The position numbers were made by a program, and so were the translations under genes. Shown here piece after piece: positions 1 to 64,000 of a stretch of 64,000 bases of DNA. The notes under the pieces are model-generated. The model saw only the letters and a program-made list of their open reading frames with translations, was not told where the DNA came from and searched no databases. Origin of the DNA: Methylophaga marina (GTDB lineage: Bacteria > Pseudomonadota > Gammaproteobacteria > Nitrosococcales > Methylophagaceae); the NCBI RefSeq assembly GCF_030296755.1, contig NZ_AP027741.1, positions 124,001-188,000 on the forward strand, read 5' to 3'. The first letter of the stretch is position 1; each line of letters opens with the position of its first letter.

Positions 1-382
1 GGTCTTGCAGAAACTGACCGGCATTCACACCGGCTCTTTTTAGACTTTGCTCAAACGCCGCGGTGTAGACGCGTTTATTGAGCATCATATCCAGCTTGGC
101 TGAGACGCGAATTAACACAAAACTACGAACAAACTCCAGGCCGCCTAACACCAGGTAGGCGCCAACCACCATCACCGTTAACATTAATAAAGTCGATTCA
201 TTACGACTGGTCAACACCCGGTCATAGACCTGCAGCATATACAATGACGGCGTCAGCATCAGAATATTCAAAATAGCACTGAACACACCGACCGTAATAA
301 AGACAGATTTAAAGGCGAGCAATGACTCGGCGATTTCATTCCTGGTAGTTTTTAACGGCTTTTTCACCTTATTCACCTTCAT
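1..382 (-). CDS. Type I secretion ABC exporter (permease/ATPase), N-terminal part
   Basis: The frame is open from an ATG at 382 to the window edge, giving about 127 residues. The N-terminus is cytosolic and basic, followed by a membrane segment and the stretch SLYMLQVYDRVLTS, which is typical of PrtD/HlyB-like type I exporters. A second hydrophobic segment (LLMLTVMVVGAYLVLGGLE) and a conserved region with RVSAKLDMMLNKRV follow. The ATPase domain lies outside the window. In this family the protein is the inner-membrane motor that exports RTX proteins straight across both membranes with a HlyD-type fusion protein and TolC. It starts 31 bases after the last pseudopilin gene on the same strand, so it is probably the distal part of that operon. 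The RTX protein at 9.6-12.0 kb is the obvious substrate by inference. Confidence 0.85.
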   Translation of the reverse strand, partial: MKVNKVKKPLKTTRNEIAESLLAFKSVFITVGVFSAILNILMLTPSLYMLQVYDRVLTSRNESTLLMLTVMVVGAYLVLGGLEFVRSFVLIRVSAKLDMMLNKRVYTAAFEQSLKRAGVNAGQFLQD

Positions 383-413
383 TTTTCTTGCGTATAACTA
401 GAGAAGTTCTCTC

Positions 414-884
414 TTATGAGCGATAGTCTTCTACGTAAACAAAAAACCACTCTGCGTAATAATCCTTATCCTCAAACTCCTGATAGATAGGCCTGAAATT
501 CTTCTGTTTGAATGGTTTTTCACCTGACAGACTATTAATCCCCATCACTCCGCCACTGGGGGCGACGACAATGCCCCAGCCTTCACGTTGCGTCATAGGA
601 TCGATATACAGTTTTCTGAGATAACGTTGTGGCGTTGGAAACCGGTCGTCATACAACAGAGCTTCCAGATTGGGCGGGTACTGTTTCACGACACCGGGTG
701 TGGCGTTGTAATAACGGCCAATGGCTTTGCGAATAGCGTCACCCACTTTTAATAACTCCTGTTCTCGCTGCCGCTGAACCACATCACTCCAGCGCGTACT
801 TGCCTGTGTTAATGCATAACCTGCTATCACCAGCAAACACAGCATGCCAAGCAAGATAAATCCTTGTTGCTTACCATTCGGCAT
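414..884 (-). CDS. Minor pseudopilin-like protein lacking Glu5 (possible GspK-like tip subunit)
   Basis: The 156-residue protein begins with a short leader ending in a prepilin-peptidase-like Gly-Phe junction (QQGFILLGM) followed by a hydrophobic helix. The residue at +5 of the mature protein is Gly rather than the Glu that almost all pseudopilins carry. In type II secretion systems the subunit lacking Glu5 is GspK, the tip initiator, so a tip role is possible, but the protein is much shorter than GspK. The rest is polar and contains a stretch of aromatic residues near the C-terminus. It overlaps the upstream pseudopilin gene by 14 bases, which fits translational coupling. I cannot assign an exact Gsp letter. 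Confidence 0.7.
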   Translation of the reverse strand: MPNGKQQGFILLGMLCLLVIAGYALTQASTRWSDVVQRQREQELLKVGDAIRKAIGRYYNATPGVVKQYPPNLEALLYDDRFPTPQRYLRKLYIDPMTQREGWGIVVAPSGGVMGINSLSGEKPFKQKNFRPIYQEFEDKDYYAEWFFVYVEDYRS

Positions 885-1248
885 ACGGAGTGCCTTCTGA
901 TGACATCAATTCCGAACCGCTATAGACATTGGCAATCTCGCCTTCGTAATAACTGTCTTTAGGTGGGGTAAATACCCAGGTATCACGACGATCCGTGATG
1001 GGGTCCACCGGGACTTCTCGTAAATAGCGTCCTTCAACTAATTGTTCTAACGTATCTGGATAGGCATTTCTGTCAGCGACATACTGATCAATGGCACTAC
1101 GCATGACGATCAAGTCATGACGCAGCACTTTTTCTTTTGAGCGGTCGATGGAAGCAAAATATCGGGGTGCCACCAGACTCAATAAAATCGCGATAATAGT
1201 GAGCACCACTAATATTTCAATTAAGGTAAAGCCTTTGTTCGTTTTCAT
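871..1248 (-). CDS. Type II secretion pseudopilin (GspG-like)
   Basis: This 125-residue protein has a class III signal (NKGFTLIEILVVL) with Glu5 intact and a hydrophobic N-terminal helix that ends in APRYF, as in GspG-like pseudopilins. The C-terminal half has the PVDPITDRR pattern and a SYYEGEIANVYSG segment. The start is the second of two nearby ATGs: it has AGGGA six bases upstream, and its A is also the last base of the previous gene's TAA stop (TAATG). It is one of three small pseudopilin genes packed at the end of the secretion operon. It lacks the clear calcium-site SLGSDG motif of the major pseudopilin at 9.1 kb, so it is probably a minor subunit. Confidence 0.8.
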   Translation of the reverse strand: MKTNKGFTLIEILVVLTIIAILLSLVAPRYFASIDRSKEKVLRHDLIVMRSAIDQYVADRNAYPDTLEQLVEGRYLREVPVDPITDRRDTWVFTPPKDSYYEGEIANVYSGSELMSSEGTPYAEW

Positions 1249-1730
1249 TACCATTCCCTGTATGGCTGTTGATTAATACCCATTCCATTGGATAGTGAAT
1301 ACACGTCGTACACATCCTCGCCGGCAGACTTGTCATCAAACGAACTTTCATAACTGCGTAATCCCCAGGTTTCGGAATTGCTTAAGTCAGGGTCACTGGC
1401 AAACGGATCACGTGGAATACGTCTGAGGAAATAGATTTTTTTGTGTTCCGGATCTTGGGCATCTTCGACACCGTCAACCAAGATTTGCAGGCTTTCCGGA
1501 TAACCCGATGCGTCATCCGAAAGCTTGATGCGGCCATCATCAACAGCCTGTTTGTAGTCATCAATCGCATCGCGGATTTGCCATAATGCCCGCTTCAATT
1601 CCTGCTCTTTATTTCGCTGTGCACTGAGTTGCACTAATGGGGCTGCCGAGCTGACTATCAGCGCCAATAAGGTGAGCGCTACCAAAAGTTCAATCAGTGT
1701 AAAACCATGCTGTGTACTACGCTGAGACAT
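1248..1730 (-). CDS. Type II secretion pseudopilin (minor subunit)
   Basis: The 160-residue protein starts with a short leader and HGFTLIELLVALTLLALI, a standard prepilin-peptidase site with Glu5 followed by the assembly helix. A polar stretch rich in Asp and Lys follows, then IPRDPFA and SETWGLRSYESS, which resemble the C-terminal fold of GspG/GspH-type subunits. It begins five bases after the secretin stop and overlaps the next pseudopilin by one base. The family role is as a building block of the periplasmic pseudopilus that pushes substrate through the secretin. Which minor subunit it represents cannot be told from sequence alone. Confidence 0.8.
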   Translation of the reverse strand: MSQRSTQHGFTLIELLVALTLLALIVSSAAPLVQLSAQRNKEQELKRALWQIRDAIDDYKQAVDDGRIKLSDDASGYPESLQILVDGVEDAQDPEHKKIYFLRRIPRDPFASDPDLSNSETWGLRSYESSFDDKSAGEDVYDVYSLSNGMGINQQPYREW

Positions 1731-1735
1731 GGTGC

Positions 1736-3706
1736 TTACATGCCTCCGTAACTATCTGTTTGCAGGATTTGATCAGCAAATTCCTGTGCCGTCTTGGCAT
1801 TGTCACGTTGTTTTTCGTCATCCGTTGGTACCACAGGTGGTGGTGCTGATGAATACGATGGTTGATAGGCTGGCTGAGGCTGAGCTTGTGGCATTGCGTA
1901 CTGACCCTGCCTGTTTTTCGCAGAATGGTTAATACCAGATGGAAATGCGGTATAGACTGAATTGGCCGGTACGATGTTGTGCAGAATGCGTGGCGTAATC
2001 AGTAAGACAATCTCATTTTTCTGTCTGTCTTTATTCTTGTCAGTAAAGAAACGACCAATGAATGGTAAGCCCGACAAGCCCGGTACTTTGTAGTCGGTAT
2101 TGGTCTCATCATCTTTGAATAGCCCTGCCAGAATCTGCGTTTCCCCATCCTTTAATGACAAGGTGGTATCAGCATTACGGCTGCCAATGGAATACGCCAC
2201 TACCCCACTGCTGGAGGTGATTTGGTCGATAATATTACTGACTTCCAGTTTGACCTTAATGGAGACCTGATTCTGAATCTGAATAATCGGTTCCACTTCC
2301 AGTTTGATACCCACTTCGATGTAACTGACTGACTGAGAAACAAAGCCAGTTGAGTTCGACACACTGGTTAAGACCGGCACTTTGTCGCCAACATGGATCT
2401 TGGCTTTATCCCGGTTTTTCACTCGTATTTTCGGGTTAGCTAACAAGTTTGTATCTGTGTCTTTTTGCATCAGATTCAACGCCAACACCGGATCCGTTAC
2501 CGTGAACACCCCCATTCCAGAATTGAATTCTTTCAGCTCGGCTAAGGTCAGGCGACCATCAACATCATCTTCACCACGCACACCGAGCGCGACATTGGTT
2601 GGATAACGAATGCCAATCTCTTCCAGGTTTCGCCGATTAACTTCCATCACCTCCACTTCCAGCATCACTTCCGGTTCAACCAAATCCTGTGATGCAATCA
2701 GTTTTTCAGCGGTTTTTATTGACGCCAGACTGTCTCGCATCACCAGCGTATTCAGCTTTTCATCAACGTAGACATCTTCCACTTTCAGTACAGTTTGCAG
2801 CAGTGCCAAGGCTTGTTTGGCATCCATATTGTTCAGATAAAAGCTGCGTACATATAACTCCTCATATTCCTGACTCCGGCTTAAGGGATAAATCAGAATG
2901 GTGTTTTCATTAAGGATTTTTTTACCTAATTGATTGGTGGTCAGGATGGTATCAATCGCTTCTTTAATGGGTGTATCACGCAACATAATGCTGGTTTGCA
3001 TGGCATCACTGAGTTCACGATCGAAGGTGAAATTTAAATCCCCTGCCTTGCCGATATACTCAAACACCGACTTGATAGGTGCATTGTTAAATTCCAGACT
3101 GACCGACTTTTTAAATGCCGATTTGATGTGTGGCACCGTAGTGACTTTCTCAATGGCCTGTTCATCAAGTTTTTCAAATAATTGCCTGGCGGCTTCATTG
3201 GTCGAGTCTTCAGCCAGCACCAGACGAACCAGGTTACGCGCTGTATCAAAGTCGTCTTTTTTAAAAGCCTGTTCAGCACTTTGCATAATGCTTTCGTGCT
3301 TTTGTGCAATCGCCACTTTTTTCAGGCCGTTTAAAGCCCGTTGATTTTCCGGTGCCAAGGCCAGTACTTGGTTAAATATGGCTTCAGCCTCTAAAGGTTG
3401 CTGATTATCCAGCGCCGCATGAGCGGATTGAAGTAGCCCGGCTATTTTCATCTCCTGCTGGAGTTTTAAGGTATTACGATATTCGGGATTGAGTGGATAT
3501 TGCGTGGTTAACTGCTTTAATTTGTTGATGCCTTCATCTACCTGACCATAGGCAATCAGACGTTTTGCATCTATAAAATCAGCATTCGTTTGTTGCTGTT
3601 GTTGCGTTGCCTGCATGCTGCTGCAGCTTTGTAAACATGCCAAAGCCACTAACAAGACCGAACGTCTAATGACTCTTGAACCCCGTTTATCCTTAACTAC
3701 TCTCAA
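1736..3706 (-). CDS. gspD: Outer-membrane secretin (GspD/PilQ/MshL family) with TPR-like N-terminal region
   Basis: The protein is 656 residues with the chosen TTG start. That start has GGAG seven bases upstream, overlaps the stop of the preceding PilP-like gene by four bases (TTGA), and places a lipobox (LQSC) after a basic hydrophobic signal. An ATG 90 bases earlier in frame would fuse unrelated residues in front of the signal. TPR-like repeats occupy about residues 35-160, short secretin N-domains follow, and the secretin domain fills about 340-590, with VEVMEVNRRNLEEIG, NPKIRVKNRDKAKIHVGDKV and VPGLSGLPFIGRFF. The C-terminus is Pro/Gln-rich. Secretins form the outer-membrane gate for pseudopilus-driven secretion or pili. 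The TPR-secretin arrangement is closer to MSHA-like systems than to classic GspD. Confidence 0.88.
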   Translation of the reverse strand: MRVVKDKRGSRVIRRSVLLVALACLQSCSSMQATQQQQQTNADFIDAKRLIAYGQVDEGINKLKQLTTQYPLNPEYRNTLKLQQEMKIAGLLQSAHAALDNQQPLEAEAIFNQVLALAPENQRALNGLKKVAIAQKHESIMQSAEQAFKKDDFDTARNLVRLVLAEDSTNEAARQLFEKLDEQAIEKVTTVPHIKSAFKKSVSLEFNNAPIKSVFEYIGKAGDLNFTFDRELSDAMQTSIMLRDTPIKEAIDTILTTNQLGKKILNENTILIYPLSRSQEYEELYVRSFYLNNMDAKQALALLQTVLKVEDVYVDEKLNTLVMRDSLASIKTAEKLIASQDLVEPEVMLEVEVMEVNRRNLEEIGIRYPTNVALGVRGEDDVDGRLTLAELKEFNSGMGVFTVTDPVLALNLMQKDTDTNLLANPKIRVKNRDKAKIHVGDKVPVLTSVSNSTGFVSQSVSYIEVGIKLEVEPIIQIQNQVSIKVKLEVSNIIDQITSSSGVVAYSIGSRNADTTLSLKDGETQILAGLFKDDETNTDYKVPGLSGLPFIGRFFTDKNKDRQKNEIVLLITPRILHNIVPANSVYTAFPSGINHSAKNRQGQYAMPQAQPQPAYQPSYSSAPPPVVPTDDEKQRDNAKTAQEFADQILQTDSYGGM

Positions 3707-4256
3707 AGTACTGCTCCAATTGCCACAAGAATCTGTGTCTGTGTTGGTAAGTTGAGTAAAATCATTTCTGTTGAATGAATTGCTTTTACCTGCCACACCT
3801 CTTCCAATGTATCGCCTGCCCGCACAACGTAGTTGTCACGTCCATTGGTCAGAAATACACGCATTTCTCCATCTTCAATCAGCTTGCCGACATAGGTATA
3901 TGGGTTAACAGGCGTTACCGGTGCTCTGGGAGCTACGGCGACAGGCTGGCTTTCCTGTTTTGGTTTAGGTAATGCAAATACATTGACGGGGACATCAATG
4001 ATTTTTTTCTTAACACAAATTCGCTGTTATTAGCAGGCTCAGTAATAGCTAAGGTTTGTGGTTGAATAGCTTGTGACTTAATGATTTGTGTTTGCCTATC
4101 CTGAGTTTGAACAGAATGTGTTTGCACATGATCCGGGGCCACCACAACAACATCTGTCACGCTGTTATCCGGCTCATCCTGCATTTCTACAAACACCACC
4201 AAAAGCAATGTCAGTGCTAAGCCGACCCACACAAGATTATCTTTTAGCTTCAGCAT
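3703..4256 (-). CDS. PilP/GspC-like periplasmic linker protein, interrupted by a -1 frameshift
   Basis: An ORF from the ATG at 4256 encodes one membrane helix (VWVGLALTLLLVVFVEM) and a Gln/Thr-rich linker, and runs into a stop at about 3933. In the next frame the protein continues with IIDVPVNVFALPKP and a small beta domain (TYVGKLIEDGEMRVFLTNG...VRAGDTL) and stops at 3703, overlapping the secretin start by four bases. The switch lies at a run of seven A on this strand (4002-4008); one extra A makes a continuous 184-residue protein. The beta domain resembles the homology region of PilP/GspC, which links the inner-membrane platform to the secretin. The frameshift may be a sequencing error, a real mutation, or slippage on A AAA AAA. 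Confidence 0.72.
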
Positions 4257-4813
4257 CAGCGGTGACCTTCCGCTTTTGTGTAGAGCACCAATTCGATATT
4301 GGCTTTCACCTGCTCGCTACGCATATTGTCGCGCTTAAAATTAATATGGTTTAAGGCCATGCTTTGCTGACGGTTCATGATTTCCGTCACTACATTACGA
4401 ATGGCAGGATACGAGCCTTCCAACGGAAATTTGATGTGATAAAGCACCATGCTTGATTCGGGTACTTCGCGTGTTGAATAATCTGAACGGTCGAGTCTTA
4501 AGCCATGTTGTTCAATCACGTTTAATACATCAGCAATTTTCTGATTAGCGTCTTTTTGAACTGGCAATGCCTGATAAAAGCGCTGTGTTATATGTGTAGA
4601 ACGTGGTTCGGGTTGAATATCAACGGGGGTATGTTGCGCCAGATCGTCAATCGTTAAGCGCAGTTGCTCAGCCTGCTGATCATTAGCCTGAGTCATCCAT
4701 ACCATCATCAGGCTCGCTAGTAGTAAGGCGACCGCCAGATGGCCTTGCCAGCCCCACTGCCGAAGCTGATAGAGCAGCCATTGTCCGTAATGTTGCATCA
4801 TGACTTTTTGCAT
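4256..4813 (-). CDS. PilO/GspM/MshJ-like inner-membrane assembly protein
   Basis: The 185-residue protein has a short cytosolic N-terminus, one transmembrane helix (LAVALLLASLMMVWM at about residues 25-42) and a periplasmic ferredoxin-like domain. Sequence identity to known PilO is not obvious. The call rests on topology, length and its position between PilN-like and PilP-like genes. PilO-type proteins pair with PilN to form the inner-membrane alignment complex. The gene starts seven bases after the PilN-like stop, and its own stop overlaps the next start by one base (TGATG). Confidence 0.72.
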   Translation of the reverse strand: MQKVMMQHYGQWLLYQLRQWGWQGHLAVALLLASLMMVWMTQANDQQAEQLRLTIDDLAQHTPVDIQPEPRSTHITQRFYQALPVQKDANQKIADVLNVIEQHGLRLDRSDYSTREVPESSMVLYHIKFPLEGSYPAIRNVVTEIMNRQQSMALNHINFKRDNMRSEQVKANIELVLYTKAEGHR

Positions 4814-4820
4814 CAGCGTC

Positions 4821-5333
4821 CTACCATGTCACTAATAATTCAAACTGTGTGGCTTCTTTGCCATTCAGCCTTACCGATTCGGTGGATACCAAACTCACCG
4901 AGCTCACAATGGCCTGCTGTTTAAGGTTGCTGATATAGGCCAGAATCTCATCCACCGGTGAGGTGATAGCAATAATCTGCACAGTTTTATTTTTTACATT
5001 TGGCTCAATAGCCACCAATTGAATGCTGTCGAGCCGGGATTCTTCCAATGCATAAAACAACTGTGGCCATGGGCGGATAATCTCGTTAATGGCGACATTC
5101 ACGGCATCCAGTTCAGCTTGTTCACGTTCAGTTAGTGGCTCTGTTGCAACCGTCAATTGTGTGGTTTTGGTGTAAGCCGCTTTTTCTTGATGTAATTCAG
5201 ACAGCCGTGCATTACTCTGCTGTAAAAAGAACAAACTCAGCATTACCAGCAAAACAGCGACAAATAATAAAAATGACGCTACCGGCTTTTGTACGGATGG
5301 CTGCAAACTGTGATTTAGCTGTATCGTTTTCAT
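4821..5333 (-). CDS. PilN/MshI2-like inner-membrane assembly protein
   Basis: The 170-residue protein has a short N-terminal cytosolic tail, one membrane helix (FLLFVAVLLVMLSLFFL, about residues 21-37), a coiled-coil-like stretch (SNARLSELHQEKAAY) and a periplasmic alpha/beta domain that ends in ATQFELLVTW. This is the PilN layout, and the neighbours are a PilM-like and a PilO-like gene in the usual order. The start overlaps the PilM-like stop by four bases (ATGA). PilN binds PilM through its cytosolic tail and PilO through its periplasmic domain. In this operon the PilM-PilN pair would replace the single protein GspL of classic type II systems. Confidence 0.75.
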   Translation of the reverse strand: MKTIQLNHSLQPSVQKPVASFLLFVAVLLVMLSLFFLQQSNARLSELHQEKAAYTKTTQLTVATEPLTEREQAELDAVNVAINEIIRPWPQLFYALEESRLDSIQLVAIEPNVKNKTVQIIAITSPVDEILAYISNLKQQAIVSSVSLVSTESVRLNGKEATQFELLVTW

Positions 5334-6181
5334 GAGGCAATTAACCTCGTGACCTGAGTGTCAGGCTGTTCATTGGCAAACAGTTTTGACGATGGCAGAC
5401 GGATAACGCGATATGTCGCTATTTTTATTGCACTGGATGATGAGATATCGGGCCAGTGTAATAACATGGGTTGCTCATAACGCTGTTGTAGCGCTTTATC
5501 GAACTCGCTATTCACCAAACGCTCACGCTCTATCAGCAGTTCAATCTGGCCAATCACATCACTTTCCTGCTGCACATTTTTAAGCCACATCCACTGACCT
5601 TCTGCCATCAAGCCCAGACATAAACGGCCATCACTGACCACGGTCAGCCAGCACAAAGTTTGTAACTGCTGATCTTTAATGACGCTGATAGCCTCATTCA
5701 TCACCGACATCAGATACGGCTGAACAGAAACAAGTTTGATGGCCAATGTGGAAAACACTGCATCAATGGTTTGAATAAGTGGTGTGGGTATTGCGCTGGC
5801 AACAGCAGACTGTCCAAACCCAGCCGGGCTCGATGTTTTATTCCAGCTTTTCACCACATCGCCATACATGCTGACAAACAAATGCTGTAAATACCCCTGC
5901 TTTTCTTCCTTGGTCTTAATCGCCGGATTCCAGGGCAGCACGGCATAACGCACAAAACTATTGGCTAGGACAATACGCGCTGTTTTTGCCTGCCAGCGGT
6001 CCTGACTAAGTGTTGTCTGTAAAACCTTGGCAAGATAAGCCACGTCCACATCCATGTGGTCGATAGCCTTTTTGAACATGATTTTCTGTTGATCAACACA
6101 ACGTGTTTTACCAGCCACACCTTGAAAGCTTCTGATAACAAGACTATTAGGCCGAATACACACATTCAGCTCGTCGGTCAT
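5330..6181 (-). CDS. PilM/MshI-like cytosolic actin-fold protein
   Basis: With the start at 6181 the protein has 283 residues and begins MTDELNVCIRPNSLVIRSFQG, which resembles the first beta strands of PilM/GspL actin-like folds. An upstream ATG at 6235 would overlap gspE heavily and is less likely, and 6181 is three bases after the gspE stop. No membrane segment is seen. PilM proteins sit on the cytosolic face and couple the ATPase to the PilN/PilO platform. The sequence is divergent and typical ATP-binding motifs are not clear, as in MshI-type members. Family assignment depends mainly on context and length. Confidence 0.68.
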   Translation of the reverse strand: MTDELNVCIRPNSLVIRSFQGVAGKTRCVDQQKIMFKKAIDHMDVDVAYLAKVLQTTLSQDRWQAKTARIVLANSFVRYAVLPWNPAIKTKEEKQGYLQHLFVSMYGDVVKSWNKTSSPAGFGQSAVASAIPTPLIQTIDAVFSTLAIKLVSVQPYLMSVMNEAISVIKDQQLQTLCWLTVVSDGRLCLGLMAEGQWMWLKNVQQESDVIGQIELLIERERLVNSEFDKALQQRYEQPMLLHWPDISSSSAIKIATYRVIRLPSSKLFANEQPDTQVTRLIAS

Positions 6182-6185
6182 GATG

Positions 6186-7904
6186 CTAAGCCAGTGTGGT
6201 AACACGATTAATCTCCTCCAGCGTCGTTTCACCATTTTTCACCAGTAATAATGCCGCTTCACGCATCGTTCTGGTGCCATTGGCATAAGCTGCTTCTTTG
6301 ATTTTGCGTACCGGCTCTCGGGTCACAATCATTTCGCGAATTTCATCGTTAAAGCACAATAATTCGGCAATCGCTTTACGGCCTTTGAAACCCAAACCGT
6401 GGCACTGGCCACAGCCCTGACCTTTTTTAAACTGAAAGTCTTTTATTTGTTCAGGCGTTAGACCAGACTTTTCAACCAGTGCCGCATCGGGTTTATCCTC
6501 AGTCAGGCAATGTGGGCAATTCACCCGCACCAGTCGCTGAGCCAGAATGCCATTCATCGCTGACACAAAGTTATAAGGGTCAACGCCCATATTGGTAAAA
6601 CGGCCAATCACATCAAACACATTGTTGGCATGCACGGTGGTGAGTACCAAGTGACCGGTCAATGCTGATTGCACGGCAATTTGTGCAGTTTCACCATCAC
6701 GAATCTCACCGACCATGATTTTGTCGGGGTCGTGACGCAGAATAGAACGTAACCCTTTAGCAAAGGTCAGTCCTTTTTTCTCATTCACAGGGATTTGTAA
6801 GACACCGGGTAATTGGTATTCAACCGGGTCTTCAATGGTGATAATTTTGTCTGTGCCGTGGTTAATCTCAGAAATAATGCCGTACAGCGTGGTGGTTTTA
6901 CCGCTACCGGTTGGGCCTGTTACCAGCAACATGCCATAAGGCTCTTCAGCTAATAAACGAAACCGGGCCATGATATCTGGGGCAAACCCCAAAATATCCA
7001 GACTCAAGCCTTGTGCTTCTTCACTTAATGCCTGTCTATCTAAAACCCGTAAAACCGCATCTTCACCCAACACACTGGGCATAATCGACACACGTAAATC
7101 AATTTCTCGCCCCAGTGCCATGACTTTAAAGCGGCCATCCTGAGGGATACGACGCTCGGCAATATCCAGATCAGACATGACTTTAACCCGGGAAATCACT
7201 TGCTCTGCCTGAGCCATTCCCTGAATGCCACCGACATGACTTAATACCCCATCAATACGGTATTTCACTTTCAGCCCGTTTTGGTCAGTTTCCAGATGCA
7301 CATCACTGGCGCCGGCTTTCAGGGCATCGTATAGCGTTGAACGCACAAACTTCACTATCGGGCTGGTATCTTCGCTGATTGAGCGTAAGGAGATATCTTC
7401 TATACTCTGCTCATCATCTTGTCGTTCATGGTGGTGTGTGGAGACTTCATCTCCCAAAGCACGCATATTTGCTTCATGATGAGAGAGATACACATTTAAA
7501 TCTTCGGTGTGAGCCAGTGTCCATGTCGCAGGTTCTCTCACCAGCAAATCCAGTTTGGAATACAAATTGGCTTCAAACGGATTCGCATGAACCAGATATA
7601 AGACATCTTGACTATCACGCACTGCCACGCAGCCAATTTTCTCTGCCTGAGTAAACGACACCACATCAAAATCAGGCTGTAACTGATAAAGCTGAGAAAT
7701 GCTAAACACCGGATAATGCACTAATAAACCGAGTGCTTGCACAAACACATCCGGGCTTAACTCACTGACTTCTTCCAATACCTTAAGCAAAGGTTGTTTG
7801 CTTTGCTGTGCCAGTTGTTTCGCCTGATTCAGCTGTTCAACGGTCAGTGCTTCTACAACAGGCTCTGTTTGTTCTGGGGTGATATCATGATAGGCCGTAT
7901 TCAT
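6186..7904 (-). CDS. gspE: Type II secretion / pilus assembly ATPase GspE
   Basis: The 572-residue protein has an N-terminal MshEN-type domain (about 20-150) and a hexameric secretion ATPase domain. Visible motifs are Walker A GPTGSGKT at 330-337, an Asp box (IITIEDPVEYQ), Walker B near 394-403 (DKIMVGEIRD), a His box (LVLTTVHANN) and a zinc tetracysteine (Cys463, Cys466, Cys498, Cys501). It is the motor that drives pseudopilus assembly from the cytosolic side. It overlaps the gspF stop by four bases (ATGA) and is followed three bases later by the PilM-like gene. All catalytic motifs look intact. Confidence 0.95.
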   Translation of the reverse strand: MNTAYHDITPEQTEPVVEALTVEQLNQAKQLAQQSKQPLLKVLEEVSELSPDVFVQALGLLVHYPVFSISQLYQLQPDFDVVSFTQAEKIGCVAVRDSQDVLYLVHANPFEANLYSKLDLLVREPATWTLAHTEDLNVYLSHHEANMRALGDEVSTHHHERQDDEQSIEDISLRSISEDTSPIVKFVRSTLYDALKAGASDVHLETDQNGLKVKYRIDGVLSHVGGIQGMAQAEQVISRVKVMSDLDIAERRIPQDGRFKVMALGREIDLRVSIMPSVLGEDAVLRVLDRQALSEEAQGLSLDILGFAPDIMARFRLLAEEPYGMLLVTGPTGSGKTTTLYGIISEINHGTDKIITIEDPVEYQLPGVLQIPVNEKKGLTFAKGLRSILRHDPDKIMVGEIRDGETAQIAVQSALTGHLVLTTVHANNVFDVIGRFTNMGVDPYNFVSAMNGILAQRLVRVNCPHCLTEDKPDAALVEKSGLTPEQIKDFQFKKGQGCGQCHGLGFKGRKAIAELLCFNDEIREMIVTREPVRKIKEAAYANGTRTMREAALLLVKNGETTLEEINRVTTLA

Positions 7905-9096
7905 TGAATACTCCCTGCCAATTCAAAAATTGGCATATACATCAACACCACCACCAAACCGACCACCAGACCAATAATGATCATCAATGCCGGTTCAAGT
8001 AATTTGGTTAACCACTCCACAGCGCGGGCAATTTCATCATCGTAGAAAACACCAATGCGTTCCATCATGTCGCCCATCTGGCCTGTGCGTTCGCCGACCC
8101 GTAACATACGAACAGAAATAGATGTGGTCATACCATGTTGTTCCATGGCGCTGGATAAGGTTTTACCCTCTTTCACATCGTTCGCTACTAAAGCTAATTT
8201 GCTGCGTAATAAAGGCTGCAATAAGGATGACACCATCTGCATAGCCGTGGTCAGCGGAATACCACCGCGAAGCAACATACTTAATGTTCGGTAAAAACGG
8301 GCAAGCTGGTAAATTCTCAGCGTTTCGCCCAGTTTAGGAATTTGCCAGACTTTCGCCATAATAAAACGGCGTACAAATGCCCGGCTAAAGACATAGCTCA
8401 ACAAGGCAACACTGGCGATAAACACCATAAACGCCTCACGTCCATGACTGTGTAATAACTGTCCCCAGCTCAGTAATAGCTGAGATAACCAGGGAAGATC
8501 GGCGTTGGTGCTTTCATAAATCACGCTGAATTTCGGTACGACATAGCCCAATAAAAACAACACGACCAGGCCGCCCACGACCAGCAGTAACACGGGATAA
8601 ATAGCGGCAGAGACGATTTTCTTTTTCATCGCATCAATCTGTGACTGATAGGTCACATGACGGCCTAAAGCTGTCGCCATATCACCCGTGCGTTCACTGG
8701 AACGAATCAAGGCTATATATAAAGGTGTAAATACCTCTGGCAAACTTTCCAGCGCAGAAGATAAAGGTTGGCCATCAAATAAAGCAGCCTTAATTTGATT
8801 TAATACTGCTTTAGATTCAGCCTGAGTTTCTTTTTCGGCCAGGGCTTCTATCGCCTCAACCAGACTGAGTCCTGACTCAATCAAGGCGAGTAATTCCTGG
8901 CTGAACAGCATCACATTGAATTTGGCTTTTTTAACTGTGGTAAGCCAAGATTGAATGATCCACTTTTATGTTGGTTAATTGAAAGTACGTGGTGGCCTTG
9001 CATCTCTGCCAGAGAACGCGCCTGATTTTCGTTACCGGCTTCTATCTCTATCAGTCTGACAGCCCCATCATGGATAACTTTCATGGTAAAAATCAT
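7901..9096 (-). CDS. gspF: Type II secretion platform protein GspF, interrupted by a -1 frameshift
   Basis: Two ORFs make up this gene. The first (9096 to 8911, 61 residues) carries the N-terminal GspF beta domain (KVIHDGAVRLIEIEAG...HVLSIN). The second (8914 to 7901) carries the rest, with two T2SSF domains, three membrane helices and the ending PIFELAGSIQ. A run of six A on this strand (8927-8932) is one base short; with seven, the protein reads LKKAKFNVMLFSQELLALIE and has 398 residues, the normal GspF length. GspF is the polytopic inner-membrane platform that GspE turns or pushes. The run forms A AAA AAG in phase, the slippery heptamer known from E. coli dnaX, so real frameshifting is possible, but a sequencing error is more likely. 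Confidence 0.88.
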
Positions 9097-9108
9097 ACAG
9101 ACAGCAAC

Positions 9109-9558
9109 CTAACGCCAGCTCACAATATCAGCTGCCGTATCATTGCCACCGCTTGCACCATCACTGCCTAAAGACCATATGTCATACTCAGAATATTGAC
9201 TTTGTGTGCCAGGCATCTGGTAAAAATACGGGTTATCCCACGGATCTCTTGGGACTTCTTTTTTAAGGTAAGGCCCCTGCCACTTACGTTCATTGTTCGG
9301 CGGGGTATTTAATGCCGCTAAGCCTTGCTCTGTGGTTGGATAATGGCCTACATCCAAACGATACTGATCTAAGGCTTTACCCAGTGCTTCAATCTGAGCA
9401 CGAGCTGTTTTGACTTCTGATTTACCAATTTGGGCAAAATATTTCGGCCCGACATAACCGGCTAACAAACCGACAATAACCATCACCACCAATAATTCAA
9501 GCAAGGTGAACCCTGCTTGGTGGTGTTTTTCTTTTAAACGAATAAGCACTTCTGACAT
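9109..9558 (-). CDS. gspG: Major pseudopilin GspG
   Basis: The start at 9558 gives 149 residues. A longer in-frame start at 9621 would run into the terminator of the upstream gene. The leader MSEVLIRLKEKHHQAG is cut before FTLLELLVVMVIVGLLAG, and the mature protein has Glu5. The PTTEQGLAAL motif and PRDPWDNPYFYQMPG are GspG hallmarks, and DIWSLGSDGASGGND at the C-terminus is the calcium-binding loop of GspG. GspG polymerises into the type II pseudopilus. It is the first gene of the operon, with gspF 12 bases behind. The gap to the RTX gene upstream is filled by a terminator and leaves little room for a promoter. Confidence 0.93.
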   Translation of the reverse strand: MSEVLIRLKEKHHQAGFTLLELLVVMVIVGLLAGYVGPKYFAQIGKSEVKTARAQIEALGKALDQYRLDVGHYPTTEQGLAALNTPPNNERKWQGPYLKKEVPRDPWDNPYFYQMPGTQSQYSEYDIWSLGSDGASGGNDTAADIVSWR

Positions 9559-9587
9559 AACATTAATCTCAACGACTGACCGGTAAG

Positions 9588-9617
9588 AAAAAAGGGTGTA
9601 CCCAATGGGCACACCCT
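9588..9617 (-). terminator. Rho-independent terminator after the RTX gene
   Basis: On the minus strand, AGGGTGTGCCC pairs with GGGTACACCCT around a short loop (one G-T pair), followed by a run of T. It sits ten bases past the RTX stop and about 30 bases before the gspG start. It should cut RTX transcripts and let only part of them read into the secretion operon. Confidence 0.8.
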
Positions 9618-9626
9618 CCATTCGTT

Positions 9627-11963
9627 TTATGCAAACACGTCAATGTCAGATGCACTTAATGAAGTGACACCTGTCAGAGTCGCAAATTGCACAGCAGCGC
9701 CAGCGCCACTACCATCAGCGTCATAGCTCAATGCACCGGTTGATGTGTCGAATAACAAGAAGTCATTCGCATCACCAGCAGCTGCACCTACACTACAAAC
9801 AAGATTATCAGCAGTAAAACTACCTGCTGTCAGAGAAGTAAACTGATCAATGTTCAGGGCAATCGTATCCAGCCCACTCACAAAGTCAGTAATGGTATCG
9901 ATACCAGTTAAATCAAATGCAGTGTCTACATACGTTTGCACTTCATCATCATCGCCTGTGACCACTTGCTCATGGACCTGACCAAACACGAACGTATCCG
10001 CGCCGTTACCGCCAGTCAGAGTATCGTTACCGCCGTTACCTACAAACACATCATCCTGCGTGGTACCGATAAAGGTATTGTCATTACCATTACCTTCAAA
10101 ACGCAGACCATTTGCAGTGACACCAGAAGCATCCACAACGACATTATCGATGGTACCGCCATTGTTACCCAGGCTATTGCTTAGGTCATCGACAGTACCA
10201 TTGGCAGCGAAATAGTAGTGGTCATTCAACATTTGCAATGCATCATTTTCCACATTCAGTTGGTCAACCGTACCACCCACCTGAACCACTTCCATGCCTT
10301 GGAAATTAGCGTCGTTTAATACAACAGTACCATTAGTTTTTGTATCTGCACCCACACCGCTGGTAATGCGTAATGTATCGACACCGTCACCACCCACGAT
10401 CAGATCGTGATTAGCACCAGTAGCAATCCATTCCTGAGTACCATCATCAGCCGCAGAGGTTGTACCTGAGGTACCTGAACCAAAGCCACCAATTTCAAAG
10501 ATGTCATCGCCGTCTTCACCGTACAGGCTATCTGCACCGCTTCCGCCAACTAAAACATCATTACCATCACCACCGTAGTAAGTATCATTACCACCGTTCA
10601 TGACACCGTAATCGACACCAGCACTGCCATAAACGGTTTCAGTCGCTCCAGCCGATTCATTGCCGCCATAAACATGAGTAAAGCTACCTTCTTCACCTTC
10701 ACTGGCATCGTAGATCATGTCAACGTTGTGGAATAAATTCGCTACTGCAAATTCCTCAACAGAGAACTCAGCGTAGTCATATTCCTCTTCCTCAGCACCG
10801 ACGATATCTTCATCAGGTTCAAACTCAGCTTCTTCAAACTCCATTTCAACCGTGACTGACTCGCTCGGTCCACCGGCCGTACCATGGATTTGCAGACCAG
10901 GATTTAAGAAGCCAGTGCTTAATGACTCAGCATTGTCTTCTAACTGCTCAGAAGATAAGGTGATATTAACGCCACTATCCAGTTCAAGACGCTCAATTCC
11001 AGAGAATGATAAAGACTCATCAAAGTCACCGCTTTCTGTAAACTGCAAAGTATCAACAGCGTTATAACCTGCAAAGGTAGAGGCAGCGGTATTGATTTCA
11101 GTCGAACCAGGACGAGTAACCAGATTCAAGCGAACATCCGTTTCAGCTTGTTCTGACATTTCCTGATCTTCAATTTCAACAAACTCATTGTTAACAGTGT
11201 CGAAACCGAATAAAGGCCCTTCTTCTTCCTCGCCTTCTTCTTCCTCTTCTTCGCCTTCTTCACCTTCAGCTTCGTTCAAATCAACGTATCTTGCTGCATC
11301 GCCTGAAAGGTCTTGAGCTGAAACACCACCTTGGATGATCGTTTCTTCTTCAAACTCATCACCGACAACAAAGGTATCGTTTCCATCTCCCCCTAGCAAT
11401 ATATCCTGTGATGTTACGTGATAAACATTACCATCGACGCTCTCGTCTCCAGCACTACTTCCCTGACCTTCAATATAATCAGCGCCAGCACCACCTGATA
11501 AGATATCATTTCCGTCACCGGCATAAATGTCATCATCACCAGTGCCACCATCAATGATGTCATCACCATTGCCAGTTGAAATATTATCGCTGCCACTGCC
11601 ACCCGAAATAATATTATTTCCGCCTTCAGCATAGATTAAGTCATTTTCACTACCACCCGATATAATGTCATCACCTGTACCAGTGTAAATAGTGTCATCA
11701 CCACTGCCACCACTAACGATATTATTTCCATTATTGCTGCTGCCATCACTAGAACCTGTAACAAGAATGTCATTACCATCAGCACCAATCAGAACATCAC
11801 TGCCTGTTCCACCGATAATAAAATCATCCCCGGCACCGCCGTAAATGACATCATCACCAGCAGCACCATCTATAGTATTTCCAAGATCATTACCTACAAT
11901 TAAATCATCACCAGAGGTACCTGTATAACTCGTTTCCGTAGAGTTAAAAATTTTAGTAGCCAT
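9627..11963 (-). CDS. Acidic RTX (hemolysin-type calcium-binding repeat) protein, predicted type I secretion substrate
   Basis: The 778-residue protein has no Sec signal and starts almost directly with nonapeptide repeats of the GGxGxDxxx type (for example YGGAGDDFI, SGGSGDDTI), filling about residues 15-165. A Glu-rich insert of about 25 residues lies near 235-260 (EGEEEEEEGEEEE). More RTX repeats occur near 460-500 and 635-665. The C-terminus has DTITDFVSGLDTIALNI and GALSYDADGSGAGAAVQFA, which match the uncleaved C-terminal secretion region of RTX proteins. RTX repeats fold on calcium outside the cell. The exporter gene at the window start lies downstream on the same strand. The function could be adhesin, surface layer or ligand-binding protein; no enzyme domain is visible. 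Confidence 0.88.
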   Translation of the reverse strand: MATKIFNSTETSYTGTSGDDLIVGNDLGNTIDGAAGDDVIYGGAGDDFIIGGTGSDVLIGADGNDILVTGSSDGSSNNGNNIVSGGSGDDTIYTGTGDDIISGGSENDLIYAEGGNNIISGGSGSDNISTGNGDDIIDGGTGDDDIYAGDGNDILSGGAGADYIEGQGSSAGDESVDGNVYHVTSQDILLGGDGNDTFVVGDEFEEETIIQGGVSAQDLSGDAARYVDLNEAEGEEGEEEEEEGEEEEGPLFGFDTVNNEFVEIEDQEMSEQAETDVRLNLVTRPGSTEINTAASTFAGYNAVDTLQFTESGDFDESLSFSGIERLELDSGVNITLSSEQLEDNAESLSTGFLNPGLQIHGTAGGPSESVTVEMEFEEAEFEPDEDIVGAEEEEYDYAEFSVEEFAVANLFHNVDMIYDASEGEEGSFTHVYGGNESAGATETVYGSAGVDYGVMNGGNDTYYGGDGNDVLVGGSGADSLYGEDGDDIFEIGGFGSGTSGTTSAADDGTQEWIATGANHDLIVGGDGVDTLRITSGVGADTKTNGTVVLNDANFQGMEVVQVGGTVDQLNVENDALQMLNDHYYFAANGTVDDLSNSLGNNGGTIDNVVVDASGVTANGLRFEGNGNDNTFIGTTQDDVFVGNGGNDTLTGGNGADTFVFGQVHEQVVTGDDDEVQTYVDTAFDLTGIDTITDFVSGLDTIALNIDQFTSLTAGSFTADNLVCSVGAAAGDANDFLLFDTSTGALSYDADGSGAGAAVQFATLTGVTSLSASDIDVFA

Positions 11964-12044
11964 GTATAATTCCTTATTATTAAAGTCTTTTTTGATGCAG
12001 CAGGCGACAACATTAAGTTGTCACCTGTGCCCTACTTAGCCAGA

Positions 12045-12977
12045 TTAATTTGGCAAAGTACCTTCAACTTCTATTTCAATGAAAGGATTGTCACTTGAAC
12101 CATCCCCATTGAGTTCTTGGAATGTCTGACGTAGACGAATAGCATCTGTTGATGTAGTGAATGAACCACTCGAGCATGAGGTTCTCACATACTGCATACC
12201 TGAGGCTGGATTAGTACTACCATCATCATCTTTGTAATTAGCATCAGTGGTAAAATCTATCCAGTCAGTATCAATATCAGCTTGTTGCTGTGTAGCTGAA
12301 GCAGATCCCGGCCATGAATTGAGACCATTGATTGCAGGGCTAGAGCCTAGACCGGTCAGAGGTTGATCAACATCCCCTGGTCTATGCTGGACTGCAGTAA
12401 ATGTCCTTCCAACACGATAGGTTGGTGATGCATTAGCAGGTACAGTTGAATACGCCACATCAACCGTTTTACCAGACCAGCCTTTTCTTGCCATATCATT
12501 AATTTCAAAATTTTGAGTGCCAGACTCATTCACGTTGTAATCGGCCTCTTTCAGTGTCACTTTCATTGCATAAATACATTCATAGCTGCCACCAACAGCT
12601 CTTCTCCATACATATTCGCGTAACGTGCCGATATCAACATCATTATTGTTGGTATAGCTGTTATTCATAATAATGGATGATGTTCTATTCACCACGGGGA
12701 TTCTGCTAATTCCAGTAAAATTGGAATCGGGCACAGTTGGATCGCTTGCAGGTAGAACCGCACAAGTGTCTGAAATAGAGCTTGGCTGCACTGGTGCATT
12801 CGCCCCTGAGCCCGAACCAAAATCACCAGTGGTATTACACAAAATATACGGGCTTGTCCCACCACTCACACTTACACCTGTAGCAGGTAAATTTTCCCAA
12901 TCAGCCATTGCTTGACCTGAAGCTAAGCAACTTAATGTACTTAACACTACGAGTTTTAATTTGAAGTTTTTCATCAT
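12045..12977 (-). CDS. Secreted protein of unknown function, tandem paralogue A
   Basis: The 310-residue protein has a Sec signal peptide (MMKNFKLKLVVLSTLSCLASGQAMA) cut before DWENLPATG. The mature protein is Ser/Thr/Asn-rich with at least four cysteines, and includes REYVWRRAVGG, ECIYAMKVTL and ARKGWSGKTVDVAYSTVP. The C-terminus reads DAIRLRQTF...IEIEVEGTLPN. It has clear similarity over its full length to the product at 13133-13988, so the pair arose by duplication. I do not recognise a family. It lies between a TonB-dependent receptor and an RTX protein, so a role in binding or presenting the receptor's ligand is possible, but this is inference only. Confidence 0.8.
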   Translation of the reverse strand: MMKNFKLKLVVLSTLSCLASGQAMADWENLPATGVSVSGGTSPYILCNTTGDFGSGSGANAPVQPSSISDTCAVLPASDPTVPDSNFTGISRIPVVNRTSSIIMNNSYTNNNDVDIGTLREYVWRRAVGGSYECIYAMKVTLKEADYNVNESGTQNFEINDMARKGWSGKTVDVAYSTVPANASPTYRVGRTFTAVQHRPGDVDQPLTGLGSSPAINGLNSWPGSASATQQQADIDTDWIDFTTDANYKDDDGSTNPASGMQYVRTSCSSGSFTTSTDAIRLRQTFQELNGDGSSDNPFIEIEVEGTLPN

Positions 12978-13132
12978 TTTTCTCCGTCCGTGTACAATAG
13001 ACGGGCATTTGTGGCTGCCCGAAGCACCTATTCACTTCAATCTTGGTGAGCGTCTTAAACTTCCGTTGATTGAAGATGAATTCCTTATATAGGGCGGTCA
13101 CATTTGCCCTAATCAAATCCGTTATCGTTTGT

Positions 13133-13988
13133 CTAATTTGGTAAAAACCCTTCCACTTCTATTTCAATTGGTGGTTGACCATCTCTCGAAGTTTGGCGTA
13201 ATCGGATAGCATCCGATGCTGTCGTCAAATCATTTGCTGAACACTCTGTTCGCACATATTGCATACCGGAGACCACATCGGCACGCGTTGTAAAAACGAT
13301 CCAATCGCTATTTAGATCCGCTTTTTGAGTAGAAGTGATGGCTGGACTACTGTCTAAGCCAACAGGAGGTTGAGCGATGTAACTTACTCCGGCACTATGC
13401 TGTATAGAAGTAAAAGTTCGACCTATTCGATAGGTTGGGTCCGCAGAGGTCGGAACTGTCGAGTATGCAACATTTACCGTCTTCCCACTCCAGCCTTTTC
13501 TAGCTAAATCATTGATTTCAAAAAATTGTGAGTAGGGTTGATTGAGATCGTAATCATTAAAATTCATAGTTACTTTCATGCCATAGATACATTCATAACC
13601 ATCATTAGTTGGTCTTCGCCATACATACTCTCGCATCACGCCAATATTGATATCAGTGTAATTGGTATAACTATTATTCATATATATAGAACGAGTCTTA
13701 CTGCCAATTGGTATTCTATTCAAGCCAGTAAAATTAGAATCTGGAACTGCTGCATCGGTAGCTGGTAACAGAGCGCATGCTTCAGTAACTGAAGTTGGTT
13801 GCACTGGAGCACCAGACGCAGAACCAGAACCAAAATTACCCGTTGGATTACATAAAATATAAGCACTGGTATCACTGCCAACACTCACCCCCGTTGCTGG
13901 CAAGTTTTCCCAATCGGCCATTGCTTGACCTGAAGCTAAAAAAATCAATGTACTTAACACTACGAGTTTTAATTTAAGATTTTTTCAT
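13133..13988 (-). CDS. Secreted protein of unknown function, tandem paralogue B, with a frameshift in the signal peptide
   Basis: This is the shorter paralogue of the 12045-12977 product; both contain DWENLPATGVSV, NNSYTN, REYVWRR, ARKGWSGKTV and IEVEGFLPN/IEVEGTLPN. A well-placed GGAG precedes an ATG at 13988, but a run of six A right after it puts the rest out of frame. With five A the start would read MKNLKLKLVVLSTLIF, matching the paralogue's MKNFKLKLVVLSTLSC. Without correction, translation would have to begin at an in-frame GTG (13960), which leaves only a truncated signal peptide. The 5' flanks of the two genes are also similar, so the duplication included the leader. Function unknown. 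Confidence 0.72.
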
Positions 13989-14032
13989 CTTTTTTCTCCT
14001 TCCATGTATATGACTTGACTATCTTTTATTTT

Positions 14033-17000
14033 TTAATCAAATAGCCACCTAACACTGACCCAAGCTGCTCTCGGTGCACCAGGCGCCACGAAGTTTGTGC
14101 TGTTCCATTCAAGTGAGTTGTGGTTGTAGCCATCAGGCCCTCTAGCACCATAGGTGCCAGGTGTAAATGGATTGCGTCCCAGCGTGCCAGCTGAAAAGTA
14201 TTCTTTATCAAAGATATTGTTTACGAGTAAATTGACACTGAAGTTTTTGGTGAGCTGATAATTACTTTGGAAATTAAACACCATATACCCCGGCACCTTG
14301 CCTGGATTATTCGTCGCTTTTCTAGCAACGCGTGTTTGCGTTCCGGAAATTTCAGCAGTCTCGTATATCACCTGCCCTGCTCGGTGTTTATTATTTTCAT
14401 TACCTCTGACATAACTTGATGAATGAGCTACAGCCGTGAGGCCAACGGTCCATTTAGGGGTAACTTGGTAGTTGACAGATGCGTTAAGGTTATGAAGTGA
14501 TACGCCCGGCATGCGAGCACCGGCTTCAACATCAATTAAACGGCTATAGTTATAATTACCGGCAAAGTCCTCATAAGAACTGCTATTGTCATTGCCTGCA
14601 ATAGTAAAGTTATCTTCAAATGTGGCATCAGTAAGTGAGTAGTTAACACTAAACGCCCATTTACCTTTTTGACCAGAGAATCCCGCCTCGATACCTTGAC
14701 GACGTGTTGAACCAATATTGTCAAAGAAGTTACGATTATCAGGATAGGAAACCAGATAAAGATCATCTTTAATATTGGTTTGATAGGCGGATAAATTCCA
14801 TTGCAAATAATCATCTATTACCCCTCTAACACCGACTTCAAATGTCTGTGCTTTTATTTGAGGCAAATATGGGTCACCGGAGAGAGTCGAAGGTAGTGAG
14901 CATGTCCTGTTTTCTATAAGACTTCTATAAATTCCTTTCGAACCAACAGGTGTTTTATCCAATGCACACCCTAGCTCAATAACGGAAGGAACGCGCACAC
15001 CTTGTGAGAAATTAGCGTAGAGATTTAAATCATCTCTTGCCTGCCAAGCGACACCAAAAGAGGGGTTTAACGAATAATAGCTAAATGATTCTTTTTCTTC
15101 TTCGTTTAGTAGGCTGCTTGTGTCTGGTGTTTCATAGCCTGTTGGACAATCCTCACCCGGCGCACAGACGTCAAAATAATCTGGAAAGGCTTCTAATTGA
15201 GCAAGGCTGGGAATAAAAGCGATACCATACTCTCTAGACCTCATTCTGTTTTCTCCTTGAGTATCGTTGTAGCGCGCAGAAACATTAAAATGCCACGTTT
15301 CAACGGGACTCCAGGTTTCACTGAAATAAAGACTCTTCGTTAATTGCTCCCCTTCAAAATTATTGTTACTAATTGGTACATCAGCCGCTACATACTGATC
15401 ACGAATTTCATCAGGAGCATAGTAGAACTCCCGGTTTGCAGTTAAAAGGCCTAACTGTTGTGTACTGGTATATTCCGCTGTGGGTCTATCGACTGACGCC
15501 CCAATCATGAATTTGTGTTTATCTGTATTCCAGTTGAGTTGAATGGATACACCATCAGTAACTTGATCAATTGTGTTATCAGTTAATACTGCGGTAGGTG
15601 TTCCATCTACAACACCAGGATTGGTTTGGCTATATGCAGCACCATCAACGGTCTGTACACCACCTTCAGGTCCTGCTACTTCCAATGTATCATTTGAGCC
15701 GGCATCGCCCTTACACGTATCAGCGTTAGTTGGGAGTTTGGGTAGGATCACATGTTTAACACCATCAGTGGTGTAATAATAGAAGCTCCCCTCAGCTCCT
15801 GCTGCAAATGCAAAAGGATCACTATCTTTTAGCGCTGTTAAATCAACTTTAGCGTTGTATATGTAGGAATGTTCATTATTTGAATATGATGTTTCATCCC
15901 CTTCATCAAGTAGCTGTGGCCCTGCTCCAGTATCGTTAGCAGCTTGAAAAATTTCAGTTGCTTGAAAGTTTTTCCAGAAGTTTATTGAGCTCTGCGCCAA
16001 TGCCACCACTTCATCTGGGAGTGCTGTATTGAACTGACTCGCATCAAGCGTCGCAAAAGCATCTTCAATAGTAGGGCTTAACACGAAATCAATATAATCT
16101 GGTGAGCTGAAAGGGTCGCCACCGGGTAAATCTATAACGTAGTAATCTGGTAAGTTATATTCATTTGTCGTTTCATAAAGACAGGTATATTCTTCGCCAG
16201 GGGCAAGGTTTCTTTTTACTGTCTGGTTATCAAAATCTGTGTATACATCTGCACCTTGAGAATCTCTTCTACTTGTTCTACGGTAAACCTGCCCCGTAAT
16301 ACTAAACGTATCGTTTACCTGATAAGCACCAGCTAACTGAAACTGCTGTAATCTATTTTCTGTAGTATCTGGTGCGGTAAAGACTCCTTCCCTGTCTTGT
16401 CGATATTCTTCACTTGGAATAAGCCCATTACCGACCAAATTAGTATCAACAATCAGTGTGCTGAAATGTAAATCAAGTTTGTCACCTCGATAACTAGCTT
16501 TACCGAATAACTGATTCACTTCACTCGGAGAATTATCACGCCAACCATTTTCGTCAAATAAACTGGCCGCGCCGAAAAAGGCGATGGTGCCGTTGTTCCA
16601 GCCATTTTCCATTTGTAATTGTTTACGACCAAATGAGCCAGCAAGCACCTCAGCATCTGCAGCGGTATTGTTAAAGCCATCTTTGGTTTTTAAGGCAAAT
16701 GAACCGCCTAAGGTATTCAAACCAAAGATAGGATTGGACCCAGGAAATAGCTCCACACCAGCTATGGCATTCATGGGGATCATGTCCCAGTTCACCACAT
16801 CGCCAAACGGTTCATTCACCCGAATACCGTCGATAAAGACACTCAAGCCCTGTGGTGTACCTATTTGTGGTCCCGCCGTAAAACCACGATATTGGATATC
16901 CATCTGGAATGGATTACCTTGGTAATCATTAACCGTGACGCCTTGTAGTTTTGTATTAAACAAATCCGTCATGCTTAATGAATGTGCTTCTTTTATCTCT

Positions 17001-17509
17001 TTGGCCGAGATACTTTGCACATTGGCCGGAATTTCTTCTTTGGTAAGGCCTAGACCTGGCAATGGCCCTACTTCATAAAAACGTTGTGCTCTGACTTGGA
17101 CGGTGTCCAGAATTAAGCGGTCATCACCCAAAGCAGGTAACTCTTCTTGACCAGGCACCAGAAAATAGCCGCCATCTGTATCATCAATGGCTTCGAGGCC
17201 ACTGTCGTTTAATAATTTTTGAAAGCCTTCTTCAACGGAATATTCACCATGAAGACCTTTGGTTTCTTTTCCTTCTGCCAAGGCTGGGTCAAAGGTTAAT
17301 CTCACACCATTTTCGGCTGCGTAATTTGAGATGGCTTTGCCCAAAGGGCCAGCAGGAATGTCATAACGTTTCACTTGTTCAGCTGCGTTATCTTCTGCCA
17401 GGGCAAGATGATTGATTGACATGGCACCGACCATGCTCATCGTGGCGATAGATAAACAGCGACAGAGTTTATTCTTAAGGCAAACTCGGCCCTTTGCTTG
17501 CAGTTCCAA
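14033..17509 (-). CDS. TonB-dependent outer-membrane receptor with STN signalling domain
   Basis: The 1158-residue protein has a signal peptide ending near NHLALA, an STN (secretin/TonB short N-terminal) domain at about 45-120 (RYDIPAGPLGKAISNYAAE), a TonB-box-like DTVQVRAQ, a plug domain (about 150-275) with VFIDGIRVNEPFGDVVNWDM and GLNTLGGSFALK, and a large beta-barrel. The barrel ends WVSVRWLFD, with an aromatic in the penultimate region followed by Asp rather than a terminal Phe. STN receptors pass a ligand signal to a FecR-type anti-sigma factor, and fecR/fecI-like genes lie just upstream. The length is well above the usual 700-900 residues, with long loops at about 400-600. The ligand is unknown; no Fur box was seen upstream. 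Confidence 0.92.
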   Translation of the reverse strand: MELQAKGRVCLKNKLCRCLSIATMSMVGAMSINHLALAEDNAAEQVKRYDIPAGPLGKAISNYAAENGVRLTFDPALAEGKETKGLHGEYSVEEGFQKLLNDSGLEAIDDTDGGYFLVPGQEELPALGDDRLILDTVQVRAQRFYEVGPLPGLGLTKEEIPANVQSISAKEIKEAHSLSMTDLFNTKLQGVTVNDYQGNPFQMDIQYRGFTAGPQIGTPQGLSVFIDGIRVNEPFGDVVNWDMIPMNAIAGVELFPGSNPIFGLNTLGGSFALKTKDGFNNTAADAEVLAGSFGRKQLQMENGWNNGTIAFFGAASLFDENGWRDNSPSEVNQLFGKASYRGDKLDLHFSTLIVDTNLVGNGLIPSEEYRQDREGVFTAPDTTENRLQQFQLAGAYQVNDTFSITGQVYRRTSRRDSQGADVYTDFDNQTVKRNLAPGEEYTCLYETTNEYNLPDYYVIDLPGGDPFSSPDYIDFVLSPTIEDAFATLDASQFNTALPDEVVALAQSSINFWKNFQATEIFQAANDTGAGPQLLDEGDETSYSNNEHSYIYNAKVDLTALKDSDPFAFAAGAEGSFYYYTTDGVKHVILPKLPTNADTCKGDAGSNDTLEVAGPEGGVQTVDGAAYSQTNPGVVDGTPTAVLTDNTIDQVTDGVSIQLNWNTDKHKFMIGASVDRPTAEYTSTQQLGLLTANREFYYAPDEIRDQYVAADVPISNNNFEGEQLTKSLYFSETWSPVETWHFNVSARYNDTQGENRMRSREYGIAFIPSLAQLEAFPDYFDVCAPGEDCPTGYETPDTSSLLNEEEKESFSYYSLNPSFGVAWQARDDLNLYANFSQGVRVPSVIELGCALDKTPVGSKGIYRSLIENRTCSLPSTLSGDPYLPQIKAQTFEVGVRGVIDDYLQWNLSAYQTNIKDDLYLVSYPDNRNFFDNIGSTRRQGIEAGFSGQKGKWAFSVNYSLTDATFEDNFTIAGNDNSSSYEDFAGNYNYSRLIDVEAGARMPGVSLHNLNASVNYQVTPKWTVGLTAVAHSSSYVRGNENNKHRAGQVIYETAEISGTQTRVARKATNNPGKVPGYMVFNFQSNYQLTKNFSVNLLVNNIFDKEYFSAGTLGRNPFTPGTYGARGPDGYNHNSLEWNSTNFVAPGAPRAAWVSVRWLFD

Positions 17510-17788
17510 TATTTCTCTCCGACTAATAGTTATTATTTTTTTGTTGTTCTATTAGGTATGCCAATCGAGAATTGGAAAGTGACAATTATTTTTTAGACTT
17601 TTTTTAAAATTTTTTTATAAACGTTGATATATCTGGGTTTTCGAGGAGATATTTTTACGAAGTTTGCTCATTGATAAAGAAACAAGTATCAGTTTCAACA
17701 GTTAGTAGCAGAGATTTAGTAATGCTTTTTAAGGACGATACTTTCTTAGTGTTTTTTATAAACTGTGTGGCTGATCTTGAGTTAACTC

Positions 17789-18760
17789 TTAGGCAGGTTT
17801 TAGCATGGTGACATAACGTGTGTAACTTTCAACACGTACTGGCAGGGTTTTGGTGATACTTCTTAATGCACCATCAATATCTTTTACTGGAAAAGCCCCA
17901 GAGATTTCTAAATCAGCAATCGCGGGATCACAGCGCATCATGCCGGTTCGATAACGTGAGAGTTCTTCAACAAAGGTTTTGAGTGGCATGTTATCGACAA
18001 CTAAGAAACCTTTTGTCCAACCCAGGATGGAGGCATCAAATAACATTTTTTGCTGAAATAAGTCGGCGGTGAATTTCACTGCTTCACCTCTATTCACGAC
18101 AACTTTATCGCCATAACCATTAATGGGGCTCACTTCAACGGCATGTTCGTAGACATTGACACAGCTTCTCTCATGAATGAGGCGAGTACTAAATTTTGTG
18201 CCCAAGGCTTTGATCGTGCCGTGTTCTGTGGTCAGGATAAAGGGGCGATAAGTTGGGTTGGGGTCTTCTGCCGTTTCTACATATACTTCGCCATGTAATA
18301 ACCTAACGTTACGAACTTGTTCATCATAATGAACAGATAGTTTGGTATCTGTGTTGAGGACCAGTTGCGTGCCGTCATCCAGGACGAGCTGTTTAATTTC
18401 CCCCACGGCAGTGGAATAGTCTGCTAATAAAACCTGCCATGGTTTTTGTTGATAGCCATACCAGCCTGCTGTACCGGCAGCGATAAGCAAACTCAGTGTT
18501 TTAATGACCTGGCGACGTTCTTGTGATTGGATATATCGGGTATCAATCGGACGGTTTAATACGGCAATACTGGTTTTTGAATCCAGCCCCATAAAACAGT
18601 TGGTGACGGTTTCAACTTGTTCCCATGCCTGTCTGTTTTCTGGTGAAGCATTTAACCATCTTTGCCATTCTTTACGATCTGTATCTGTCGCCTCACCGGA
18701 TGTCAGTTCAACAAACCAGTTTGTCGCTTCATAGAGCGCGTCTTTCTTAGAATGAGCCAT
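17789..18760 (-). CDS. FecR-family anti-sigma factor / signal transducer
   Basis: The 323-residue protein has an N-terminal DUF4880-like cytosolic domain (WFVELTSGEATDTDRKEWQRW), one membrane helix after a basic stretch (about 89-105, LSLLIAAGTAGWYGY), and a periplasmic FecR domain (about 120-220: QLVLDDGTQLVLNTDTKLSV, LLHGEVYVETAEDP, ALGTKFSTRL). The C-terminal region (MPLKTFVEELSRYR) resembles the STN-like domain that contacts the receptor. FecR proteins hold the ECF sigma factor until the receptor binds ligand. It starts 11 bases after the sigma gene and precedes the receptor by about 280 bases, the usual order. Confidence 0.93.
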   Translation of the reverse strand: MAHSKKDALYEATNWFVELTSGEATDTDRKEWQRWLNASPENRQAWEQVETVTNCFMGLDSKTSIAVLNRPIDTRYIQSQERRQVIKTLSLLIAAGTAGWYGYQQKPWQVLLADYSTAVGEIKQLVLDDGTQLVLNTDTKLSVHYDEQVRNVRLLHGEVYVETAEDPNPTYRPFILTTEHGTIKALGTKFSTRLIHERSCVNVYEHAVEVSPINGYGDKVVVNRGEAVKFTADLFQQKMLFDASILGWTKGFLVVDNMPLKTFVEELSRYRTGMMRCDPAIADLEISGAFPVKDIDGALRSITKTLPVRVESYTRYVTMLKPA

Positions 18761-18771
18761 AAAAGAACATT

Positions 18772-19320
18772 TTAGTTATCCAGGTTTAAACAATGCAGTA
18801 GTGCTTTAGCGATGTACTGGCGAACAGAGCTGACTGAAACTGAGAGTCGTGAAGCAATTTCGGCGTGTGACAACCCTTCCAGCTGACACCATAAAAAAGC
18901 ACTGCGAACTCGTTCAGGTAAGCCATCCAGCATTTCATCTATTTTAGCTAAGGTCTCTACCATGATATTGAGAGACTCAGGTGAAGGTACGTCAACTTCG
19001 GGCATATTTTCCAACGCCTCGAGATAAGCTCTTTCAATATCCTTGCGTCGAACATGGTTGACCATGAGGCCATGTGCAACTGTGGTCAGGTAGGCTCGTG
19101 GTTCTTTGATGCTGCCCAGATCCTCTTTTTGCAAAATTTTGGAAAAGGTATCTTGCATTAAGTCGGCAGCATCAAAACTACAGCCGATTTTCTTGCAGAG
19201 CCAGCCCATTAACCAGCTGTTGTGTGTACGATAAAGATCGGTGACGATAGAGTCACGTGTTGCTTCAAGATCACCCAGAATACTCACGTCTGATTCATGG
19301 TGTAAGGCTATGTCACTCAA
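18772..19320 (-). CDS. ECF sigma factor, FecI type
   Basis: The 182-residue protein has region 2 (DLYRTHNSWLMGWLCKKIGCSFDAADLMQDTF) and region 4 with a helix-turn-helix (GLSHAEIASRLSVSVSSVRQYIAKAL). The spacing and length match FecI-like extracytoplasmic-function sigma factors. It would direct RNA polymerase to the receptor promoter after release by the adjacent FecR-type protein. It is the first gene of the minus-strand signalling and secretion block, with a 428-base divergent intergenic region in front. Confidence 0.93.
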   Translation of the reverse strand: MSDIALHHESDVSILGDLEATRDSIVTDLYRTHNSWLMGWLCKKIGCSFDAADLMQDTFSKILQKEDLGSIKEPRAYLTTVAHGLMVNHVRRKDIERAYLEALENMPEVDVPSPESLNIMVETLAKIDEMLDGLPERVRSAFLWCQLEGLSHAEIASRLSVSVSSVRQYIAKALLHCLNLDN

Positions 19321-19748
19321 TTGCCTGCTCCCCTTGTTAGATAAGCTGCCGGATTAACTACACCTTATGTTTTGTGATGGTTTGCAGTAAGATTGCTTGT
19401 CACAAGTTCTGGGTAAACTCTGCGAGCATGTTCACAAAAATTCACACAAGGTTACGCAAATTTACTACGCATCGCACAGAGTAAATATAGGAAATATTCC
19501 TAAAATTACAGAGATTAAACCAGTTATAAAAAATGAATCGGTGCTTAGGCGCTTCGGGAGGTTTTTACCCTGACTTTTTAAATATTAACTATTTTTCACT
19601 TTTTCAATCTGAAGATATGCACTCTAATAGAAACAATAAATGATGCTAATAAATTTGCGGCTGAAGTCAGCCATGATGAAGCAGACAAGTTCTTGTACAA
19701 TAGCGTGCTTTCGTTCTTCAGACATTCAAGCAATCTAGCGAGCCTACT
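19321..19748. other. 428-base divergent intergenic region
   Basis: No convincing gene lies here. It separates the sigma factor gene (minus) from the dienelactone hydrolase gene (plus) and should hold both promoters. Two inverted repeats stand out: TAGGAAATATTCCTA at 19488-19502 and GGCTGAAGTCAGCC at 19659-19672. A TACAAT at 19696-19701 could be a -10 box for the plus-strand gene. No Fur-box-like sequence was seen. Confidence 0.5.
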
Positions 19749-20492
19749 ATGAAAATTCAAAGCCACTTTGTCGATCTTGATACCCCTACTGGCGTGATGC
19801 GTACTTATATTCACCGCCCCGTGGGTGAAGGTAGTTACCCAGTCATTTTGTTCTATTCTGAAATTTTTCAACAAACCGGCCCCATCGAACGTGCTGCAAG
19901 GCTGATGGCCAGCCACGGTTATGCCGTGTTAGTGCCAGAAGTCTTTCATGAGCTGAACCCTATTGGCACGGTATTGGGCTACGACGATGCTGGTCGTGAC
20001 AAAGGCAATGCCGATAAAGAAGCGAAAGATGTTCAAGGTTATGACTCTGATAATGTGGCCATGATTGAGTTCGTCAAAACGCAACCTTGGTGTAACGGTC
20101 ATATTGGTGCCATGGGTTATTGCATTGGTGGTCACCTAGCTTTCCGTGCTGCTTTACAACCTGAAGTTAAAGGCACCGCGTGTTTCTACGCGACGGATTT
20201 ACATATTCAGAAAATCCCCAACAAACCTGGCCAGCACAGCATGGAACGCTTGGATGACATCAAAGGTGAGTTATTAATGATTTGGGGTAAACAGGATAAC
20301 CATGTGCCTGCTGATGGTTTGTTAAAAATCTACCAGGAATTAAAAGCAACGGATATCACCTTTACCTGGCATGAGTTTAATGCCGAACATGCGTTTATGC
20401 GTGATGAAGGTGATGGTGGTCGTTATGATGCACAAACGGCACAAATCGGTTATCAACTGGCGTTAAATCTGTTCAGTAGAACACTTCGCTAA
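19749..20492 (+). CDS. Dienelactone hydrolase family protein
   Basis: The 247-residue alpha/beta hydrolase has a Cys nucleophile in GAMGYCIGGHLAF (about residues 117-129), an Asp in IWGKQDNHVP and a His in EFNAEHAFMRDEG, which together form the Cys-Asp-His triad of dienelactone hydrolases. The N-terminus has the family start (MKIQSHFVDLDTPTGVMRTYIHRP). No signal peptide is present, so it is cytosolic. The classic substrate is carboxymethylenebutenolide, but many relatives act on other esters or lactones, and no catechol-pathway gene is nearby. It is a single gene ended by a terminator at 20515. Confidence 0.9.
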   Translation: MKIQSHFVDLDTPTGVMRTYIHRPVGEGSYPVILFYSEIFQQTGPIERAARLMASHGYAVLVPEVFHELNPIGTVLGYDDAGRDKGNADKEAKDVQGYDSDNVAMIEFVKTQPWCNGHIGAMGYCIGGHLAFRAALQPEVKGTACFYATDLHIQKIPNKPGQHSMERLDDIKGELLMIWGKQDNHVPADGLLKIYQELKATDITFTWHEFNAEHAFMRDEGDGGRYDAQTAQIGYQLALNLFSRTLR

Positions 20493-20514
20493 ATAGCCGT
20501 AGTTATTTAGTTTT

Positions 20515-20549
20515 AAAGGGAGTCAATGGCATCATTGGCTCCCTTTTTT
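20515..20549 (+). terminator. Rho-independent terminator
   Basis: AAAGGGAG and CAATG pair with CATTG and CTCCCTTT around a four-base loop with one mismatch, followed by six T. It lies 23 bases after the dienelactone hydrolase stop. Confidence 0.88.
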
Positions 20550-20648
20550 ATTGTCTCAAGAGATAAAACTTTTTGAGCTCTAGTCTGGCTCTACCACTCC
20601 CCTGTTATGCTAAGCTCACTTTTTCAATTGCTTGGGAATATCCGTGTT

Positions 20649-21623
20649 ATGTCCAATTCATCAGGTTTAGCTTTTGCACATTTACTAGATGGTCAAGGTG
20701 GAAGCAGCGAACTGAATGAGACGGATCTGCCGGCATGGCAAGCTGATCATGGTGTGCTCTGGTTACATTTTGACTATACCCATCCTGATGCCGAACGCTG
20801 GTTACTTGAGCAGTCTGGGCTGGACAGCGTTATTGCCAATGCTTTATTGGAAGATGAAACACGCCCTCGCACGACGTCAATAAACAATGGTTTGCTGATG
20901 TCCTTACGTGGCATCAATCACAATCAGCACGCTCATTGTGACGATATGATTTCTATTCGTGTCTGGATTGACCCACATATTATTGTGACAACACGTCGTG
21001 AAATGTCATCTTCTGCGGCTGAGCTGGATAAATTACTTAATCAAGGTATCGGCCCAAAAGACAGTGCTGAATTTTTAATTAAGCTAATTGATCTGACCGT
21101 AGATGGCATGTCAGATACGATTGCCAGTTTCGAAGATATGATTGCAGATTATGAAGACGCTGTCTTAGCAGGCAATACAGAAAACTTACACGATAATATT
21201 GCTCAGTTGCGTCGACAAGTGATTAGCATGCACCGATATCTGGCACCAGAACGGGATGCCCTGGCTCGCCTGACATTGGAGAAGATATCCTGGTTATCTG
21301 ATTATGATCGGATTCAGATTCATGAAATCAGTGACACGTTGATTCGTTACATCGAAAACCTGGACGCTGTGCGTGAACGGGCTGTATTGGTTCAGGAAGA
21401 ACTGCATAGTAAAACTGCTGAACAACTCAATGCACGTATGTATGTGCTGTCTGTGATTGCGGCTGTGTTTTTACCTTTAAGCTTTGTGACTGGGTTATTG
21501 GGGATTAATGTGGGTGGTATTCCAGGCGCGAATGATAGTCATGCTTTTACTGATGTCATCATCATGCTGACTGTTGTAGCCCTGATATTATTAATTTTAT
21601 TCCGTTGGAAGAAATGGTTTTAA
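20649..21623 (+). CDS. zntB: CorA/ZntB-family metal ion transporter
   Basis: The start at 20649 (MSNSSGLAFAHLLDG) gives 324 residues. An ATG 42 bases earlier is possible but adds residues not seen in the family. A long soluble domain precedes two C-terminal membrane helices, the first ending in the GxN signature (GLLGINVGGIPG) and the second at LTVVALILLILF. GINVGGIPG is typical of the ZntB branch, which moves zinc across the inner membrane, whereas CorA proper has GMNF. The region between contains the long helix that forms the funnel (ENLDAVRERAVLVQEEL). It is monocistronic. Confidence 0.88.
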   Translation: MSNSSGLAFAHLLDGQGGSSELNETDLPAWQADHGVLWLHFDYTHPDAERWLLEQSGLDSVIANALLEDETRPRTTSINNGLLMSLRGINHNQHAHCDDMISIRVWIDPHIIVTTRREMSSSAAELDKLLNQGIGPKDSAEFLIKLIDLTVDGMSDTIASFEDMIADYEDAVLAGNTENLHDNIAQLRRQVISMHRYLAPERDALARLTLEKISWLSDYDRIQIHEISDTLIRYIENLDAVRERAVLVQEELHSKTAEQLNARMYVLSVIAAVFLPLSFVTGLLGINVGGIPGANDSHAFTDVIIMLTVVALILLILFRWKKWF

Positions 21624-21751
21624 ACAGGCTTTAAACGGCTAATCAATCACTTAGTGAATCTGCTTAAAAATAATCCCTAACAAAGATAAAAATTTCTTCA
21701 TTTTTTTCGAGCAAACTTCAAAAAGATGTTGTAGAATGCCTCGCTTTCTTG

Positions 21752-21827
21752 GGGTGCTTAGCTCAGCTGGGAGAGCATCGCCCTTACAAGGCGAGGGTCG
21801 GGGGTTCGATCCCCTCAGCACCCACCA
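21752..21827 (+). tRNA. tRNA-Val (anticodon TAC)
   Basis: A complete 76-base cloverleaf can be folded by eye: acceptor arms GGGTGCT and AGCACCC, D-arm GCTC..GAGC, anticodon stem TCGCC/GGCGA with loop CTTACAA (anticodon TAC), T-arm with GGTTCGATCC, and encoded CCA. A TAGAAT box at 21732-21737 followed by a GC-rich stretch could be its -10 promoter element. Confidence 0.97.
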
Positions 21828-21918
21828 AGAAAATCTCCTCTTCTATTCCAGCCCGCTTGTTTATCCCACCTTTTTTGTGCATTGTATGTTCTTGGAACAT
21901 TAAACCCAAGGTGCTGAA

Positions 21919-22692
21919 ATGGACTTCACTCCGATATTCGCTTCTTTATTGTCTCTCTGGTATTTCATTCCGTTATTTATCTGTCTGGTCGTTCTTCGCT
22001 CAGCCTGGTTCAAAGGCATTTTGGGTGAGTTTATGGTCAACGTGATTGCCCGATGGCAATTGGATAAACAGCATTATCATTTAATCAAAAACGTGACTCT
22101 GCCAACAGAAGATGGCACGACCCAGATTGACCACATAATCGTCTCTGTTTATGGCGTGTTTGTCGTAGAAACCAAAAATATTCGAGGCTGGATATTTGGC
22201 AGTGCTTCTCAGAAAAATTGGACTCAGCAACTATATAAGCACAAATACCGTTTTCAAAATCCACTTCATCAAAATCATAAACACCTCAAAACACTTCAAA
22301 CCTTGCTCGACTTAAGCGACGAACACGTCTTTTCCGTCATTGTTTTTATTGGTGACAGCCACTTTAAAACACCGATGCCAGATAATGTGACTTATGGCTT
22401 GGGCTATGCTCGCTATATCAAATCAAAAACAAATCCTGTGCTGACACTGGCAGAAAAGGACGCCATCATTTCTCAAATTGAATCTGGTCGCCTTTCACGC
22501 AGTTTGAAAACAAACAGAGAACATGTGGCTCATGTAAAGCAATTAGTTGAGCGTCATCAAACGGACGAACCACTATGTTCTCGCTGTGGCCATAAAATGG
22601 TTAAACGCCAAAGCAAGAAAGGTGACAATGCAGGTCAGTTTTTCTGGGGCTGTAGTCAGTACCCGAAATGCCGTAATATCAGACCTGTTTAG
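21919..22692 (+). CDS. NERD nuclease-related domain protein with C-terminal zinc ribbon
   Basis: The 257-residue protein has an N-terminal membrane helix (about 5-30), a NERD domain (about 35-150) with GEFMVNVIARWQL, TQIDHIIVSVYGVFVVETKN and IFGSASQKNWTQQ, and a C-terminal topoisomerase-type zinc finger (CSRCGHKM...FWGCSQYPKC). NERD domains are related to nucleases; Asp and Glu of the IDHIIVS...VVETKN segment are the likely metal-binding residues. The zinc ribbon suggests DNA binding. It is followed 27 bases later by the metallopeptidase gene, probably one operon. The biological role is not known. Confidence 0.88.
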   Translation: MDFTPIFASLLSLWYFIPLFICLVVLRSAWFKGILGEFMVNVIARWQLDKQHYHLIKNVTLPTEDGTTQIDHIIVSVYGVFVVETKNIRGWIFGSASQKNWTQQLYKHKYRFQNPLHQNHKHLKTLQTLLDLSDEHVFSVIVFIGDSHFKTPMPDNVTYGLGYARYIKSKTNPVLTLAEKDAIISQIESGRLSRSLKTNREHVAHVKQLVERHQTDEPLCSRCGHKMVKRQSKKGDNAGQFFWGCSQYPKCRNIRPV

Positions 22693-22719
22693 TATCTCCC
22701 ATTTACTAAAGGACACACA

Positions 22720-23621
22720 ATGAAATGGCGTGGTAGAGAAAAAAGCAGCAATATTGAAGATCGTCGTAATCAACGCGTTTCAGGTGTTCGTGGTGGCTCT
22801 GGCGATATTATCCGTTTGCTACCAGCTATCTTTCGATTACTGGGTTTTAAAGGCACAGCCATTCTACTGATAGGTGTTGTGTTGTTGGCGACATTCACAG
22901 GTAACTTACCGGTATTATTATCTTTGTTCGGCATCCCCTCTTCCGCCCCTACCGTCACATCCTCTGAGCCCCTGCAGGAAACTGCCGAAGAAAAAAACGT
23001 GTCGATTTTGTCTCCGTCATTCTTGCTGATACTGAAGAAACCTGGTCAACCATCTTTAGGGAAAATGGCCAACGTTATAGTCCGCCTAAACTAGTTTTAT
23101 TTCGTGGTGTGGTGAATTCAGCGTGTGGGACGGCTCAATCGGCCATGGGCCCCTTTTATTGTCCAGGTGATCAGCGTGTTTATATCGATCTCAGTTTTTA
23201 TGATCAGTTACAGAATCAGTTAAATGCCCCGGGTGATTTTGCTCAGGCTTATGTCATCGCTCACGAAGTGGGTCATCATATTCAGACTTTATTAGGCATA
23301 TCACAACAAGTGAATGCGGCCCGAAATAGCATAAGCCAGGTTGAATGGAATAAGTTATCAGTTAAGCAAGAATTACAGGCTGATTGTTTTGCTGGTGTCT
23401 GGGCTCATCACGCAAATAAAACAAGACAGTTATTAGAATTAGGCGATCTGGAAGAAGGATTAACAGCAGCCAGTGCCATTGGTGATGATACATTACAAAA
23501 ACAAGCCACCGGCGTGGTGCGACCTGACTCATTCACCCATGGCAGTTCGGCTCAACGTGTGACATGGTTTAAAACCGGTTATAAGAACGGTGATGTTGAG
23601 ACATGTGATACATTTAAGTAA
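22720..23621 (+). CDS. ypfJ: YpfJ-type neutral zinc metallopeptidase, interrupted by a -1 frameshift
   Basis: The first ORF (22720-23094) gives MKWRGREKSSNIEDRR, a membrane helix (TAILLIGVVLLATF) and a linker. The second (from 23109) gives the zinc peptidase core, with SAMGPFYCPGDQRVYIDLSF, HEVGHH as the HExxH zinc site, and QADCFAGVWAHH with a further ligand. At 22991-22997 a run of seven A is one short; with eight the reading becomes KKRVDFVSVILADTEETW and the two parts join into a 300-residue protein, typical of YpfJ. The family is membrane-anchored with the peptidase outside the cytosol; its substrates are unknown. This is either a sequencing error or a real mutation. Confidence 0.85.
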
Positions 23622-23697
23622 AGATAAAGCAGATTAAGTTTTCTTGCTTAAGTGATGATTTTTATAAATTTATGAGAAATTAAACAGCTTTTTTATC

Positions 23698-25827
23698 GTG
23701 TTTATGTTTCAATTGAAAAAAACTTTTATAAAAGCTTTAGGGAGAAAGAGATTGAAACAACGAATGCTGTTATGGATAGTAGCAACACGTAATAGTTTTG
23801 TTTCATTACTTCCCCTGACATTTCTACGTGTCACATTGGATCTATTGGTTTATTTCCCAAACACGTTTTATCAAAACTTCATGACTGACTGGCTGGGTGA
23901 TAACTGGAAAGTACCTCTAGCCCAGATAAGTGAAGCCACTTTCAGTTTTTTTGCGTTGGCGTTAACTGCGATTATTTCTGTGCAGTTGGTCTATCGACTA
24001 AATAGCAGTAACGCTACTGAGGGTGATATGCCGACCCCATTGATGGTGGCCATCAGTGCAGCTATCAACTTTATTATATTCATCTCATTACTTGGTTATT
24101 CGCCCATTGACTTCAGCATAGAAGCGATGGCACTGGCTATTATTTTAGGTGTAGCAACGGCAGAGTTAGTCTCCTGGTTAACGCACAAACGATTGCTGGA
24201 CTTATTACATCTCTCTGTTGAGTCGGATACGGCATTTTATAATGCCATGCGTTTAACCCCCACTATTGTTTTGGTCGGGGTTTTCTTTTTTCTGCTGGCC
24301 GCATTTATTGCTGTGCTGCCTGATTTTCCGGATGTGTACAACACCATTACACATGGGGCACAGGAAACTGGGTTCGGTGCATGGATACTTAGCACTCTCA
24401 CCGTACTGGTTAACCAGGGCTTATGGTTTGTCGGTATTCATGGTGGAATTGCTATTGAGTCATACCAGCAAGGGGCATTTTTTATTAATGATGTTGTTGC
24501 CATCAGTACTGATTGGGTAACACGGTCTGTTTACGAAAGCTTCGTTTTAATAGGTGGCTCAGGCGCAACCATGGGATTGGTTATCGCCATATTAGTTGCC
24601 ACACGCACAGGTGTTCAAAATAAGGTCGCCAAAATTTCAATTATCCCGAGTCTGTTTAATATTAACGATATCTTGATCTATGGCCTCCCTCTTGTTCTCA
24701 ACCCTCGCTATTTAATCCCCTTTTTCGCTGTGCCATTGTTATTGATGGCGATGTCATTGCTGGCCTTTCAATCCGGTTGGGTTGATGTGGTAAATCAATC
24801 CAAAGTGACATGGACAACACCGCCTGTGTTATCGGCCTGGCTACTGACTGAATCGTGGCGCGGCGTCGCGTTACAATTAATGAGCATTATTATCAGCACG
24901 CTGCTCTATCTACCGTTCGTTCGTAAAGCTGAAGTTTACAGGCATCAACAAGAGCAACTCGCTTTTGAGGAGGCGACCAATACGATTATTCATAACGGTC
25001 AGACCAAGCTGCAAATTATTAGCAGACAAGATAAAGTCGGCATGATTGCCAGAGATCTAGTGTATGACCTACGTCAAGCCATTTACCGTGATGAGTTGAC
25101 TGTTGTTTACCAACCTAAGCATCATCGTTCTGGTCACATTGTGGGCGTTGAAGCACTGGTGCGTTGGACACATCCACGCTACGGCTTTGTATCCCCTGCC
25201 ATGCTCGTCATGCTGGCTGAAGACAGTGGCGATATTAATAAATTAGGTAACTGGGTATTTGAGCAATGCTGCATCACTAAAGCCAAGTGGAATAAAGAAG
25301 GCCATCATGCTCTGACGATGGCAATAAATATTTCACCACTCCAGCTCAATGATAATGCCTTGCCTGCATTTCTCACACGTTGTATTCAACAATACGGACT
25401 CAGTACGGATGAAATTGAATTAGAAATTACTGAGTCATCTGAAATTTCTGACTCGAAGCAAGTAGAGAAAATATTACAGGAAATCAGTGATCTCGGTATT
25501 CATCTGGCCATGGATGATTTTGGTATGGGCTACTCATCGCTTTTACATATGCGTCGCTTTACTGTGAATGCGATTAAAATTGATGGGTCGATTACCCGTG
25601 ATGTGCTAACGAACTCTACCAATGCCGATATTATCCGCACTATCAGTGCATTGGGTAAATCTCAGAAAGTCTCGGTTGTGGCTGAATATGTAGAAACGCT
25701 AGAACAAAGAGAGGCCCTAGTGGAAATGGGCTGTGATATATTCCAAGGCTACTATCATAGTCCCCCGTTAAAACCTGAAGATTGCTCTATGTATTTTTTA
25801 TCTCACCGTATCGAAGGTGCTCACTAA
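23698..25827 (+). CDS. PTS EIIC-like membrane domain fused to an EAL phosphodiesterase
   Basis: The 709-residue protein starts at GTG 23698 (or ATG 23704). Residues about 20-410 hold many membrane helices with EIIC features: GIHGGIAIE, GGSGATMGL, IPSLFNINDILIYGLPLVLNP and WTTPPVLSAWL, as in cellobiose/lactose-type PTS permeases. Residues about 455-700 form an EAL domain with EALVRW, NISPLQL, EITESSE, DDFGMGYSSL, KIDGSI and VVAEYVET, so the catalytic residues of a c-di-GMP phosphodiesterase look intact. No EIIA, EIIB, HPr or EI gene is nearby, so the permease part is more likely a sensor of a sugar-like ligand than a transporter. Its stop abuts the next start (TAAATG). Confidence 0.88.
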   Translation: MFMFQLKKTFIKALGRKRLKQRMLLWIVATRNSFVSLLPLTFLRVTLDLLVYFPNTFYQNFMTDWLGDNWKVPLAQISEATFSFFALALTAIISVQLVYRLNSSNATEGDMPTPLMVAISAAINFIIFISLLGYSPIDFSIEAMALAIILGVATAELVSWLTHKRLLDLLHLSVESDTAFYNAMRLTPTIVLVGVFFFLLAAFIAVLPDFPDVYNTITHGAQETGFGAWILSTLTVLVNQGLWFVGIHGGIAIESYQQGAFFINDVVAISTDWVTRSVYESFVLIGGSGATMGLVIAILVATRTGVQNKVAKISIIPSLFNINDILIYGLPLVLNPRYLIPFFAVPLLLMAMSLLAFQSGWVDVVNQSKVTWTTPPVLSAWLLTESWRGVALQLMSIIISTLLYLPFVRKAEVYRHQQEQLAFEEATNTIIHNGQTKLQIISRQDKVGMIARDLVYDLRQAIYRDELTVVYQPKHHRSGHIVGVEALVRWTHPRYGFVSPAMLVMLAEDSGDINKLGNWVFEQCCITKAKWNKEGHHALTMAINISPLQLNDNALPAFLTRCIQQYGLSTDEIELEITESSEISDSKQVEKILQEISDLGIHLAMDDFGMGYSSLLHMRRFTVNAIKIDGSITRDVLTNSTNADIIRTISALGKSQKVSVVAEYVETLEQREALVEMGCDIFQGYYHSPPLKPEDCSMYFLSHRIEGAH

Positions 25828-26163
25828 ATGACAAGCGCAGCCAATACGGTCATGACTTTATATAACTGGAATATACTTATTCTTCCCAGTGGTGAGGAAA
25901 TTTTTGTGGGTTTGCGTCAACGGCCAGAAACCGTACCACCATTCAAGCCAGCGGATGAGGAAGATGAGTTACTGCCTTTTACATTACGCAATAGCAGTCC
26001 TATTAGAGAGTTTAATCAAGCCCAAGGCGTAGGCTATACCGATTCAGGTAAGCGTTATGTAGTATTAGGCCAAGCCAGCGATCCCACCGGGATGATTCGA
26101 TTGAGTGTGGATCAGATGATGCCTGCTGAACAGATTAAATGGAAATTTCCATTTAACGACTGA
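25828..26163 (+). CDS. Small conserved-looking protein of unknown function coupled to the EIIC-EAL gene
   Basis: The 111-residue protein has no signal peptide or membrane segment. It contains WNILILPSGEEIFVGLRQRPE, an acidic stretch (PADEEDELLPF), LRNSSPIREFN and SGKRYVVLGQASDPTGMIRL. Its ATG follows the previous stop directly, so it is translationally coupled to the EAL fusion and probably works with it. I do not recognise the family. It is convergent with the SoxYZ-like gene, with a small hairpin (GACTGAC/GTCAGTC, 26158-26177) between them. Confidence 0.65.
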   Translation: MTSAANTVMTLYNWNILILPSGEEIFVGLRQRPETVPPFKPADEEDELLPFTLRNSSPIREFNQAQGVGYTDSGKRYVVLGQASDPTGMIRLSVDQMMPAEQIKWKFPFND

Positions 26164-26177
26164 CTTCCCTGTCAGTC
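26158..26177. terminator. Short hairpin between convergent genes
   Basis: GACTGAC and GTCAGTC pair around TTCCCT, spanning the stop of the 111-residue gene. Both flanks lack a strong T run, so termination strength is uncertain. Confidence 0.4.
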
Positions 26178-26186
26178 ACTTCATCA

Positions 26187-26993
26187 TTAAATGTGTTTTT
26201 CTATCGTATAAACCTGTTTTTTATTATCTGTTACTTCCGCTTTCAGCACTCCATGCCCTTCTTCGCCTGCAGGTAAAACAAAGCGCATGCTGGGATCTTC
26301 GCTGATGGAAATGCCTGTATCGATGGTCATTAACACTTTATCATCCAGTGTTATCAACATTTTCTCGACATAATGAGCGGGTATATAACCACGGGTTTTT
26401 AAATCCATCTGTAAACCACTATTGTTGGGGTGGCTAATCACGACCTGGACCGGTTTGGCTTGCTCAGTATCACCGTCACGATAACGAATTTGCATTTTGC
26501 CAAGTCTGGCCATCGCCGCTACCTGGTCTTTTGCTGCAGGTGCACTGCATCCACCAGAAGCCTTAACAAAACGTTTCACCATATGCAGGCTACCGTCATT
26601 CATCTCAGCGATAGCACGTATATAGGTATATTGGTCAACCCGCATGCGTGTGGAAATATCCACCGTTTCTAATACCGGTGATAAATGGAAGTTAGCCGAA
26701 TATGGCATGGGGTTATTATCAATAAAAACGTGGAGATTTTTGATATACGAATTGGTCGTTTGTGGTTTCTTTGAAATAAGATGTATCGGCACAATCGCCG
26801 CATCTTCTGCTCTTTTCGGTGCCTCGATAATTAACCAGTCATCCGCATCTTCAAGAATAGTTTTATCTTCAAAGTAGATTTCTTTCAGGGTTTGCCATTG
26901 TTCTTCAGGTTCATCATCAGCCATGCTCATCCATGGCAATAAGACTAAGCTCAATAAAGCAGCAAAGCCGAAATGTTTTAATAATACTTTCAT
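26187..26993 (-). CDS. Quinoprotein dehydrogenase-associated SoxYZ-like carrier protein
   Basis: The start at 26993 gives 268 residues with a Sec signal (MKVLLKHFGFAALLSLVLLP...MADDEPEE); a longer upstream start would overlap the MBL gene and hide the signal. A SoxY-like domain (about 30-150) ends with KASGGCSAPAAK, the Cys-containing carrier motif of the quinoprotein-associated branch. A SoxZ-like domain follows (MQIRYRDGDTEQAKPVQVVISHPNNSG). Members occur next to PQQ-dependent dehydrogenase systems in methylotrophs and act in the periplasm; the exact cargo is not established. It starts four bases after the MBL hydrolase stop, so the two form one operon. Confidence 0.85.
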   Translation of the reverse strand: MKVLLKHFGFAALLSLVLLPWMSMADDEPEEQWQTLKEIYFEDKTILEDADDWLIIEAPKRAEDAAIVPIHLISKKPQTTNSYIKNLHVFIDNNPMPYSANFHLSPVLETVDISTRMRVDQYTYIRAIAEMNDGSLHMVKRFVKASGGCSAPAAKDQVAAMARLGKMQIRYRDGDTEQAKPVQVVISHPNNSGLQMDLKTRGYIPAHYVEKMLITLDDKVLMTIDTGISISEDPSMRFVLPAGEEGHGVLKAEVTDNKKQVYTIEKHI

Positions 26994-26997
26994 CGTT

Positions 26998-27939
26998 CTA
27001 TTCCCATTCCAGTTCGGTAAAAGCAGCGGTGATATTGCGTTTATGATAATCATCAAATAACAACCACTTGCCCTTCTCACTCAGACCGACAGATTCGGTT
27101 GCTTCATTGATAGTGCCCATATCATAAATAATGGCTCTGATTTGCTCTCGAATCGTACTGAAATAATGCGCTTCGTCATCAAAGGCTTGTTGCCACTCAT
27201 CATGTTGAGCAGGTCCATGCCCGGGAATCACTGCATTCAACTTCATAGATTTAAGAGCATCGATCGTGGTTAGCCAACCATTAATACTGCCATCCAGGGC
27301 TGGAATCCGTTTTACAAAGAGTAAGTCGCCGGTCCATAAGGTCTTGGTTTTTTTATCCAGCACCGTCAGATCATTATCTGTGTGTGAGGTGGGATAGCTG
27401 GTCAGAACCAGTTCACGTTCCCCCAAATCAATGGTGATGGGGTCATCCACACTCACTAATTGGGTGGGCTCAATAAACTCTGTGCCTTTAAAGTGAGGCC
27501 CCAGAATGTCACTGAAACGGGTTTCATAAAACGATTTTCGGGCTTCGATTGCAGCTGGCATTTTATCATTGCCAATAAAGGTTGCTTCAGTCTCTTTGAA
27601 TGCTGCATTGCCTAAAAAATGATCCGGATGAGCATGGGTATTGATAACATAACAAATCGGTAAATCACTTTTATCGCGTATCACTTCCAAAAGCGATTTA
27701 CCTTCAAGATAACTCCCACCGGTATCAACTACGGCGATACACTTTTCTCCGATGATAAAACCGGTATTGGCTATTTCACCTTTATTGTCCCGATTGGCAT
27801 CTTCCTGAACACCCTGGTGATAATAAATACCCTCACTCACTTGTTTTACTGGGTATTCTTCCGCATTGGCTTTCAGCATCAACAAGGTGCTGATGACTAT
27901 AGTCACGGTGCTTAACGTGACTTTTGTTTTATTTTTCAT
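26998..27939 (-). CDS. Quinoprotein relay system zinc metallohydrolase (MBL fold)
   Basis: The 313-residue protein has a signal peptide (MKNKTKVTLSTVTIVISTLLMLKANAEE) and a metallo-beta-lactamase fold with THAHPDHFLGN (the HxHxDH zinc motif), SYPTSHTDNDLTV, LWTGDLLFVKR and AVIPGHGP. The pairing with the SoxYZ-like carrier is the known layout of the so-called quinoprotein relay genes in PQQ-using bacteria. It is predicted to be periplasmic. It lies between the DUF4242 gene and the carrier gene on one strand, probably a three-gene operon controlled by the TetR operator at 28264. The substrate is not known. Confidence 0.88.
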   Translation of the reverse strand: MKNKTKVTLSTVTIVISTLLMLKANAEEYPVKQVSEGIYYHQGVQEDANRDNKGEIANTGFIIGEKCIAVVDTGGSYLEGKSLLEVIRDKSDLPICYVINTHAHPDHFLGNAAFKETEATFIGNDKMPAAIEARKSFYETRFSDILGPHFKGTEFIEPTQLVSVDDPITIDLGERELVLTSYPTSHTDNDLTVLDKKTKTLWTGDLLFVKRIPALDGSINGWLTTIDALKSMKLNAVIPGHGPAQHDEWQQAFDDEAHYFSTIREQIRAIIYDMGTINEATESVGLSEKGKWLLFDDYHKRNITAAFTELEWE

Positions 27940-27981
27940 TTCTCTCCCCTTTTCTATGTAGGGTGTGTTTTCTCTCAGTAT

Positions 27982-28245
27982 TTATTTTGGTTTAATCATA
28001 TTTTTGACTTCTGAGATAACGTTGGCAGGAAAACCACCTTGCTCTGCATGACGCAAGATTAAATCCTTACTTTCAGCTTTGTATACACAATAGATTTTAT
28101 TATCTGTCACATAACTTTCTACCCACTCAATTTCCGGCCCCATCTCTCTTAAAATCGAACAGGATTTGTCCGTTATCTGGTCCAGATCATTATTGGTCAA
28201 ATCACCTGCACCTGCAATTTCTCGCTCGATAATATATTTATTCAT
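27982..28245 (-). CDS. DUF4242 (SCO4226-type nickel-binding family) protein
   Basis: The 87-residue protein matches the DUF4242 pattern: YIIEREIAGAGDLTNNDL near the start, MGPEIEWVESYVTDNKIYCVYKAES in the middle and HAEQGGFPANVISEV near the end. Some relatives bind nickel as ferredoxin-like dimers; here the role is unknown. An AGGA Shine-Dalgarno precedes the ATG. The gene is the first of the operon with the MBL hydrolase and SoxYZ-like carrier, and a 17-base operator shared with the TetR gene lies 19 bases upstream. Confidence 0.85.
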   Translation of the reverse strand: MNKYIIEREIAGAGDLTNNDLDQITDKSCSILREMGPEIEWVESYVTDNKIYCVYKAESKDLILRHAEQGGFPANVISEVKNMIKPK

Positions 28246-28263
28246 CTTGTATCCTCACTAAAA

Positions 28264-28280
28264 ATGACCGGTCGTCTTTA
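28264..28280. promoter_or_regulatory. Predicted TetR operator (copy 1) before the DUF4242 operon
   Basis: ATGACCGGTCGTCTTTA here is identical to the copy at 28912-28928 before the TetR gene. It contains the palindrome GACCGGTC. Operators with an ACCGGT-like centre are common for TetR regulators. The identical copy and its promoter-proximal position argue for a real site. Confidence 0.75.
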
Positions 28281-28306
28281 TAACCGGCTAAAAAAATCAA
28301 CGTCAT

Positions 28307-28900
28307 TTAACGTTGAAGAAAATAGTCGTCCAGTAATTGCGATAAACACCGTGATAACGGGGCTGTCGATTTTTCCACTTTCATATGCAGTAACGCACCC
28401 TGCCATTGATCGAACAGCAGCGTGGCCATGTCATCTGCAGGCAGATCATCACGAATAATACCTAATGCCTGACCATCACTGAGCCCCTGACTTATGAGCT
28501 GACAATAATTCGTGATCGCCGCGAGTAATGTCTGTCGACATAACTCACTGGAGGTACTGATTTCCCCCATCATATCGCCCAGTAAACAACCACCGCTAAA
28601 ATCTGAGTGTTCAAGATCAGTTATCAAAGAGTCGAAATACGCTTTTATAGCCTGATGACCATTTAATTCCGGATTATCCAAAAAGCCTTGTAATCTGGAA
28701 ATGAAAGGCGCGATGTAATGCGTAATTGCCTCGGATGTGAAATTTTCTTTACTATCAAAATAACTATAGAACGAACCTTTTGGCACCTTGACTGTGTCGA
28801 GTATCAGTTTGATACCTGTGCCGTGATAACCATGTTTCATTAGTAACTGAATGCCATGGTTAAGAATTTGTTCTTTTTTGATGTGTTTTTGTAATGTCAT
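28307..28900 (-). CDS. TetR/AcrR-family transcriptional repressor
   Basis: With the start at 28900 (MTLQKHIKKEQILNHG) the protein has 197 residues. An ATG at 28936 would place the operator inside the gene and is less likely. The N-terminal helix-turn-helix is clear (GYHGTGIKLILDTVKVPKGSFYSYFDSKENF). The C-terminal part has the SDFSGGCLLGDMMGEIS and LFDQWQGALLHMKVEKS patterns of the TetR group that controls reductase and detoxification genes. The same 17-base operator lies 12 bases before this start and before the DUF4242 operon, so it probably represses itself and the quinoprotein relay genes. The ligand is unknown. Confidence 0.9.
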   Translation of the reverse strand: MTLQKHIKKEQILNHGIQLLMKHGYHGTGIKLILDTVKVPKGSFYSYFDSKENFTSEAITHYIAPFISRLQGFLDNPELNGHQAIKAYFDSLITDLEHSDFSGGCLLGDMMGEISTSSELCRQTLLAAITNYCQLISQGLSDGQALGIIRDDLPADDMATLLFDQWQGALLHMKVEKSTAPLSRCLSQLLDDYFLQR

Positions 28901-28911
28901 GAAGCCATAAT

Positions 28912-28928
28912 ATGACCGGTCGTCTTTA
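28912..28928. promoter_or_regulatory. Predicted TetR operator (copy 2) before the TetR gene
   Basis: The 17 bases ATGACCGGTCGTCTTTA repeat the sequence at 28264-28280 exactly and in the same orientation relative to the genes they precede. This fits autoregulation and supports the TetR start at 28900. Confidence 0.75.
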
Positions 28929-28953
28929 AGTGTCAAACTTTATATTGTTATCC

Positions 28954-29409
28954 CTATGCTTTATCACGACATTCCCTTGCTTGCAGGCGTGCGTAGGCTT
29001 CAGCTTCATGATGAATATCACTGATCAGGCCTCGATGAAGAGCCACTGAGATGGCATCCTGATTATGAAATCGCGCCCCTTGTTTGAAGAGTAAATCTAA
29101 CAATTCACGCGCGGGCATATCGAGATATTTAGATAATTCCTGAGCTTCTTTTGATAGTTTGTCCAATACTTCAGGATGTTGCTGTTGCACATTAAGGGTG
29201 GCGAGATTATCGATGATGGCCAGCTCTCGAATGGTTTCTTCACTTAAGCCATTGTCTTGAACAAACCTGAGACTGGTTAGGCCTGTTAGTTGATGAAATG
29301 TGTTTTGAACAAGATTTAAATCTGCATTCCTGCCCGCTAAGGCGACTTTCAACCATTTCAGACGATGCCGTGCGAGAACAATCATACTTTTTTCAGTTTC
29401 TCTGCTCAT
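28954..29409 (-). CDS. Hypothetical cytosolic protein
   Basis: The 151-residue protein is soluble, mostly helical in appearance, with no signal peptide. It starts MSRETEKSMIVLARHRLKWL and later reads LSKEAQELSKYLDMPARELLDLLFKQGARFHNQD. A GGAG Shine-Dalgarno is present. I do not recognise the family. A perfect 16-base palindrome (AACACAGTACTGTGTT) lies 20 bases upstream and may be its operator. Confidence 0.65.
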   Translation of the reverse strand: MSRETEKSMIVLARHRLKWLKVALAGRNADLNLVQNTFHQLTGLTSLRFVQDNGLSEETIRELAIIDNLATLNVQQQHPEVLDKLSKEAQELSKYLDMPARELLDLLFKQGARFHNQDAISVALHRGLISDIHHEAEAYARLQARECRDKA

Positions 29410-29428
29410 GCTATTCGCTCCGCGTTAA

Positions 29429-29444
29429 AACACAGTACTGTGTT
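29429..29444. promoter_or_regulatory. Perfect 16-base palindrome, candidate operator
   Basis: AACACAGTACTGTGTT reads the same on both strands and lies just ahead of the 151-residue gene (start 29409). No terminator-like T run follows. A dimeric repressor site is the simplest reading; the regulator is unknown. Confidence 0.5.
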
Positions 29445-29659
29445 ATCACAAAACAGTCATTTATGACAAATTGCTTACACATTTGCCATAAGCCATATTG
29501 TTCATTTTGAGATGCAATCAAGAACAGATTTACAAAGAGCACACTAGATGAATATTGTGGCTAAAAAAAACAGAGATAAGGAGATTGCTTCTACCCTATT
29601 CTTTCACCAGCACTGGCGATCAAAACGATTTTATGAGGGCAGCAGCCCTATCTATAAAT

Positions 29660-31351
29660 TTAGCGAGGGTGTGTACGCGTTGACCAATACACCATTTTTT
29701 CCAGCAACAAGTCGAGTTTAATAGGCTTAGCCATATAGTCACTCATTCCCGCTAATAAGCATTTTTCTTCATCACCTTTCATGGCATTCGCTGTTAAGGC
29801 GATGATGGGAATATCCTGATATTGTTCACCCAACTTACCATCTCGGATATGTTGAGTGGTGGTGTAGCCATCCATGACGGGCATCTGGCAATCCATCAGA
29901 ATCATTTTTATTGGCTCATAACTATCGAGCTCCGTTAACAGTTGATTGGCCTGCACGCCATTCTCAGCAGTCGTGAAATGGACATTTAAACGTGTCAGGA
30001 AAAACTCTAAAACCGAGCGGTTAGTTAGGTCATCATCCACAATTAAGACATGTATGTCAGACAGACTGGGTTGGTAGGTTGGTTGTTTATTTGCATCGGT
30101 GTGAGTTTGTTTAGACTCTGATTTGCTGATGCGTTTAAGCTTTATAGTGAAACTAAAGCAAGAACCTTTACCGACCTCACTTTCAACGGTAATACTTCCA
30201 CCCATTAATTCGCATAGTTTTTTTGAAATCACTAAACCTAAACCGGTGCCACCGAAGCTTTTTGATGAGCTGTTATCTAACTGCTCAAAAGGTTCAAATA
30301 AACGGGACTGTTGTGTAGAACTGATGCCGATACCACTATCGATAACATGACATGACAAGGTGATATCGTCATCAGACTGCTCAATGAGACTGGCTTTTAG
30401 CTGAATATGGCCATGCTGAGTGAACTTATCAGCATTGCTAAGCAAGTTTAATAAGATTTGTTCTAGTCGTGTGGCATCACCATCGACGAATAAATCATCA
30501 TTCCAGTCGACAGATAGATGGTAACTTTTATCGGTTTTCTTGCCCCGTAGACGAAAACTTTCAAATACGTCTTCGAATAGTTTGGTCAGGTTAAAGGCAT
30601 CATGACGGATATGAACTTTATTGGCTTCCAGTTTAGAAAAGTCGAGAATGTCATTGATAATATTGAGTAGCAGTCTGGCACTTTTGCTGGCCAAATCCAT
30701 ATGTCGCTGTTGTTCGGTCGTTAATTCACTCCCTTGCAGAATATCCAGCATACCGATCACGCCCGCGATTGGACTACGCAGTTCATGTGTCATATTTGCC
30801 ATAAATGCTGATTTTGCCTGGTTCGCCTGCTGCAGACGTTGGCCTGTTAAACGCATCTCAATTAATGATTCCACCTGATGAGCGAATAGCTGAAGTTGTT
30901 GTTTTTGCTGTTCGCTCAGTGTTCGTGGCTGACGGTCAATAATGCACAGCGTGCCTAATAGATGATGATGTTGATTATGTTTGTATCGGAGCGGAATACC
31001 TGCATAAAAGACAATATGCGGTGGTCCTGTCACTAGAGGGTTATCCTTAAAGCGGTCATCCTCATGTGCATTTTCTACAATAAACGCTTGTTGATGAAAG
31101 ATAGCATGACCACAAAAAGAAATATCTCTGCCGGTTTCGCAAACGTCTAAGCCCTGGATTGACTTGAACCACTGTCGTGATTCGTCAATCAAGGAAATGG
31201 CCACAATAGGCACAGAAAAAATATCCGCGACCAGTTCTGTCAAATTATCAAAAACAGCCTCGGGCTCCGAGTCTAGAATTTCCAGATTGTACAAAGCATT
31301 GAGGCGTTCTTGCTCATCGCTTGGTATTGCAGGTGCTTCCACTATGACCAC
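29660..31351 (-). CDS. GAF-domain hybrid sensor histidine kinase with receiver domain
   Basis: The 563-residue cytosolic protein has a GAF domain (about 15-160) with the conserved opening LYNLEILDSEPEAVFDNLT and DISFCGHAI, a HisKA domain with the phospho-accepting His in MANMTHELRSPIAG (about 189), a HATPase_c domain (NLLSNADKFT, DSGIGIS, FGGTGLGLVISKKL) and a C-terminal receiver (DDDLTNRS, MDCQMPVMDGY with the Asp, ALTANAMKGD, MAKPIK). The free-standing GAF suggests sensing of a small molecule or redox state. The gene is alone; no cognate regulator is next to it. Confidence 0.93.
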   Translation of the reverse strand: MVIVEAPAIPSDEQERLNALYNLEILDSEPEAVFDNLTELVADIFSVPIVAISLIDESRQWFKSIQGLDVCETGRDISFCGHAIFHQQAFIVENAHEDDRFKDNPLVTGPPHIVFYAGIPLRYKHNQHHHLLGTLCIIDRQPRTLSEQQKQQLQLFAHQVESLIEMRLTGQRLQQANQAKSAFMANMTHELRSPIAGVIGMLDILQGSELTTEQQRHMDLASKSARLLLNIINDILDFSKLEANKVHIRHDAFNLTKLFEDVFESFRLRGKKTDKSYHLSVDWNDDLFVDGDATRLEQILLNLLSNADKFTQHGHIQLKASLIEQSDDDITLSCHVIDSGIGISSTQQSRLFEPFEQLDNSSSKSFGGTGLGLVISKKLCELMGGSITVESEVGKGSCFSFTIKLKRISKSESKQTHTDANKQPTYQPSLSDIHVLIVDDDLTNRSVLEFFLTRLNVHFTTAENGVQANQLLTELDSYEPIKMILMDCQMPVMDGYTTTQHIRDGKLGEQYQDIPIIALTANAMKGDEEKCLLAGMSDYMAKPIKLDLLLEKMVYWSTRTHPR

Positions 31352-31549
31352 CCTTCCATGTCTATGTATCTGAAATTTACTATAACAAAATCAAATAAGT
31401 AGAAAAAATCTCTTTGCATCCTTACACATTCCATCCTGATAAAACATAGGATATGGCTGCTCCATGATGATGTGAGAGGTATATCAAGCTTACATCGTTT
31501 TATCGCCAAGAGTTCGTTACTATGGGCGCTTGTCAATCAGGTTGTGAAT

Positions 31550-32959
31550 ATGGATATCGTCTATATATTTTTGTTAATTTTGCTACACGCTGGACCCGCC
31601 GCCTATAGTGTTTTTCACATCTTACTTTACAAACGTGACAGCCGTGCAGCACTGGGCTGGATTATGTCCTGTCTGTTTATTCCTTATGGTGGCCCCATCG
31701 CTTACTTTTTCTTCGGTGTGAATCGGGTAAGAAGCCGCGCTACCAGTATTAAACGACGTTTATTCAAAATTCCTTTTGAGTCTGGTTATGCCAAACGCTC
31801 AATACAGCACATTAATAGTTATGGTCTGGACAGTATTGGAGAGCGTATTACAGGAACCAAACTCACTCCCGGTAATGACGTCAGTATTTTTCATAATGGT
31901 GATGAAGCTTACCCTGCCATGCTTGAGGCGATAAAATCAGCAAAAAAACGTATTCTATTAATCACTTATATTCTTAAAACAGACCATACTGGTAATGAAT
32001 TTATTGATGCCCTGAGTGAAGCCGTCAATCGTGGCATTGAAGTCAAAGTTATCATTGATGGCATTGGTGAGTGGTACTCCTGGAAAAAACCGTCTAAACG
32101 TCTGAAAGCACTCGGTATAGAAGTGGCTAAATTTACGCCGCCCAGGATTCTGCCACCTAATATCTATATCAATATGCGTAATCACCGCAAATTGTTGATT
32201 GTAGATAACACCACAGCCTTTGCCGGAGGCATGAATATCAGTGATGACCATCGACAAATGCCTATGCAGCCGCGCCGTATTACAGATATTCACTTCAGCT
32301 TCAACGGTCCGATAGTAAAAGATTTAATCGGTATTTTTTATGATGACTGGCTCATCGCCAGTCAAAGCAAAATGGACTGCCCATTTCCAGCTGCCGAACC
32401 TCAACCGGACGGCTACCACTGCCGGGTTATTCCAGAAGATCCAGATGAAGCAATGGACGCATTATCGTTAACACTGCAAAGCGTGATTTCTGCAGCGAAA
32501 AACACCGTAGATATCATGACGCCCTACTTTATCCCGAGTCGGGAAATGATTGCCTCACTGCAGTCAGCATCTATGCGTGGAGTGCGCGTGCGGATTGTTT
32601 TACCCGCTAAAAATAATCTTATCTATATCCATTGGGCCAACCGAAACATGTTGACCGAGCTACTGTTATGGAATGTGGAAATATTTTATCAACCAGCCCC
32701 TTTTTGCCATAGCAAATTACTGTGTATTGATGATCATTACGCATTGGTAGGCTCTGCCAATATTGACCCACGAAGCCTCAGGTTGAATTATGAGTTAGGG
32801 GTTGAGATATTCTCGCATACAGTTAATAAAGAACTCACACAGCACTTTGATGAGATTATTGCTAAAAGTGAAGCCATCAGTGATAAGGATCTGGCAAACC
32901 GCAGTGTGCCTGTTAGACTACGTGACTCATTTATGAGCTTGTTATCCCCTTATTTATAA
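31550..32959 (+). CDS. cls: Cardiolipin synthase (phospholipase D superfamily)
   Basis: The start at 31550 (MDIVYIFLLILLH) gives 469 residues. Two N-terminal membrane helices lead into a catalytic part with two HKD motifs: HRKLLIVDNTTAFAGGMN and HSKLLCIDDHYALVGSANID. The ending RDSFMSLLSPYL matches ClsA-type proteins. In this family the enzyme joins two phosphatidylglycerol molecules to cardiolipin at the inner membrane. It is followed 33 bases later by the small RAM protein gene on the same strand. Confidence 0.93.
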   Translation: MDIVYIFLLILLHAGPAAYSVFHILLYKRDSRAALGWIMSCLFIPYGGPIAYFFFGVNRVRSRATSIKRRLFKIPFESGYAKRSIQHINSYGLDSIGERITGTKLTPGNDVSIFHNGDEAYPAMLEAIKSAKKRILLITYILKTDHTGNEFIDALSEAVNRGIEVKVIIDGIGEWYSWKKPSKRLKALGIEVAKFTPPRILPPNIYINMRNHRKLLIVDNTTAFAGGMNISDDHRQMPMQPRRITDIHFSFNGPIVKDLIGIFYDDWLIASQSKMDCPFPAAEPQPDGYHCRVIPEDPDEAMDALSLTLQSVISAAKNTVDIMTPYFIPSREMIASLQSASMRGVRVRIVLPAKNNLIYIHWANRNMLTELLLWNVEIFYQPAPFCHSKLLCIDDHYALVGSANIDPRSLRLNYELGVEIFSHTVNKELTQHFDEIIAKSEAISDKDLANRSVPVRLRDSFMSLLSPYL

Positions 32960-32992
32960 AAGATAGCCTCGTGCAACTGTCCGGAGAACCAA

Positions 32993-33268
32993 ATGATTAC
33001 CTCATTTATTTTGATTCAAACTGAACGTACAAAAATCACTGACGTGGCTGAAACCTTAGCCGATGTTGACGGTATCAGTGAAGTGTATTCTGTGAGCGGC
33101 AATTATGATCTCGTTGCGATTGCCCGCGTCAAAGACAATGATGAACTGGCTAGCCTGGTAACCAGTAAAATTGTGGATATCGAAGCGATTACAAAAACAG
33201 AAACCATGCTGGCATTTCGTGTTTATAGCAAACATGATCTCGACTCGATGTTTTCTATCGGTCTCTGA
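32993..33268 (+). CDS. Stand-alone Lrp/AsnC ligand-binding (RAM) domain protein
   Basis: The 91-residue protein consists only of the RAM fold: SFILIQTERTKITDVAETLADVDGISEVYSVSGNYDLVAIARV and IEAITKTETMLAFRVYSKHDL. There is no DNA-binding helix-turn-helix. Such proteins form oligomers that bind amino acids or modulate full-length Lrp relatives. The GGAG before the start is good. A strong terminator follows. Confidence 0.9.
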   Translation: MITSFILIQTERTKITDVAETLADVDGISEVYSVSGNYDLVAIARVKDNDELASLVTSKIVDIEAITKTETMLAFRVYSKHDLDSMFSIGL

Positions 33269-33269
33269 G

Positions 33270-33650
33270 TCAACACGCCGACATAGAGCCTGTAGCAGCA
33301 GGCTCTTTTTTAGCTTTATTATTTTTCACAATCACCGTACAAGTCATGCCGGCATCCAGCAGTGTCTGCTCGGGAACCTCATCTAAAGCAATACGCACGG
33401 GTATTCGCTGCTCCAGGCGACCCCAGTTGAACGTGGGGTTCACATTAGCCACTAAATCACGGCTTCCCGGGTTATCGCTGTCATAGATGCCTCTTGCAAT
33501 ACTCTCAACATGACCCGTCAGTATTTGGCATTCATCAACTCAATATCGACAGGATCGTTTACTTTTGGCAAAGCCAGCTTTGTCTCTTCAAAGTAGCCAT
33601 ATACCCAGAAAGAATGTTTATCGATCAAGGTCATCATCATCATTACACAC
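33270..33650 (-). pseudogene. Remnant of an AaeA/EmrA-type membrane fusion protein
   Basis: Only the C-terminal part of a HlyD-family efflux subunit remains. The first frame reads LIDKHSFWVYGYFEETKLALPKV and stops; the second frame continues with LTGHVESIARGIYDSDNPGSR and VANVNPTFNWGRLEQRIPVRI, which are typical of AaeA-like aromatic-acid efflux fusion proteins. One base is missing near 33530, at a short run of three A rather than a long homopolymer. The N-terminal two thirds are gone and upstream DNA is non-coding. This is a true relic; no AaeB partner is visible. Confidence 0.8.
33286..33311 (+). terminator. Rho-independent terminator
   Basis: GAGCCTG pairs with CAGGCTC around a six-base loop and is followed by T's. 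It ends the cls-RAM transcription unit and overlaps the 3' end of the AaeA remnant on the other strand. Confidence 0.9.
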
Positions 33651-33935
33651 CTTAAATAACCCTATAATCATAATTAACTTTAACTTTTAAATTATTGTAT
33701 TAAATGGTTTATCTATTTTAGGATTAGACTTCATCTACCAATCATGAACTCAGAATCAGACCCAATCTACTTTGCCTCGGCATAATCGATTAAGCTATCA
33801 CTAGACGGTGCTTCTGTACCGTATCCCCTCTTTTTACTAGGTACTATGTTGTGGATGAGCCCCATTTCTGGCTGGATTTTTTGTATCGACATTTGCCCTT
33901 CAGACTGGCTTACGATGATAAGAATTTCGGTATGT
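33651..33935. other. Non-coding spacer between AaeA remnant and flavodoxin terminator
   Basis: AT-rich DNA without a supported gene. A 61-codon ORF at 33767-33952 on the minus strand overlaps the flavodoxin terminator and shows no domain or Shine-Dalgarno, so it is not called. Confidence 0.5.
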
Positions 33936-33964
33936 AAAAAAATAGGCCCCAAACCTGGGGCCTA
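33936..33964 (-). terminator. Rho-independent terminator after flavodoxin
   Basis: On the minus strand TAGGCCCC pairs with GGGGCCTA around a short loop, followed by seven T. It lies 12 bases past the flavodoxin stop. Confidence 0.93.
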
Positions 33965-33975
33965 CTGGAAAACGA

Positions 33976-34491
33976 TTAGGCAGCTTTTAACAAACTCGAT
34001 TTGAGTTGCTCGCACCATTGTTCAAGTCTACCTTCGGTCAACTCGGGTTGGCAGTCTTCATCCAGAGCCAAACCGACAAAAAACTGCTTATCTGCGGTTA
34101 AGGCTTTTGAGGCATCAAACTCATACCCCTCAACAGGCCAATGCCCGATAACTTTGGCGCCTTTGGCCACCACTTTGTCATGCAACATGCCCATGGCATC
34201 CTGAAACCATTCGGCATAGGCAAATTGATCGCCCATCCCCAAAAACGCCACTGTTTTACTGGAAAAGTCAGTATCATCAATTTCATCCCAGACATCCTGC
34301 CAATCTGCCTGAACCTCGCCGTAATCCCAGGTTGGAATGGCAAAAATGATATGGTCAAAAAACTCCAGCGCCGCCAGCCCGACGTCTTTCACATCAAATA
34401 GCTCAACCTGATCTTCACCAAGAATTTTCGCTATTTTCACGGCTGCATCTGAGGTATTACCAGTGGTTGAACCATAAATAACTGCAATCAT
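33976..34491 (-). CDS. fldA: Flavodoxin
   Basis: The 171-residue protein has the FMN phosphate loop GSTTGNTSDAA, the IPTWDYGEVQADW loop and the GMGDQFAYAEWF region that stack on the flavin, and it is of the long-chain type. It carries electrons in the cytosol in place of ferredoxin. A close match to the Fur box lies 31 bases upstream, so synthesis under low iron is likely. It stands alone and has its own terminator. Confidence 0.95.
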   Translation of the reverse strand: MIAVIYGSTTGNTSDAAVKIAKILGEDQVELFDVKDVGLAALEFFDHIIFAIPTWDYGEVQADWQDVWDEIDDTDFSSKTVAFLGMGDQFAYAEWFQDAMGMLHDKVVAKGAKVIGHWPVEGYEFDASKALTADKQFFVGLALDEDCQPELTEGRLEQWCEQLKSSLLKAA

Positions 34492-34521
34492 TACTCACCT
34501 ACTTGCATTGAATTAACATAT

Positions 34522-34540
34522 GCAAATGATATTCATTATT
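34522..34540 (-). promoter_or_regulatory. Predicted Fur box before flavodoxin
   Basis: GCAAATGATATTCATTATT matches 15 of 19 positions of the classic GATAATGATAATCATTATC consensus. It lies upstream of the flavodoxin start, in the expected promoter region. Confidence 0.75.
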
Positions 34541-34595
34541 ATTTAATAATTCAATAGGCAATCGTCCTGGGAATAAACCAGCGAGTATTGTCCTA

Positions 34596-35378
34596 CTACA
34601 ATTGCGGGCTTCTTGTACCAGCTTGTCGAGCTTCAATGGCTTCTTGTTTTAGCTCACCGACCCATTCCATAGCCGCTTCATAAGCATTGACCCAAGTGGG
34701 TACATCCACCATGGTGGCCGTGATATGGCTAGCGGGCTGTTCATCCATGCTGCCAAACTGAAAGCTCATCCAATTCGCACACTCATCCAGACTTTTCACT
34801 TCCGGGTTACGGAAATCATTGACTTGATAACGACTCCCTTCTTTGTTGAATACCAGCCCCATGATCGTATCTGCATTTAATGTGCGGGGTGGCGTAATTT
34901 GTGTACTGGACGCCCCTAAACAATTGATTTTGCCTTGTGGGAAAATCCAGTCCAGAGGTCCGGCATTATCAAAGGGTTGACCATATTGGTTTATCAAAGA
35001 CTGGCGATAGACAGCCACGCTAAGCGGATCAACATCGTTTTGTCTGACGCGATGAATGGCGACTAAGCGACCCGCTTTAGGTAAGGGGGTGAATACCAGT
35101 TTAAAACTATCTGCCTTGCTCTGACCTTGCTCGGTTTCTTCAATATGGGCTGAAAGGCTATGAATAAAACTGGGGGTTTTATGGTTTTTTGCGCCATCAC
35201 TGTAAGTGTAATATTGCTTTTCTTCTTCTATCGCACTGGCATTCACACCGTAATCCAGTAAAGCACCTTTAGCCTCGTCAATGCTCATGCCAAGCTGCAG
35301 GCCGGCCATATCCACATCATCTGCCAATGCAGAACAGCTAAACAATATAGCTGCAAAATAGGGGATAAACGTTTTCAT
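34596..35378 (-). CDS. Periplasmic protein of unknown function
   Basis: The 260-residue protein has a signal peptide (MKTFIPYFAAILFSCSALA) cut before DDVDMAGLQLGMS. The LGMSIDEAKGALLDYG segment looks like the small repeat found in many periplasmic proteins with a BamE-like fold. Two cysteines occur at NCLGAS and DECANW. No catalytic motif is recognised. It is a single gene, downstream of the cupin gene and upstream of flavodoxin on the same strand, with more than 100 bases on each side. Confidence 0.7.
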   Translation of the reverse strand: MKTFIPYFAAILFSCSALADDVDMAGLQLGMSIDEAKGALLDYGVNASAIEEEKQYYTYSDGAKNHKTPSFIHSLSAHIEETEQGQSKADSFKLVFTPLPKAGRLVAIHRVRQNDVDPLSVAVYRQSLINQYGQPFDNAGPLDWIFPQGKINCLGASSTQITPPRTLNADTIMGLVFNKEGSRYQVNDFRNPEVKSLDECANWMSFQFGSMDEQPASHITATMVDVPTWVNAYEAAMEWVGELKQEAIEARQAGTRSPQL

Positions 35379-35483
35379 ATTCTGTTCCTCAATGGGATGG
35401 ATAAATCTGGGCTGACGATATAAAACAATTTATCGACAATGACAATATCCCTTTTATCATAATCCTCATTGAGGCATAAAACG

Positions 35484-35930
35484 TTACGCGGATAAGGCAG
35501 ATTGTTGTGCCTGATAGAGTCCTTCAAATTCATTCACCGTAAAAACAGCCAGGATATTTAGCTCATCATCGAGGATTTCATACATCGGTCCTTCTGTACC
35601 GCGAATACTAAATAAAACTACCGTATCTTCATCGCCACCACATTCTCTATGTGGCTCATTATCAGCTTGGCTTATGGTATATGAGCCGGTTGGACGTTTT
35701 TCTTTTAAGGTACCATCAGCATGATACAGACAGTGCTCCCCCTGAAAAACAAAGGTGTGATTAACCGCACAGTGGCGATGTAACACGATAGGATCATTGG
35801 CTGCGAATTTAAATAGCACTTCTACCACTTTATTGTCCCCGTCAACATCCAACACCGAATATTGAAAATTGTCGAACACCTCAAGTCGTTGCCAGTGGAT
35901 GTGTTGATCATTAAATTGGTGTAGTTGCAT
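35484..35930 (-). CDS. Cupin-domain protein
   Basis: The 148-residue protein has a cupin fold: VLHRHCAVNHTFVFQGEH gives the His-rich metal motif, TGSYTISQADNEPH the second half with a possible metal-binding His, and VVLFSIRGTEGPMY the closing strands. It resembles ChrR-like or acetylacetone-dioxygenase-like cupins. No substrate can be named. It is a single gene, with a strong hairpin upstream that ends the metal efflux operon. Confidence 0.75.
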   Translation of the reverse strand: MQLHQFNDQHIHWQRLEVFDNFQYSVLDVDGDNKVVEVLFKFAANDPIVLHRHCAVNHTFVFQGEHCLYHADGTLKEKRPTGSYTISQADNEPHRECGGDEDTVVLFSIRGTEGPMYEILDDELNILAVFTVNEFEGLYQAQQSALSA

Positions 35931-36038
35931 TTCTCTCTCCTTTTTATTTATATGTCAGTGACATACATCAACTCTAACGATGAGAACACATGCTACGCCA
36001 GCGATATTTGCCTGCGTAAAAGCAGGACTTTTACCCAT

Positions 36039-36076
36039 AATACAATCAGGGCTAACCATTCAGCCCTGATTGTATT
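36039..36076 (-). terminator. Long perfect hairpin between the efflux operon and the cupin gene
   Basis: AATACAATCAGGGCT and AGCCCTGATTGTATT form a 15-base-pair stem with an eight-base loop, six bases past the czcA stop. The T run lies on the plus-strand side; on the minus strand the stem itself ends in T-rich sequence. It most likely ends czcA transcripts. Confidence 0.75.
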
Positions 36077-36081
36077 TTTAT

Positions 36082-39000
36082 CTAACGGTTACGATGATGT
36101 ACTAAGTGGTATAAAGCCGGTAGTACAATAAGGGTAAGTAAGGTGGATGACACAATACCGCCGATAACCACCGTCGCTAAGGGCCGTTGTATTTCTGCAC
36201 CGGTGCCTGTATTCAACGCCATTGGCACAAAACCAAGGCTGGCTACTAACGCGGTCATCATGACTGGACGCAAACGGCACATTGCCCCATCCACAATCGC
36301 TTGATAGAGATCGCCGTGTTGTTGCCAATGATCACGAATAAATGACAACATCACCAGACCATTCAATACAGCAATACCAGACAGTGCAATAAAACCAACA
36401 GCCGCTGAAATCGACAGCGGCATATCCCTGATTTGTAAAACCATCATGCCTCCCGTTAATGCCAATGGAACACCGGTAAAGATAATCGCGGCATCCTTTA
36501 TTGACCCCAACATAGTCACCAGTAATAACAAAATACCGAATAACGTTACCGGGACTACAATCGCTAAGCGCTGACTGGCCGAGGCTAACTGTTCAAAGGT
36601 CCCCCCGAACTCCAGCCAGTAACCGTCAGGTAATGTCAGCTGTTGATCGAGCTTCTGCTGAGCTTCCTGCACAAAGGATCCCAGATCACGCTCTCTGACA
36701 TTGGCTGTGACGACAACACGGCGTTTCGCGTTTTCACGCGAGATCTGGCTCGGCACATCGACAAGTTTAACTGTCGCTACCTCAGATAAAGGCACATAAC
36801 TACTGGATGGTAATGCAATCGGTAGCTCACCTAATGACGCGATATTCTGACGCTGTTCATCATCTAGTCTGATTACTAGTTTAAAACGTCGATCACCTTC
36901 ATAGATTAACCCTGCCTCCTGGCCGCCAATAGCTGTAGCTAACATTGTCTGTAAGCTATCCACACTGAGTCCATAACGAGACAGCGCTAAACGTTTGGGT
37001 TCCACTGATACCATCGGTAAACCACTGACTTGTTCCAGTCTGGCATCCGCTTGGCCGGGTATATCTCTGATAATAGTTAAAATGGATTGAGCTGATGTTT
37101 TGAGTTTATCCAGATCATCACCAAACACTTTAATGGCCACATCCGCCCTGACTCCTGAGATAAGCTCATTAAAGCGCATCTCGATCGGTTGGGTGAATTC
37201 ATAGTTATTGCCAGGTAAGGCCTTTGCAGCTGCCTCGATTTGTTTGATGAGTTCAGACTTTGGCAATGCCGGGTTGGGCCAGTCTTTTCTTGGCTTTAAT
37301 ATCAGAAATGTATCAGCCACATTCGGCGGCATCGGATCGGTCGCCACTTCTGGCGTGCCGATTTTGGCAAAGACGCTGTCTACCTGTGGAAACTGTTTCA
37401 GCCGTTGTTCGAGCACTTCCTGCATATCTATCGATTGCTGCAGACTGGTCCCCGTAGTGCGTAAGGCATGTAAGGCAATATCCCCTTCATTGAGCTGAGG
37501 AATAAACTCTGTGCCCATTTTCGATGCTAGTGTCAGTGAAAAGAGCACCAAAACGAGCGCAGCAAACATCACCAGCCAACGTAACTTCAGACTCCATATC
37601 AATACTGGTCTATAAATCGACTTAGTGGCAGTAATAATCAGACTTTCGCTCTCCTTGACTTTGCCTTTCATGAACACAGCCACGGCTGCAGGTACGATAG
37701 TCAGTGACATTACCATTGCTGCCAGTAAGGCCAGCACCACTGTCGCCGCCATCGGTTCAAACATCCTGCCCTCCACCCCAGTCAAGGTGAATAAAGGGAT
37801 GTACACCAAGGTAATAATCAATACCCCAAACAAGCTAGGTCGAATCACCTCATTGGTAGCATCAAATACCACAGCCAGCCGTTCATTCAATGGTAATGCT
37901 GTAGCGCGGCCAGACTGAGCCAGTGATAAACGCCGTACGCTGTTTTCCACAATAATCACGGCACCATCGACAATCAGGCCAAAATCCAGTGCGCCAAGAC
38001 TCATTAGGTTCGCTGAGATTCCGGCCTGAACCATGCCGGTGATGGTTGCCAACATGGCAAGTGGTATCACAGCTGCAGTGATTAAGGCAGCGCGGATATT
38101 ACCCAGTAATAAAAACAACACCACAACAACTAATAAAGCACCTTCCATCAAGTTTTTCTGCACTGTAGCAATGGCTTTATCAACCAGGGTGGTTCTGTCA
38201 TATACCGCTTCAGCAATAACGCCGTCGGGTAGCGTCGCTTGAATCTTGCTTAACTCCGCAGCAACCCGTTTGGCGACCTCACGTGAGTTCTCCCCTATCA
38301 GCATCATTGCCGTTCCCATCACCGTTTCCTGACCATTCTGGGTGGCGGCACCAGTTCTCAGGGTTTTACCAATGGCAACATCAGCGATATCCATGATCTT
38401 GATGGGCGTGCCCGACATCTGCTTCACCACGACCTGTTGAATATCGTCGATGGTTTTTAACTGGCCCGGAGAACGCACCAGTAATTGTTGGCCATAACGT
38501 TCAATATAACCAGCACCACGATTACTATTATTTGCCTTTAATGCCTGCTGGATGTCGCCAAAGCTAATGCCGAACTCCAGCATTTTTTGTGGTTCAGGCT
38601 GGATGTGATACTGCTTGGCATAACCGCCTACTGTATTCACCTCCGTAATCCCAGGCACTCGCATTAAACGGGGCTGAATTATCCAGTCCTGTATTTCACG
38701 TAATGCAGTCATATCATAAGCTTGACCATTCGCTTGTCGGGCTTTTGGCTGAGCAGAAACGGTATAAACAAAAATCTCACCGAGTCCGGAAGCAATCGGC
38801 CCCATTTCTGGCTCCAGCCCATCAGGCAGTTCATTTTTGATACTGGCCAGGCGGTTATTCAGCAGATTTCGGGCAAAATATAAATCTGTACCCTCTTTGA
38901 ATACCACGGTGACCTGCGATAAACCATAACGAGAAATCGATCGTGTATACGACAGTTGAGGAATACCTGCCAACGCACGTTCGACGGGATAAGTAATACG

Positions 39001-39189
39001 TTGTTCGGTTTCTAGCGGTGAATATCCCTCTGCTTTGGTATTAATCTGTACCTGTACATTGGTGATATCCGGTACCGCATCAATGGGCAAGTGTTGATAA
39101 CTCCAGACACCCGCCGCCATCAGCACGATGATTAGTGACAATATAAAACCACGTCGCTCAATGGAGAAACGTAATAGTGATGTAATCAT
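36082..39189 (-). CDS. czcA: Heavy-metal efflux RND pump, CzcA type
   Basis: The 1035-residue protein has twelve predicted membrane helices and two large periplasmic loops. It starts MITSLLRFSIERRGFIL, and has the HLPIDAVPDITNVQVQ segment common to this family. The motif DFGLIVDGAVIIVEN in the fourth helix marks the HME group that exports divalent ions such as zinc, cobalt and cadmium rather than the copper/silver CusA group. The gene looks intact even though its partner genes are damaged. It begins 15 bases after the czcB remnant and is the last gene of the operon. Confidence 0.93.
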   Translation of the reverse strand: MITSLLRFSIERRGFILSLIIVLMAAGVWSYQHLPIDAVPDITNVQVQINTKAEGYSPLETEQRITYPVERALAGIPQLSYTRSISRYGLSQVTVVFKEGTDLYFARNLLNNRLASIKNELPDGLEPEMGPIASGLGEIFVYTVSAQPKARQANGQAYDMTALREIQDWIIQPRLMRVPGITEVNTVGGYAKQYHIQPEPQKMLEFGISFGDIQQALKANNSNRGAGYIERYGQQLLVRSPGQLKTIDDIQQVVVKQMSGTPIKIMDIADVAIGKTLRTGAATQNGQETVMGTAMMLIGENSREVAKRVAAELSKIQATLPDGVIAEAVYDRTTLVDKAIATVQKNLMEGALLVVVVLFLLLGNIRAALITAAVIPLAMLATITGMVQAGISANLMSLGALDFGLIVDGAVIIVENSVRRLSLAQSGRATALPLNERLAVVFDATNEVIRPSLFGVLIITLVYIPLFTLTGVEGRMFEPMAATVVLALLAAMVMSLTIVPAAVAVFMKGKVKESESLIITATKSIYRPVLIWSLKLRWLVMFAALVLVLFSLTLASKMGTEFIPQLNEGDIALHALRTTGTSLQQSIDMQEVLEQRLKQFPQVDSVFAKIGTPEVATDPMPPNVADTFLILKPRKDWPNPALPKSELIKQIEAAAKALPGNNYEFTQPIEMRFNELISGVRADVAIKVFGDDLDKLKTSAQSILTIIRDIPGQADARLEQVSGLPMVSVEPKRLALSRYGLSVDSLQTMLATAIGGQEAGLIYEGDRRFKLVIRLDDEQRQNIASLGELPIALPSSSYVPLSEVATVKLVDVPSQISRENAKRRVVVTANVRERDLGSFVQEAQQKLDQQLTLPDGYWLEFGGTFEQLASASQRLAIVVPVTLFGILLLLVTMLGSIKDAAIIFTGVPLALTGGMMVLQIRDMPLSISAAVGFIALSGIAVLNGLVMLSFIRDHWQQHGDLYQAIVDGAMCRLRPVMMTALVASLGFVPMALNTGTGAEIQRPLATVVIGGIVSSTLLTLIVLPALYHLVHHRNR

Positions 39190-39204
39190 AACGTCTCCTT
39201 GAGT

Positions 39205-39665
39205 TTAGTGGCTGTGCTCAGCGCCGTCTTTTTCAAGATCTGCTTTTATGAGATAACTGTTTTCAGTCACTATTTGCTGACCGGCATTGAGGCCTGACAG
39301 CACTTCTGCGTACTGTGCGTCCTGAATACCCAGCGCAACTGGCTGTGGTGTATAAGCGTCACTCTCCTTGATGAAAACGACTGTTTTGTTTTCATATTGC
39401 TGCAAGGCAGATAATGGGACACGGACTTTAACTTCGCGTTTATCAATAAGGACCTGCCCCCCACCAGCAAGCCAGGAAACCAGTCATCATCAGGATTTTT
39501 GAATTTCACTCTGGCGATTCTAAATGGCTCACCATCAGTATTTGGCAGAAGCTGGGAAATAACAGAATGGGTTTGCATATCATCACTCTGTAAAACCACT
39601 ATTTGCTTTGCTTTAACCTGACTCGCCTGGGAAGGAAACACCTTGAGCTCGGCCCATAAGGTCAA
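39205..39665 (-). pseudogene. czcB: CzcB-like membrane fusion protein, 5'-truncated and frameshifted
   Basis: Only the C-terminal part of a CzcB/CusB periplasmic adaptor is present. It begins at TLWAELKVFPSQASQVKA and runs to FPGLLVGG in one frame, then continues in another frame as VLIDKREVKVRVPLSALQQYENK and ends ADLEKDGAEHSH at 39205. The switch is at a run of six G (39457-39462) that needs a seventh. The N-terminal half (membrane anchor, coiled coil and lipoyl-like domain) is missing: the coding sequence joins directly to the middle of czcC. Without this adaptor the pump cannot be complete unless another copy exists elsewhere. Confidence 0.85.
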
Positions 39666-40817
39666 GGTAGCTATACAGGCCCCGTTGGTAAGCTGTTTTG
39701 GTTTGAGTTAAGGCGTCGGCCAACTGTGGGATGATGGATTGCCGCAAGGTCGTGGCCGAGGTAATGGCCTGCTCCCGTGCTGTGTATGCCTGATACAGTT
39801 GCGTATGTATGCGCAGCAGAAAGTCTTGTTGACGAAACGTTATTTCATTCCTTGCTGCCAATGCTGATTTCACCGCTGACTCAGCACGTTTTTCTGCAAA
39901 TAATGGCACAGAAAACCCTGCTACCAAGGCAGATTCATCAATATCAGCATTTCGCCGAATACCCACAGACCAATCGATATCGGCCTGCTGTTGGGTTTTT
40001 GCCAGACGAATTTCAGATTCTTTTAAACGTGTTTCAGCAGCAAAAAATGCCAGCGACGGATTATTTTTGACCCGTTCGAATAGTGACTCAAACGATCTAC
40101 TGCTGCCGTAATCAAACAGTGATCCAGCTACGTTATTGAATTGTGGCAGCATCTCACCCCATAAATTAGCCAAAGCCATTTTATGGGCATGCATTCACTG
40201 CTCGACGCGTGAGACATTTAATCTGGCCTGCTCAACGGCGGCCACTGCACGGGCATAATCAGCCTTAGGCGCAATCGCAGCCCTGACACGTTTATTGACT
40301 TCATCAGCCGTGGCTTGAGCAAGAGAGACTTCTTCTTCAGCAAGCTGTATTCGCTGCTTATCAATCAATAACTGAATATAGTTTTTGGTGACCGTACTGA
40401 GTAAATCAAGCGAAGCAATCTGTTTTTTTATTTGCGTCAATGCCAGCTTTTGATCAACCACATCAACCCTGGCTTGTTTTTTCCCACCTAGCTCCAGCAC
40501 AGAAGATAAAGACACCGTGAGTTCAGCTGATTTCGTGCCACTTAGCTGACCTGTACCAGCCACGTTCTCCAGTTCAGCACCTACGCGATAAGACGGTGAT
40601 AGCTGGGCTGTTTCACGCTCAGCTTGCAGGCCTTGTTCACGGACCGGAAAGACATTGAGTGAGGGATTCTGATTTAAGGTTTTTTTATTGCTTCAGCTAA
40701 TGTCAATGTAGTGTTTGTTGCAGCATGGACCTGAAACGACACAATAAACAGACTGAAAGCAACATACAGGCACAGACGCAAAAATGGCGTTTGCCCATCT
40801 AAATAAATGAGTTTCAT
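39655..40817 (-). pseudogene. czcC: CzcC-like outer-membrane efflux protein, damaged at three places
   Basis: The start at 40817 has AGGA eight bases upstream and encodes a signal peptide (ending near FQVHA) followed by LTLAEAI. A run of seven A (40680-40686) needs one more base to continue as TLNQNPSLNVFPVREQGL. An in-frame TGA at 40195-40197 interrupts RLNVSRVEQ and MHAHKMALANLWGE. The C-terminus is lost: after GLYSYLDL the sequence runs into the middle of czcB. CzcC-type proteins are TolC-like outer-membrane channels. The run may be a sequencing problem, but the stop codon and the deletion are not explained that way. Confidence 0.85.
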
Positions 40818-40884
40818 GATAGGAATCCTGAAATAAATACTCTTTCATCACGAATTCGTGACGAGCGAAAGTGTTAAATCAGAA

Positions 40885-41211
40885 TCAGGCTTTCGGAGGG
40901 CGGTACATCGAGCTGACGGAACCCGATACAGGTGTGTATTGGTACGGACTGAAAAAAGTGTCTTTAAATAAAGACAGCGGTATGTTCACCACATGCGGTA
41001 CAGCCACAAAATGCACACAATGACTGTGACCACACTGATGTTGGTCGGCATCCATATGGACTGAATCCGGACTATCATCGGCGATAGGATCGATGAGACT
41101 GTGATTATCCTGCTCATCAAAAATAATATGATGTACATCAGCCGCGACAATGCCTGTTTGCAGCACCATCATCAGAATCAAGCTGTATAGAAAGGATTTG
41201 ATGTTCATCAT
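40885..41211 (-). CDS. Small His-rich periplasmic protein at the head of the efflux operon (CzcI-like)
   Basis: The 108-residue protein starts at 41211 (MMNIKSFLYSLILMMVLQTG), has a signal peptide cut near VAA, and carries a metal-ligand-rich stretch (DADQHQCGHSHCVH). It ends in YRPPKA. Position, size and the His-rich middle resemble CzcI, a small periplasmic protein at the start of czcICBA operons that affects metal response. It may bind zinc or cobalt. An ATG 12 bases further upstream is possible but overlaps a candidate operator. Confidence 0.65.
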   Translation of the reverse strand: MMNIKSFLYSLILMMVLQTGIVAADVHHIIFDEQDNHSLIDPIADDSPDSVHMDADQHQCGHSHCVHFVAVPHVVNIPLSLFKDTFFSPYQYTPVSGSVSSMYRPPKA

Positions 41212-41223
41212 GTCTGATAGCAT

Positions 41224-41239
41224 AACGTAAACTTACGTT
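41224..41239. promoter_or_regulatory. Inverted repeat, candidate operator between czcI-like and esterase genes
   Basis: AACGTAA and TTACGTT are perfect arms around AC. The site sits in the divergent promoter region of the metal efflux operon and the esterase gene. A metal-responsive regulator is an obvious candidate, but none is encoded nearby. Confidence 0.5.
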
Positions 41240-41282
41240 CAGATGAAATAGCTTAGCTGACACCTAATCATAGGATGAAAAG

Positions 41283-42161
41283 ATGACATTCAAGATAGTA
41301 CTGACTGTTTTCCTGTTTTCGTTAATAAAGCCGGTGCTGGCTGCTGAAGACGATATCAAAATGATACGTGATCTGGCCTATGGTAATTCGCCCTTACAGA
41401 CCATGGATGTCTATCTACCCGCAAACGCAAAAGATACCCCTATTCTATTATTAATCCACGGTGGTGCCTGGCAATTTGGTGATAAACGCAGCACAGGATT
41501 AATCAAAAACAAAGTGAATCGCTGGGTAAAGAAAGGCTTTATTCTCGTTTCGACTAATTACCGTTTGGTCCCAGAAGTCGATCCCATCACTCAGGCTAAA
41601 GATATTGCCGCTGCCATTCACACCATACAAACCCAGGCCGAGCAGTGGCACGGTGATGCTGACAAAATGATGGTTTTAGGTCACTCAGCAGGTGCGCATT
41701 TGCTCGCTTTATTGACCAGCCATGAAACACTGATGCAAGAGGCCAATATACGGCCTTGGTTAGCCAGTTTTGTTATTGATAGCCAAGTATTGGATTTAGT
41801 CGCTTTAATGCAGCAAAAACATGTGGAATTCTATGATAAGGCCTTTGGTAAACAAGAACATTACTGGCAGCAGGCATCCCCGATTAATCATGTGGACGGT
41901 GATGAAATCCCGATGTTTGTTGTCTGTTCTCTTCAACGTGAATACGCCTGTGACAGTTCCGCCCGTTTTGTAAACACACTTCATCAGGTCGGTAGTCAAG
42001 CTGAACTGCTGCAATTAGATCTGACACATGATGAGACACTTGAAGACATTGGTTTAAATAATACCTACACTCAAACGATAGAAAACTATATGTCTGCTCT
42101 CCACCCTCAGATCAAAAATAGATTGATGCACTCAGATAAGAAAAATCCACCAACACCTTAG
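41283..42161 (+). CDS. Exported alpha/beta hydrolase (carboxylesterase-like)
   Basis: The 292-residue protein has a signal peptide (MTFKIVLTVFLFSLIKPVLA), an oxyanion-hole motif LLIHGGAWQFGD, the nucleophile elbow GHSAGAHL and a C-terminal catalytic His in LDLTHDETLEDIG. This is the hormone-sensitive-lipase/BD-FAE-like esterase group. It probably acts in the periplasm on small esters. It is a single gene, divergent from the metal efflux operon, and its 3' end overlaps a hairpin that ends the opposite-strand gene. Confidence 0.88.
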   Translation: MTFKIVLTVFLFSLIKPVLAAEDDIKMIRDLAYGNSPLQTMDVYLPANAKDTPILLLIHGGAWQFGDKRSTGLIKNKVNRWVKKGFILVSTNYRLVPEVDPITQAKDIAAAIHTIQTQAEQWHGDADKMMVLGHSAGAHLLALLTSHETLMQEANIRPWLASFVIDSQVLDLVALMQQKHVEFYDKAFGKQEHYWQQASPINHVDGDEIPMFVVCSLQREYACDSSARFVNTLHQVGSQAELLQLDLTHDETLEDIGLNNTYTQTIENYMSALHPQIKNRLMHSDKKNPPTP

Positions 42162-42185
42162 CCCTACTCACTGCGGTGTTGGTGG
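42140..42185 (-). terminator. Rho-independent terminator for the 42193-43155 gene
   Basis: CCACCAACACC pairs perfectly with GGTGTTGGTGG (11 base pairs, 17-base loop). On the minus strand it is followed by ATTTTTC. It also overlaps the end of the esterase gene and may act on both strands. Confidence 0.8.
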
Positions 42186-42192
42186 AGAAAGC

Positions 42193-43155
42193 TTATTTGC
42201 CTTTAATTTCCAGCTTGAGTTGCTCTTCAAGCTCATCGCTATCTTTAGCAAACGCAGCAAGTTTCTGGATATCAATTAAAGTCATAGGCTGTTTAGGCGT
42301 TATGTCTACCTTGAACTTATGAAGATCCTCCACAAAGTCTTCCATAGCCTCATAAAACATTTGCTCTGCAGGTTGACGAGAGGTCTCAGCTCTTTTCTTA
42401 AGCTGCTCGGTCAGCTGGGCTTGATACGCCTTTTCAGTGACATTCATCTGCTTGGCGGTGTTTTTCATCATCAGATCAAAGGCATTGTCTTCTTCTTTAA
42501 TCTCAAGCTGGAAATGATGAATAAGTGCTCGTTGCATACCACCCAACATCAATACCACGGGATCCAGTGGCATATTCTCTATTTCGGCTTTGACTTCCAG
42601 CTTTGCCACTTTATTCAGTTCTGATTTTAACGTGATATCGATAAATGAACGCGTATTCTCTTTGGCTGGTTCATAATCATATTCCAGGTAAAAATCCGTG
42701 GTGGGTTTACCTTCAGTAACCTGGTCCACCACTTGATAAAATGCTTTTTCAACGGGTTTGTAACTTTGCTGAGCTAGCTGTTTAAAATCAACTTCTGTGG
42801 CTATGCGGTGTAAGGTAACTTCAAGATGAGGAGGTAACTGAGAATTGTTCAGCGAGCTTAACCCTGCTTTGCTATCCACCGTCACCGACTCAATACTGAT
42901 CATTTTAGGTGTGGGTGTTTGAGTCATACCTGAAAGACCCGATGTATCGATACTCACATTCTTTAATGTCACCGCATTAGAGAAAAGTGATGTGTCCAGC
43001 GTGCCGTATTTAATGGTGCTTGTGCCATCAAACTGCATCAGTTCCATATCAATGCGTTCTTTGATTACTTCATGTTTTTTATAATCCGCATAAAAATAAC
43101 CTGACACAACAGCCAGCCCGACCAGGCTGCCAAGGATAAGATGTTTTTGTTTCAT
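42193..43155 (-). CDS. Membrane-anchored periplasmic protein of unknown function
   Basis: The 320-residue protein has one N-terminal membrane helix (LILGSLVGLAVVSGYFYAD) and a large periplasmic part. Segments such as IKYGTLDTSLFSNAVTLKNVSID resemble the beta-repeat regions of AsmA-like or DUF945/YdgA-like proteins. A helical, charged stretch (KQMNVTEKAYQAQLTEQLKKR) follows. No enzyme motif is visible. It stands alone with its own terminator, and a GTCTATAGAC palindrome lies upstream. Confidence 0.65.
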   Translation of the reverse strand: MKQKHLILGSLVGLAVVSGYFYADYKKHEVIKERIDMELMQFDGTSTIKYGTLDTSLFSNAVTLKNVSIDTSGLSGMTQTPTPKMISIESVTVDSKAGLSSLNNSQLPPHLEVTLHRIATEVDFKQLAQQSYKPVEKAFYQVVDQVTEGKPTTDFYLEYDYEPAKENTRSFIDITLKSELNKVAKLEVKAEIENMPLDPVVLMLGGMQRALIHHFQLEIKEEDNAFDLMMKNTAKQMNVTEKAYQAQLTEQLKKRAETSRQPAEQMFYEAMEDFVEDLHKFKVDITPKQPMTLIDIQKLAAFAKDSDELEEQLKLEIKGK

Positions 43156-43227
43156 TAAAGTCCTTAAGATGAAATGTGAATGGTGATAGCGCTAGACAGC
43201 ATGACAGAGACATTGCGCCTTTTTATA

Positions 43228-43237
43228 GTCTATAGAC
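43228..43237. promoter_or_regulatory. Short palindrome with a neighbouring half repeat
   Basis: GTCTATAGAC is a perfect ten-base palindrome, and TATAGAC occurs again at 43241-43247. It lies 72 bases before the 43155 start. It may be an operator but is short enough to be chance. Confidence 0.3.
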
Positions 43238-43294
43238 ACATATAGACTCATGACGAAAATCTGCGCTTAAGCACGCATAAAGTCTGCGTTTAAT

Positions 43295-44608
43295 TTAATG
43301 GTCAATCAATGCTTTTGCAGAAGCATCGTCTTCATAGTAACAATACTGGTTCCTTCCAGCCGCTTTAGCTGCGTACATGGCCTGATCTGCTTTTTTGAGT
43401 AAGTCTGATGCAGTCAAAGCATCAGAAGGATACTGCACAATGCCAATGCTGGCAGACAACCGGCAATCAATACCATTAATAGGATAAGGCACATTGAGTT
43501 TACTGATTAACCTATCAACAAAGCGTTTTAATTCTTTTTTGGGAAACTCACCAGACAGCAGAATAATAAACTCATCGCCTGCGTAGCGAGCAATAAGATC
43601 CGCATTACGGCATGTTTTTGTCAGTACATCCGCAGCATGGCGCAACACTTCGTCACCAAAATCATGGCCATAATTATCATTGAAGTCTTTGAAATTATCC
43701 AAGTCGAGAAACAACAACACCAGGTTGTCACGTGAGATGGAGTCTTGAACCATTTCCATTTCATGTGTGAGTGATTTTAAAAATAAATCTCTGTTAGCCA
43801 GCCCCGTGAGGTTATCGTAATTAGCTTGTTTCCATATAAGCTGCTGTTCTGCAATATCATGTGTGATATTTCTGGCAATAATGGAACCGCCGATGACCTT
43901 TCCATTCTGATCTTGTAAGGGGGAAACGGTTTCCGACATATTCATGACTAAGCCATCTTTATTTTTTCTGGTCGTTATATAGTGCTCTAGGCTCTCACCG
44001 TTATTGATAGCTTTGAGAATATCATCAGATTGTGGGTTCTCTTCATCATAGAGTGCTGAGACAGACTGCCCAAGAATTTCGTCTGTACTAAAACCGAAAA
44101 TATGCTCAGCGCCGGCATTCCAGCTTGTTACCGTACCATCCAGTGACAAACTGTAAATGGCATCTTCAGATGACTCAACAATCGCCTGGTATTCGTGACT
44201 TATGCGAATAGCTTTAACTTGCTCTGTAATATCGCGGGCAATTTTTGATGCTGCAACGATACGACCATCGGCATCATAAACAGGTGAGATAGTCACTGAT
44301 ACATCGATCAGTCGACCAGACTTATGTGTACGAACCGTCTGAAAATGGTTAACCACTTCGCCTCGACGTATTTTTTCCAGAATATCCGCCTCTTCCTGTT
44401 TTTTATTGTCTGGAAAAATTTTGAGCATACTTTCACCGACCATTTCATCAGCGCTATAACCGAAAATCTTTTCCGCTGCCGGATTCCAATTCAACACAAT
44501 GCCATCTAAGGTTTTACAAACAATGGCATCAAAACTTGAATTAACAATGGATTGATAAATATTTTCTTTAAATAAACTGATATTGATATCTTGACGTTTC
44601 TGTGTCAC
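43295..44608 (-). CDS. PAS-PAS-GGDEF diguanylate cyclase
   Basis: The 437-residue protein has two PAS domains (about 15-130 and 138-255; repeats of LDGIVLNWNPAAEKIFGYSADE and LDGTVTSWNAGAEHIFGFSTDE, shown here only to mark similarity) and a GGDEF domain (about 275-430). The active site reads YAGDEF, an accepted variant, and RNAD just before it is the RxxD inhibitory site. Both features suggest an active, feedback-controlled c-di-GMP synthase. No membrane helix is present, so sensing is cytosolic. It is a single gene. Confidence 0.93.
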   Translation of the reverse strand: MTQKRQDINISLFKENIYQSIVNSSFDAIVCKTLDGIVLNWNPAAEKIFGYSADEMVGESMLKIFPDNKKQEEADILEKIRRGEVVNHFQTVRTHKSGRLIDVSVTISPVYDADGRIVAASKIARDITEQVKAIRISHEYQAIVESSEDAIYSLSLDGTVTSWNAGAEHIFGFSTDEILGQSVSALYDEENPQSDDILKAINNGESLEHYITTRKNKDGLVMNMSETVSPLQDQNGKVIGGSIIARNITHDIAEQQLIWKQANYDNLTGLANRDLFLKSLTHEMEMVQDSISRDNLVLLFLDLDNFKDFNDNYGHDFGDEVLRHAADVLTKTCRNADLIARYAGDEFIILLSGEFPKKELKRFVDRLISKLNVPYPINGIDCRLSASIGIVQYPSDALTASDLLKKADQAMYAAKAAGRNQYCYYEDDASAKALIDH

Positions 44609-44754
44609 AGGCGTAAATCCATGGTTGTCTGTGGTCTATTCTATGACTTATACGTACGCGATATCTACGCTTATTCGAATTTTTCTTGAATACGCCAATC
44701 AAGGAATGTTCACTTTATCTATTTTTTCACTTATCAAATTCAGGGGATCACGTC

Positions 44755-45768
44755 ATGACATTATCATCAAACGTTATAAAACAGTGTGCCTTGTTATCCA
44801 GTTTGGCTTTGTTTTCTTTGTCCTCAGCGATGGCTGACGACCACACTAATAAACCTGTCGTTGAACAATTGGTCGATACCTTAAGCACCATTGCGGGACC
44901 ACATCCAGGTATTCGAAAAAATCATGCGAAAGGCATTGTTGTCTCAGGTGAATTCATTCCCAGCCCCGATGCCGCAACAGTGACTAACGCAGTCCATTTT
45001 GAGTCTCCTGCCACGCCTGTGACAGTCCGTTTTTCTAATACCACTGGCATTCCCGATATTGCTGATAATAATCCCAGTTCCTTTCCAAAAGGGATCGCCA
45101 TACGCTTTCATCTTCAGGAGGATACGTATACCGACATCGTCAGTATCTCTGTCAGTCGCTTCCCGGTTGCCACCCCCGAAGATTTTTTAGGTCTATTAAA
45201 TGCGGTAGCCACTTCTGGGCCTGATGCCGCCACACCTAAACCCATCACACAATTTCTTGCCAGCCACCCTGCCGCTAAAACATTTGTAGAAACACCAAAA
45301 CCCGCTCCAGTGAGTTTTGCTACGCAACCGTTTTATGGCGTAAACGCATTTAAATTTACCAATAAAGACGGTGAGGTTAGATATGGTCGTTATCAAATAA
45401 TTCCTGTGAATGGCCAAGAGTATTTAACTGATGAACAACGCGCTGCGGCTGGCAAAGATTACCTGTTTGAAGAACTCCCCAGACGCCTACAACAAAGTCA
45501 GGTTGAATTCGCGCTGGGACTACAGATAGCGGATAAAGACGACGCATTGAATGATCCGACTGTCGTTTGGCCGGAAACTCGCCAAATTATTAAGTTAGGG
45601 ACCATAAGCCTGGACACGGTTGATGACAATGGTAAGCAATTTGCTAAACAAACCATGTTTAATCCGCTCGCTCTGACTGATGGTATTGAAGCCAGCGATG
45701 ACCCTATTTTGCTTGCCCGACCGTCGGCCTATGCGATTAGCTTTGGTCGTCGAATTTCTGGTCAATAA
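44755..45768 (+). CDS. Exported catalase-family peroxidase (SrpA-like)
   Basis: The start at 44755 has AGGGGA upstream and gives 337 residues with a signal peptide (ALFSLSSAMA). Catalase-fold motifs include KNHAKGIVVSGEF (distal His), TVRFSNTTGIPD, FPKGIAIRFHL and, near the end, RPSAYAISFGRR, which holds the haem-ligand Tyr. Such short catalase relatives, about 320-350 residues, are periplasmic haem peroxidases and lack the NADPH-binding part. It is a single gene that ends at a shared terminator with the Fae-like gene. Confidence 0.9.
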   Translation: MTLSSNVIKQCALLSSLALFSLSSAMADDHTNKPVVEQLVDTLSTIAGPHPGIRKNHAKGIVVSGEFIPSPDAATVTNAVHFESPATPVTVRFSNTTGIPDIADNNPSSFPKGIAIRFHLQEDTYTDIVSISVSRFPVATPEDFLGLLNAVATSGPDAATPKPITQFLASHPAAKTFVETPKPAPVSFATQPFYGVNAFKFTNKDGEVRYGRYQIIPVNGQEYLTDEQRAAAGKDYLFEELPRRLQQSQVEFALGLQIADKDDALNDPTVVWPETRQIIKLGTISLDTVDDNGKQFAKQTMFNPLALTDGIEASDDPILLARPSAYAISFGRRISGQ

Positions 45769-45791
45769 AAAGGAACGGTTTTAAAAACAAA

Positions 45792-45815
45792 AAAGCCAGA
45801 CATAAGTCTGGCTTT
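45792..45815. terminator. Bidirectional terminator between catalase-like and Fae-like genes
   Basis: AAAGCCAGAC and GTCTGGCTTT form a ten-base-pair stem with a four-base loop, with A-rich and T-rich flanks on both sides. The two genes converge here. Confidence 0.88.
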
Positions 45816-45835
45816 CTTATTTTGCGCTCGGGTTC

Positions 45836-46387
45836 TTACCACTGAGACTCACCTGTTTCTGGGTCATACATCTCATGATGAATGCTGTTGCGGTTAGCAA
45901 TCAATTCATCAATTGTCGGTGAACCTGACATCGCACGTTTAATCGCTAACTTCATCGCTTCATAATTGGTGCGGTATAAATCTTTACGATCCACATCTGG
46001 ATTAGCTGCAGCATCGGGGGCAATCCAGATCATGGCGACAATACATAACTCGTCTGCATGCTCTTTAGGAATCACACCTTCAATCACGCTATCTAACACC
46101 GCATCGGCTACCGCTGATTGAACCGGGCCACCAAACAACTCAACATATGCACTGGATTTAATGGTGACTTTAGGCACAATCATGGTGGCTGGTTTGACTT
46201 GTTGATTGGTTGCACGAATCGCAAACATGCGCGTGTGCCCTTCTGTTTGTCCCATTAAATTTGCAAAGGCATGACCTGCTGGTCCTTTAACGCTACCAAT
46301 CAAAATTTCAGGCATCGCATCGGTGCCTTGGTCTTCACTGGCAAAAACGGTGGCTTCTGCGGTTTTAAACCATACTGGTTCTGACAT
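45836..46387 (-). CDS. Formaldehyde-activating enzyme (Fae) homologue, divergent
   Basis: The 183-residue protein aligns along its full length with Fae: PEILIGSVKGPAGHAFANL, KPATMIVPKVTIKSS, FGGPVQSAVADAVLDSV and RTNYEAMKLAIKRAMSG all have close counterparts. Fae condenses formaldehyde with tetrahydromethanopterin in methylotrophs. Canonical Fae has His in the VAHIDLIIG segment, which is thought to act in catalysis; here the matching positions read AMPEILIG, so that His is missing. It is therefore probably a paralogue (Fae2/Fae3-like) with altered activity or a formaldehyde-binding role. A good GGAG precedes the start. Confidence 0.87.
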   Translation of the reverse strand: MSEPVWFKTAEATVFASEDQGTDAMPEILIGSVKGPAGHAFANLMGQTEGHTRMFAIRATNQQVKPATMIVPKVTIKSSAYVELFGGPVQSAVADAVLDSVIEGVIPKEHADELCIVAMIWIAPDAAANPDVDRKDLYRTNYEAMKLAIKRAMSGSPTIDELIANRNSIHHEMYDPETGESQW

Positions 46388-46483
46388 GTTGTTAACTCCG
46401 TTGATGATAATTTGTGCGCCATTTTAGGCTGATGCCAGAACAAGCCACAAGCGTTTTTTAAGGCTTGAGTCACATAATAGAAT

Positions 46484-46514
46484 AAGCCTGTTCAAAAACA
46501 TGCTGAACAGGCTT
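46484..46514 (-). terminator. Hairpin after the alcohol dehydrogenase gene
   Basis: AAGCCTGTTC and GAACAGGCTT form a perfect ten-base-pair stem 30 bases past the stop. The T run on the minus strand is weak (ATTCTATT). Confidence 0.6.
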
Positions 46515-46544
46515 GTTGCAACGACGGTGAATGATTCGACTGAG

Positions 46545-47543
46545 TTAATATTCCAATACAATCCGATAACGCACATCGCCTTTCCGAAGCTTGTCGATGG
46601 CTTCATTAATTTGTTCAAACGGATAACGTTCAATGACCGGTTTCACACCATGACGTTGAGCAAATTCCAGCATCATATTGCTGGTTTGCATACTGCCAGT
46701 ATCCGAGCCAGACACACTACGCTGCGCTTCAGTAAGATTAAACACCCTCAAATCCAATGGTTCGAGTGTGGCCCCCACAAAATGCAGTCGGCCTTTGGGT
46801 TTTAATTTACTGAGATATAAATTCCAGTCTAATTTCACATTCACTGTCGATAAAATCATATCGAATTTTCTGGGTAGTAAAGCCATTGCTGTCTCATCAC
46901 GTGAATCCACACTGAAATGCGCCCCCATAGCCAGTGCTTCCTGCAATTTATTCTCGCTGGTAAATGCGGTAACTTCACAGCCCCAGGCATTGAGAAACTG
47001 CAAGGCAATATGACCCAGCCCACCGATGCCAATCACAGCGACTTTATCTGTGGGTTTAATACCAAATTGAACCAGTGGGTTAAATACAGTAACACCACCA
47101 CACAATAATGGTCCGACTGATTCCAGAACCATGTTTTCAGGTAATGCAATGACACTATTCGCATTGGCTCTGACCTTATCTGCAAAGCCACCATGATGGC
47201 TGACAACCGTTCCAGTGAGGTCAGCACACAAGTTTTCATCGCCGTTATGACATTGTTCACAAGACTCACAGTAATCAGCATACCAACCTAAGCCCACGAT
47301 TTGACCAACGTGAAACTGGGTAACAGCTTTACCGATTTGATTGATAACGCCCACAACTTCATGTCCCGCCACTAATGGATAAGAAGACATACCCCAATCA
47401 TTATCAATCATGCTGATATCACTGTGACAAATACCACAATATTTCACTGTAATTTCGACTTCGTTCTTGCCTAATTCACCTGGATCAAATGTATATGGAG
47501 TGAGCTTCTCACCGGGGTTCATTGCAGCATAAGCATTAATCAT
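46545..47543 (-). CDS. Zinc-dependent alcohol dehydrogenase (YahK/cinnamyl-alcohol-dehydrogenase-like)
   Basis: The 332-residue protein has a catalytic zinc site (YCGICHSDI, AGHEVVGVI), four structural zinc cysteines (CESCEQCHNGDENLC) and an NAD(P)-binding motif IGIGGLGHIALQF. This matches the YahK/AdhC-type group, which reduces aldehydes with NADPH. It is in a region with a Fae-like gene, so a role in aldehyde handling is plausible. It is a single gene, convergent with none, and probably has its own promoter in the 180 bases before the start. Confidence 0.92.
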   Translation of the reverse strand: MINAYAAMNPGEKLTPYTFDPGELGKNEVEITVKYCGICHSDISMIDNDWGMSSYPLVAGHEVVGVINQIGKAVTQFHVGQIVGLGWYADYCESCEQCHNGDENLCADLTGTVVSHHGGFADKVRANANSVIALPENMVLESVGPLLCGGVTVFNPLVQFGIKPTDKVAVIGIGGLGHIALQFLNAWGCEVTAFTSENKLQEALAMGAHFSVDSRDETAMALLPRKFDMILSTVNVKLDWNLYLSKLKPKGRLHFVGATLEPLDLRVFNLTEAQRSVSGSDTGSMQTSNMMLEFAQRHGVKPVIERYPFEQINEAIDKLRKGDVRYRIVLEY

Positions 47544-47660
47544 TACTGGATCCTTTACTAAAACGTCATAATACAGCGTTATATTTTAAAAAATTATGGG
47601 GAAAAACTTATCCCAGAATGGCAATATTTAGTGGACTATTCAATTTTCGTTAACTTAGAT

Positions 47661-47687
47661 TAAACCTACAGAAAATTGAGCCGATAG
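47661..47687 (+). promoter_or_regulatory. Predicted sigma-28 (FliA) promoter
   Basis: TAAACCTA at 47661-47668 and GCCGATAG at 47680-47687 are separated by 11 bases, close to the FliA consensus TAAAGTTT-N11-GCCGATAA. It lies 38 bases before the chemoreceptor start, which is the expected regulon. Confidence 0.85.
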
Positions 47688-47724
47688 CATTGATAGCTCG
47701 GACGTAAACTTAGGTAAAAAAACA

Positions 47725-49341
47725 ATGAATCTAAACCTGCAAAGCATCAGAACAAAAAGCTCTATACCCGTCGTGGTTATGGGGCTCACAATTATTGTCG
47801 TGATTGCCCTATTTTTATGGATGATGGCGAAACAAAACCACGCCATTGAACTACAAACTGAATTATTCATGCCTGCCAATGAAAAGATATTAAATGCAGA
47901 TAGAGACTTACATCAGGCTAAAATCGCTGCGATAAATGTGATGGCCAATCGTGGTAATCGTGATGAAGAAGTCGCGGTATGGCAGGAAAATGCCAAACAG
48001 GCGTATGAACGCTATGAACAGTTTCTAGACTATGTACAGATTTATCCCGATGTGGCGGCAGGTAGAGACGCATTTGAAGCAGCCTACAATCAATGGATGA
48101 TAGCCGCTGAGAAAATGGTGAATGACACCAATTCATCTAACGAGCGTCAGCTCGCTCAGCAAGAAGAAGAAACATTCCAAAGCCTACGCTCTATTTTAGA
48201 TAAAAAGGGTGAGGTCTTACTCAATAAATTTGACGCTTTAGATGCTCAGCTGAAAAGCGAGTTAAAACGCAGTATGAGCATAACCATCATCGTTGTGTTA
48301 GCGATTATTATTGTCGCGCTCTACTTCAGTTACACCGTGCCGAAAAGACTCACTTCGGATATCAACGATCTTATCAAACGCATTGATATGATTGCCTCAG
48401 GTGATGGTGACCTCACAGCCAGACTTGATGTCAGTTCCAAAGATGAGTTTGGTGAGCTCGCCAAGTCATTCAACCGATTTGTTGAGAAGTTACAGGACTT
48501 AATTAAATCGACCTTAGATAATGTTCAAGGGCTCAGCTCTCTGACAGTACAATTAGCTGATTCGTCAAATAAAACAAAAAGTATCAATGAAACCTTAAAT
48601 TTATCAACTGAGTCGATTGTCAGTGCCGTACATGAAATGACATTGGCGAATAAAGAAATGTCGAATGTGGCCACCAACTCAGCCTCAGAAGCCGATCAAA
48701 CGTCACAACTCGCCGCAAAAGGCATACATGTTGTTGAAGAATCCAATAAATGTATCTCAGAACTGATTAAAGATATGGATACCGTTCTCAACTGTTCAGA
48801 GCAGTTGGAGCAAAACTCCACTAGTATTCTCTCGGTGCTGGAAGTCATCAGTTCAGTGGCAGAACAAACCAATCTATTGGCACTGAATGCCGCTATTGAA
48901 GCTGCTCGTGCCGGAGATCATGGTCGCGGGTTTGCCGTCGTTGCTGATGAAGTTCGTTCACTAGCTACCAGAACGCAGCAGAGCACAGACGATATCAGCC
49001 AGATTATCAGTCAACTGCAAAGCTCTGTCAGTCAATCCTCAACGGCAATTACTCAAGGGAAAACCGACGTCGATAAAACAGCCAATACGTTCCAGGAAGC
49101 CTCTTCCGTGTTTGATGAAATCAGATCATCATCACGCCGCGTAAACGACATGGCGATTCAAACAGCTGCCGCTACAGAAGAGCAAACGGCTGTAGCTGAA
49201 GATATCAGTAAAAACCTGCATGGTTTAAACCAGCAGACTGAGTCAGCTCAACAAGTGTCTAAAACAGGTGATGAGATTTCGAAAAAAATCACCAATTTCT
49301 CAGAAAACATGATGAACTTGATGGGCCGTTTCAAAGTGTAA
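47725..49341 (+). CDS. Methyl-accepting chemotaxis protein
   Basis: The 538-residue protein has a first membrane helix (about 17-37), a four-helix-bundle-like periplasmic domain (about 40-185), a second helix ([19 protein letters not shown]), a HAMP domain ([18 protein letters not shown]) and a long cytosolic coiled coil with the conserved hairpin tip [20 protein letters not shown]. The C-terminus has no methylation-enzyme tether pentapeptide. The ligand is unknown. A sigma-28 promoter in front ties it to flagellar gene control, and a strong terminator follows. Confidence 0.95.
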
Positions 49342-49349
49342 GACCTCAC

Positions 49350-49387
49350 AAAAAAAGAACCAGATCATCATGATCTGGTTCTTTTTT
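49350..49387. terminator. Bidirectional terminator
   Basis: AAGAACCAGATCA and TGATCTGGTTCTT form a 13-base-pair stem with a tiny loop, with A and T runs on the two sides. It serves both the chemoreceptor gene and the convergent RMD1-family gene, whose stop it overlaps. Confidence 0.93.
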
Positions 49388-50165
49388 AATGCAGAAATAA
49401 GAGAATTTCCAGTGCAATCAGGATAATGATAATCCATTCCAGCGTAGAAGAATGTTTGTGGTTCTGTTCATTAGCCAGCATATCCAAAAGCTCATGAATA
49501 CTTTCCAGCTTCTTATTCAACACATTAATCCGTGCCACCACATCCAGATAGCGTGAAACGATGGTATACAAAGGTTCAAGCTCAGGATAATCCCAGAAAA
49601 ACTCTGGCGTATCCAGCAGACTATAGTTCAGCAAAATATCACCACGTGCACCAAACAACACACCCCGCGATTTCGCTATAGCTTTTCTGCTCATGGCCAC
49701 TTTTCCTGTTTTGGCTAATGAGACAGGAATATGGGCATGAGCCTGAATCACTTCCTGTGCCAGTCGTTCAAATTCGGCCAGCTTCACGGATTGTGCTAAA
49801 GCGTGCGACACCGCTAACCTCTCCATGCTGTCCTGATTGGCAAAGCTGATTTTATCAGCATGCATTTTGATGGTGTCGGTATGGCTATCAAACGTATACT
49901 GCTCAAAATCTGGTACTATTTTGCTATCTAAAACAAATGTTTGAATTTTAGTCAGCAAGGATTGTTTGGTATTTTCAGTCACGCCCCAGAAAACGACAAC
50001 GCCATAATCAAACAGAAAAGCCTCGCCGGAGTCGAGTTCCAGTTGCATGGCATCGTGCATGCGTATGAAGCGATCATTCTCTTTGAGAAAATGCTCTAAA
50101 TCGGGCAACACAAATGAACGTCCAATCGCTAACGATTCAATCGATGCTGTGGCAAATTGTGTCAT
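49386..50165 (-). CDS. RMD1/YagE (DUF155) family protein
   Basis: The 259-residue protein has the DUF155 features: FLFDYGVVVFWGVTE, LAVSHALAQSVKLAEFE, KGRGV-like KSRGVLFGARGDILL, TPEFFWDYPELEPLY and a C-terminal membrane helix (IIIILIALEILLFL). In yeast relatives of this family act in mitochondria; the bacterial function is not known. It is a single gene. The tail anchor suggests that it faces the cytosol from the inner membrane. Confidence 0.9.
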   Translation of the reverse strand: MTQFATASIESLAIGRSFVLPDLEHFLKENDRFIRMHDAMQLELDSGEAFLFDYGVVVFWGVTENTKQSLLTKIQTFVLDSKIVPDFEQYTFDSHTDTIKMHADKISFANQDSMERLAVSHALAQSVKLAEFERLAQEVIQAHAHIPVSLAKTGKVAMSRKAIAKSRGVLFGARGDILLNYSLLDTPEFFWDYPELEPLYTIVSRYLDVVARINVLNKKLESIHELLDMLANEQNHKHSSTLEWIIIILIALEILLFLH

Positions 50166-50250
50166 CTTGTACCCCTCAAAAAGTGTTGGCGTACTCTACG
50201 CCGAAACGATTGATTTGGGTAGTAAAAACTGTGTTCAAAGACATAAAAAT

Positions 50251-51327
50251 TTACATAGTGATAGCGACCTTTAACACCCCATCACGTTGATGTGAAAATA
50301 AGTCATAAGCCTCAACGATATCATCCAGTTTATAACGGTGTGTCACCATGTCCTGCAGATTGACTCGACTGGACTCAATGACACTCATTAAGCGCCGCAT
50401 ACGTTCTTTGCCACCCGGACATAAACTGGTGATAATTTTGTGATCCCCAAGACCGGCACTAAAAGCATCAAGTGGAATAGTTAAGTCGCTTGAATACACA
50501 CCTAAGCTAGATAGTGTGCCCCCCGGTTTTAAAACCCTTAACGCCGACTCAAAGGTTTGCTGTGTTCCCAATGCTTCAATCACCGCATCCACACCGCGAC
50601 CTCCTGTGATTTTCATGATTTCCTGGATAACATCCACTTGACGGTAATCGAGTGTGATATCTGCACCTAACTGTCTAGCATAGGCCAGACGTTCATCAAT
50701 GCCATCAATGGCAATAATCAGACTGGCCCCTTTTAATCTGGCGCCAGCTGTCGCACATAAGCCAATCGGCCCTTGAGCAAATATGGCCACAATATCACCA
50801 ATCTTAATATTGGCTGACTCAGCACCGGCAAAACCGGTAGACATAATGTCAGGACACATTAATACCTGTTCGTCACTCAAGCCATCCGGTACGGGAGCTA
50901 GATTGGCTTGAGCATCCGGTACGACTAAAAATTCAGCCTGTGCACCATCTATCGTATTGCCAAAACGCCAGCCGCCCATGGGCTTATAACCATGATGATG
51001 ACACCCACCGTCTTGTGCTGGCAGGCCATCCTGACAGGCATAGGAATAGAAGCTTGGACATATTGCGCCAGCAATCACGCGCTGTCCTTCTTCATAACCT
51101 TGTACATTTTTGCCCAGCTTTTCGATTGTGCCGACAGGTTCATGGCCAATCGTTAAGCCTTGTTCAACTGGATATTCACCTTTAAGAATATGGACGTCCG
51201 TACCACAAATTGTGGTGGTTGTTATACGTATCAAAGCATCGTTATCACCAATATCTGGTATCGGCTTTTCAACGATTTCAATTCGTCCTTTTTCAATAAA
51301 GGCGGCTGCTTTCATCTTGCCAGACAT
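50251..51327 (-). CDS. Zinc-dependent secondary-alcohol dehydrogenase-like protein
   Basis: The 358-residue medium-chain dehydrogenase has the catalytic zinc residues TICGTDVH and GHEPVGTIE, the coenzyme motif FAQGPIGLCATAGARLKGA and an Asp at the end of strand two (AIDGIDERL). The structural zinc cysteine cluster is not standard: the segment CPSFYSYACQDGLPAQDGGC has fewer and differently spaced Cys, as in isopropanol dehydrogenases and threonine-dehydrogenase-like enzymes. Substrate may be isopropanol, another alcohol or formaldehyde-related; context gives no decision. It is a single gene. Confidence 0.88.
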   Translation of the reverse strand: MSGKMKAAAFIEKGRIEIVEKPIPDIGDNDALIRITTTTICGTDVHILKGEYPVEQGLTIGHEPVGTIEKLGKNVQGYEEGQRVIAGAICPSFYSYACQDGLPAQDGGCHHHGYKPMGGWRFGNTIDGAQAEFLVVPDAQANLAPVPDGLSDEQVLMCPDIMSTGFAGAESANIKIGDIVAIFAQGPIGLCATAGARLKGASLIIAIDGIDERLAYARQLGADITLDYRQVDVIQEIMKITGGRGVDAVIEALGTQQTFESALRVLKPGGTLSSLGVYSSDLTIPLDAFSAGLGDHKIITSLCPGGKERMRRLMSVIESSRVNLQDMVTHRYKLDDIVEAYDLFSHQRDGVLKVAITM

Positions 51328-51562
51328 ATCGACGCTCCTTACATAAGTTGTTCTAAGCTTAGCTATGAGTTATGACATTATCACTATCATCAACAACGTG
51401 TTATGACCTGGATCAAGCTAATGAATGTTCGCGTAAACCGTCTCAATAAAGCACCTGACTGACCTACATCAATGTGCATCTATATCCTGTTTTAGAATAG
51501 GTCTACATAGAAAAGCCTCAATAGTGACGCTAAGCAATAATTACGTTACTGAACCTAACATC

Positions 51563-52024
51563 ATGAAAAAAAGGACTTAATCACATTAGCACGTGGCAAA
51601 TCATTGGCTTTGTCTTCTTTAGTATTGTGCTTAATCAGCCAGCGCTAGCACAAAATAACTTATCTAAAAAACCAGTTATTCCTGACTCGATTGTCGGTAA
51701 GTACCTGATCTATAAAAGTGGCTCTGTTACCTCTTTTGCACAGAAGAAAACATGGTTAATCACCTATAAAGATGAATTTTATGTGTATAGCCGGAAAGGG
51801 ACTTCAGGCACCAGTGCCAGAGAGACATACAATTGTCGTGTTATGTTGACCATGAGCGACAAACGTTAGCTAACTTGATATCGAAAAACCGTATCTATAA
51901 ATGCTGTCGTGGTGACATTCTCAAACCGCCGGTAGATTATGCTATTCAAGCGATTAAAGATTCTAAAACAGGCTTGTTTTACACCGATCGTTGTACTGTC
52001 AAACAAAAATGTGTGATTTGGTGA
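51563..52024 (+). pseudogene. Small secreted Cys-containing protein, apparently frameshifted
   Basis: From ATG 51563 a run of seven A leads quickly to a stop; with six A the gene would begin MKKGLNHISTWQIIGFVFF and have a signal peptide ending in NQPALA before QNNLSKKP. The frame then ends after SARETYNCRVMLTMSDKR, while another frame continues to 52024 with DHERQTLANLISKNRIYKCC and ends CTVKQKCVIW. Both parts look like one exported protein of about 150 residues with several cysteines. No family is recognised. It could be a decaying gene or two sequence errors. Confidence 0.45.
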
Positions 52025-52259
52025 ATGTACACCACCATTCCAGTGATAATCGCTGTGCGACTGTGTGAAATATTTAAAAGGTTATGCCCCTGACTTTCTC
52101 GATATGTACTTATATTCGTCGAAGAATGCTGCATTTACTGACTCCCGTGGGAGATGATAAGCCAGTAGCATGACATATTTATTTGTCTCATTCGCACGTG
52201 AGTACACAGTAAGCGTCGCTTTTTCCCTCGCTGAAATTAGCGTTTTTAGCCTGTCTTAT

Positions 52260-53201
52260 TTATGCATCAACACCGTGACCACTTAATGTATGCAGTTTCG
52301 ACACAGCCAGTGAAGCAGCTGCGGTTCGGGTTTCAACACCAAGTTTCACAAAGACATGTTCCATATGTTTATTCACTGTACGAGGGCTGGTACCCAAGAT
52401 TTCACCAATACTTTTATCGGTTTTACCCAATATGACCCAATGCAACACTTCTGCTTCACGTTTAGTCAGATTAAACACCGCTTTTAGAGCTTCAACCTGC
52501 GCTGCTTCAGACTCTTCACGTAACAAAATAAGCCATTGTTCCTCATTACGGATATCTGCCGGCGTAAAAATTAAGCGTCCAGTAGGATGATTAATCATCA
52601 GTGGTCTTAAACGCTTTTTGCCGCCCTCACTTAGTTGCTGAATCCATTGTTGCAGTTGTTCAGCATGTTTACCTTCATCACTTTTATCATTGAGGTATTT
52701 ATCGACCAAATCACGAGCGAGCGGGGTTTGCCAGATGATTTTATCGGTGCCGGGCAGTACCGCAATCGCCGCCTGACCAAAAGCATCCAGCGCACCTTGG
52801 GTATGACTCATCATTCTTGAGTTTTTGAGATGGGTATTTAAGCGAGCAATGACTTCTATCGGGCTTAAAGGTTTGGTGACGTAATCAATACCGCCGGCAG
52901 AAAATCCGGCAACCACATCTTCTGACTCCGTTAATCCGGTCATGAAGATCACCGGTATATGACGTGTATTAATATCCTGTTTCAATCGACGACACACATC
53001 AAAGCCACCCAGCTCAGGCATCACCGCATCCAGTAACACAATATCCGGGTAGGCTTCATTACAAATACGAATCGCATCATTGCCATTATTTGCCACCAGT
53101 ACGGTGTAACCCGACTCGACAAGAGAAGCATGTAAAAGTGCTAATGTTTCAGGCGCATCATCGACCACTAGTACCACAGCATTTTGATTCGCTTCAGTCA
53201 T
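52260..53201 (-). CDS. Response regulator with LuxR-type DNA-binding domain
   Basis: The 313-residue protein has an N-terminal receiver (VVDDAPETL, DIVLLDAVMPELGGF with the phospho-accepting Asp, FMTGLTESE, YVTKPLSP), a middle PAS-like part (about 140-230) and a C-terminal LuxR helix-turn-helix (TKREAEVLHWVILGKTDKSI). It overlaps the end of the hybrid kinase gene by eight bases and is surely its partner. Likely targets, by position, are the urea-use genes upstream or the kinase operon itself. No further gene follows for more than 200 bases. Confidence 0.92.
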   Translation of the reverse strand: MTEANQNAVVLVVDDAPETLALLHASLVESGYTVLVANNGNDAIRICNEAYPDIVLLDAVMPELGGFDVCRRLKQDINTRHIPVIFMTGLTESEDVVAGFSAGGIDYVTKPLSPIEVIARLNTHLKNSRMMSHTQGALDAFGQAAIAVLPGTDKIIWQTPLARDLVDKYLNDKSDEGKHAEQLQQWIQQLSEGGKKRLRPLMINHPTGRLIFTPADIRNEEQWLILLREESEAAQVEALKAVFNLTKREAEVLHWVILGKTDKSIGEILGTSPRTVNKHMEHVFVKLGVETRTAAASLAVSKLHTLSGHGVDA

Positions 53202-56200
53202 TTTGCAGTTTCTCTTTAATAAATTGTTTCATATTCTCCAATTGAAATGTTTCTGCCATTTGACGCATTTCATTAATAAATGATTGACTCGCCATCCCTT
53301 GTGATTCGAGCTCATCAATGATTTCTCTCACCCCCATAATGTAGCCCAAATCCAGCATTTCAAGCAGTGATTCTAATACATGTGTTTCAGGGATTATCTT
53401 CTCACTATCAATAGACTCATCTGTTTCAGGCACTGTCTCGTCGGCCTGAATCCATTCTAAATGGAGCCTCTCACCAATCCAATTAATCAGCTCCATCAAA
53501 TTGACAGGTTTAAGGACAAAATCACTCGGTAAGATACCCGATGAATTTTCCAAGTTCCGGTCAAACGCATTGGCAGAAATAATACAGATATGCACATCAG
53601 ACTGATGCACATTTCGAATCAGATGACAGGTTTCCCAACCATCCATTTCAGGCATCGCCAGATCCATGAAAATGATATCGGGTTTAAAATCAGGGTAGAT
53701 ACGTAAACACTCGGGGCCTGACGCTGCCTCTTTGACTTCAAAGCCTAATGGCGTCAATACATTCATCAACAACTCTCTGTCGATGGGTTCATTATCAACA
53801 ACCAGTAATTTACGACGTGGCCCTTTGTAACCGACAGGCATACGCATTGCCAGCGAAGGTAATGCTTCATCAAGACGCACAGTTGGTAAAAATAAGCGAA
53901 TGTAAAAGGTGGTCCCCTCACCCACTTTGCTTTCCAAATCCAATACACCGCCCATCAATTGAGTCAGTAATTTACAAATGGTCAAGCCCAGTCCCGTGCC
54001 ACCAACCCCCGTTGCGGTATTGCCTCTGACAAAAGGCTGAAAAATATTTTCAATATCTTTTTCATCAATGCCGGGCCCCGTATCTGCCACCTCAATGGAT
54101 AAGAATTCACGTGCATAACTAAAGTGAATATCGATACCGCCTTCGCGAGTATATTTGACGGCATTACCGATAATATTAATCAGAATCTGGCTGAGGCGTT
54201 TATGGTCGGCTCGCACAACCGGAGGTAAGTCATCAGGTATGGTGTAATGAAATCGTAAGCCTTTATTCTTAGCCTGAATTTCAAACATACTGACGATTTG
54301 CTGAATATATTCGGGAAAGCGTAAGGATTTAATATCAAACTGCAACTTACCACTTTCAATTCGGGCAATATCCAAGGTGCCCTCAATTAATGACAATAAG
54401 TGTTCACCACTGCGTAAAATCACTTTAGTGGCATGTTTATTATTGCCAACGATATCGTCATTATTATCCAGTAACTGTGCATAACCAAGAATGCTATTGA
54501 GTGGTGTGCGTAACTCATGACTAATGCCGGTAATATAACGGCTCTTCGCCTGATTCGCCTGCTCTGCTACGACTCGTGCTTGTTGTAATTCAGCATCGGT
54601 TTGTTTATGCAGAATGATTTCACGCTGTAATAAATTATTTTGGTTGTTCGATTCCTGCTGAGCCACATTCCGGCTTTGTGAGGTCAATACCAGCCACCAC
54701 ACAATAATGCCGCTCACTAAGACCAGTGTCGAAAATGCTTTGATAAAGCCAAGCTGTATCGCTGGCATGATATGCGCTGAGTATTCTGTGACGGTCAGGG
54801 AAATATGGACATAGATAAGACCGAAAATAGACGCCAGAATCAATACCGTCAAAGACATCAATAATAAATAGTGCCCAACACCGCTATGAATATTGCCTGA
54901 CCAGGCTTTCGGTAATACTTTGCAGATGATGTTTTCCCACTGTGAGGTCAAGCGCCCATGTGGTTTACAAGCATCATTACATCGGGCATCCAAACAGCAG
55001 CATAAAGAACAGATTGGCCCCTGATAGGCTGGGCAATAAGCCACATCTTGTATTTCATAGTCACGCCCACAAATACTGCATGTTTCCTTGGTTTTACTCG
55101 GGTGAAAGGTAAAAGGTTGGCGGGCAAGATAGTATTTACCCTTGGTATACCAAGCAATTAAAGGTGAAGCGACTAAAGCCGTGAACATAGCAATAAAGGA
55201 TGAAAATGCCTGCGCCTCTAAACCAAACACACCCAAAAAGGCAGTGACGGAGATCAGTGATGCTATACCCATCGCCCCTACACCAACAGGATTGATGTCG
55301 TATAAATAGGCTCGACGGAATTCGACGCCCTTGGGACTCAATCCTAAAGGTTTATTAATCACCAGATCGGCTACCACTGCTGTAATCCAGGAAATTGCTA
55401 TATTGGAATACAACCCCAGAATTTGCTCGAGCGCCTGAAACACATCAAGTAACATGAGCATAGTAGCTATCAGTACATTGAATAATAGCCAGACAACCCG
55501 TCCAGGGTGACTATGCGTCAGGCGGGCAAAAAAGTTAGACCAAGCCAAAGAGCCGGCATAGGCATTGGTAATATTAATTTTAATTTGTGACAGCACCACA
55601 AAAAAGACGGTGACCGCCAATAACACATCGGTATTAGCAAACACATAGCTAAACCCCACGTAGTACATATGGGTAGGATTAATGGCTTCTTCGATACTCA
55701 TCCCTGCCATCAGGGCGAGATAGGCCAATAAGGCGCCAATAAACATTTTGGCCATGCCCATTGAAATCCAGCCTGGGCCTGCCATTAACACACCCAGATG
55801 CCATTGGAAGGAGTTCTTTTTTGTCCGTTCCGGCATAAACCGCAAGAAGTCGACCTGCTCCCCGACTTGTGGAATTAATGCCATACCGATAGCGACAGCG
55901 GTACCAAACATATAAATATTAAAGTCACTGTCATATCCGGATTCACCGGCAAAGTTCATCAAACCAGAAAAGGCATCAGGTTGCTTTATAAAGATAAATA
56001 CCAACGGCAAAATCATCATAAACAGCCATAAAGGCTGAGTGAGCATTTGGATACGACTGATTAAAGTGACGCCATGTGTGACGAGGGGGATCACAACCAC
56101 AGCACAGATGAGATAACTGACATAGAGCGGGATGGTGAAATACAAACTCAAGGCATAGGCCATGATCACCGCTTCGAGAGCAAATAATATGAAGGTGAAG

Positions 56201-56655
56201 GTGGCATAGACAAAAGATGAAATCGTCGAACCGATATACCCAAAACCAGCGCCACGCGTCAGCAAGTCCATATCCAGACCATATTTAGCGGCGTAATGAC
56301 TGATCGGTAAGCTGGTTAAGAAAATAATTAAACTAACGGTTAATATTGCCCAAAAAGCATTGGTAAAGCCATAGTTGACGGCAATAGTACCGCCGATAGC
56401 TTCTAGAACCAGAAACGATATCGCCCCCAACGCAGTATTTGAGACACGAAAAATGGGCCATTTTCGGAACGAATTTGGCGTAAACCTTAAGGCATAATCT
56501 TCCAGAGTCTCGTTAGCTACCCAGGTATTGTAATCACGCCGTATTTTAACAATACGTTGTGGTGCTTCATTCTCAGCAGAAGGAGTGATGGCATCATTCG
56601 GTGTCAAATTCATATCCTGACGTTGGGAAGATGCTTTTGCCTGTCCGTTAAACAA
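53194..56655 (-). CDS. Hybrid histidine kinase with N-terminal NCS1 permease-like domain
   Basis: The 1153-residue protein starts with a cytosine/purine/hydantoin (NCS1) permease-like domain of about 12 helices (about 35-500; motifs GAISFLVLEAIGGTIAVNYG and PQVGEQVDFLRFMPERTKK). A Cys-rich putative zinc module follows (CSICGRDY, CSLCCCLDARCNDACKP, about 525-565), then two more membrane helices, a HisKA domain (GISHELRTPLNS, about 700), HATPase_c (NIIGNAVKYTREGG, GGTGLGLTICK), a receiver (IIFMDLAMPEMDGW) and a helical tail. It probably senses a nitrogen compound by binding or transport and signals to the response regulator behind it. It lies directly after the urease block on the same strand. 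Confidence 0.92.
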   Translation of the reverse strand: MFNGQAKASSQRQDMNLTPNDAITPSAENEAPQRIVKIRRDYNTWVANETLEDYALRFTPNSFRKWPIFRVSNTALGAISFLVLEAIGGTIAVNYGFTNAFWAILTVSLIIFLTSLPISHYAAKYGLDMDLLTRGAGFGYIGSTISSFVYATFTFILFALEAVIMAYALSLYFTIPLYVSYLICAVVVIPLVTHGVTLISRIQMLTQPLWLFMMILPLVFIFIKQPDAFSGLMNFAGESGYDSDFNIYMFGTAVAIGMALIPQVGEQVDFLRFMPERTKKNSFQWHLGVLMAGPGWISMGMAKMFIGALLAYLALMAGMSIEEAINPTHMYYVGFSYVFANTDVLLAVTVFFVVLSQIKINITNAYAGSLAWSNFFARLTHSHPGRVVWLLFNVLIATMLMLLDVFQALEQILGLYSNIAISWITAVVADLVINKPLGLSPKGVEFRRAYLYDINPVGVGAMGIASLISVTAFLGVFGLEAQAFSSFIAMFTALVASPLIAWYTKGKYYLARQPFTFHPSKTKETCSICGRDYEIQDVAYCPAYQGPICSLCCCLDARCNDACKPHGRLTSQWENIICKVLPKAWSGNIHSGVGHYLLLMSLTVLILASIFGLIYVHISLTVTEYSAHIMPAIQLGFIKAFSTLVLVSGIIVWWLVLTSQSRNVAQQESNNQNNLLQREIILHKQTDAELQQARVVAEQANQAKSRYITGISHELRTPLNSILGYAQLLDNNDDIVGNNKHATKVILRSGEHLLSLIEGTLDIARIESGKLQFDIKSLRFPEYIQQIVSMFEIQAKNKGLRFHYTIPDDLPPVVRADHKRLSQILINIIGNAVKYTREGGIDIHFSYAREFLSIEVADTGPGIDEKDIENIFQPFVRGNTATGVGGTGLGLTICKLLTQLMGGVLDLESKVGEGTTFYIRLFLPTVRLDEALPSLAMRMPVGYKGPRRKLLVVDNEPIDRELLMNVLTPLGFEVKEAASGPECLRIYPDFKPDIIFMDLAMPEMDGWETCHLIRNVHQSDVHICIISANAFDRNLENSSGILPSDFVLKPVNLMELINWIGERLHLEWIQADETVPETDESIDSEKIIPETHVLESLLEMLDLGYIMGVREIIDELESQGMASQSFINEMRQMAETFQLENMKQFIKEKLQND

Positions 56656-56714
56656 ACAGCAACTTGGTACAACAAACGATTCAACATCTTAACTGATGCT
56701 CATAGTCATTTTAT

Positions 56715-56732
56715 CTACGTAATTCTACGTAG
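56715..56732. promoter_or_regulatory. Inverted repeat before the permease-kinase gene
   Basis: CTACGTA and TACGTAG form seven-base arms around ATTC, 60 bases before the kinase start. LuxR/NarL-type regulators often bind such sites, so autoregulation by the adjacent response regulator is possible. Confidence 0.45.
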
Positions 56733-56733
56733 G

Positions 56734-56761
56734 TAAAAAAACGTCCTGACAATGTCAGGAC
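56734..56761 (-). terminator. Rho-independent terminator after hupE
   Basis: On the minus strand GTCCTGACA and TGTCAGGAC pair, followed by G and seven T. It closes the urea transport and urease transcription unit 30 bases past the hupE stop. Confidence 0.9.
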
Positions 56762-56791
56762 ATTTTTATGGTCAATATAAACAGGCGTGTT

Positions 56792-57361
56792 TTAAGCTAT
56801 TAGGAAAAAGGCGCCTGCCACGGCTAATACAGATATTAGCAGGCTTTGTAGATACTGGCCTATACGATCTTTCTGACGGCCCAACAAGAAACCTGTAGCT
56901 AACAAACCGGCTGTTGTCAGTGTTAACCCCAGAATAGCCATAAAGCCATGCTCGGCCAGGACTAATTCTTGTCCATGCACAAAACCATGCATCAAACCAA
57001 ACATACTTGTCAGCATCAGTTGCCATAACGCACTGATTCTGGCACTCAAGAAGAGAATGAGCCCCATTGCCAGCACACTCACAGCTATACCTAGCTCAAC
57101 CATACTAGACGTAGTCATGAAGGCCCCCATCGTCAGGCCGATCAATAGAAAGATGATAAATAAGGTCGGTATTTGAAAGCGATTTTCAGTGGGTGCACGT
57201 GCTGCCCAGAACCCGATTGCTAACATCACTAATAAATGATCTAAACCGGTTAACGGATGCAAAAACCCACTCATAAACCCGACTGCGTCATGGCCTGGGT
57301 GTGCCATCGCCGTCAACGGAAATCCGACTAATGCCATTAAAATTAAAAGGCTTTTTTTCAT
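56792..57361 (-). CDS. ureJ: HupE/UreJ-family nickel transport protein
   Basis: The start ATG at 57361 has AGGA seven bases upstream and gives 189 residues. A signal peptide (MKKSLLILMALVGFPLTAMA) is followed by HPGHD and GFLHPLTGLDHLLVMLAIG, the His-rich family signature, and several membrane helices with GLMHGFVHGQE. HupE/UreJ proteins supply nickel to hydrogenase or urease. It is the last gene of the urease operon, 21 bases after ureG, which fixes urease as the client. Confidence 0.9.
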   Translation of the reverse strand: MKKSLLILMALVGFPLTAMAHPGHDAVGFMSGFLHPLTGLDHLLVMLAIGFWAARAPTENRFQIPTLFIIFLLIGLTMGAFMTTSSMVELGIAVSVLAMGLILFLSARISALWQLMLTSMFGLMHGFVHGQELVLAEHGFMAILGLTLTTAGLLATGFLLGRQKDRIGQYLQSLLISVLAVAGAFFLIA

Positions 57362-57382
57362 TATCAATTCCTCATCTAAAAA

Positions 57383-57991
57383 TTAGTGCAGCATTAAGCC
57401 TTGTTTTTCAATAAACAGGATAATGTCATCCAGACCTTGCTCATCTTTCAGGTTGGTAAAAAAGAACGGACGTTCCCCACGCATACGTTTGGCATCTTCA
57501 TCCATCACGTCTAAGGAAGCGCCTACCAGTGGCGCTAAGTCTGTTTTATTAATAATCAGCAAATCAGATTTGGTAATTCCCGGCCCACCTTTACGCGGTA
57601 TTTTTTCACCGGCTGATACGTCAATGACATATAAGGTCAAGTCGGAAAGCTCTGGACTAAAGGTGGCGGCTAAATTATCACCACCGCTTTCAATAAAGAC
57701 AATATCCAATGGCTCGAAACGTTTACTCAACTGTGCCACGGCTTCCAGATTCATCGACGCATCTTCACGGATCGCTGTATGCGGACAACCACCGGTTTCC
57801 ACACCAATAATCCGGTCTGCTGACAGGGCTTCATTTCGGGTTAGGAACTGTGCATCTTCTTTGGTATAAATATCATTAGTGACAACGGCTATGTTATAGG
57901 TATCACGCAGACGTTTACATAAAGCTAATGTTAATGCCGTTTTACCTGAGCCGACTGGCCCGCCGATCCCCACCCGTAATGGTTCTTTCAT
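57383..57991 (-). CDS. ureG: Urease accessory GTPase UreG
   Basis: The 202-residue protein has [13 protein letters not shown] (P-loop), the [15 protein letters not shown] segment, [18 protein letters not shown] with the Cys-Pro-His nickel site, [15 protein letters not shown] and [12 protein letters not shown] (guanine specificity). All are hallmarks of UreG, which delivers nickel to urease using GTP with UreE, UreF and UreD. Length is normal. It starts 12 bases after ureF. Confidence 0.97.
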
Positions 57992-58003
57992 TTATACCTC
58001 ACT

Positions 58004-58687
58004 TTAAGAACGGAATAATCTCGAATATTGTGTTTCATGCCGACAGCTGGCTATGCTCAATGCGGGACAGAAATTACTCATTTCATCATCAGCACATTGC
58101 ATAGCCTGTTCAATGACGACCGTAATATTTTCACTAACGGCAACCAGAATTTGTTGACCTGCCACTTGTCCTAATGGAATCGCTTTCATTGCCGCACTGA
58201 CCTGATTTTCAATCCATGACCAAGCATATACATGCAACGTTTCCGCCAATGATATTTGCCAGTTCACCGCCGTACCCGCATATACAGTAGGAAAACTGGG
58301 CTCATCAATGGCAGTGATCACATCTAATTTTGCTTGCGGCCAGGCATCTAAATCCTGTTGCAGACGTAATAAGGAATAGCCCATTTGTCTGGATTCAAGC
58401 CAGGTTTCAGCACTGTCTCTACCAGCCTTATAGAAGCTATCCCAATGTTGGATGGCTGATTCATCCATGTTTTGCCATGCCTCAAACAAACGTTTCATCA
58501 CTGGCAATTCAAATTGCGCATAATAGGTCAGCAATACATCAGATATCCAACGCTGTGCGGTTGGTTTATCCGTCACATCGCCCGATTCAATGGCCCATTC
58601 AAAGCCTTGAGAATAACTGTAGGCACCAATAGGTAAAGCTGGGCTGGCCAGTTGTAATAAGCGTGAAAATGCGGCTGTGGTTTTCAT
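58004..58687 (-). CDS. ureF: Urease accessory protein UreF
   Basis: The start at 58687 (MKTTAAFSRLLQLASPALP) gives 227 residues, one base after the ureE stop; a longer ORF in the same frame only reads through the His codons of ureE out of frame. LPIGAYSYSQGFEWAIESG is the UreF signature. The last residues (RHETQYSRLFRS) match the family's conserved C-terminus. UreF bridges UreD and UreG on the urease apoenzyme during nickel insertion. Confidence 0.95.
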   Translation of the reverse strand: MKTTAAFSRLLQLASPALPIGAYSYSQGFEWAIESGDVTDKPTAQRWISDVLLTYYAQFELPVMKRLFEAWQNMDESAIQHWDSFYKAGRDSAETWLESRQMGYSLLRLQQDLDAWPQAKLDVITAIDEPSFPTVYAGTAVNWQISLAETLHVYAWSWIENQVSAAMKAIPLGQVAGQQILVAVSENITVVIEQAMQCADDEMSNFCPALSIASCRHETQYSRLFRS

Positions 58688-58688
58688 G

Positions 58689-59180
58689 TTAATGATGGTG
58701 ATGATGTGAATGATGATCATGGTCGTGATCATCGTCATGATGATGGTGATGTCCACCGCCATAAGCGCCGGCCTCGGGTTCAAACGGCGCGTCGGTCTCT
58801 TCCACAGTCACACGTAAACCTAACAACATGTCTTTTAACACATAATCGCTTTCCAGCTTCAGCCAGCCATCACCAATTTCTAATGGCACATGGCGATTAC
58901 CTAAATGGTAGGCTGCCCGCATCAAATCATGTGCAGAATGGGTGGTGACAATCATGACTTTTTGATCAGCCGCTTGTACCTGAATAATAGAGCCATCATC
59001 CGCTTGCAAAATATCACCGCCGCGTAAGATTTCTCCACGTGGCATAAATATCGCCGCCTCACGACCTGAAGCCAGATTGACCCGGATACGACTTTTTTGA
59101 CGTAAATCAAAACTCATCGATACCATGTCATCAAACTCGCTGATGCCGTTATTGCTTAATTTTGTGTGTATTTCAAGCAT
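58689..59180 (-). CDS. ureE: Urease accessory nickel chaperone UreE
   Basis: The 163-residue protein has the UreE N-domain (DLRQKSRIRVNLASGREAAIF, LRGGDIL) and the metal-binding C-domain with AYHLGNRHVPLEIG, including the conserved GNRH His. The C-terminus is a His/Asp tail of about 20 residues (HHHHHDDDHDHDHHSHHHHH), which stores or collects nickel. It lies between ureC and ureF, with the usual tight spacing. Confidence 0.96.
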   Translation of the reverse strand: MLEIHTKLSNNGISEFDDMVSMSFDLRQKSRIRVNLASGREAAIFMPRGEILRGGDILQADDGSIIQVQAADQKVMIVTTHSAHDLMRAAYHLGNRHVPLEIGDGWLKLESDYVLKDMLLGLRVTVEETDAPFEPEAGAYGGGHHHHHDDDHDHDHHSHHHHH

Positions 59181-59189
59181 AGTCTTACT

Positions 59190-60907
59190 CTAAAAAAGGA
59201 AATAGCGTTGTGCCATAGGGAGTTCCGTAGCCGGATCACAAATCAGTAATTCACCATCAGCCAGCACTTGATACGTTTCAGGATCGACACTGATTTCCGG
59301 TGTGGCATCGTTTAGCACCATATTTTTTTTGGTCACTTGACGGCAGTTCTTCACGGCAACAAGTGGTTTGGATAAATTCAGTTTTTTCACCTCAGGATTA
59401 TCCATCGCGGCCTGAGAGACAAAGGTCAATGAGCTTTTCAGGCCCTTACCAAAACTGGCAAACATGGGGCGATAATGAACAGGTTGCGGTGTCGGAATAG
59501 AGGCATTGGGATCGCCCATAACGGCTGAGGCAATACTGCCACCTTTTAAGATCAAAGTCGGTTTTACCCCAAAAAAGCAGGTCGCCATAAAACGAGATCA
59601 GCAAACTTGCCCGGTTCTATTGAGCCAACAATATGGGAAATACCGTGAGTAATGGCCGGATTGATGGTGTACTTAGCGATATAACGTTTGACGCGAAAGT
59701 TATCGGTATTCTCAGCGCCATCTTTGGTATCTTCAGGCAAGGTGCCACGCTGGACTTTCATTTTATGTGCTGTTTGCCAGGTACGCATGATTACCTCACC
59801 AACCCGCCCCATCGCCTGTGAATCAGATGACATCATCGCAAAGGCGCCGGTGTCATGGAGAATATCTTCAGCAGCAATGGTTTCACGGCGAATTCTCGAC
59901 TCAGCAAACGCCACATCCTCAGCAATCGCAGGATCAAGATGATGACATACCATCAACATATCCAAATGCTCATCCAACGTATTCACCGTGAAAGGTCGGG
60001 TGGGATTCGTTGATGACGGTAAGACATTTTGTGAACTGATGGCTTTAATGATATCCGGAGCATGACCACCACCTGCACCCTCAGTATGAAACGTATGGAT
60101 AGTGCGATCTTTAAATGCCGCTAAGGTCGTTTCAACAAAACCTGACTCGTTCAAAGTGTCACTATGAATCGCCACCTGGACATCCATTTCTTCTGCCACA
60201 CTTAAACAGTTATCAATGGCGGCTGGCGTCGTACCCCAGTCCTCATGCAACTTCAGACCAATCACGCCAGCTTCGACTTGTTCACGCGCTGGTTCAGGTA
60301 AAGAGACATTACCTTTACCGAAAAAGCCCATATTCATTGGAAACGCTTCGGCCGCTTCCAGCATTCGATGAATATGCCAAGGTCCTGGCGTGCAGGTTGT
60401 GGCAAACGTGCCTGTGGCTGGTCCGGTGCCACCGCCTAACATCGTGGTGACACCTGAGGTGAGTGCTTCTTCAATTTGTTGTGGACAGATCCAATGAATA
60501 TGACTGTCAATGCCACCTGCCGTGAGAATCATACCTTCACCGGCAATAACCTCAGTACCGGCACCGATAGGAATAGTCACGTTCGGCTGAATATCTGGGT
60601 TACCCGCTTTACCGATTTGCCAGATATGGCCATCTTTTAACCCTACATCTGCTTTGATAATGCCAGTCACAGCATCAATAATCAGTGCATTAGTAATGAC
60701 CGTGTCAGCCACTTCGGCTGCAGACAGTTGTGATTGCCCCATGCCATCACGAATCACTTTACCACCACCGAATTTGACTTCTTCGCCATAGGTAGTGAGA
60801 TCTTTTTCAACCTCGATCCATAGCTCGGTATCGGCAAGACGAATTTTATCACCCACCGTTGGACCGAACATTTCAGCATAGGCCTGACGAGAAATTTTAA
60901 CGCTCAT
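59190..60907 (-). CDS. ureC: Urease alpha (catalytic) subunit UreC, interrupted by a -1 frameshift
   Basis: The first ORF (60907-59564) carries the active site: HIHWICPQQ, the Lys to be carbamylated in [23 protein letters not shown] and MVCHHLDP. It ends early at [10 protein letters not shown] and a stop. The second ORF (ending 59190) continues with [20 protein letters not shown] and finishes MAQRYFLF. A run of six T on this strand (59571-59576) needs a seventh to read PAFFGVKP; the joined protein then has 572 residues, as normal for UreC. It hydrolyses urea with two nickel ions. As the rest of the operon is intact, a sequencing error is more likely than loss of urease. Confidence 0.93.
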
Positions 60908-61212
60908 GACAAGGCTCCCATGACTTTACCCGCAAACCCGTATACTGTTTGGGCACCTGCCAGTTTAACCAGCTCAATACTACGCATTTGACCTGGTTCA
61001 AACCGAACAGCCGTGCCAGCTGTTATATTCAGACGGAAGCCATAGGCCTGATCGCGGTCAAACAACAAGGCATCATTGACTTCATAAAAATGATAGTGCG
61101 AACCGACCTGGACTGGACGATCACCTGAATTGGAAACATCAATGAGTTTGGTCTCACGCTGAACATTCAGCTCAATATCACCATTTGCAAAACGCATTTC
61201 ACCTGGAATCAT
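60904..61212 (-). CDS. ureB: Urease beta subunit UreB
   Basis: The ATG at 61212 (AGG eight bases upstream) gives 102 residues, beginning [39 protein letters not shown] and [13 protein letters not shown] are clear UreB signatures. It overlaps ureC by four bases (ATGA). UreB is structural and packs against the UreC active-site subunit. Confidence 0.97.
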
Positions 61213-61222
61213 CTTTGTCACC

Positions 61223-61525
61223 TCACACTATGGGGTCGTGTACAGTAATTAATTTGGTGCCATCAGGGAACGTGGCTTCCACTTGTATTTCGGTGACCAT
61301 TTCCGCAATGCCATCCATCACATCTTCACGTGTCAGTAAGGTCGTGCCATAACTCATCAGGTCACTGACACTTCGCCCGTCCCTGGCCCCTTCCATAATC
61401 GCTGCGGTGATATAAGCCACCGCTTCCGGATAATTTAATTTCACACCACGGTCTTTACGACGTTCTGCTAATAATGCAGCTGTAAAAATCAGTAACTTAT
61501 CTTTTTCTCTTGGCGTTAAATCCAT
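61223..61525 (-). CDS. ureA: Urease gamma subunit UreA
   Basis: The ATG at 61525 with AGGA seven bases upstream gives exactly 100 residues, the standard length, beginning [44 protein letters not shown] and [14 protein letters not shown] are diagnostic for UreA. It lies 19 bases after ureD and ten before ureB. Confidence 0.97.
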
Positions 61526-61544
61526 TGTCACATCCTATAATTAA

Positions 61545-62405
61545 TCAGGTTGCCCAAATACGTGGGCGTACAGCGCGTGAGTTTGCATACCATGGCCGCA
61601 GACAAGACCATAATTGTTCAAAATACTGTCGTGCTTCTTGTGCACAATTGCCGATATAGCGTGCTGTAAAGACTTCAGGGAGTGCGGAAACCCCATACTG
61701 CGCTACAGAGTTGAGTGTGACGTGTCGGCATTGCTCCATCACACTATCCGGGATATGACCGGCGGTGACCACAAAACTACCAAACACGGGAAAACCGCGT
61801 AATCCAGCTATCGATGTCAGCATAAGACTGTCCGGCTTAAATACCGCGTTCTCTTGCCATATCAAACGATCGTCACGCTTTATCTGCAACACTTGTTGGT
61901 AACGCCCATGTTGCCAGTGTTCGCCACTGGCCTGTCGTCCAAGACAACTGATATCCCATCCCGCAAAATGCGCATTTTGGCTCAATTCGACCTGTGTTTT
62001 CAGCGTGACATCAGCACCATCAAACACAATATTTTCCTGGGGAAACCACTCGAGAAGACTGTCATCGTGCTGCTCAATAGTCACGGTTTGACTGGCTTGT
62101 CGTCCAGCCGACTTATACCACTTGGTCGCACCAGGCGTCGTGATCAAACTCTTTGCAGAAGTTGCCAGCTCAAACAGAAGCTGCAGACGGTCGCCACCCG
62201 CAACACCACCTGGAGGATGAATAACTAATGCATGTGCCGGATTAGGCCCTTCGGGATAGAGACATTTTTGAATAGTTAAAGGACCAGAGTGGGCCTTTTT
62301 TGCCAGAATCGTCTTACCATTTCGTTCGATAAAACTTAATTGAAGACGAGCATCCCAGCCTGTCATTGCAGTATTTACTTGGGTTCTGTCTATCAATTGC
62401 GTCAC
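61545..62405 (-). CDS. ureD: Urease accessory protein UreD
   Basis: The GTG at 62405, with AGGA eight bases upstream, gives 286 residues, the usual UreD length; a longer ORF from 62453 lacks a good ribosome site. WDARLQLSFIERNGKTILA, HSGPLTIQKCLYPEG, HPPGGVAGGD and TPGATKWYKSAG are UreD features. UreD binds urease apoprotein and forms the nickel-insertion complex with UreF and UreG. It is the first urease gene, behind the urea ABC transporter. Confidence 0.93.
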   Translation of the reverse strand: MTQLIDRTQVNTAMTGWDARLQLSFIERNGKTILAKKAHSGPLTIQKCLYPEGPNPAHALVIHPPGGVAGGDRLQLLFELATSAKSLITTPGATKWYKSAGRQASQTVTIEQHDDSLLEWFPQENIVFDGADVTLKTQVELSQNAHFAGWDISCLGRQASGEHWQHGRYQQVLQIKRDDRLIWQENAVFKPDSLMLTSIAGLRGFPVFGSFVVTAGHIPDSVMEQCRHVTLNSVAQYGVSALPEVFTARYIGNCAQEARQYFEQLWSCLRPWYANSRAVRPRIWAT

Positions 62406-62446
62406 GCATTCTGTCCTGGTTTCATGCGATAAAAGATAACATGACA

Positions 62447-62485
62447 CCCCCACTCCCTATGCAAAAAAACATTTGGGAATGGGGG
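62447..62485 (-). other. Intercistronic stem-loop between urtE and ureD
   Basis: CCCCCATTCCC on the minus strand can pair with GGGAGTGGGGG (11 pairs, one G-T) around a 17-base loop that contains seven T. No T run follows the stem, so it looks more like an RNA processing or stability element than a terminator. Confidence 0.5.
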
Positions 62486-62492
62486 CTGCCGA

Positions 62493-63182
62493 TTACACTG
62501 TCAGGTATTGTTTAATCTTAGCTGCATCCACATTTTCACGCAGATCTTCATGAATTAAATTACCTTTTTCGATCACCATGATGCGATCAGCGATATCCAT
62601 AGTAAAGCTTAAAACCTGTTCTGATACGACAATGGTTATCTCACGCATTTGACGAATTTCATTTAAAACGCGGGCGATATCCTTAATGATAGACGGCTGA
62701 ATACCTTCCGTCGGTTCATCCAATAACAATACTTTAGGATTAGTCACCAACGCACGTGCTATCGCTAATTGCTGCTGCTGACCACCCGATAGATTACCGC
62801 CTTTACGATGACGCATTTCATGCAGCACAGGAAACAATGAAAAAATATCTTCCGGTATCGACTTCTGCTTTGATACCTGTAGACCTGTTTCAATATTTTC
62901 CTGAACGGTCAGATTAGGGAAAATCATTCGACCTTGGGGCACATAGGCAAGACCATTCGCCACACGTTTGTAGCTTTCCATGCCACTGAGATCTTGCCCT
63001 TCCAAATTCACTTTTGTCGACTGACTAGGCAAAATCCCCATTAAAGATTTAAATAAGGTGGTTTTACCCATGCCATTTCGGCCCATAATCGCCAATGTTT
63101 CATTTTTTTCAGCTTTAAAACTGATTTCATGAATGACTTCACTCTGGCCATAACTGACTTGCAGGTTTTCAACTTCGAACAT
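62493..63182 (-). CDS. urtE: Urea ABC transporter ATP-binding protein UrtE
   Basis: The 229-residue ABC ATPase has Walker A GRNGMGKTT, Q-loop VPQGRMIFPNLT, signature LSGGQQQQLAIARAL, Walker B LLLDEPTEGIQP and a His/Gln switch (VVSEQ). It belongs to the LivF-like branch of branched-chain amino-acid/urea importers. The ILPSQSTKVNLEGQDLS segment and position next to urtD and the urease genes identify it as UrtE. It powers high-affinity urea uptake. Confidence 0.93.
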   Translation of the reverse strand: MFEVENLQVSYGQSEVIHEISFKAEKNETLAIMGRNGMGKTTLFKSLMGILPSQSTKVNLEGQDLSGMESYKRVANGLAYVPQGRMIFPNLTVQENIETGLQVSKQKSIPEDIFSLFPVLHEMRHRKGGNLSGGQQQQLAIARALVTNPKVLLLDEPTEGIQPSIIKDIARVLNEIRQMREITIVVSEQVLSFTMDIADRIMVIEKGNLIHEDLRENVDAAKIKQYLTV

Positions 63183-63205
63183 GTTTTTATCTCCTCAATA
63201 CCTGA

Positions 63206-63952
63206 TTAATGGCCCAGATAGACTTCAATGACTTTTTCGTCATTTTGTACATTATCCATCGCACCTTCAGCCAGAATTTTCCCTTGATGTAATACCGTGA
63301 CCTTACGAGCAATTTTTTTCACAAATTCCATATCATGTTCAATCACAATCACTGAACGGTTTTGACAAATTCGGTTAAGTAACTCGGCTGTTTCGTCACG
63401 TTCCTTCGCACTCATGCCTGCCACTGGCTCATCCAGCATCAGTAGTTCAGGGTCCTGCATCAATAGCATGCCAATCTCTAACCATTGTTTTTGGCCGTGA
63501 CTGAGCACGGCCGCTTCTGTATCGAGCTCGTCCAGTAGTTGGATTTCTTCTGCTATTTGTAAAACAGTGTCACGAACTTTATCGGTCGATTTGAAAAATA
63601 AACTGCCAAATACGCCACGGCCTTCTGGATAAGAGACTTCCAGATTTTCATACACACTCAGGTTTTCGTAGATAGAGGGAGTTTGGAATTTTCGTCCGAC
63701 TCCTGTTCTGACGATTTCGTGTTCAGCTTGTTTAGTGAGTTCATGATTTTTGAATTTAATCGAGCCTGAACTCGCTTTTGTCTTGCCACAAATTAAGTCC
63801 AGCAAAGTGGTTTTACCGGCCCCATTAGGACCGATAATCACACGAAGTTCATTTTTGTCGATATACATATTCAATGTATCAACCGCTTTGAAGCCATCAA
63901 ATGAGACTGTCAGGTCTTCAATCGCTAACAGAAAATCAGTAGAGGTACTCAT
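63206..63952 (-). CDS. urtD: Urea ABC transporter ATP-binding protein UrtD
   Basis: The 248-residue LivG-like ATPase has Walker A GPNGAGKTTL, GVGRKFQTPSIYENLSVYENLE, an ABC signature region LSHGQKQWLEIGMLLMQ (the motif reads LSHGQ, typical of UrtD), Walker B LLMLDEPVAGMS and the switch His in VIVIEHDMEFV. It starts one base inside the urtC stop codon (TAATG), and urtE follows after 23 bases. Confidence 0.95.
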   Translation of the reverse strand: MSTSTDFLLAIEDLTVSFDGFKAVDTLNMYIDKNELRVIIGPNGAGKTTLLDLICGKTKASSGSIKFKNHELTKQAEHEIVRTGVGRKFQTPSIYENLSVYENLEVSYPEGRGVFGSLFFKSTDKVRDTVLQIAEEIQLLDELDTEAAVLSHGQKQWLEIGMLLMQDPELLMLDEPVAGMSAKERDETAELLNRICQNRSVIVIEHDMEFVKKIARKVTVLHQGKILAEGAMDNVQNDEKVIEVYLGH

Positions 63953-64000
63953 TATTTAGCTCCTTCCAATTCAGCTTTTTGTTCAAGTGCATCTTTTCCT
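63952..64000 (-). CDS. urtC: Urea ABC transporter permease UrtC, C-terminal end
   Basis: An open frame enters from the window edge and ends GKDALEQKAELEGAK with TAA at 63954-63952, overlapping the urtD ATG by one base. The piece is too short for domain recognition. The assignment rests on the standard urtABCDE order. Confidence 0.6.
   Translation of the reverse strand, partial: GKDALEQKAELEGAK

Follow-up and report, generated by a model that had tools for sequence, protein, structure and literature searches.

Urea is a major nitrogen source, yet to our knowledge little has been established about its membrane-level sensing in bacteria. UreR, a urea-responsive activator of the AraC type, is a cytoplasmic, one-component protein. 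In the SLC5/STAC transceptor kinases (CbrA/CbrB, CrbS/CrbR, RpuS/RpuR), a transporter-kinase fusion acts with a partner regulator to control the use of a small nutrient. In CbrA, K196 occupies the Na2 site (PMC13022988). In Ks-Amt5, an ammonium sensor histidine kinase of an anammox bacterium, a transporter domain of the Amt/Rh fold is fused to the kinase (PMC5764959). In Acinetobacter baumannii, AmsSR (ABUW_2427/2426) comprises a 14-TM hybrid kinase and a LuxR-type regulator encoded directly downstream; its mutants show broad effects on energy metabolism, the only role described, and the main text of the report does not mention permease or NCS1 homology (PMC10112286).

The locus considered here lies in a 64,000-nucleotide stretch of the Methylophaga marina genome (the window), and encodes a transporter-like hybrid kinase and a LuxR-type regulator beside a urea operon. 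It resembles the SLC5/STAC systems in overall design and CbrA in having a lysine (K359) at the Na2 position. Unlike them, it has an NCS1-like transporter domain, a Cys-rich module with two helices apparently in place of STAC, and urea or amide genes as probable targets. It shares with Ks-Amt5 the fusion of a nitrogen-source transporter domain to a histidine kinase, but the fold is that of NCS1 and the compound probably urea or an amide. As with UreR, urease genes would be under urea-dependent control, but by a membrane-embedded two-component system. We give a probability of about 0.7 to the reading that the pair is a two-component system of "transceptor" type, with a sensor derived from a transporter, that responds to urea or short-chain amides, activating the kinase gene and the urea operon. 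The identity of the ligand, the direction of the signal, and activation rather than repression are what we infer within that reading.

The kinase, its transporter-like domain and the regulator

The two genes and their domains are as follows.

53194 to 56655, minus strand: hybrid sensor histidine kinase with NCS1-fold transporter domain, 1153 aa, TTG start
55132 to 56508, minus strand: NCS1-fold transmembrane domain, residues 50-508 (AlphaFold2 model against CodB/Mhp1; residue comparison)
54967 to 55089, minus strand: Cys-rich zinc-ribbon-like module, residues 523-563 (model and pattern; putative zinc binding)
54589 to 54879, minus strand: two further long helices, residues 593-689 (secondary structure of the model)
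54349 to 54549, minus strand: HisKA, phospho-acceptor His713 (PF00512, E 7.7e-16)
53887 to 54207, minus strand: HATPase_c of the kinase (PF02518, E 9.2e-29)
53482 to 53805, minus strand: receiver domain of the hybrid kinase, Asp998 (PF00072, E 6.2e-19)
52260 to 53201, minus strand: LuxR/NarL-type response regulator, 313 aa
52305 to 52472, minus strand: GerE (LuxR-type) HTH, recognition helix SPRTVNKHMEHVF (PF00196, E 8.2e-16)

The first-pass annotation had described a hybrid kinase with a permease domain of NCS1 type, a Cys-rich putative zinc module, and kinase and receiver domains, overlapping a LuxR-type partner gene, and this architecture is confirmed. Pfam places HisKA at residues 703-769, HATPase_c at 817-923 and REC at 951-1058; by motif check the catalytic residues of a hybrid histidine kinase are complete (H713, the N and G boxes, D998), and no Hpt domain was found in the kinase. 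The regulator, with REC at residues 10-121 and GerE at 244-299, belongs to the LuxR/NarL class, and its start overlaps the kinase stop by eight bases (53194-53201). The Cys-rich module contains four cysteines (C526, C529, C549 and C552; CxxC...CxxC) that are invariant in alignments of 24 and of 42 sequences and probably bind zinc. The module takes the position of the STAC linker, and the Pfam search of the kinase gave no STAC match. A tetraheme cytochrome match to the Cys tail was set aside as a chance match of Cys-rich sequence. Residues 593-689 are likely, from the model, to comprise two paired TM segments together with a helix that connects to HisKA.

The transporter-like domain is invisible to Pfam. 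PF02133, the model of the NCS1 family (TC 2.A.39), does not match the N-terminal domain of the kinase, nor did Pfam, NCBIfam and PDB sequence searches give that domain an identity; it was recognized only by fold comparison and through stand-alone homologues. The best structure matches of the AlphaFold2 model (pLDDT 79) are NCS1 proteins, namely CodB (Z 35.4) and Mhp1 (Z 27-29), other families reaching at most 25.8 and SSS-type structures 24 or less. The Pfam model of sodium:solute symporters (SLC5/SSS) also has no match in the kinase. Stand-alone relatives that pass the PF02133 cut-off are 42-44% identical to the domain. In a quick tree these permeases group together with support of 99-100, the tree having no usable outgroup, as its distant "outgroup" ORFs were chosen by length only and are unreliable.

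Individual residues were compared with CodB by remote sequence alignment, of which hhalign covers the first half only. Besides the fold, the domain shares with CodB and Mhp1 the D-x-x-R-F of TM6 and the tyrosine of TM8; the core of the fold and CodB's R-Y pair (R216, Y285) are retained, E266/Q267 sit where TM6 is broken, and conservation of the domain is high. Unlike in CodB and Mhp1, a Cys module and a kinase are attached, and two features differ. The ring-stacking aromatics are lost (W108 to L/F and F204 to L at the aligned positions), and the Na2 threonines are replaced (T278 by K359, T279 by I360), K359 being invariant in all of the 24 and 42 aligned sequences. With the fold retained and the aromatic pair absent, the domain represents a divergent NCS1-like branch rather than a classical nucleobase NCS1 protein. 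A lysine and an isoleucine in the Na2 site make sodium coupling unlikely, and the domain may instead depend on protons.

Linkage to urea and amide genes

The neighboring part of the window holds the following.

56743 to 56761: terminator-like hairpin between hupE and the kinase
56792 to 57367, minus strand: hupE/ureJ (PF04955, E 2.9e-41)
57383 to 62453, minus strand: ureG, ureF, ureE, ureC (frame broken), ureB, ureA, ureD
62493 to 63952, minus strand: urtE and urtD

The operon runs on beyond the window through urtC, urtB, urtA, fmdB, fmdA and a porin-like gene, and thus reads porin-fmdA-fmdB-urtABCDE-ureDABCEFG-hupE, its end adjoining the kinase. The kinase had been placed directly behind urt-ure-hupE on the same strand; the shared strand stands, with the hairpin in between. 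A viral-contig scan found nothing.

Urea or amide genes, counted as ureA/C, fmdA or a minimum of two urt genes, lie within about 10 kb of the kinase in 64 of 80 named relatives, so the linkage, which the first-pass annotation had proposed to look for in other genomes, is conserved, and the refutation expected there from an unconserved linkage does not follow. In about one fifth of the relatives, many of them Rhodocyclaceae, neither urea nor amide genes are seen within 10 kb. The arrangement varies. In Methylophaga and Methylotenera the kinase follows ure in the same direction; in Comamonadaceae it is divergent from ureA; in Pseudomonas, Achromobacter, Burkholderia, Roseomonas, Shinella and plasmids of Klebsiella it diverges from urtABCDE(+fmdA); and in Oxalobacteraceae and Thioclava the arrangement is convergent. 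In genome G012, a single deletion has removed the whole stretch from fmdA into the first part of the regulator. In two genomes of the genus no urease alpha gene was found, and there the kinase is disrupted, the lesions differing between the two. The kinase occurs in 52 of 398 sampled Pseudomonadota genomes (about one eighth).

The recurring partners are the urea ABC transporter, urease, formamidase and amidase, which makes urea or a short-chain amide the more likely sensed compound. The earlier suggestion of purines, pyrimidines, allantoin or hydantoins as ligands is not supported. Sensing of a nucleobase, of allantoin or of a hydantoin, as a compound that yields urea on breakdown, would suit the NCS1 fold of the domain, since rings of this kind make up most of the known NCS1 substrates (PMC9379551). 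However, the domain lacks the aromatic sandwich that has been described as a conserved feature of all NCS1 proteins, its sodium site carries an invariant lysine, and purine- or hydantoin-catabolic genes were not seen in annotated loci or Pfam-scanned neighbors, the partners acting instead on urea and short amides; an NCS1 protein for metformin, a ring-free substrate, is also known (PMC13390362). We consider ring sensing very unlikely.

A possible, though not probable, alternative is that the fused domain is a working importer of urea or amides as well as a sensor, and that its signal reports transport flux. The conserved core and R-Y pair agree with this, as do the stand-alone relatives in urease operons, which come after ureDABCEFG in Klebsiella and genome G317; CbrA is reported to transport and signal (PMC7096432, PMC13022988). 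The improbable sodium coupling argues against it, as does the dedicated urea ABC transporter that many loci already have.

The predicted binding site and its regulon

Two sites are predicted in the genome.

56716 to 56731: palindrome TACGTAATTCTACGTA (7-2-7), predicted regulator site upstream of the kinase
Genome position 194262 to 194277: second predicted site, at the head of the porin-fmdA-urt-ure operon

A 16-bp palindrome, TACGTCA-NN-TGACGTA, precedes the kinase gene and the urea/amide operon in alpha-, beta- and gammaproteobacteria, and is found upstream of the kinase in nearly all members of the genus that hold it. The first motif tried, TACGNNNNNNTACGTAG with two mismatches allowed, was uninformative. 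The motif matrix, used also for the covariation of helix and site, draws in part on the scanned loci themselves, which makes it partly circular; the weight is carried by genome-wide tests of the exact pattern. In 57 kinase-bearing genomes, exact TACGTCANNTGACGTA occurs nine times, always at the kinase/urea cluster (eight times upstream of the kinase and once upstream of a urtA-ure-hupE-kinase operon), and the reversed control pattern does not occur. The strict pattern has a single occurrence in the 3.1-Mb M. marina genome, at the operon head. Within the genus, the pattern is matched in all 14 genomes that carry the kinase, against 2 of 10 without it. The recognition helix of the regulator is altered in the clade lacking the site: the site precedes the kinase in 24 loci with an R-TV-x-KH helix and in none of 29 with A-T-x-KKH (Fisher P 1.8e-5, clades not being independent). 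A strong sigma54 site was sought upstream of the window's kinase and not found. In Burkholderiales the promoters of both the kinase and ure resemble sigma54-dependent ones, which suggests that general nitrogen control also acts there.

These results bear on whether the kinase lies next to the urea genes by chance and has no part in their regulation. The hairpin behind hupE and the relatives lacking the linkage would fit such a view, but the several independent arrangements, the shared site at both promoters and the helix-site covariation disfavor it so strongly that we reject it. Conserved linkage, the palindrome at both expected promoters and the covariation make the proposed control of urea use well supported at the sequence level.

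The homologous pair found in an A. baumannii record (L183) is 56% identical in the NCS1-fold domain, has the palindrome upstream and a divergent NCS1-like permease gene, and has no urea genes within the 26 kb covered. Acinetobacter AmsSR itself very probably belongs to the same kinase/regulator group. The effects of AmsSR mutations and the CCCP-responsive promoter are not obviously a urea phenotype, and we counted them against a urea sensor. They raise the alternative that the kinase senses proton motive force or the general energy state, urea genes being one of several targets: the AmsSR promoter is induced by CCCP, the mutants are depolarized and acidified (PMC10112286), and the invariant lysine could be a proton switch. 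This is unlikely, as the exact site hardly occurs outside the urea/amide cluster and the gene neighborhood is specific to urea and amides.

A proposed pathway and its implications

In the favored reading, the NCS1-fold domain would bind urea or a small amide, for instance formamide, and binding or transport would shift its conformation. The change would pass through the zinc-ribbon-like module and the two helices to the kinase, which would phosphorylate the LuxR-type regulator. A regulator dimer would then bind the 7-2-7 palindrome at the two promoters and activate the kinase gene and the porin-formamidase-urea transporter-urease operon.

A broader proposal, which we put forward tentatively and at somewhat below even odds, is that a widespread membrane-embedded sensor of urea or short amides arose from an NCS1 transporter whose sodium site is now a lysine, possibly proton-gated, and that its stand-alone sisters in urease operons are an unrecognized class of urea permeases. 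If so, the "cytosine permease" genes of urease operons, as annotated in Klebsiella, would be misannotated. The favored reading, if right, would also point to such misannotation; AmsSR would gain a predicted ligand class and direct gene targets, and the transporter folds known in kinases of this fused kind would grow to three. A membrane-embedded urea sensor would itself be unusual, and for about one eighth of the sampled Pseudomonadota genomes, Klebsiella plasmids included, the sensor and regulator would be predicted along with their DNA site and regulon.

Anatomy of the kinase and its relation to known systems

The pair first taken for an NCS1-permease-fused hybrid kinase and its LuxR-type partner is real, and its two genes overlap by 8 bases:

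53194-56655, minus strand: kinase gene (HisKA, HATPase_c and receiver domain)
52260-53201, minus strand: LuxR-type regulator gene

The kinase and receiver domains, the Cys-rich module and the overlapping partner were all found as the first-pass annotation described them. In the kinase, His713 and Asp998 are both intact, and no Hpt domain was found. Four invariant cysteines in a CxxC...CxxC module, together with two further long helices, connect the NCS1-fold domain to the kinase part. No Pfam model matches the first 500 residues. The fold assignment is nevertheless right, since the predicted structure of residues 29-690 (42 sequences, pLDDT 79) matches CodB (Z 35.4) and then Mhp1 (Z 27-29), both NCS1 transporters, above every other family. 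Although the fold is shared, the domain has no match to the NCS1 family model and has neither the aromatic pair nor the Na2 residues of these proteins, for which reasons we file it as a putative divergent NCS1-like sensor branch. The SLC5/STAC transceptor kinases are alike in mode of working, but the kinase is not a member, the SLC5 feature looked for being absent. Within the limits of the collection searched, no report of an NCS1-kinase fusion was found in the open literature.

The sodium ligands T278 and T279 of CodB are replaced by K359 and I360, the lysine being invariant in all 24 and all 42 aligned sequences. We hypothesize that K359 might act similarly to K196 in the Na2 site of the transceptor kinase CbrA, which is interpreted as a proton switch (PMC13022988). 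The response of the promoter of AmsSR, an Acinetobacter two-component system, to CCCP (PMC10112286) would fit such a role. In an A. baumannii record (L183, chromosome-sized, though filed as plasmid), a homologous kinase-regulator pair at 11962-16391 has a stand-alone permease gene divergent to it, with the palindrome described below between them. This pair fits the description of AmsSR (14 TM helices, here 12 + 2, and a LuxR-type regulator downstream), the match being to the description and not to the ABUW_2427 sequence.

The palindromic site and the urea/amide operon

The urea operon runs on past the window end with urtC, urtB, urtA, fmdB, fmdA and a porin-like gene, the last named from sequence character (no Pfam match). 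The order is porin-fmdA-fmdB-urtABCDE-ureDABCEFG-hupE, a terminator-like hairpin, and the kinase-regulator pair. In the window ureC (59190-60907, minus strand) is broken into two frames by a single-base difference within a run of T; it is intact in G784, a genome of the same species, and in other members of the genus. The split is either a recent frameshift or an error in sequencing.

Nearly all kinase-bearing genus members have, upstream of the kinase gene, a 7-2-7 palindrome of the type TACGTAA-NN-TTACGTA. The strict pattern TACGYNANNTNRCGTA, drawn from these copies and the operon-head copy, has a single match in the 3.1-Mb genome, and this match directly heads the porin-fmdA-urt-ure operon. 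That copy was first met among seven one-mismatch matches to a pattern from kinase promoters alone; the kinase-upstream copy, TACGTAGAATTACGTA, is one base off the strict pattern. A second, distinct ure/urt cluster lies away from the kinase at 2.42 Mb (G000:C1:2416213-2424823), and no strict match was found there. Among 24 genus genomes, a site match is present in 14/14 with the kinase versus 2/10 without. In one of the latter (G012, contig C23; locus L231, 9171-12004), the porin and palindrome adjoin the last 128 regulator residues. Because the porin with its site abuts the truncated regulator end, one natural deletion took out, as a block, everything from the remaining operon through the kinase into the regulator.

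Outside the genus, TACGTCA-NN-TGACGTA or a near form precedes the kinase in Pseudomonas, Achromobacter, Bordetella, Burkholderia, Acinetobacter, Klebsiella plasmids, Roseomonas, Shinella and Methylovirgula. Across 57 genomes with the kinase, the exact form was counted nine times, each time at the kinase/urea-amide cluster, and the reversed control pattern 0 times. The recognition helix of the regulator and the site vary together. Where the helix reads RTV-x-KH (60 loci), the site precedes the kinase in 24 and lies elsewhere in the locus in 13 more, whereas at AT-x-KKH loci, mainly one clade plus Thioclava, it precedes the kinase in 0/29 (Fisher P 1.8e-5). This covariation suggests that the regulator recognizes the palindrome.

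Linkage among relatives

Relatives are encoded on at least 569 candidate stretches of the species genome collection; of 398 Pseudomonadota genomes sampled, 52 carry one (E below 1e-90). The linkage is conserved in other genomes: urea or amide genes (urtABCDE, urease, formamidase FmdA with FmdB, aliphatic amidase, nitrilase) lie within about 10 kb at 64 of 80 named loci. Because layouts differ between lineages (same strand behind ure; back to back with ureA; back to back with urtABCDE, formamidase included or not; convergent), the conservation exceeds inheritance of one single arrangement. About one-fifth of loci, many of them from Rhodocyclaceae, have no such partner within 10 kb; some of these have the palindrome 7-8 kb off, and in L087 and L093 that palindrome sits beside a UrtA-like gene.

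Formamidase-urtABCDE can accompany the kinase on Klebsiella plasmids (342 matching records; L189, 3897-13369). PMC13060141 treats the urea transport cluster of CG307 and mentions no kinase. The permease-Cys module is fused elsewhere to a PAS-GGDEF-EAL-like output, as read from sequence (L063, 7849-11520), and to PAS-PAS-kinase-receiver (L064, 8023-11841), and is thus a portable sensor unit.

In 33 Burkholderiales loci (L089-L152 range), the short ureA-kinase gap contains -24/-12 sequences of the sigma54 type, in many cases on both strands and back to back (33/33 versus 3.4 in mononucleotide shuffles). General nitrogen control is therefore likely to be layered over the urea-specific signal in this clade.

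The sensed compound and the predicted regulon

The identity of the sensed compound is something that we infer. The ligand class proposed earlier (purines, pyrimidines, allantoin, hydantoins) is probably wrong: W108 and F204, which flank the ring in CodB and are described as conserved across all of NCS1 (PMC9379551), correspond in the alignment to L/F and L in the kinase domain, which counts against a ring ligand. An invariant Q-x-G-E-Q-x-D occupies the TM6 break of the kinase domain, where CodB makes its main contact with the substrate, and would speak for a small polar ligand. Metformin is a precedent for a ring-free NCS1 substrate (PMC13390362).

Stand-alone relatives of the permease domain, with a Cys tail, are encoded directly behind ureDABCEFG (Klebsiella, G317) or divergently from the kinase (Acinetobacter, G301); the Klebsiella relative is annotated as 'cytosine permease'. 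Their positions are:

L190, 8944-10551: stand-alone permease relative
L236, 2263-3720: stand-alone permease relative
L183, 10159-11805: stand-alone permease relative
L054, 9767-11446: stand-alone permease relative

Two genus genomes yielded no urease alpha gene but still have the kinase, and each has it broken in its own way: G019 (85% complete) by a nonsense codon, G011 by a frameshift. Their loci (L049, L052) keep urt, and fmdA is intact in L049. Where formamidase is the sole partner, as in Methylovirgula, formamide or acetamide is as likely as urea.

Of the earlier interpretation, then, the ligand class probably falls and control of the urea genes stands, on the conserved linkage, the placement of the palindrome and the helix-site covariation. 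The kinase-regulator system is confirmed as an observation and has a clear predicted regulon.
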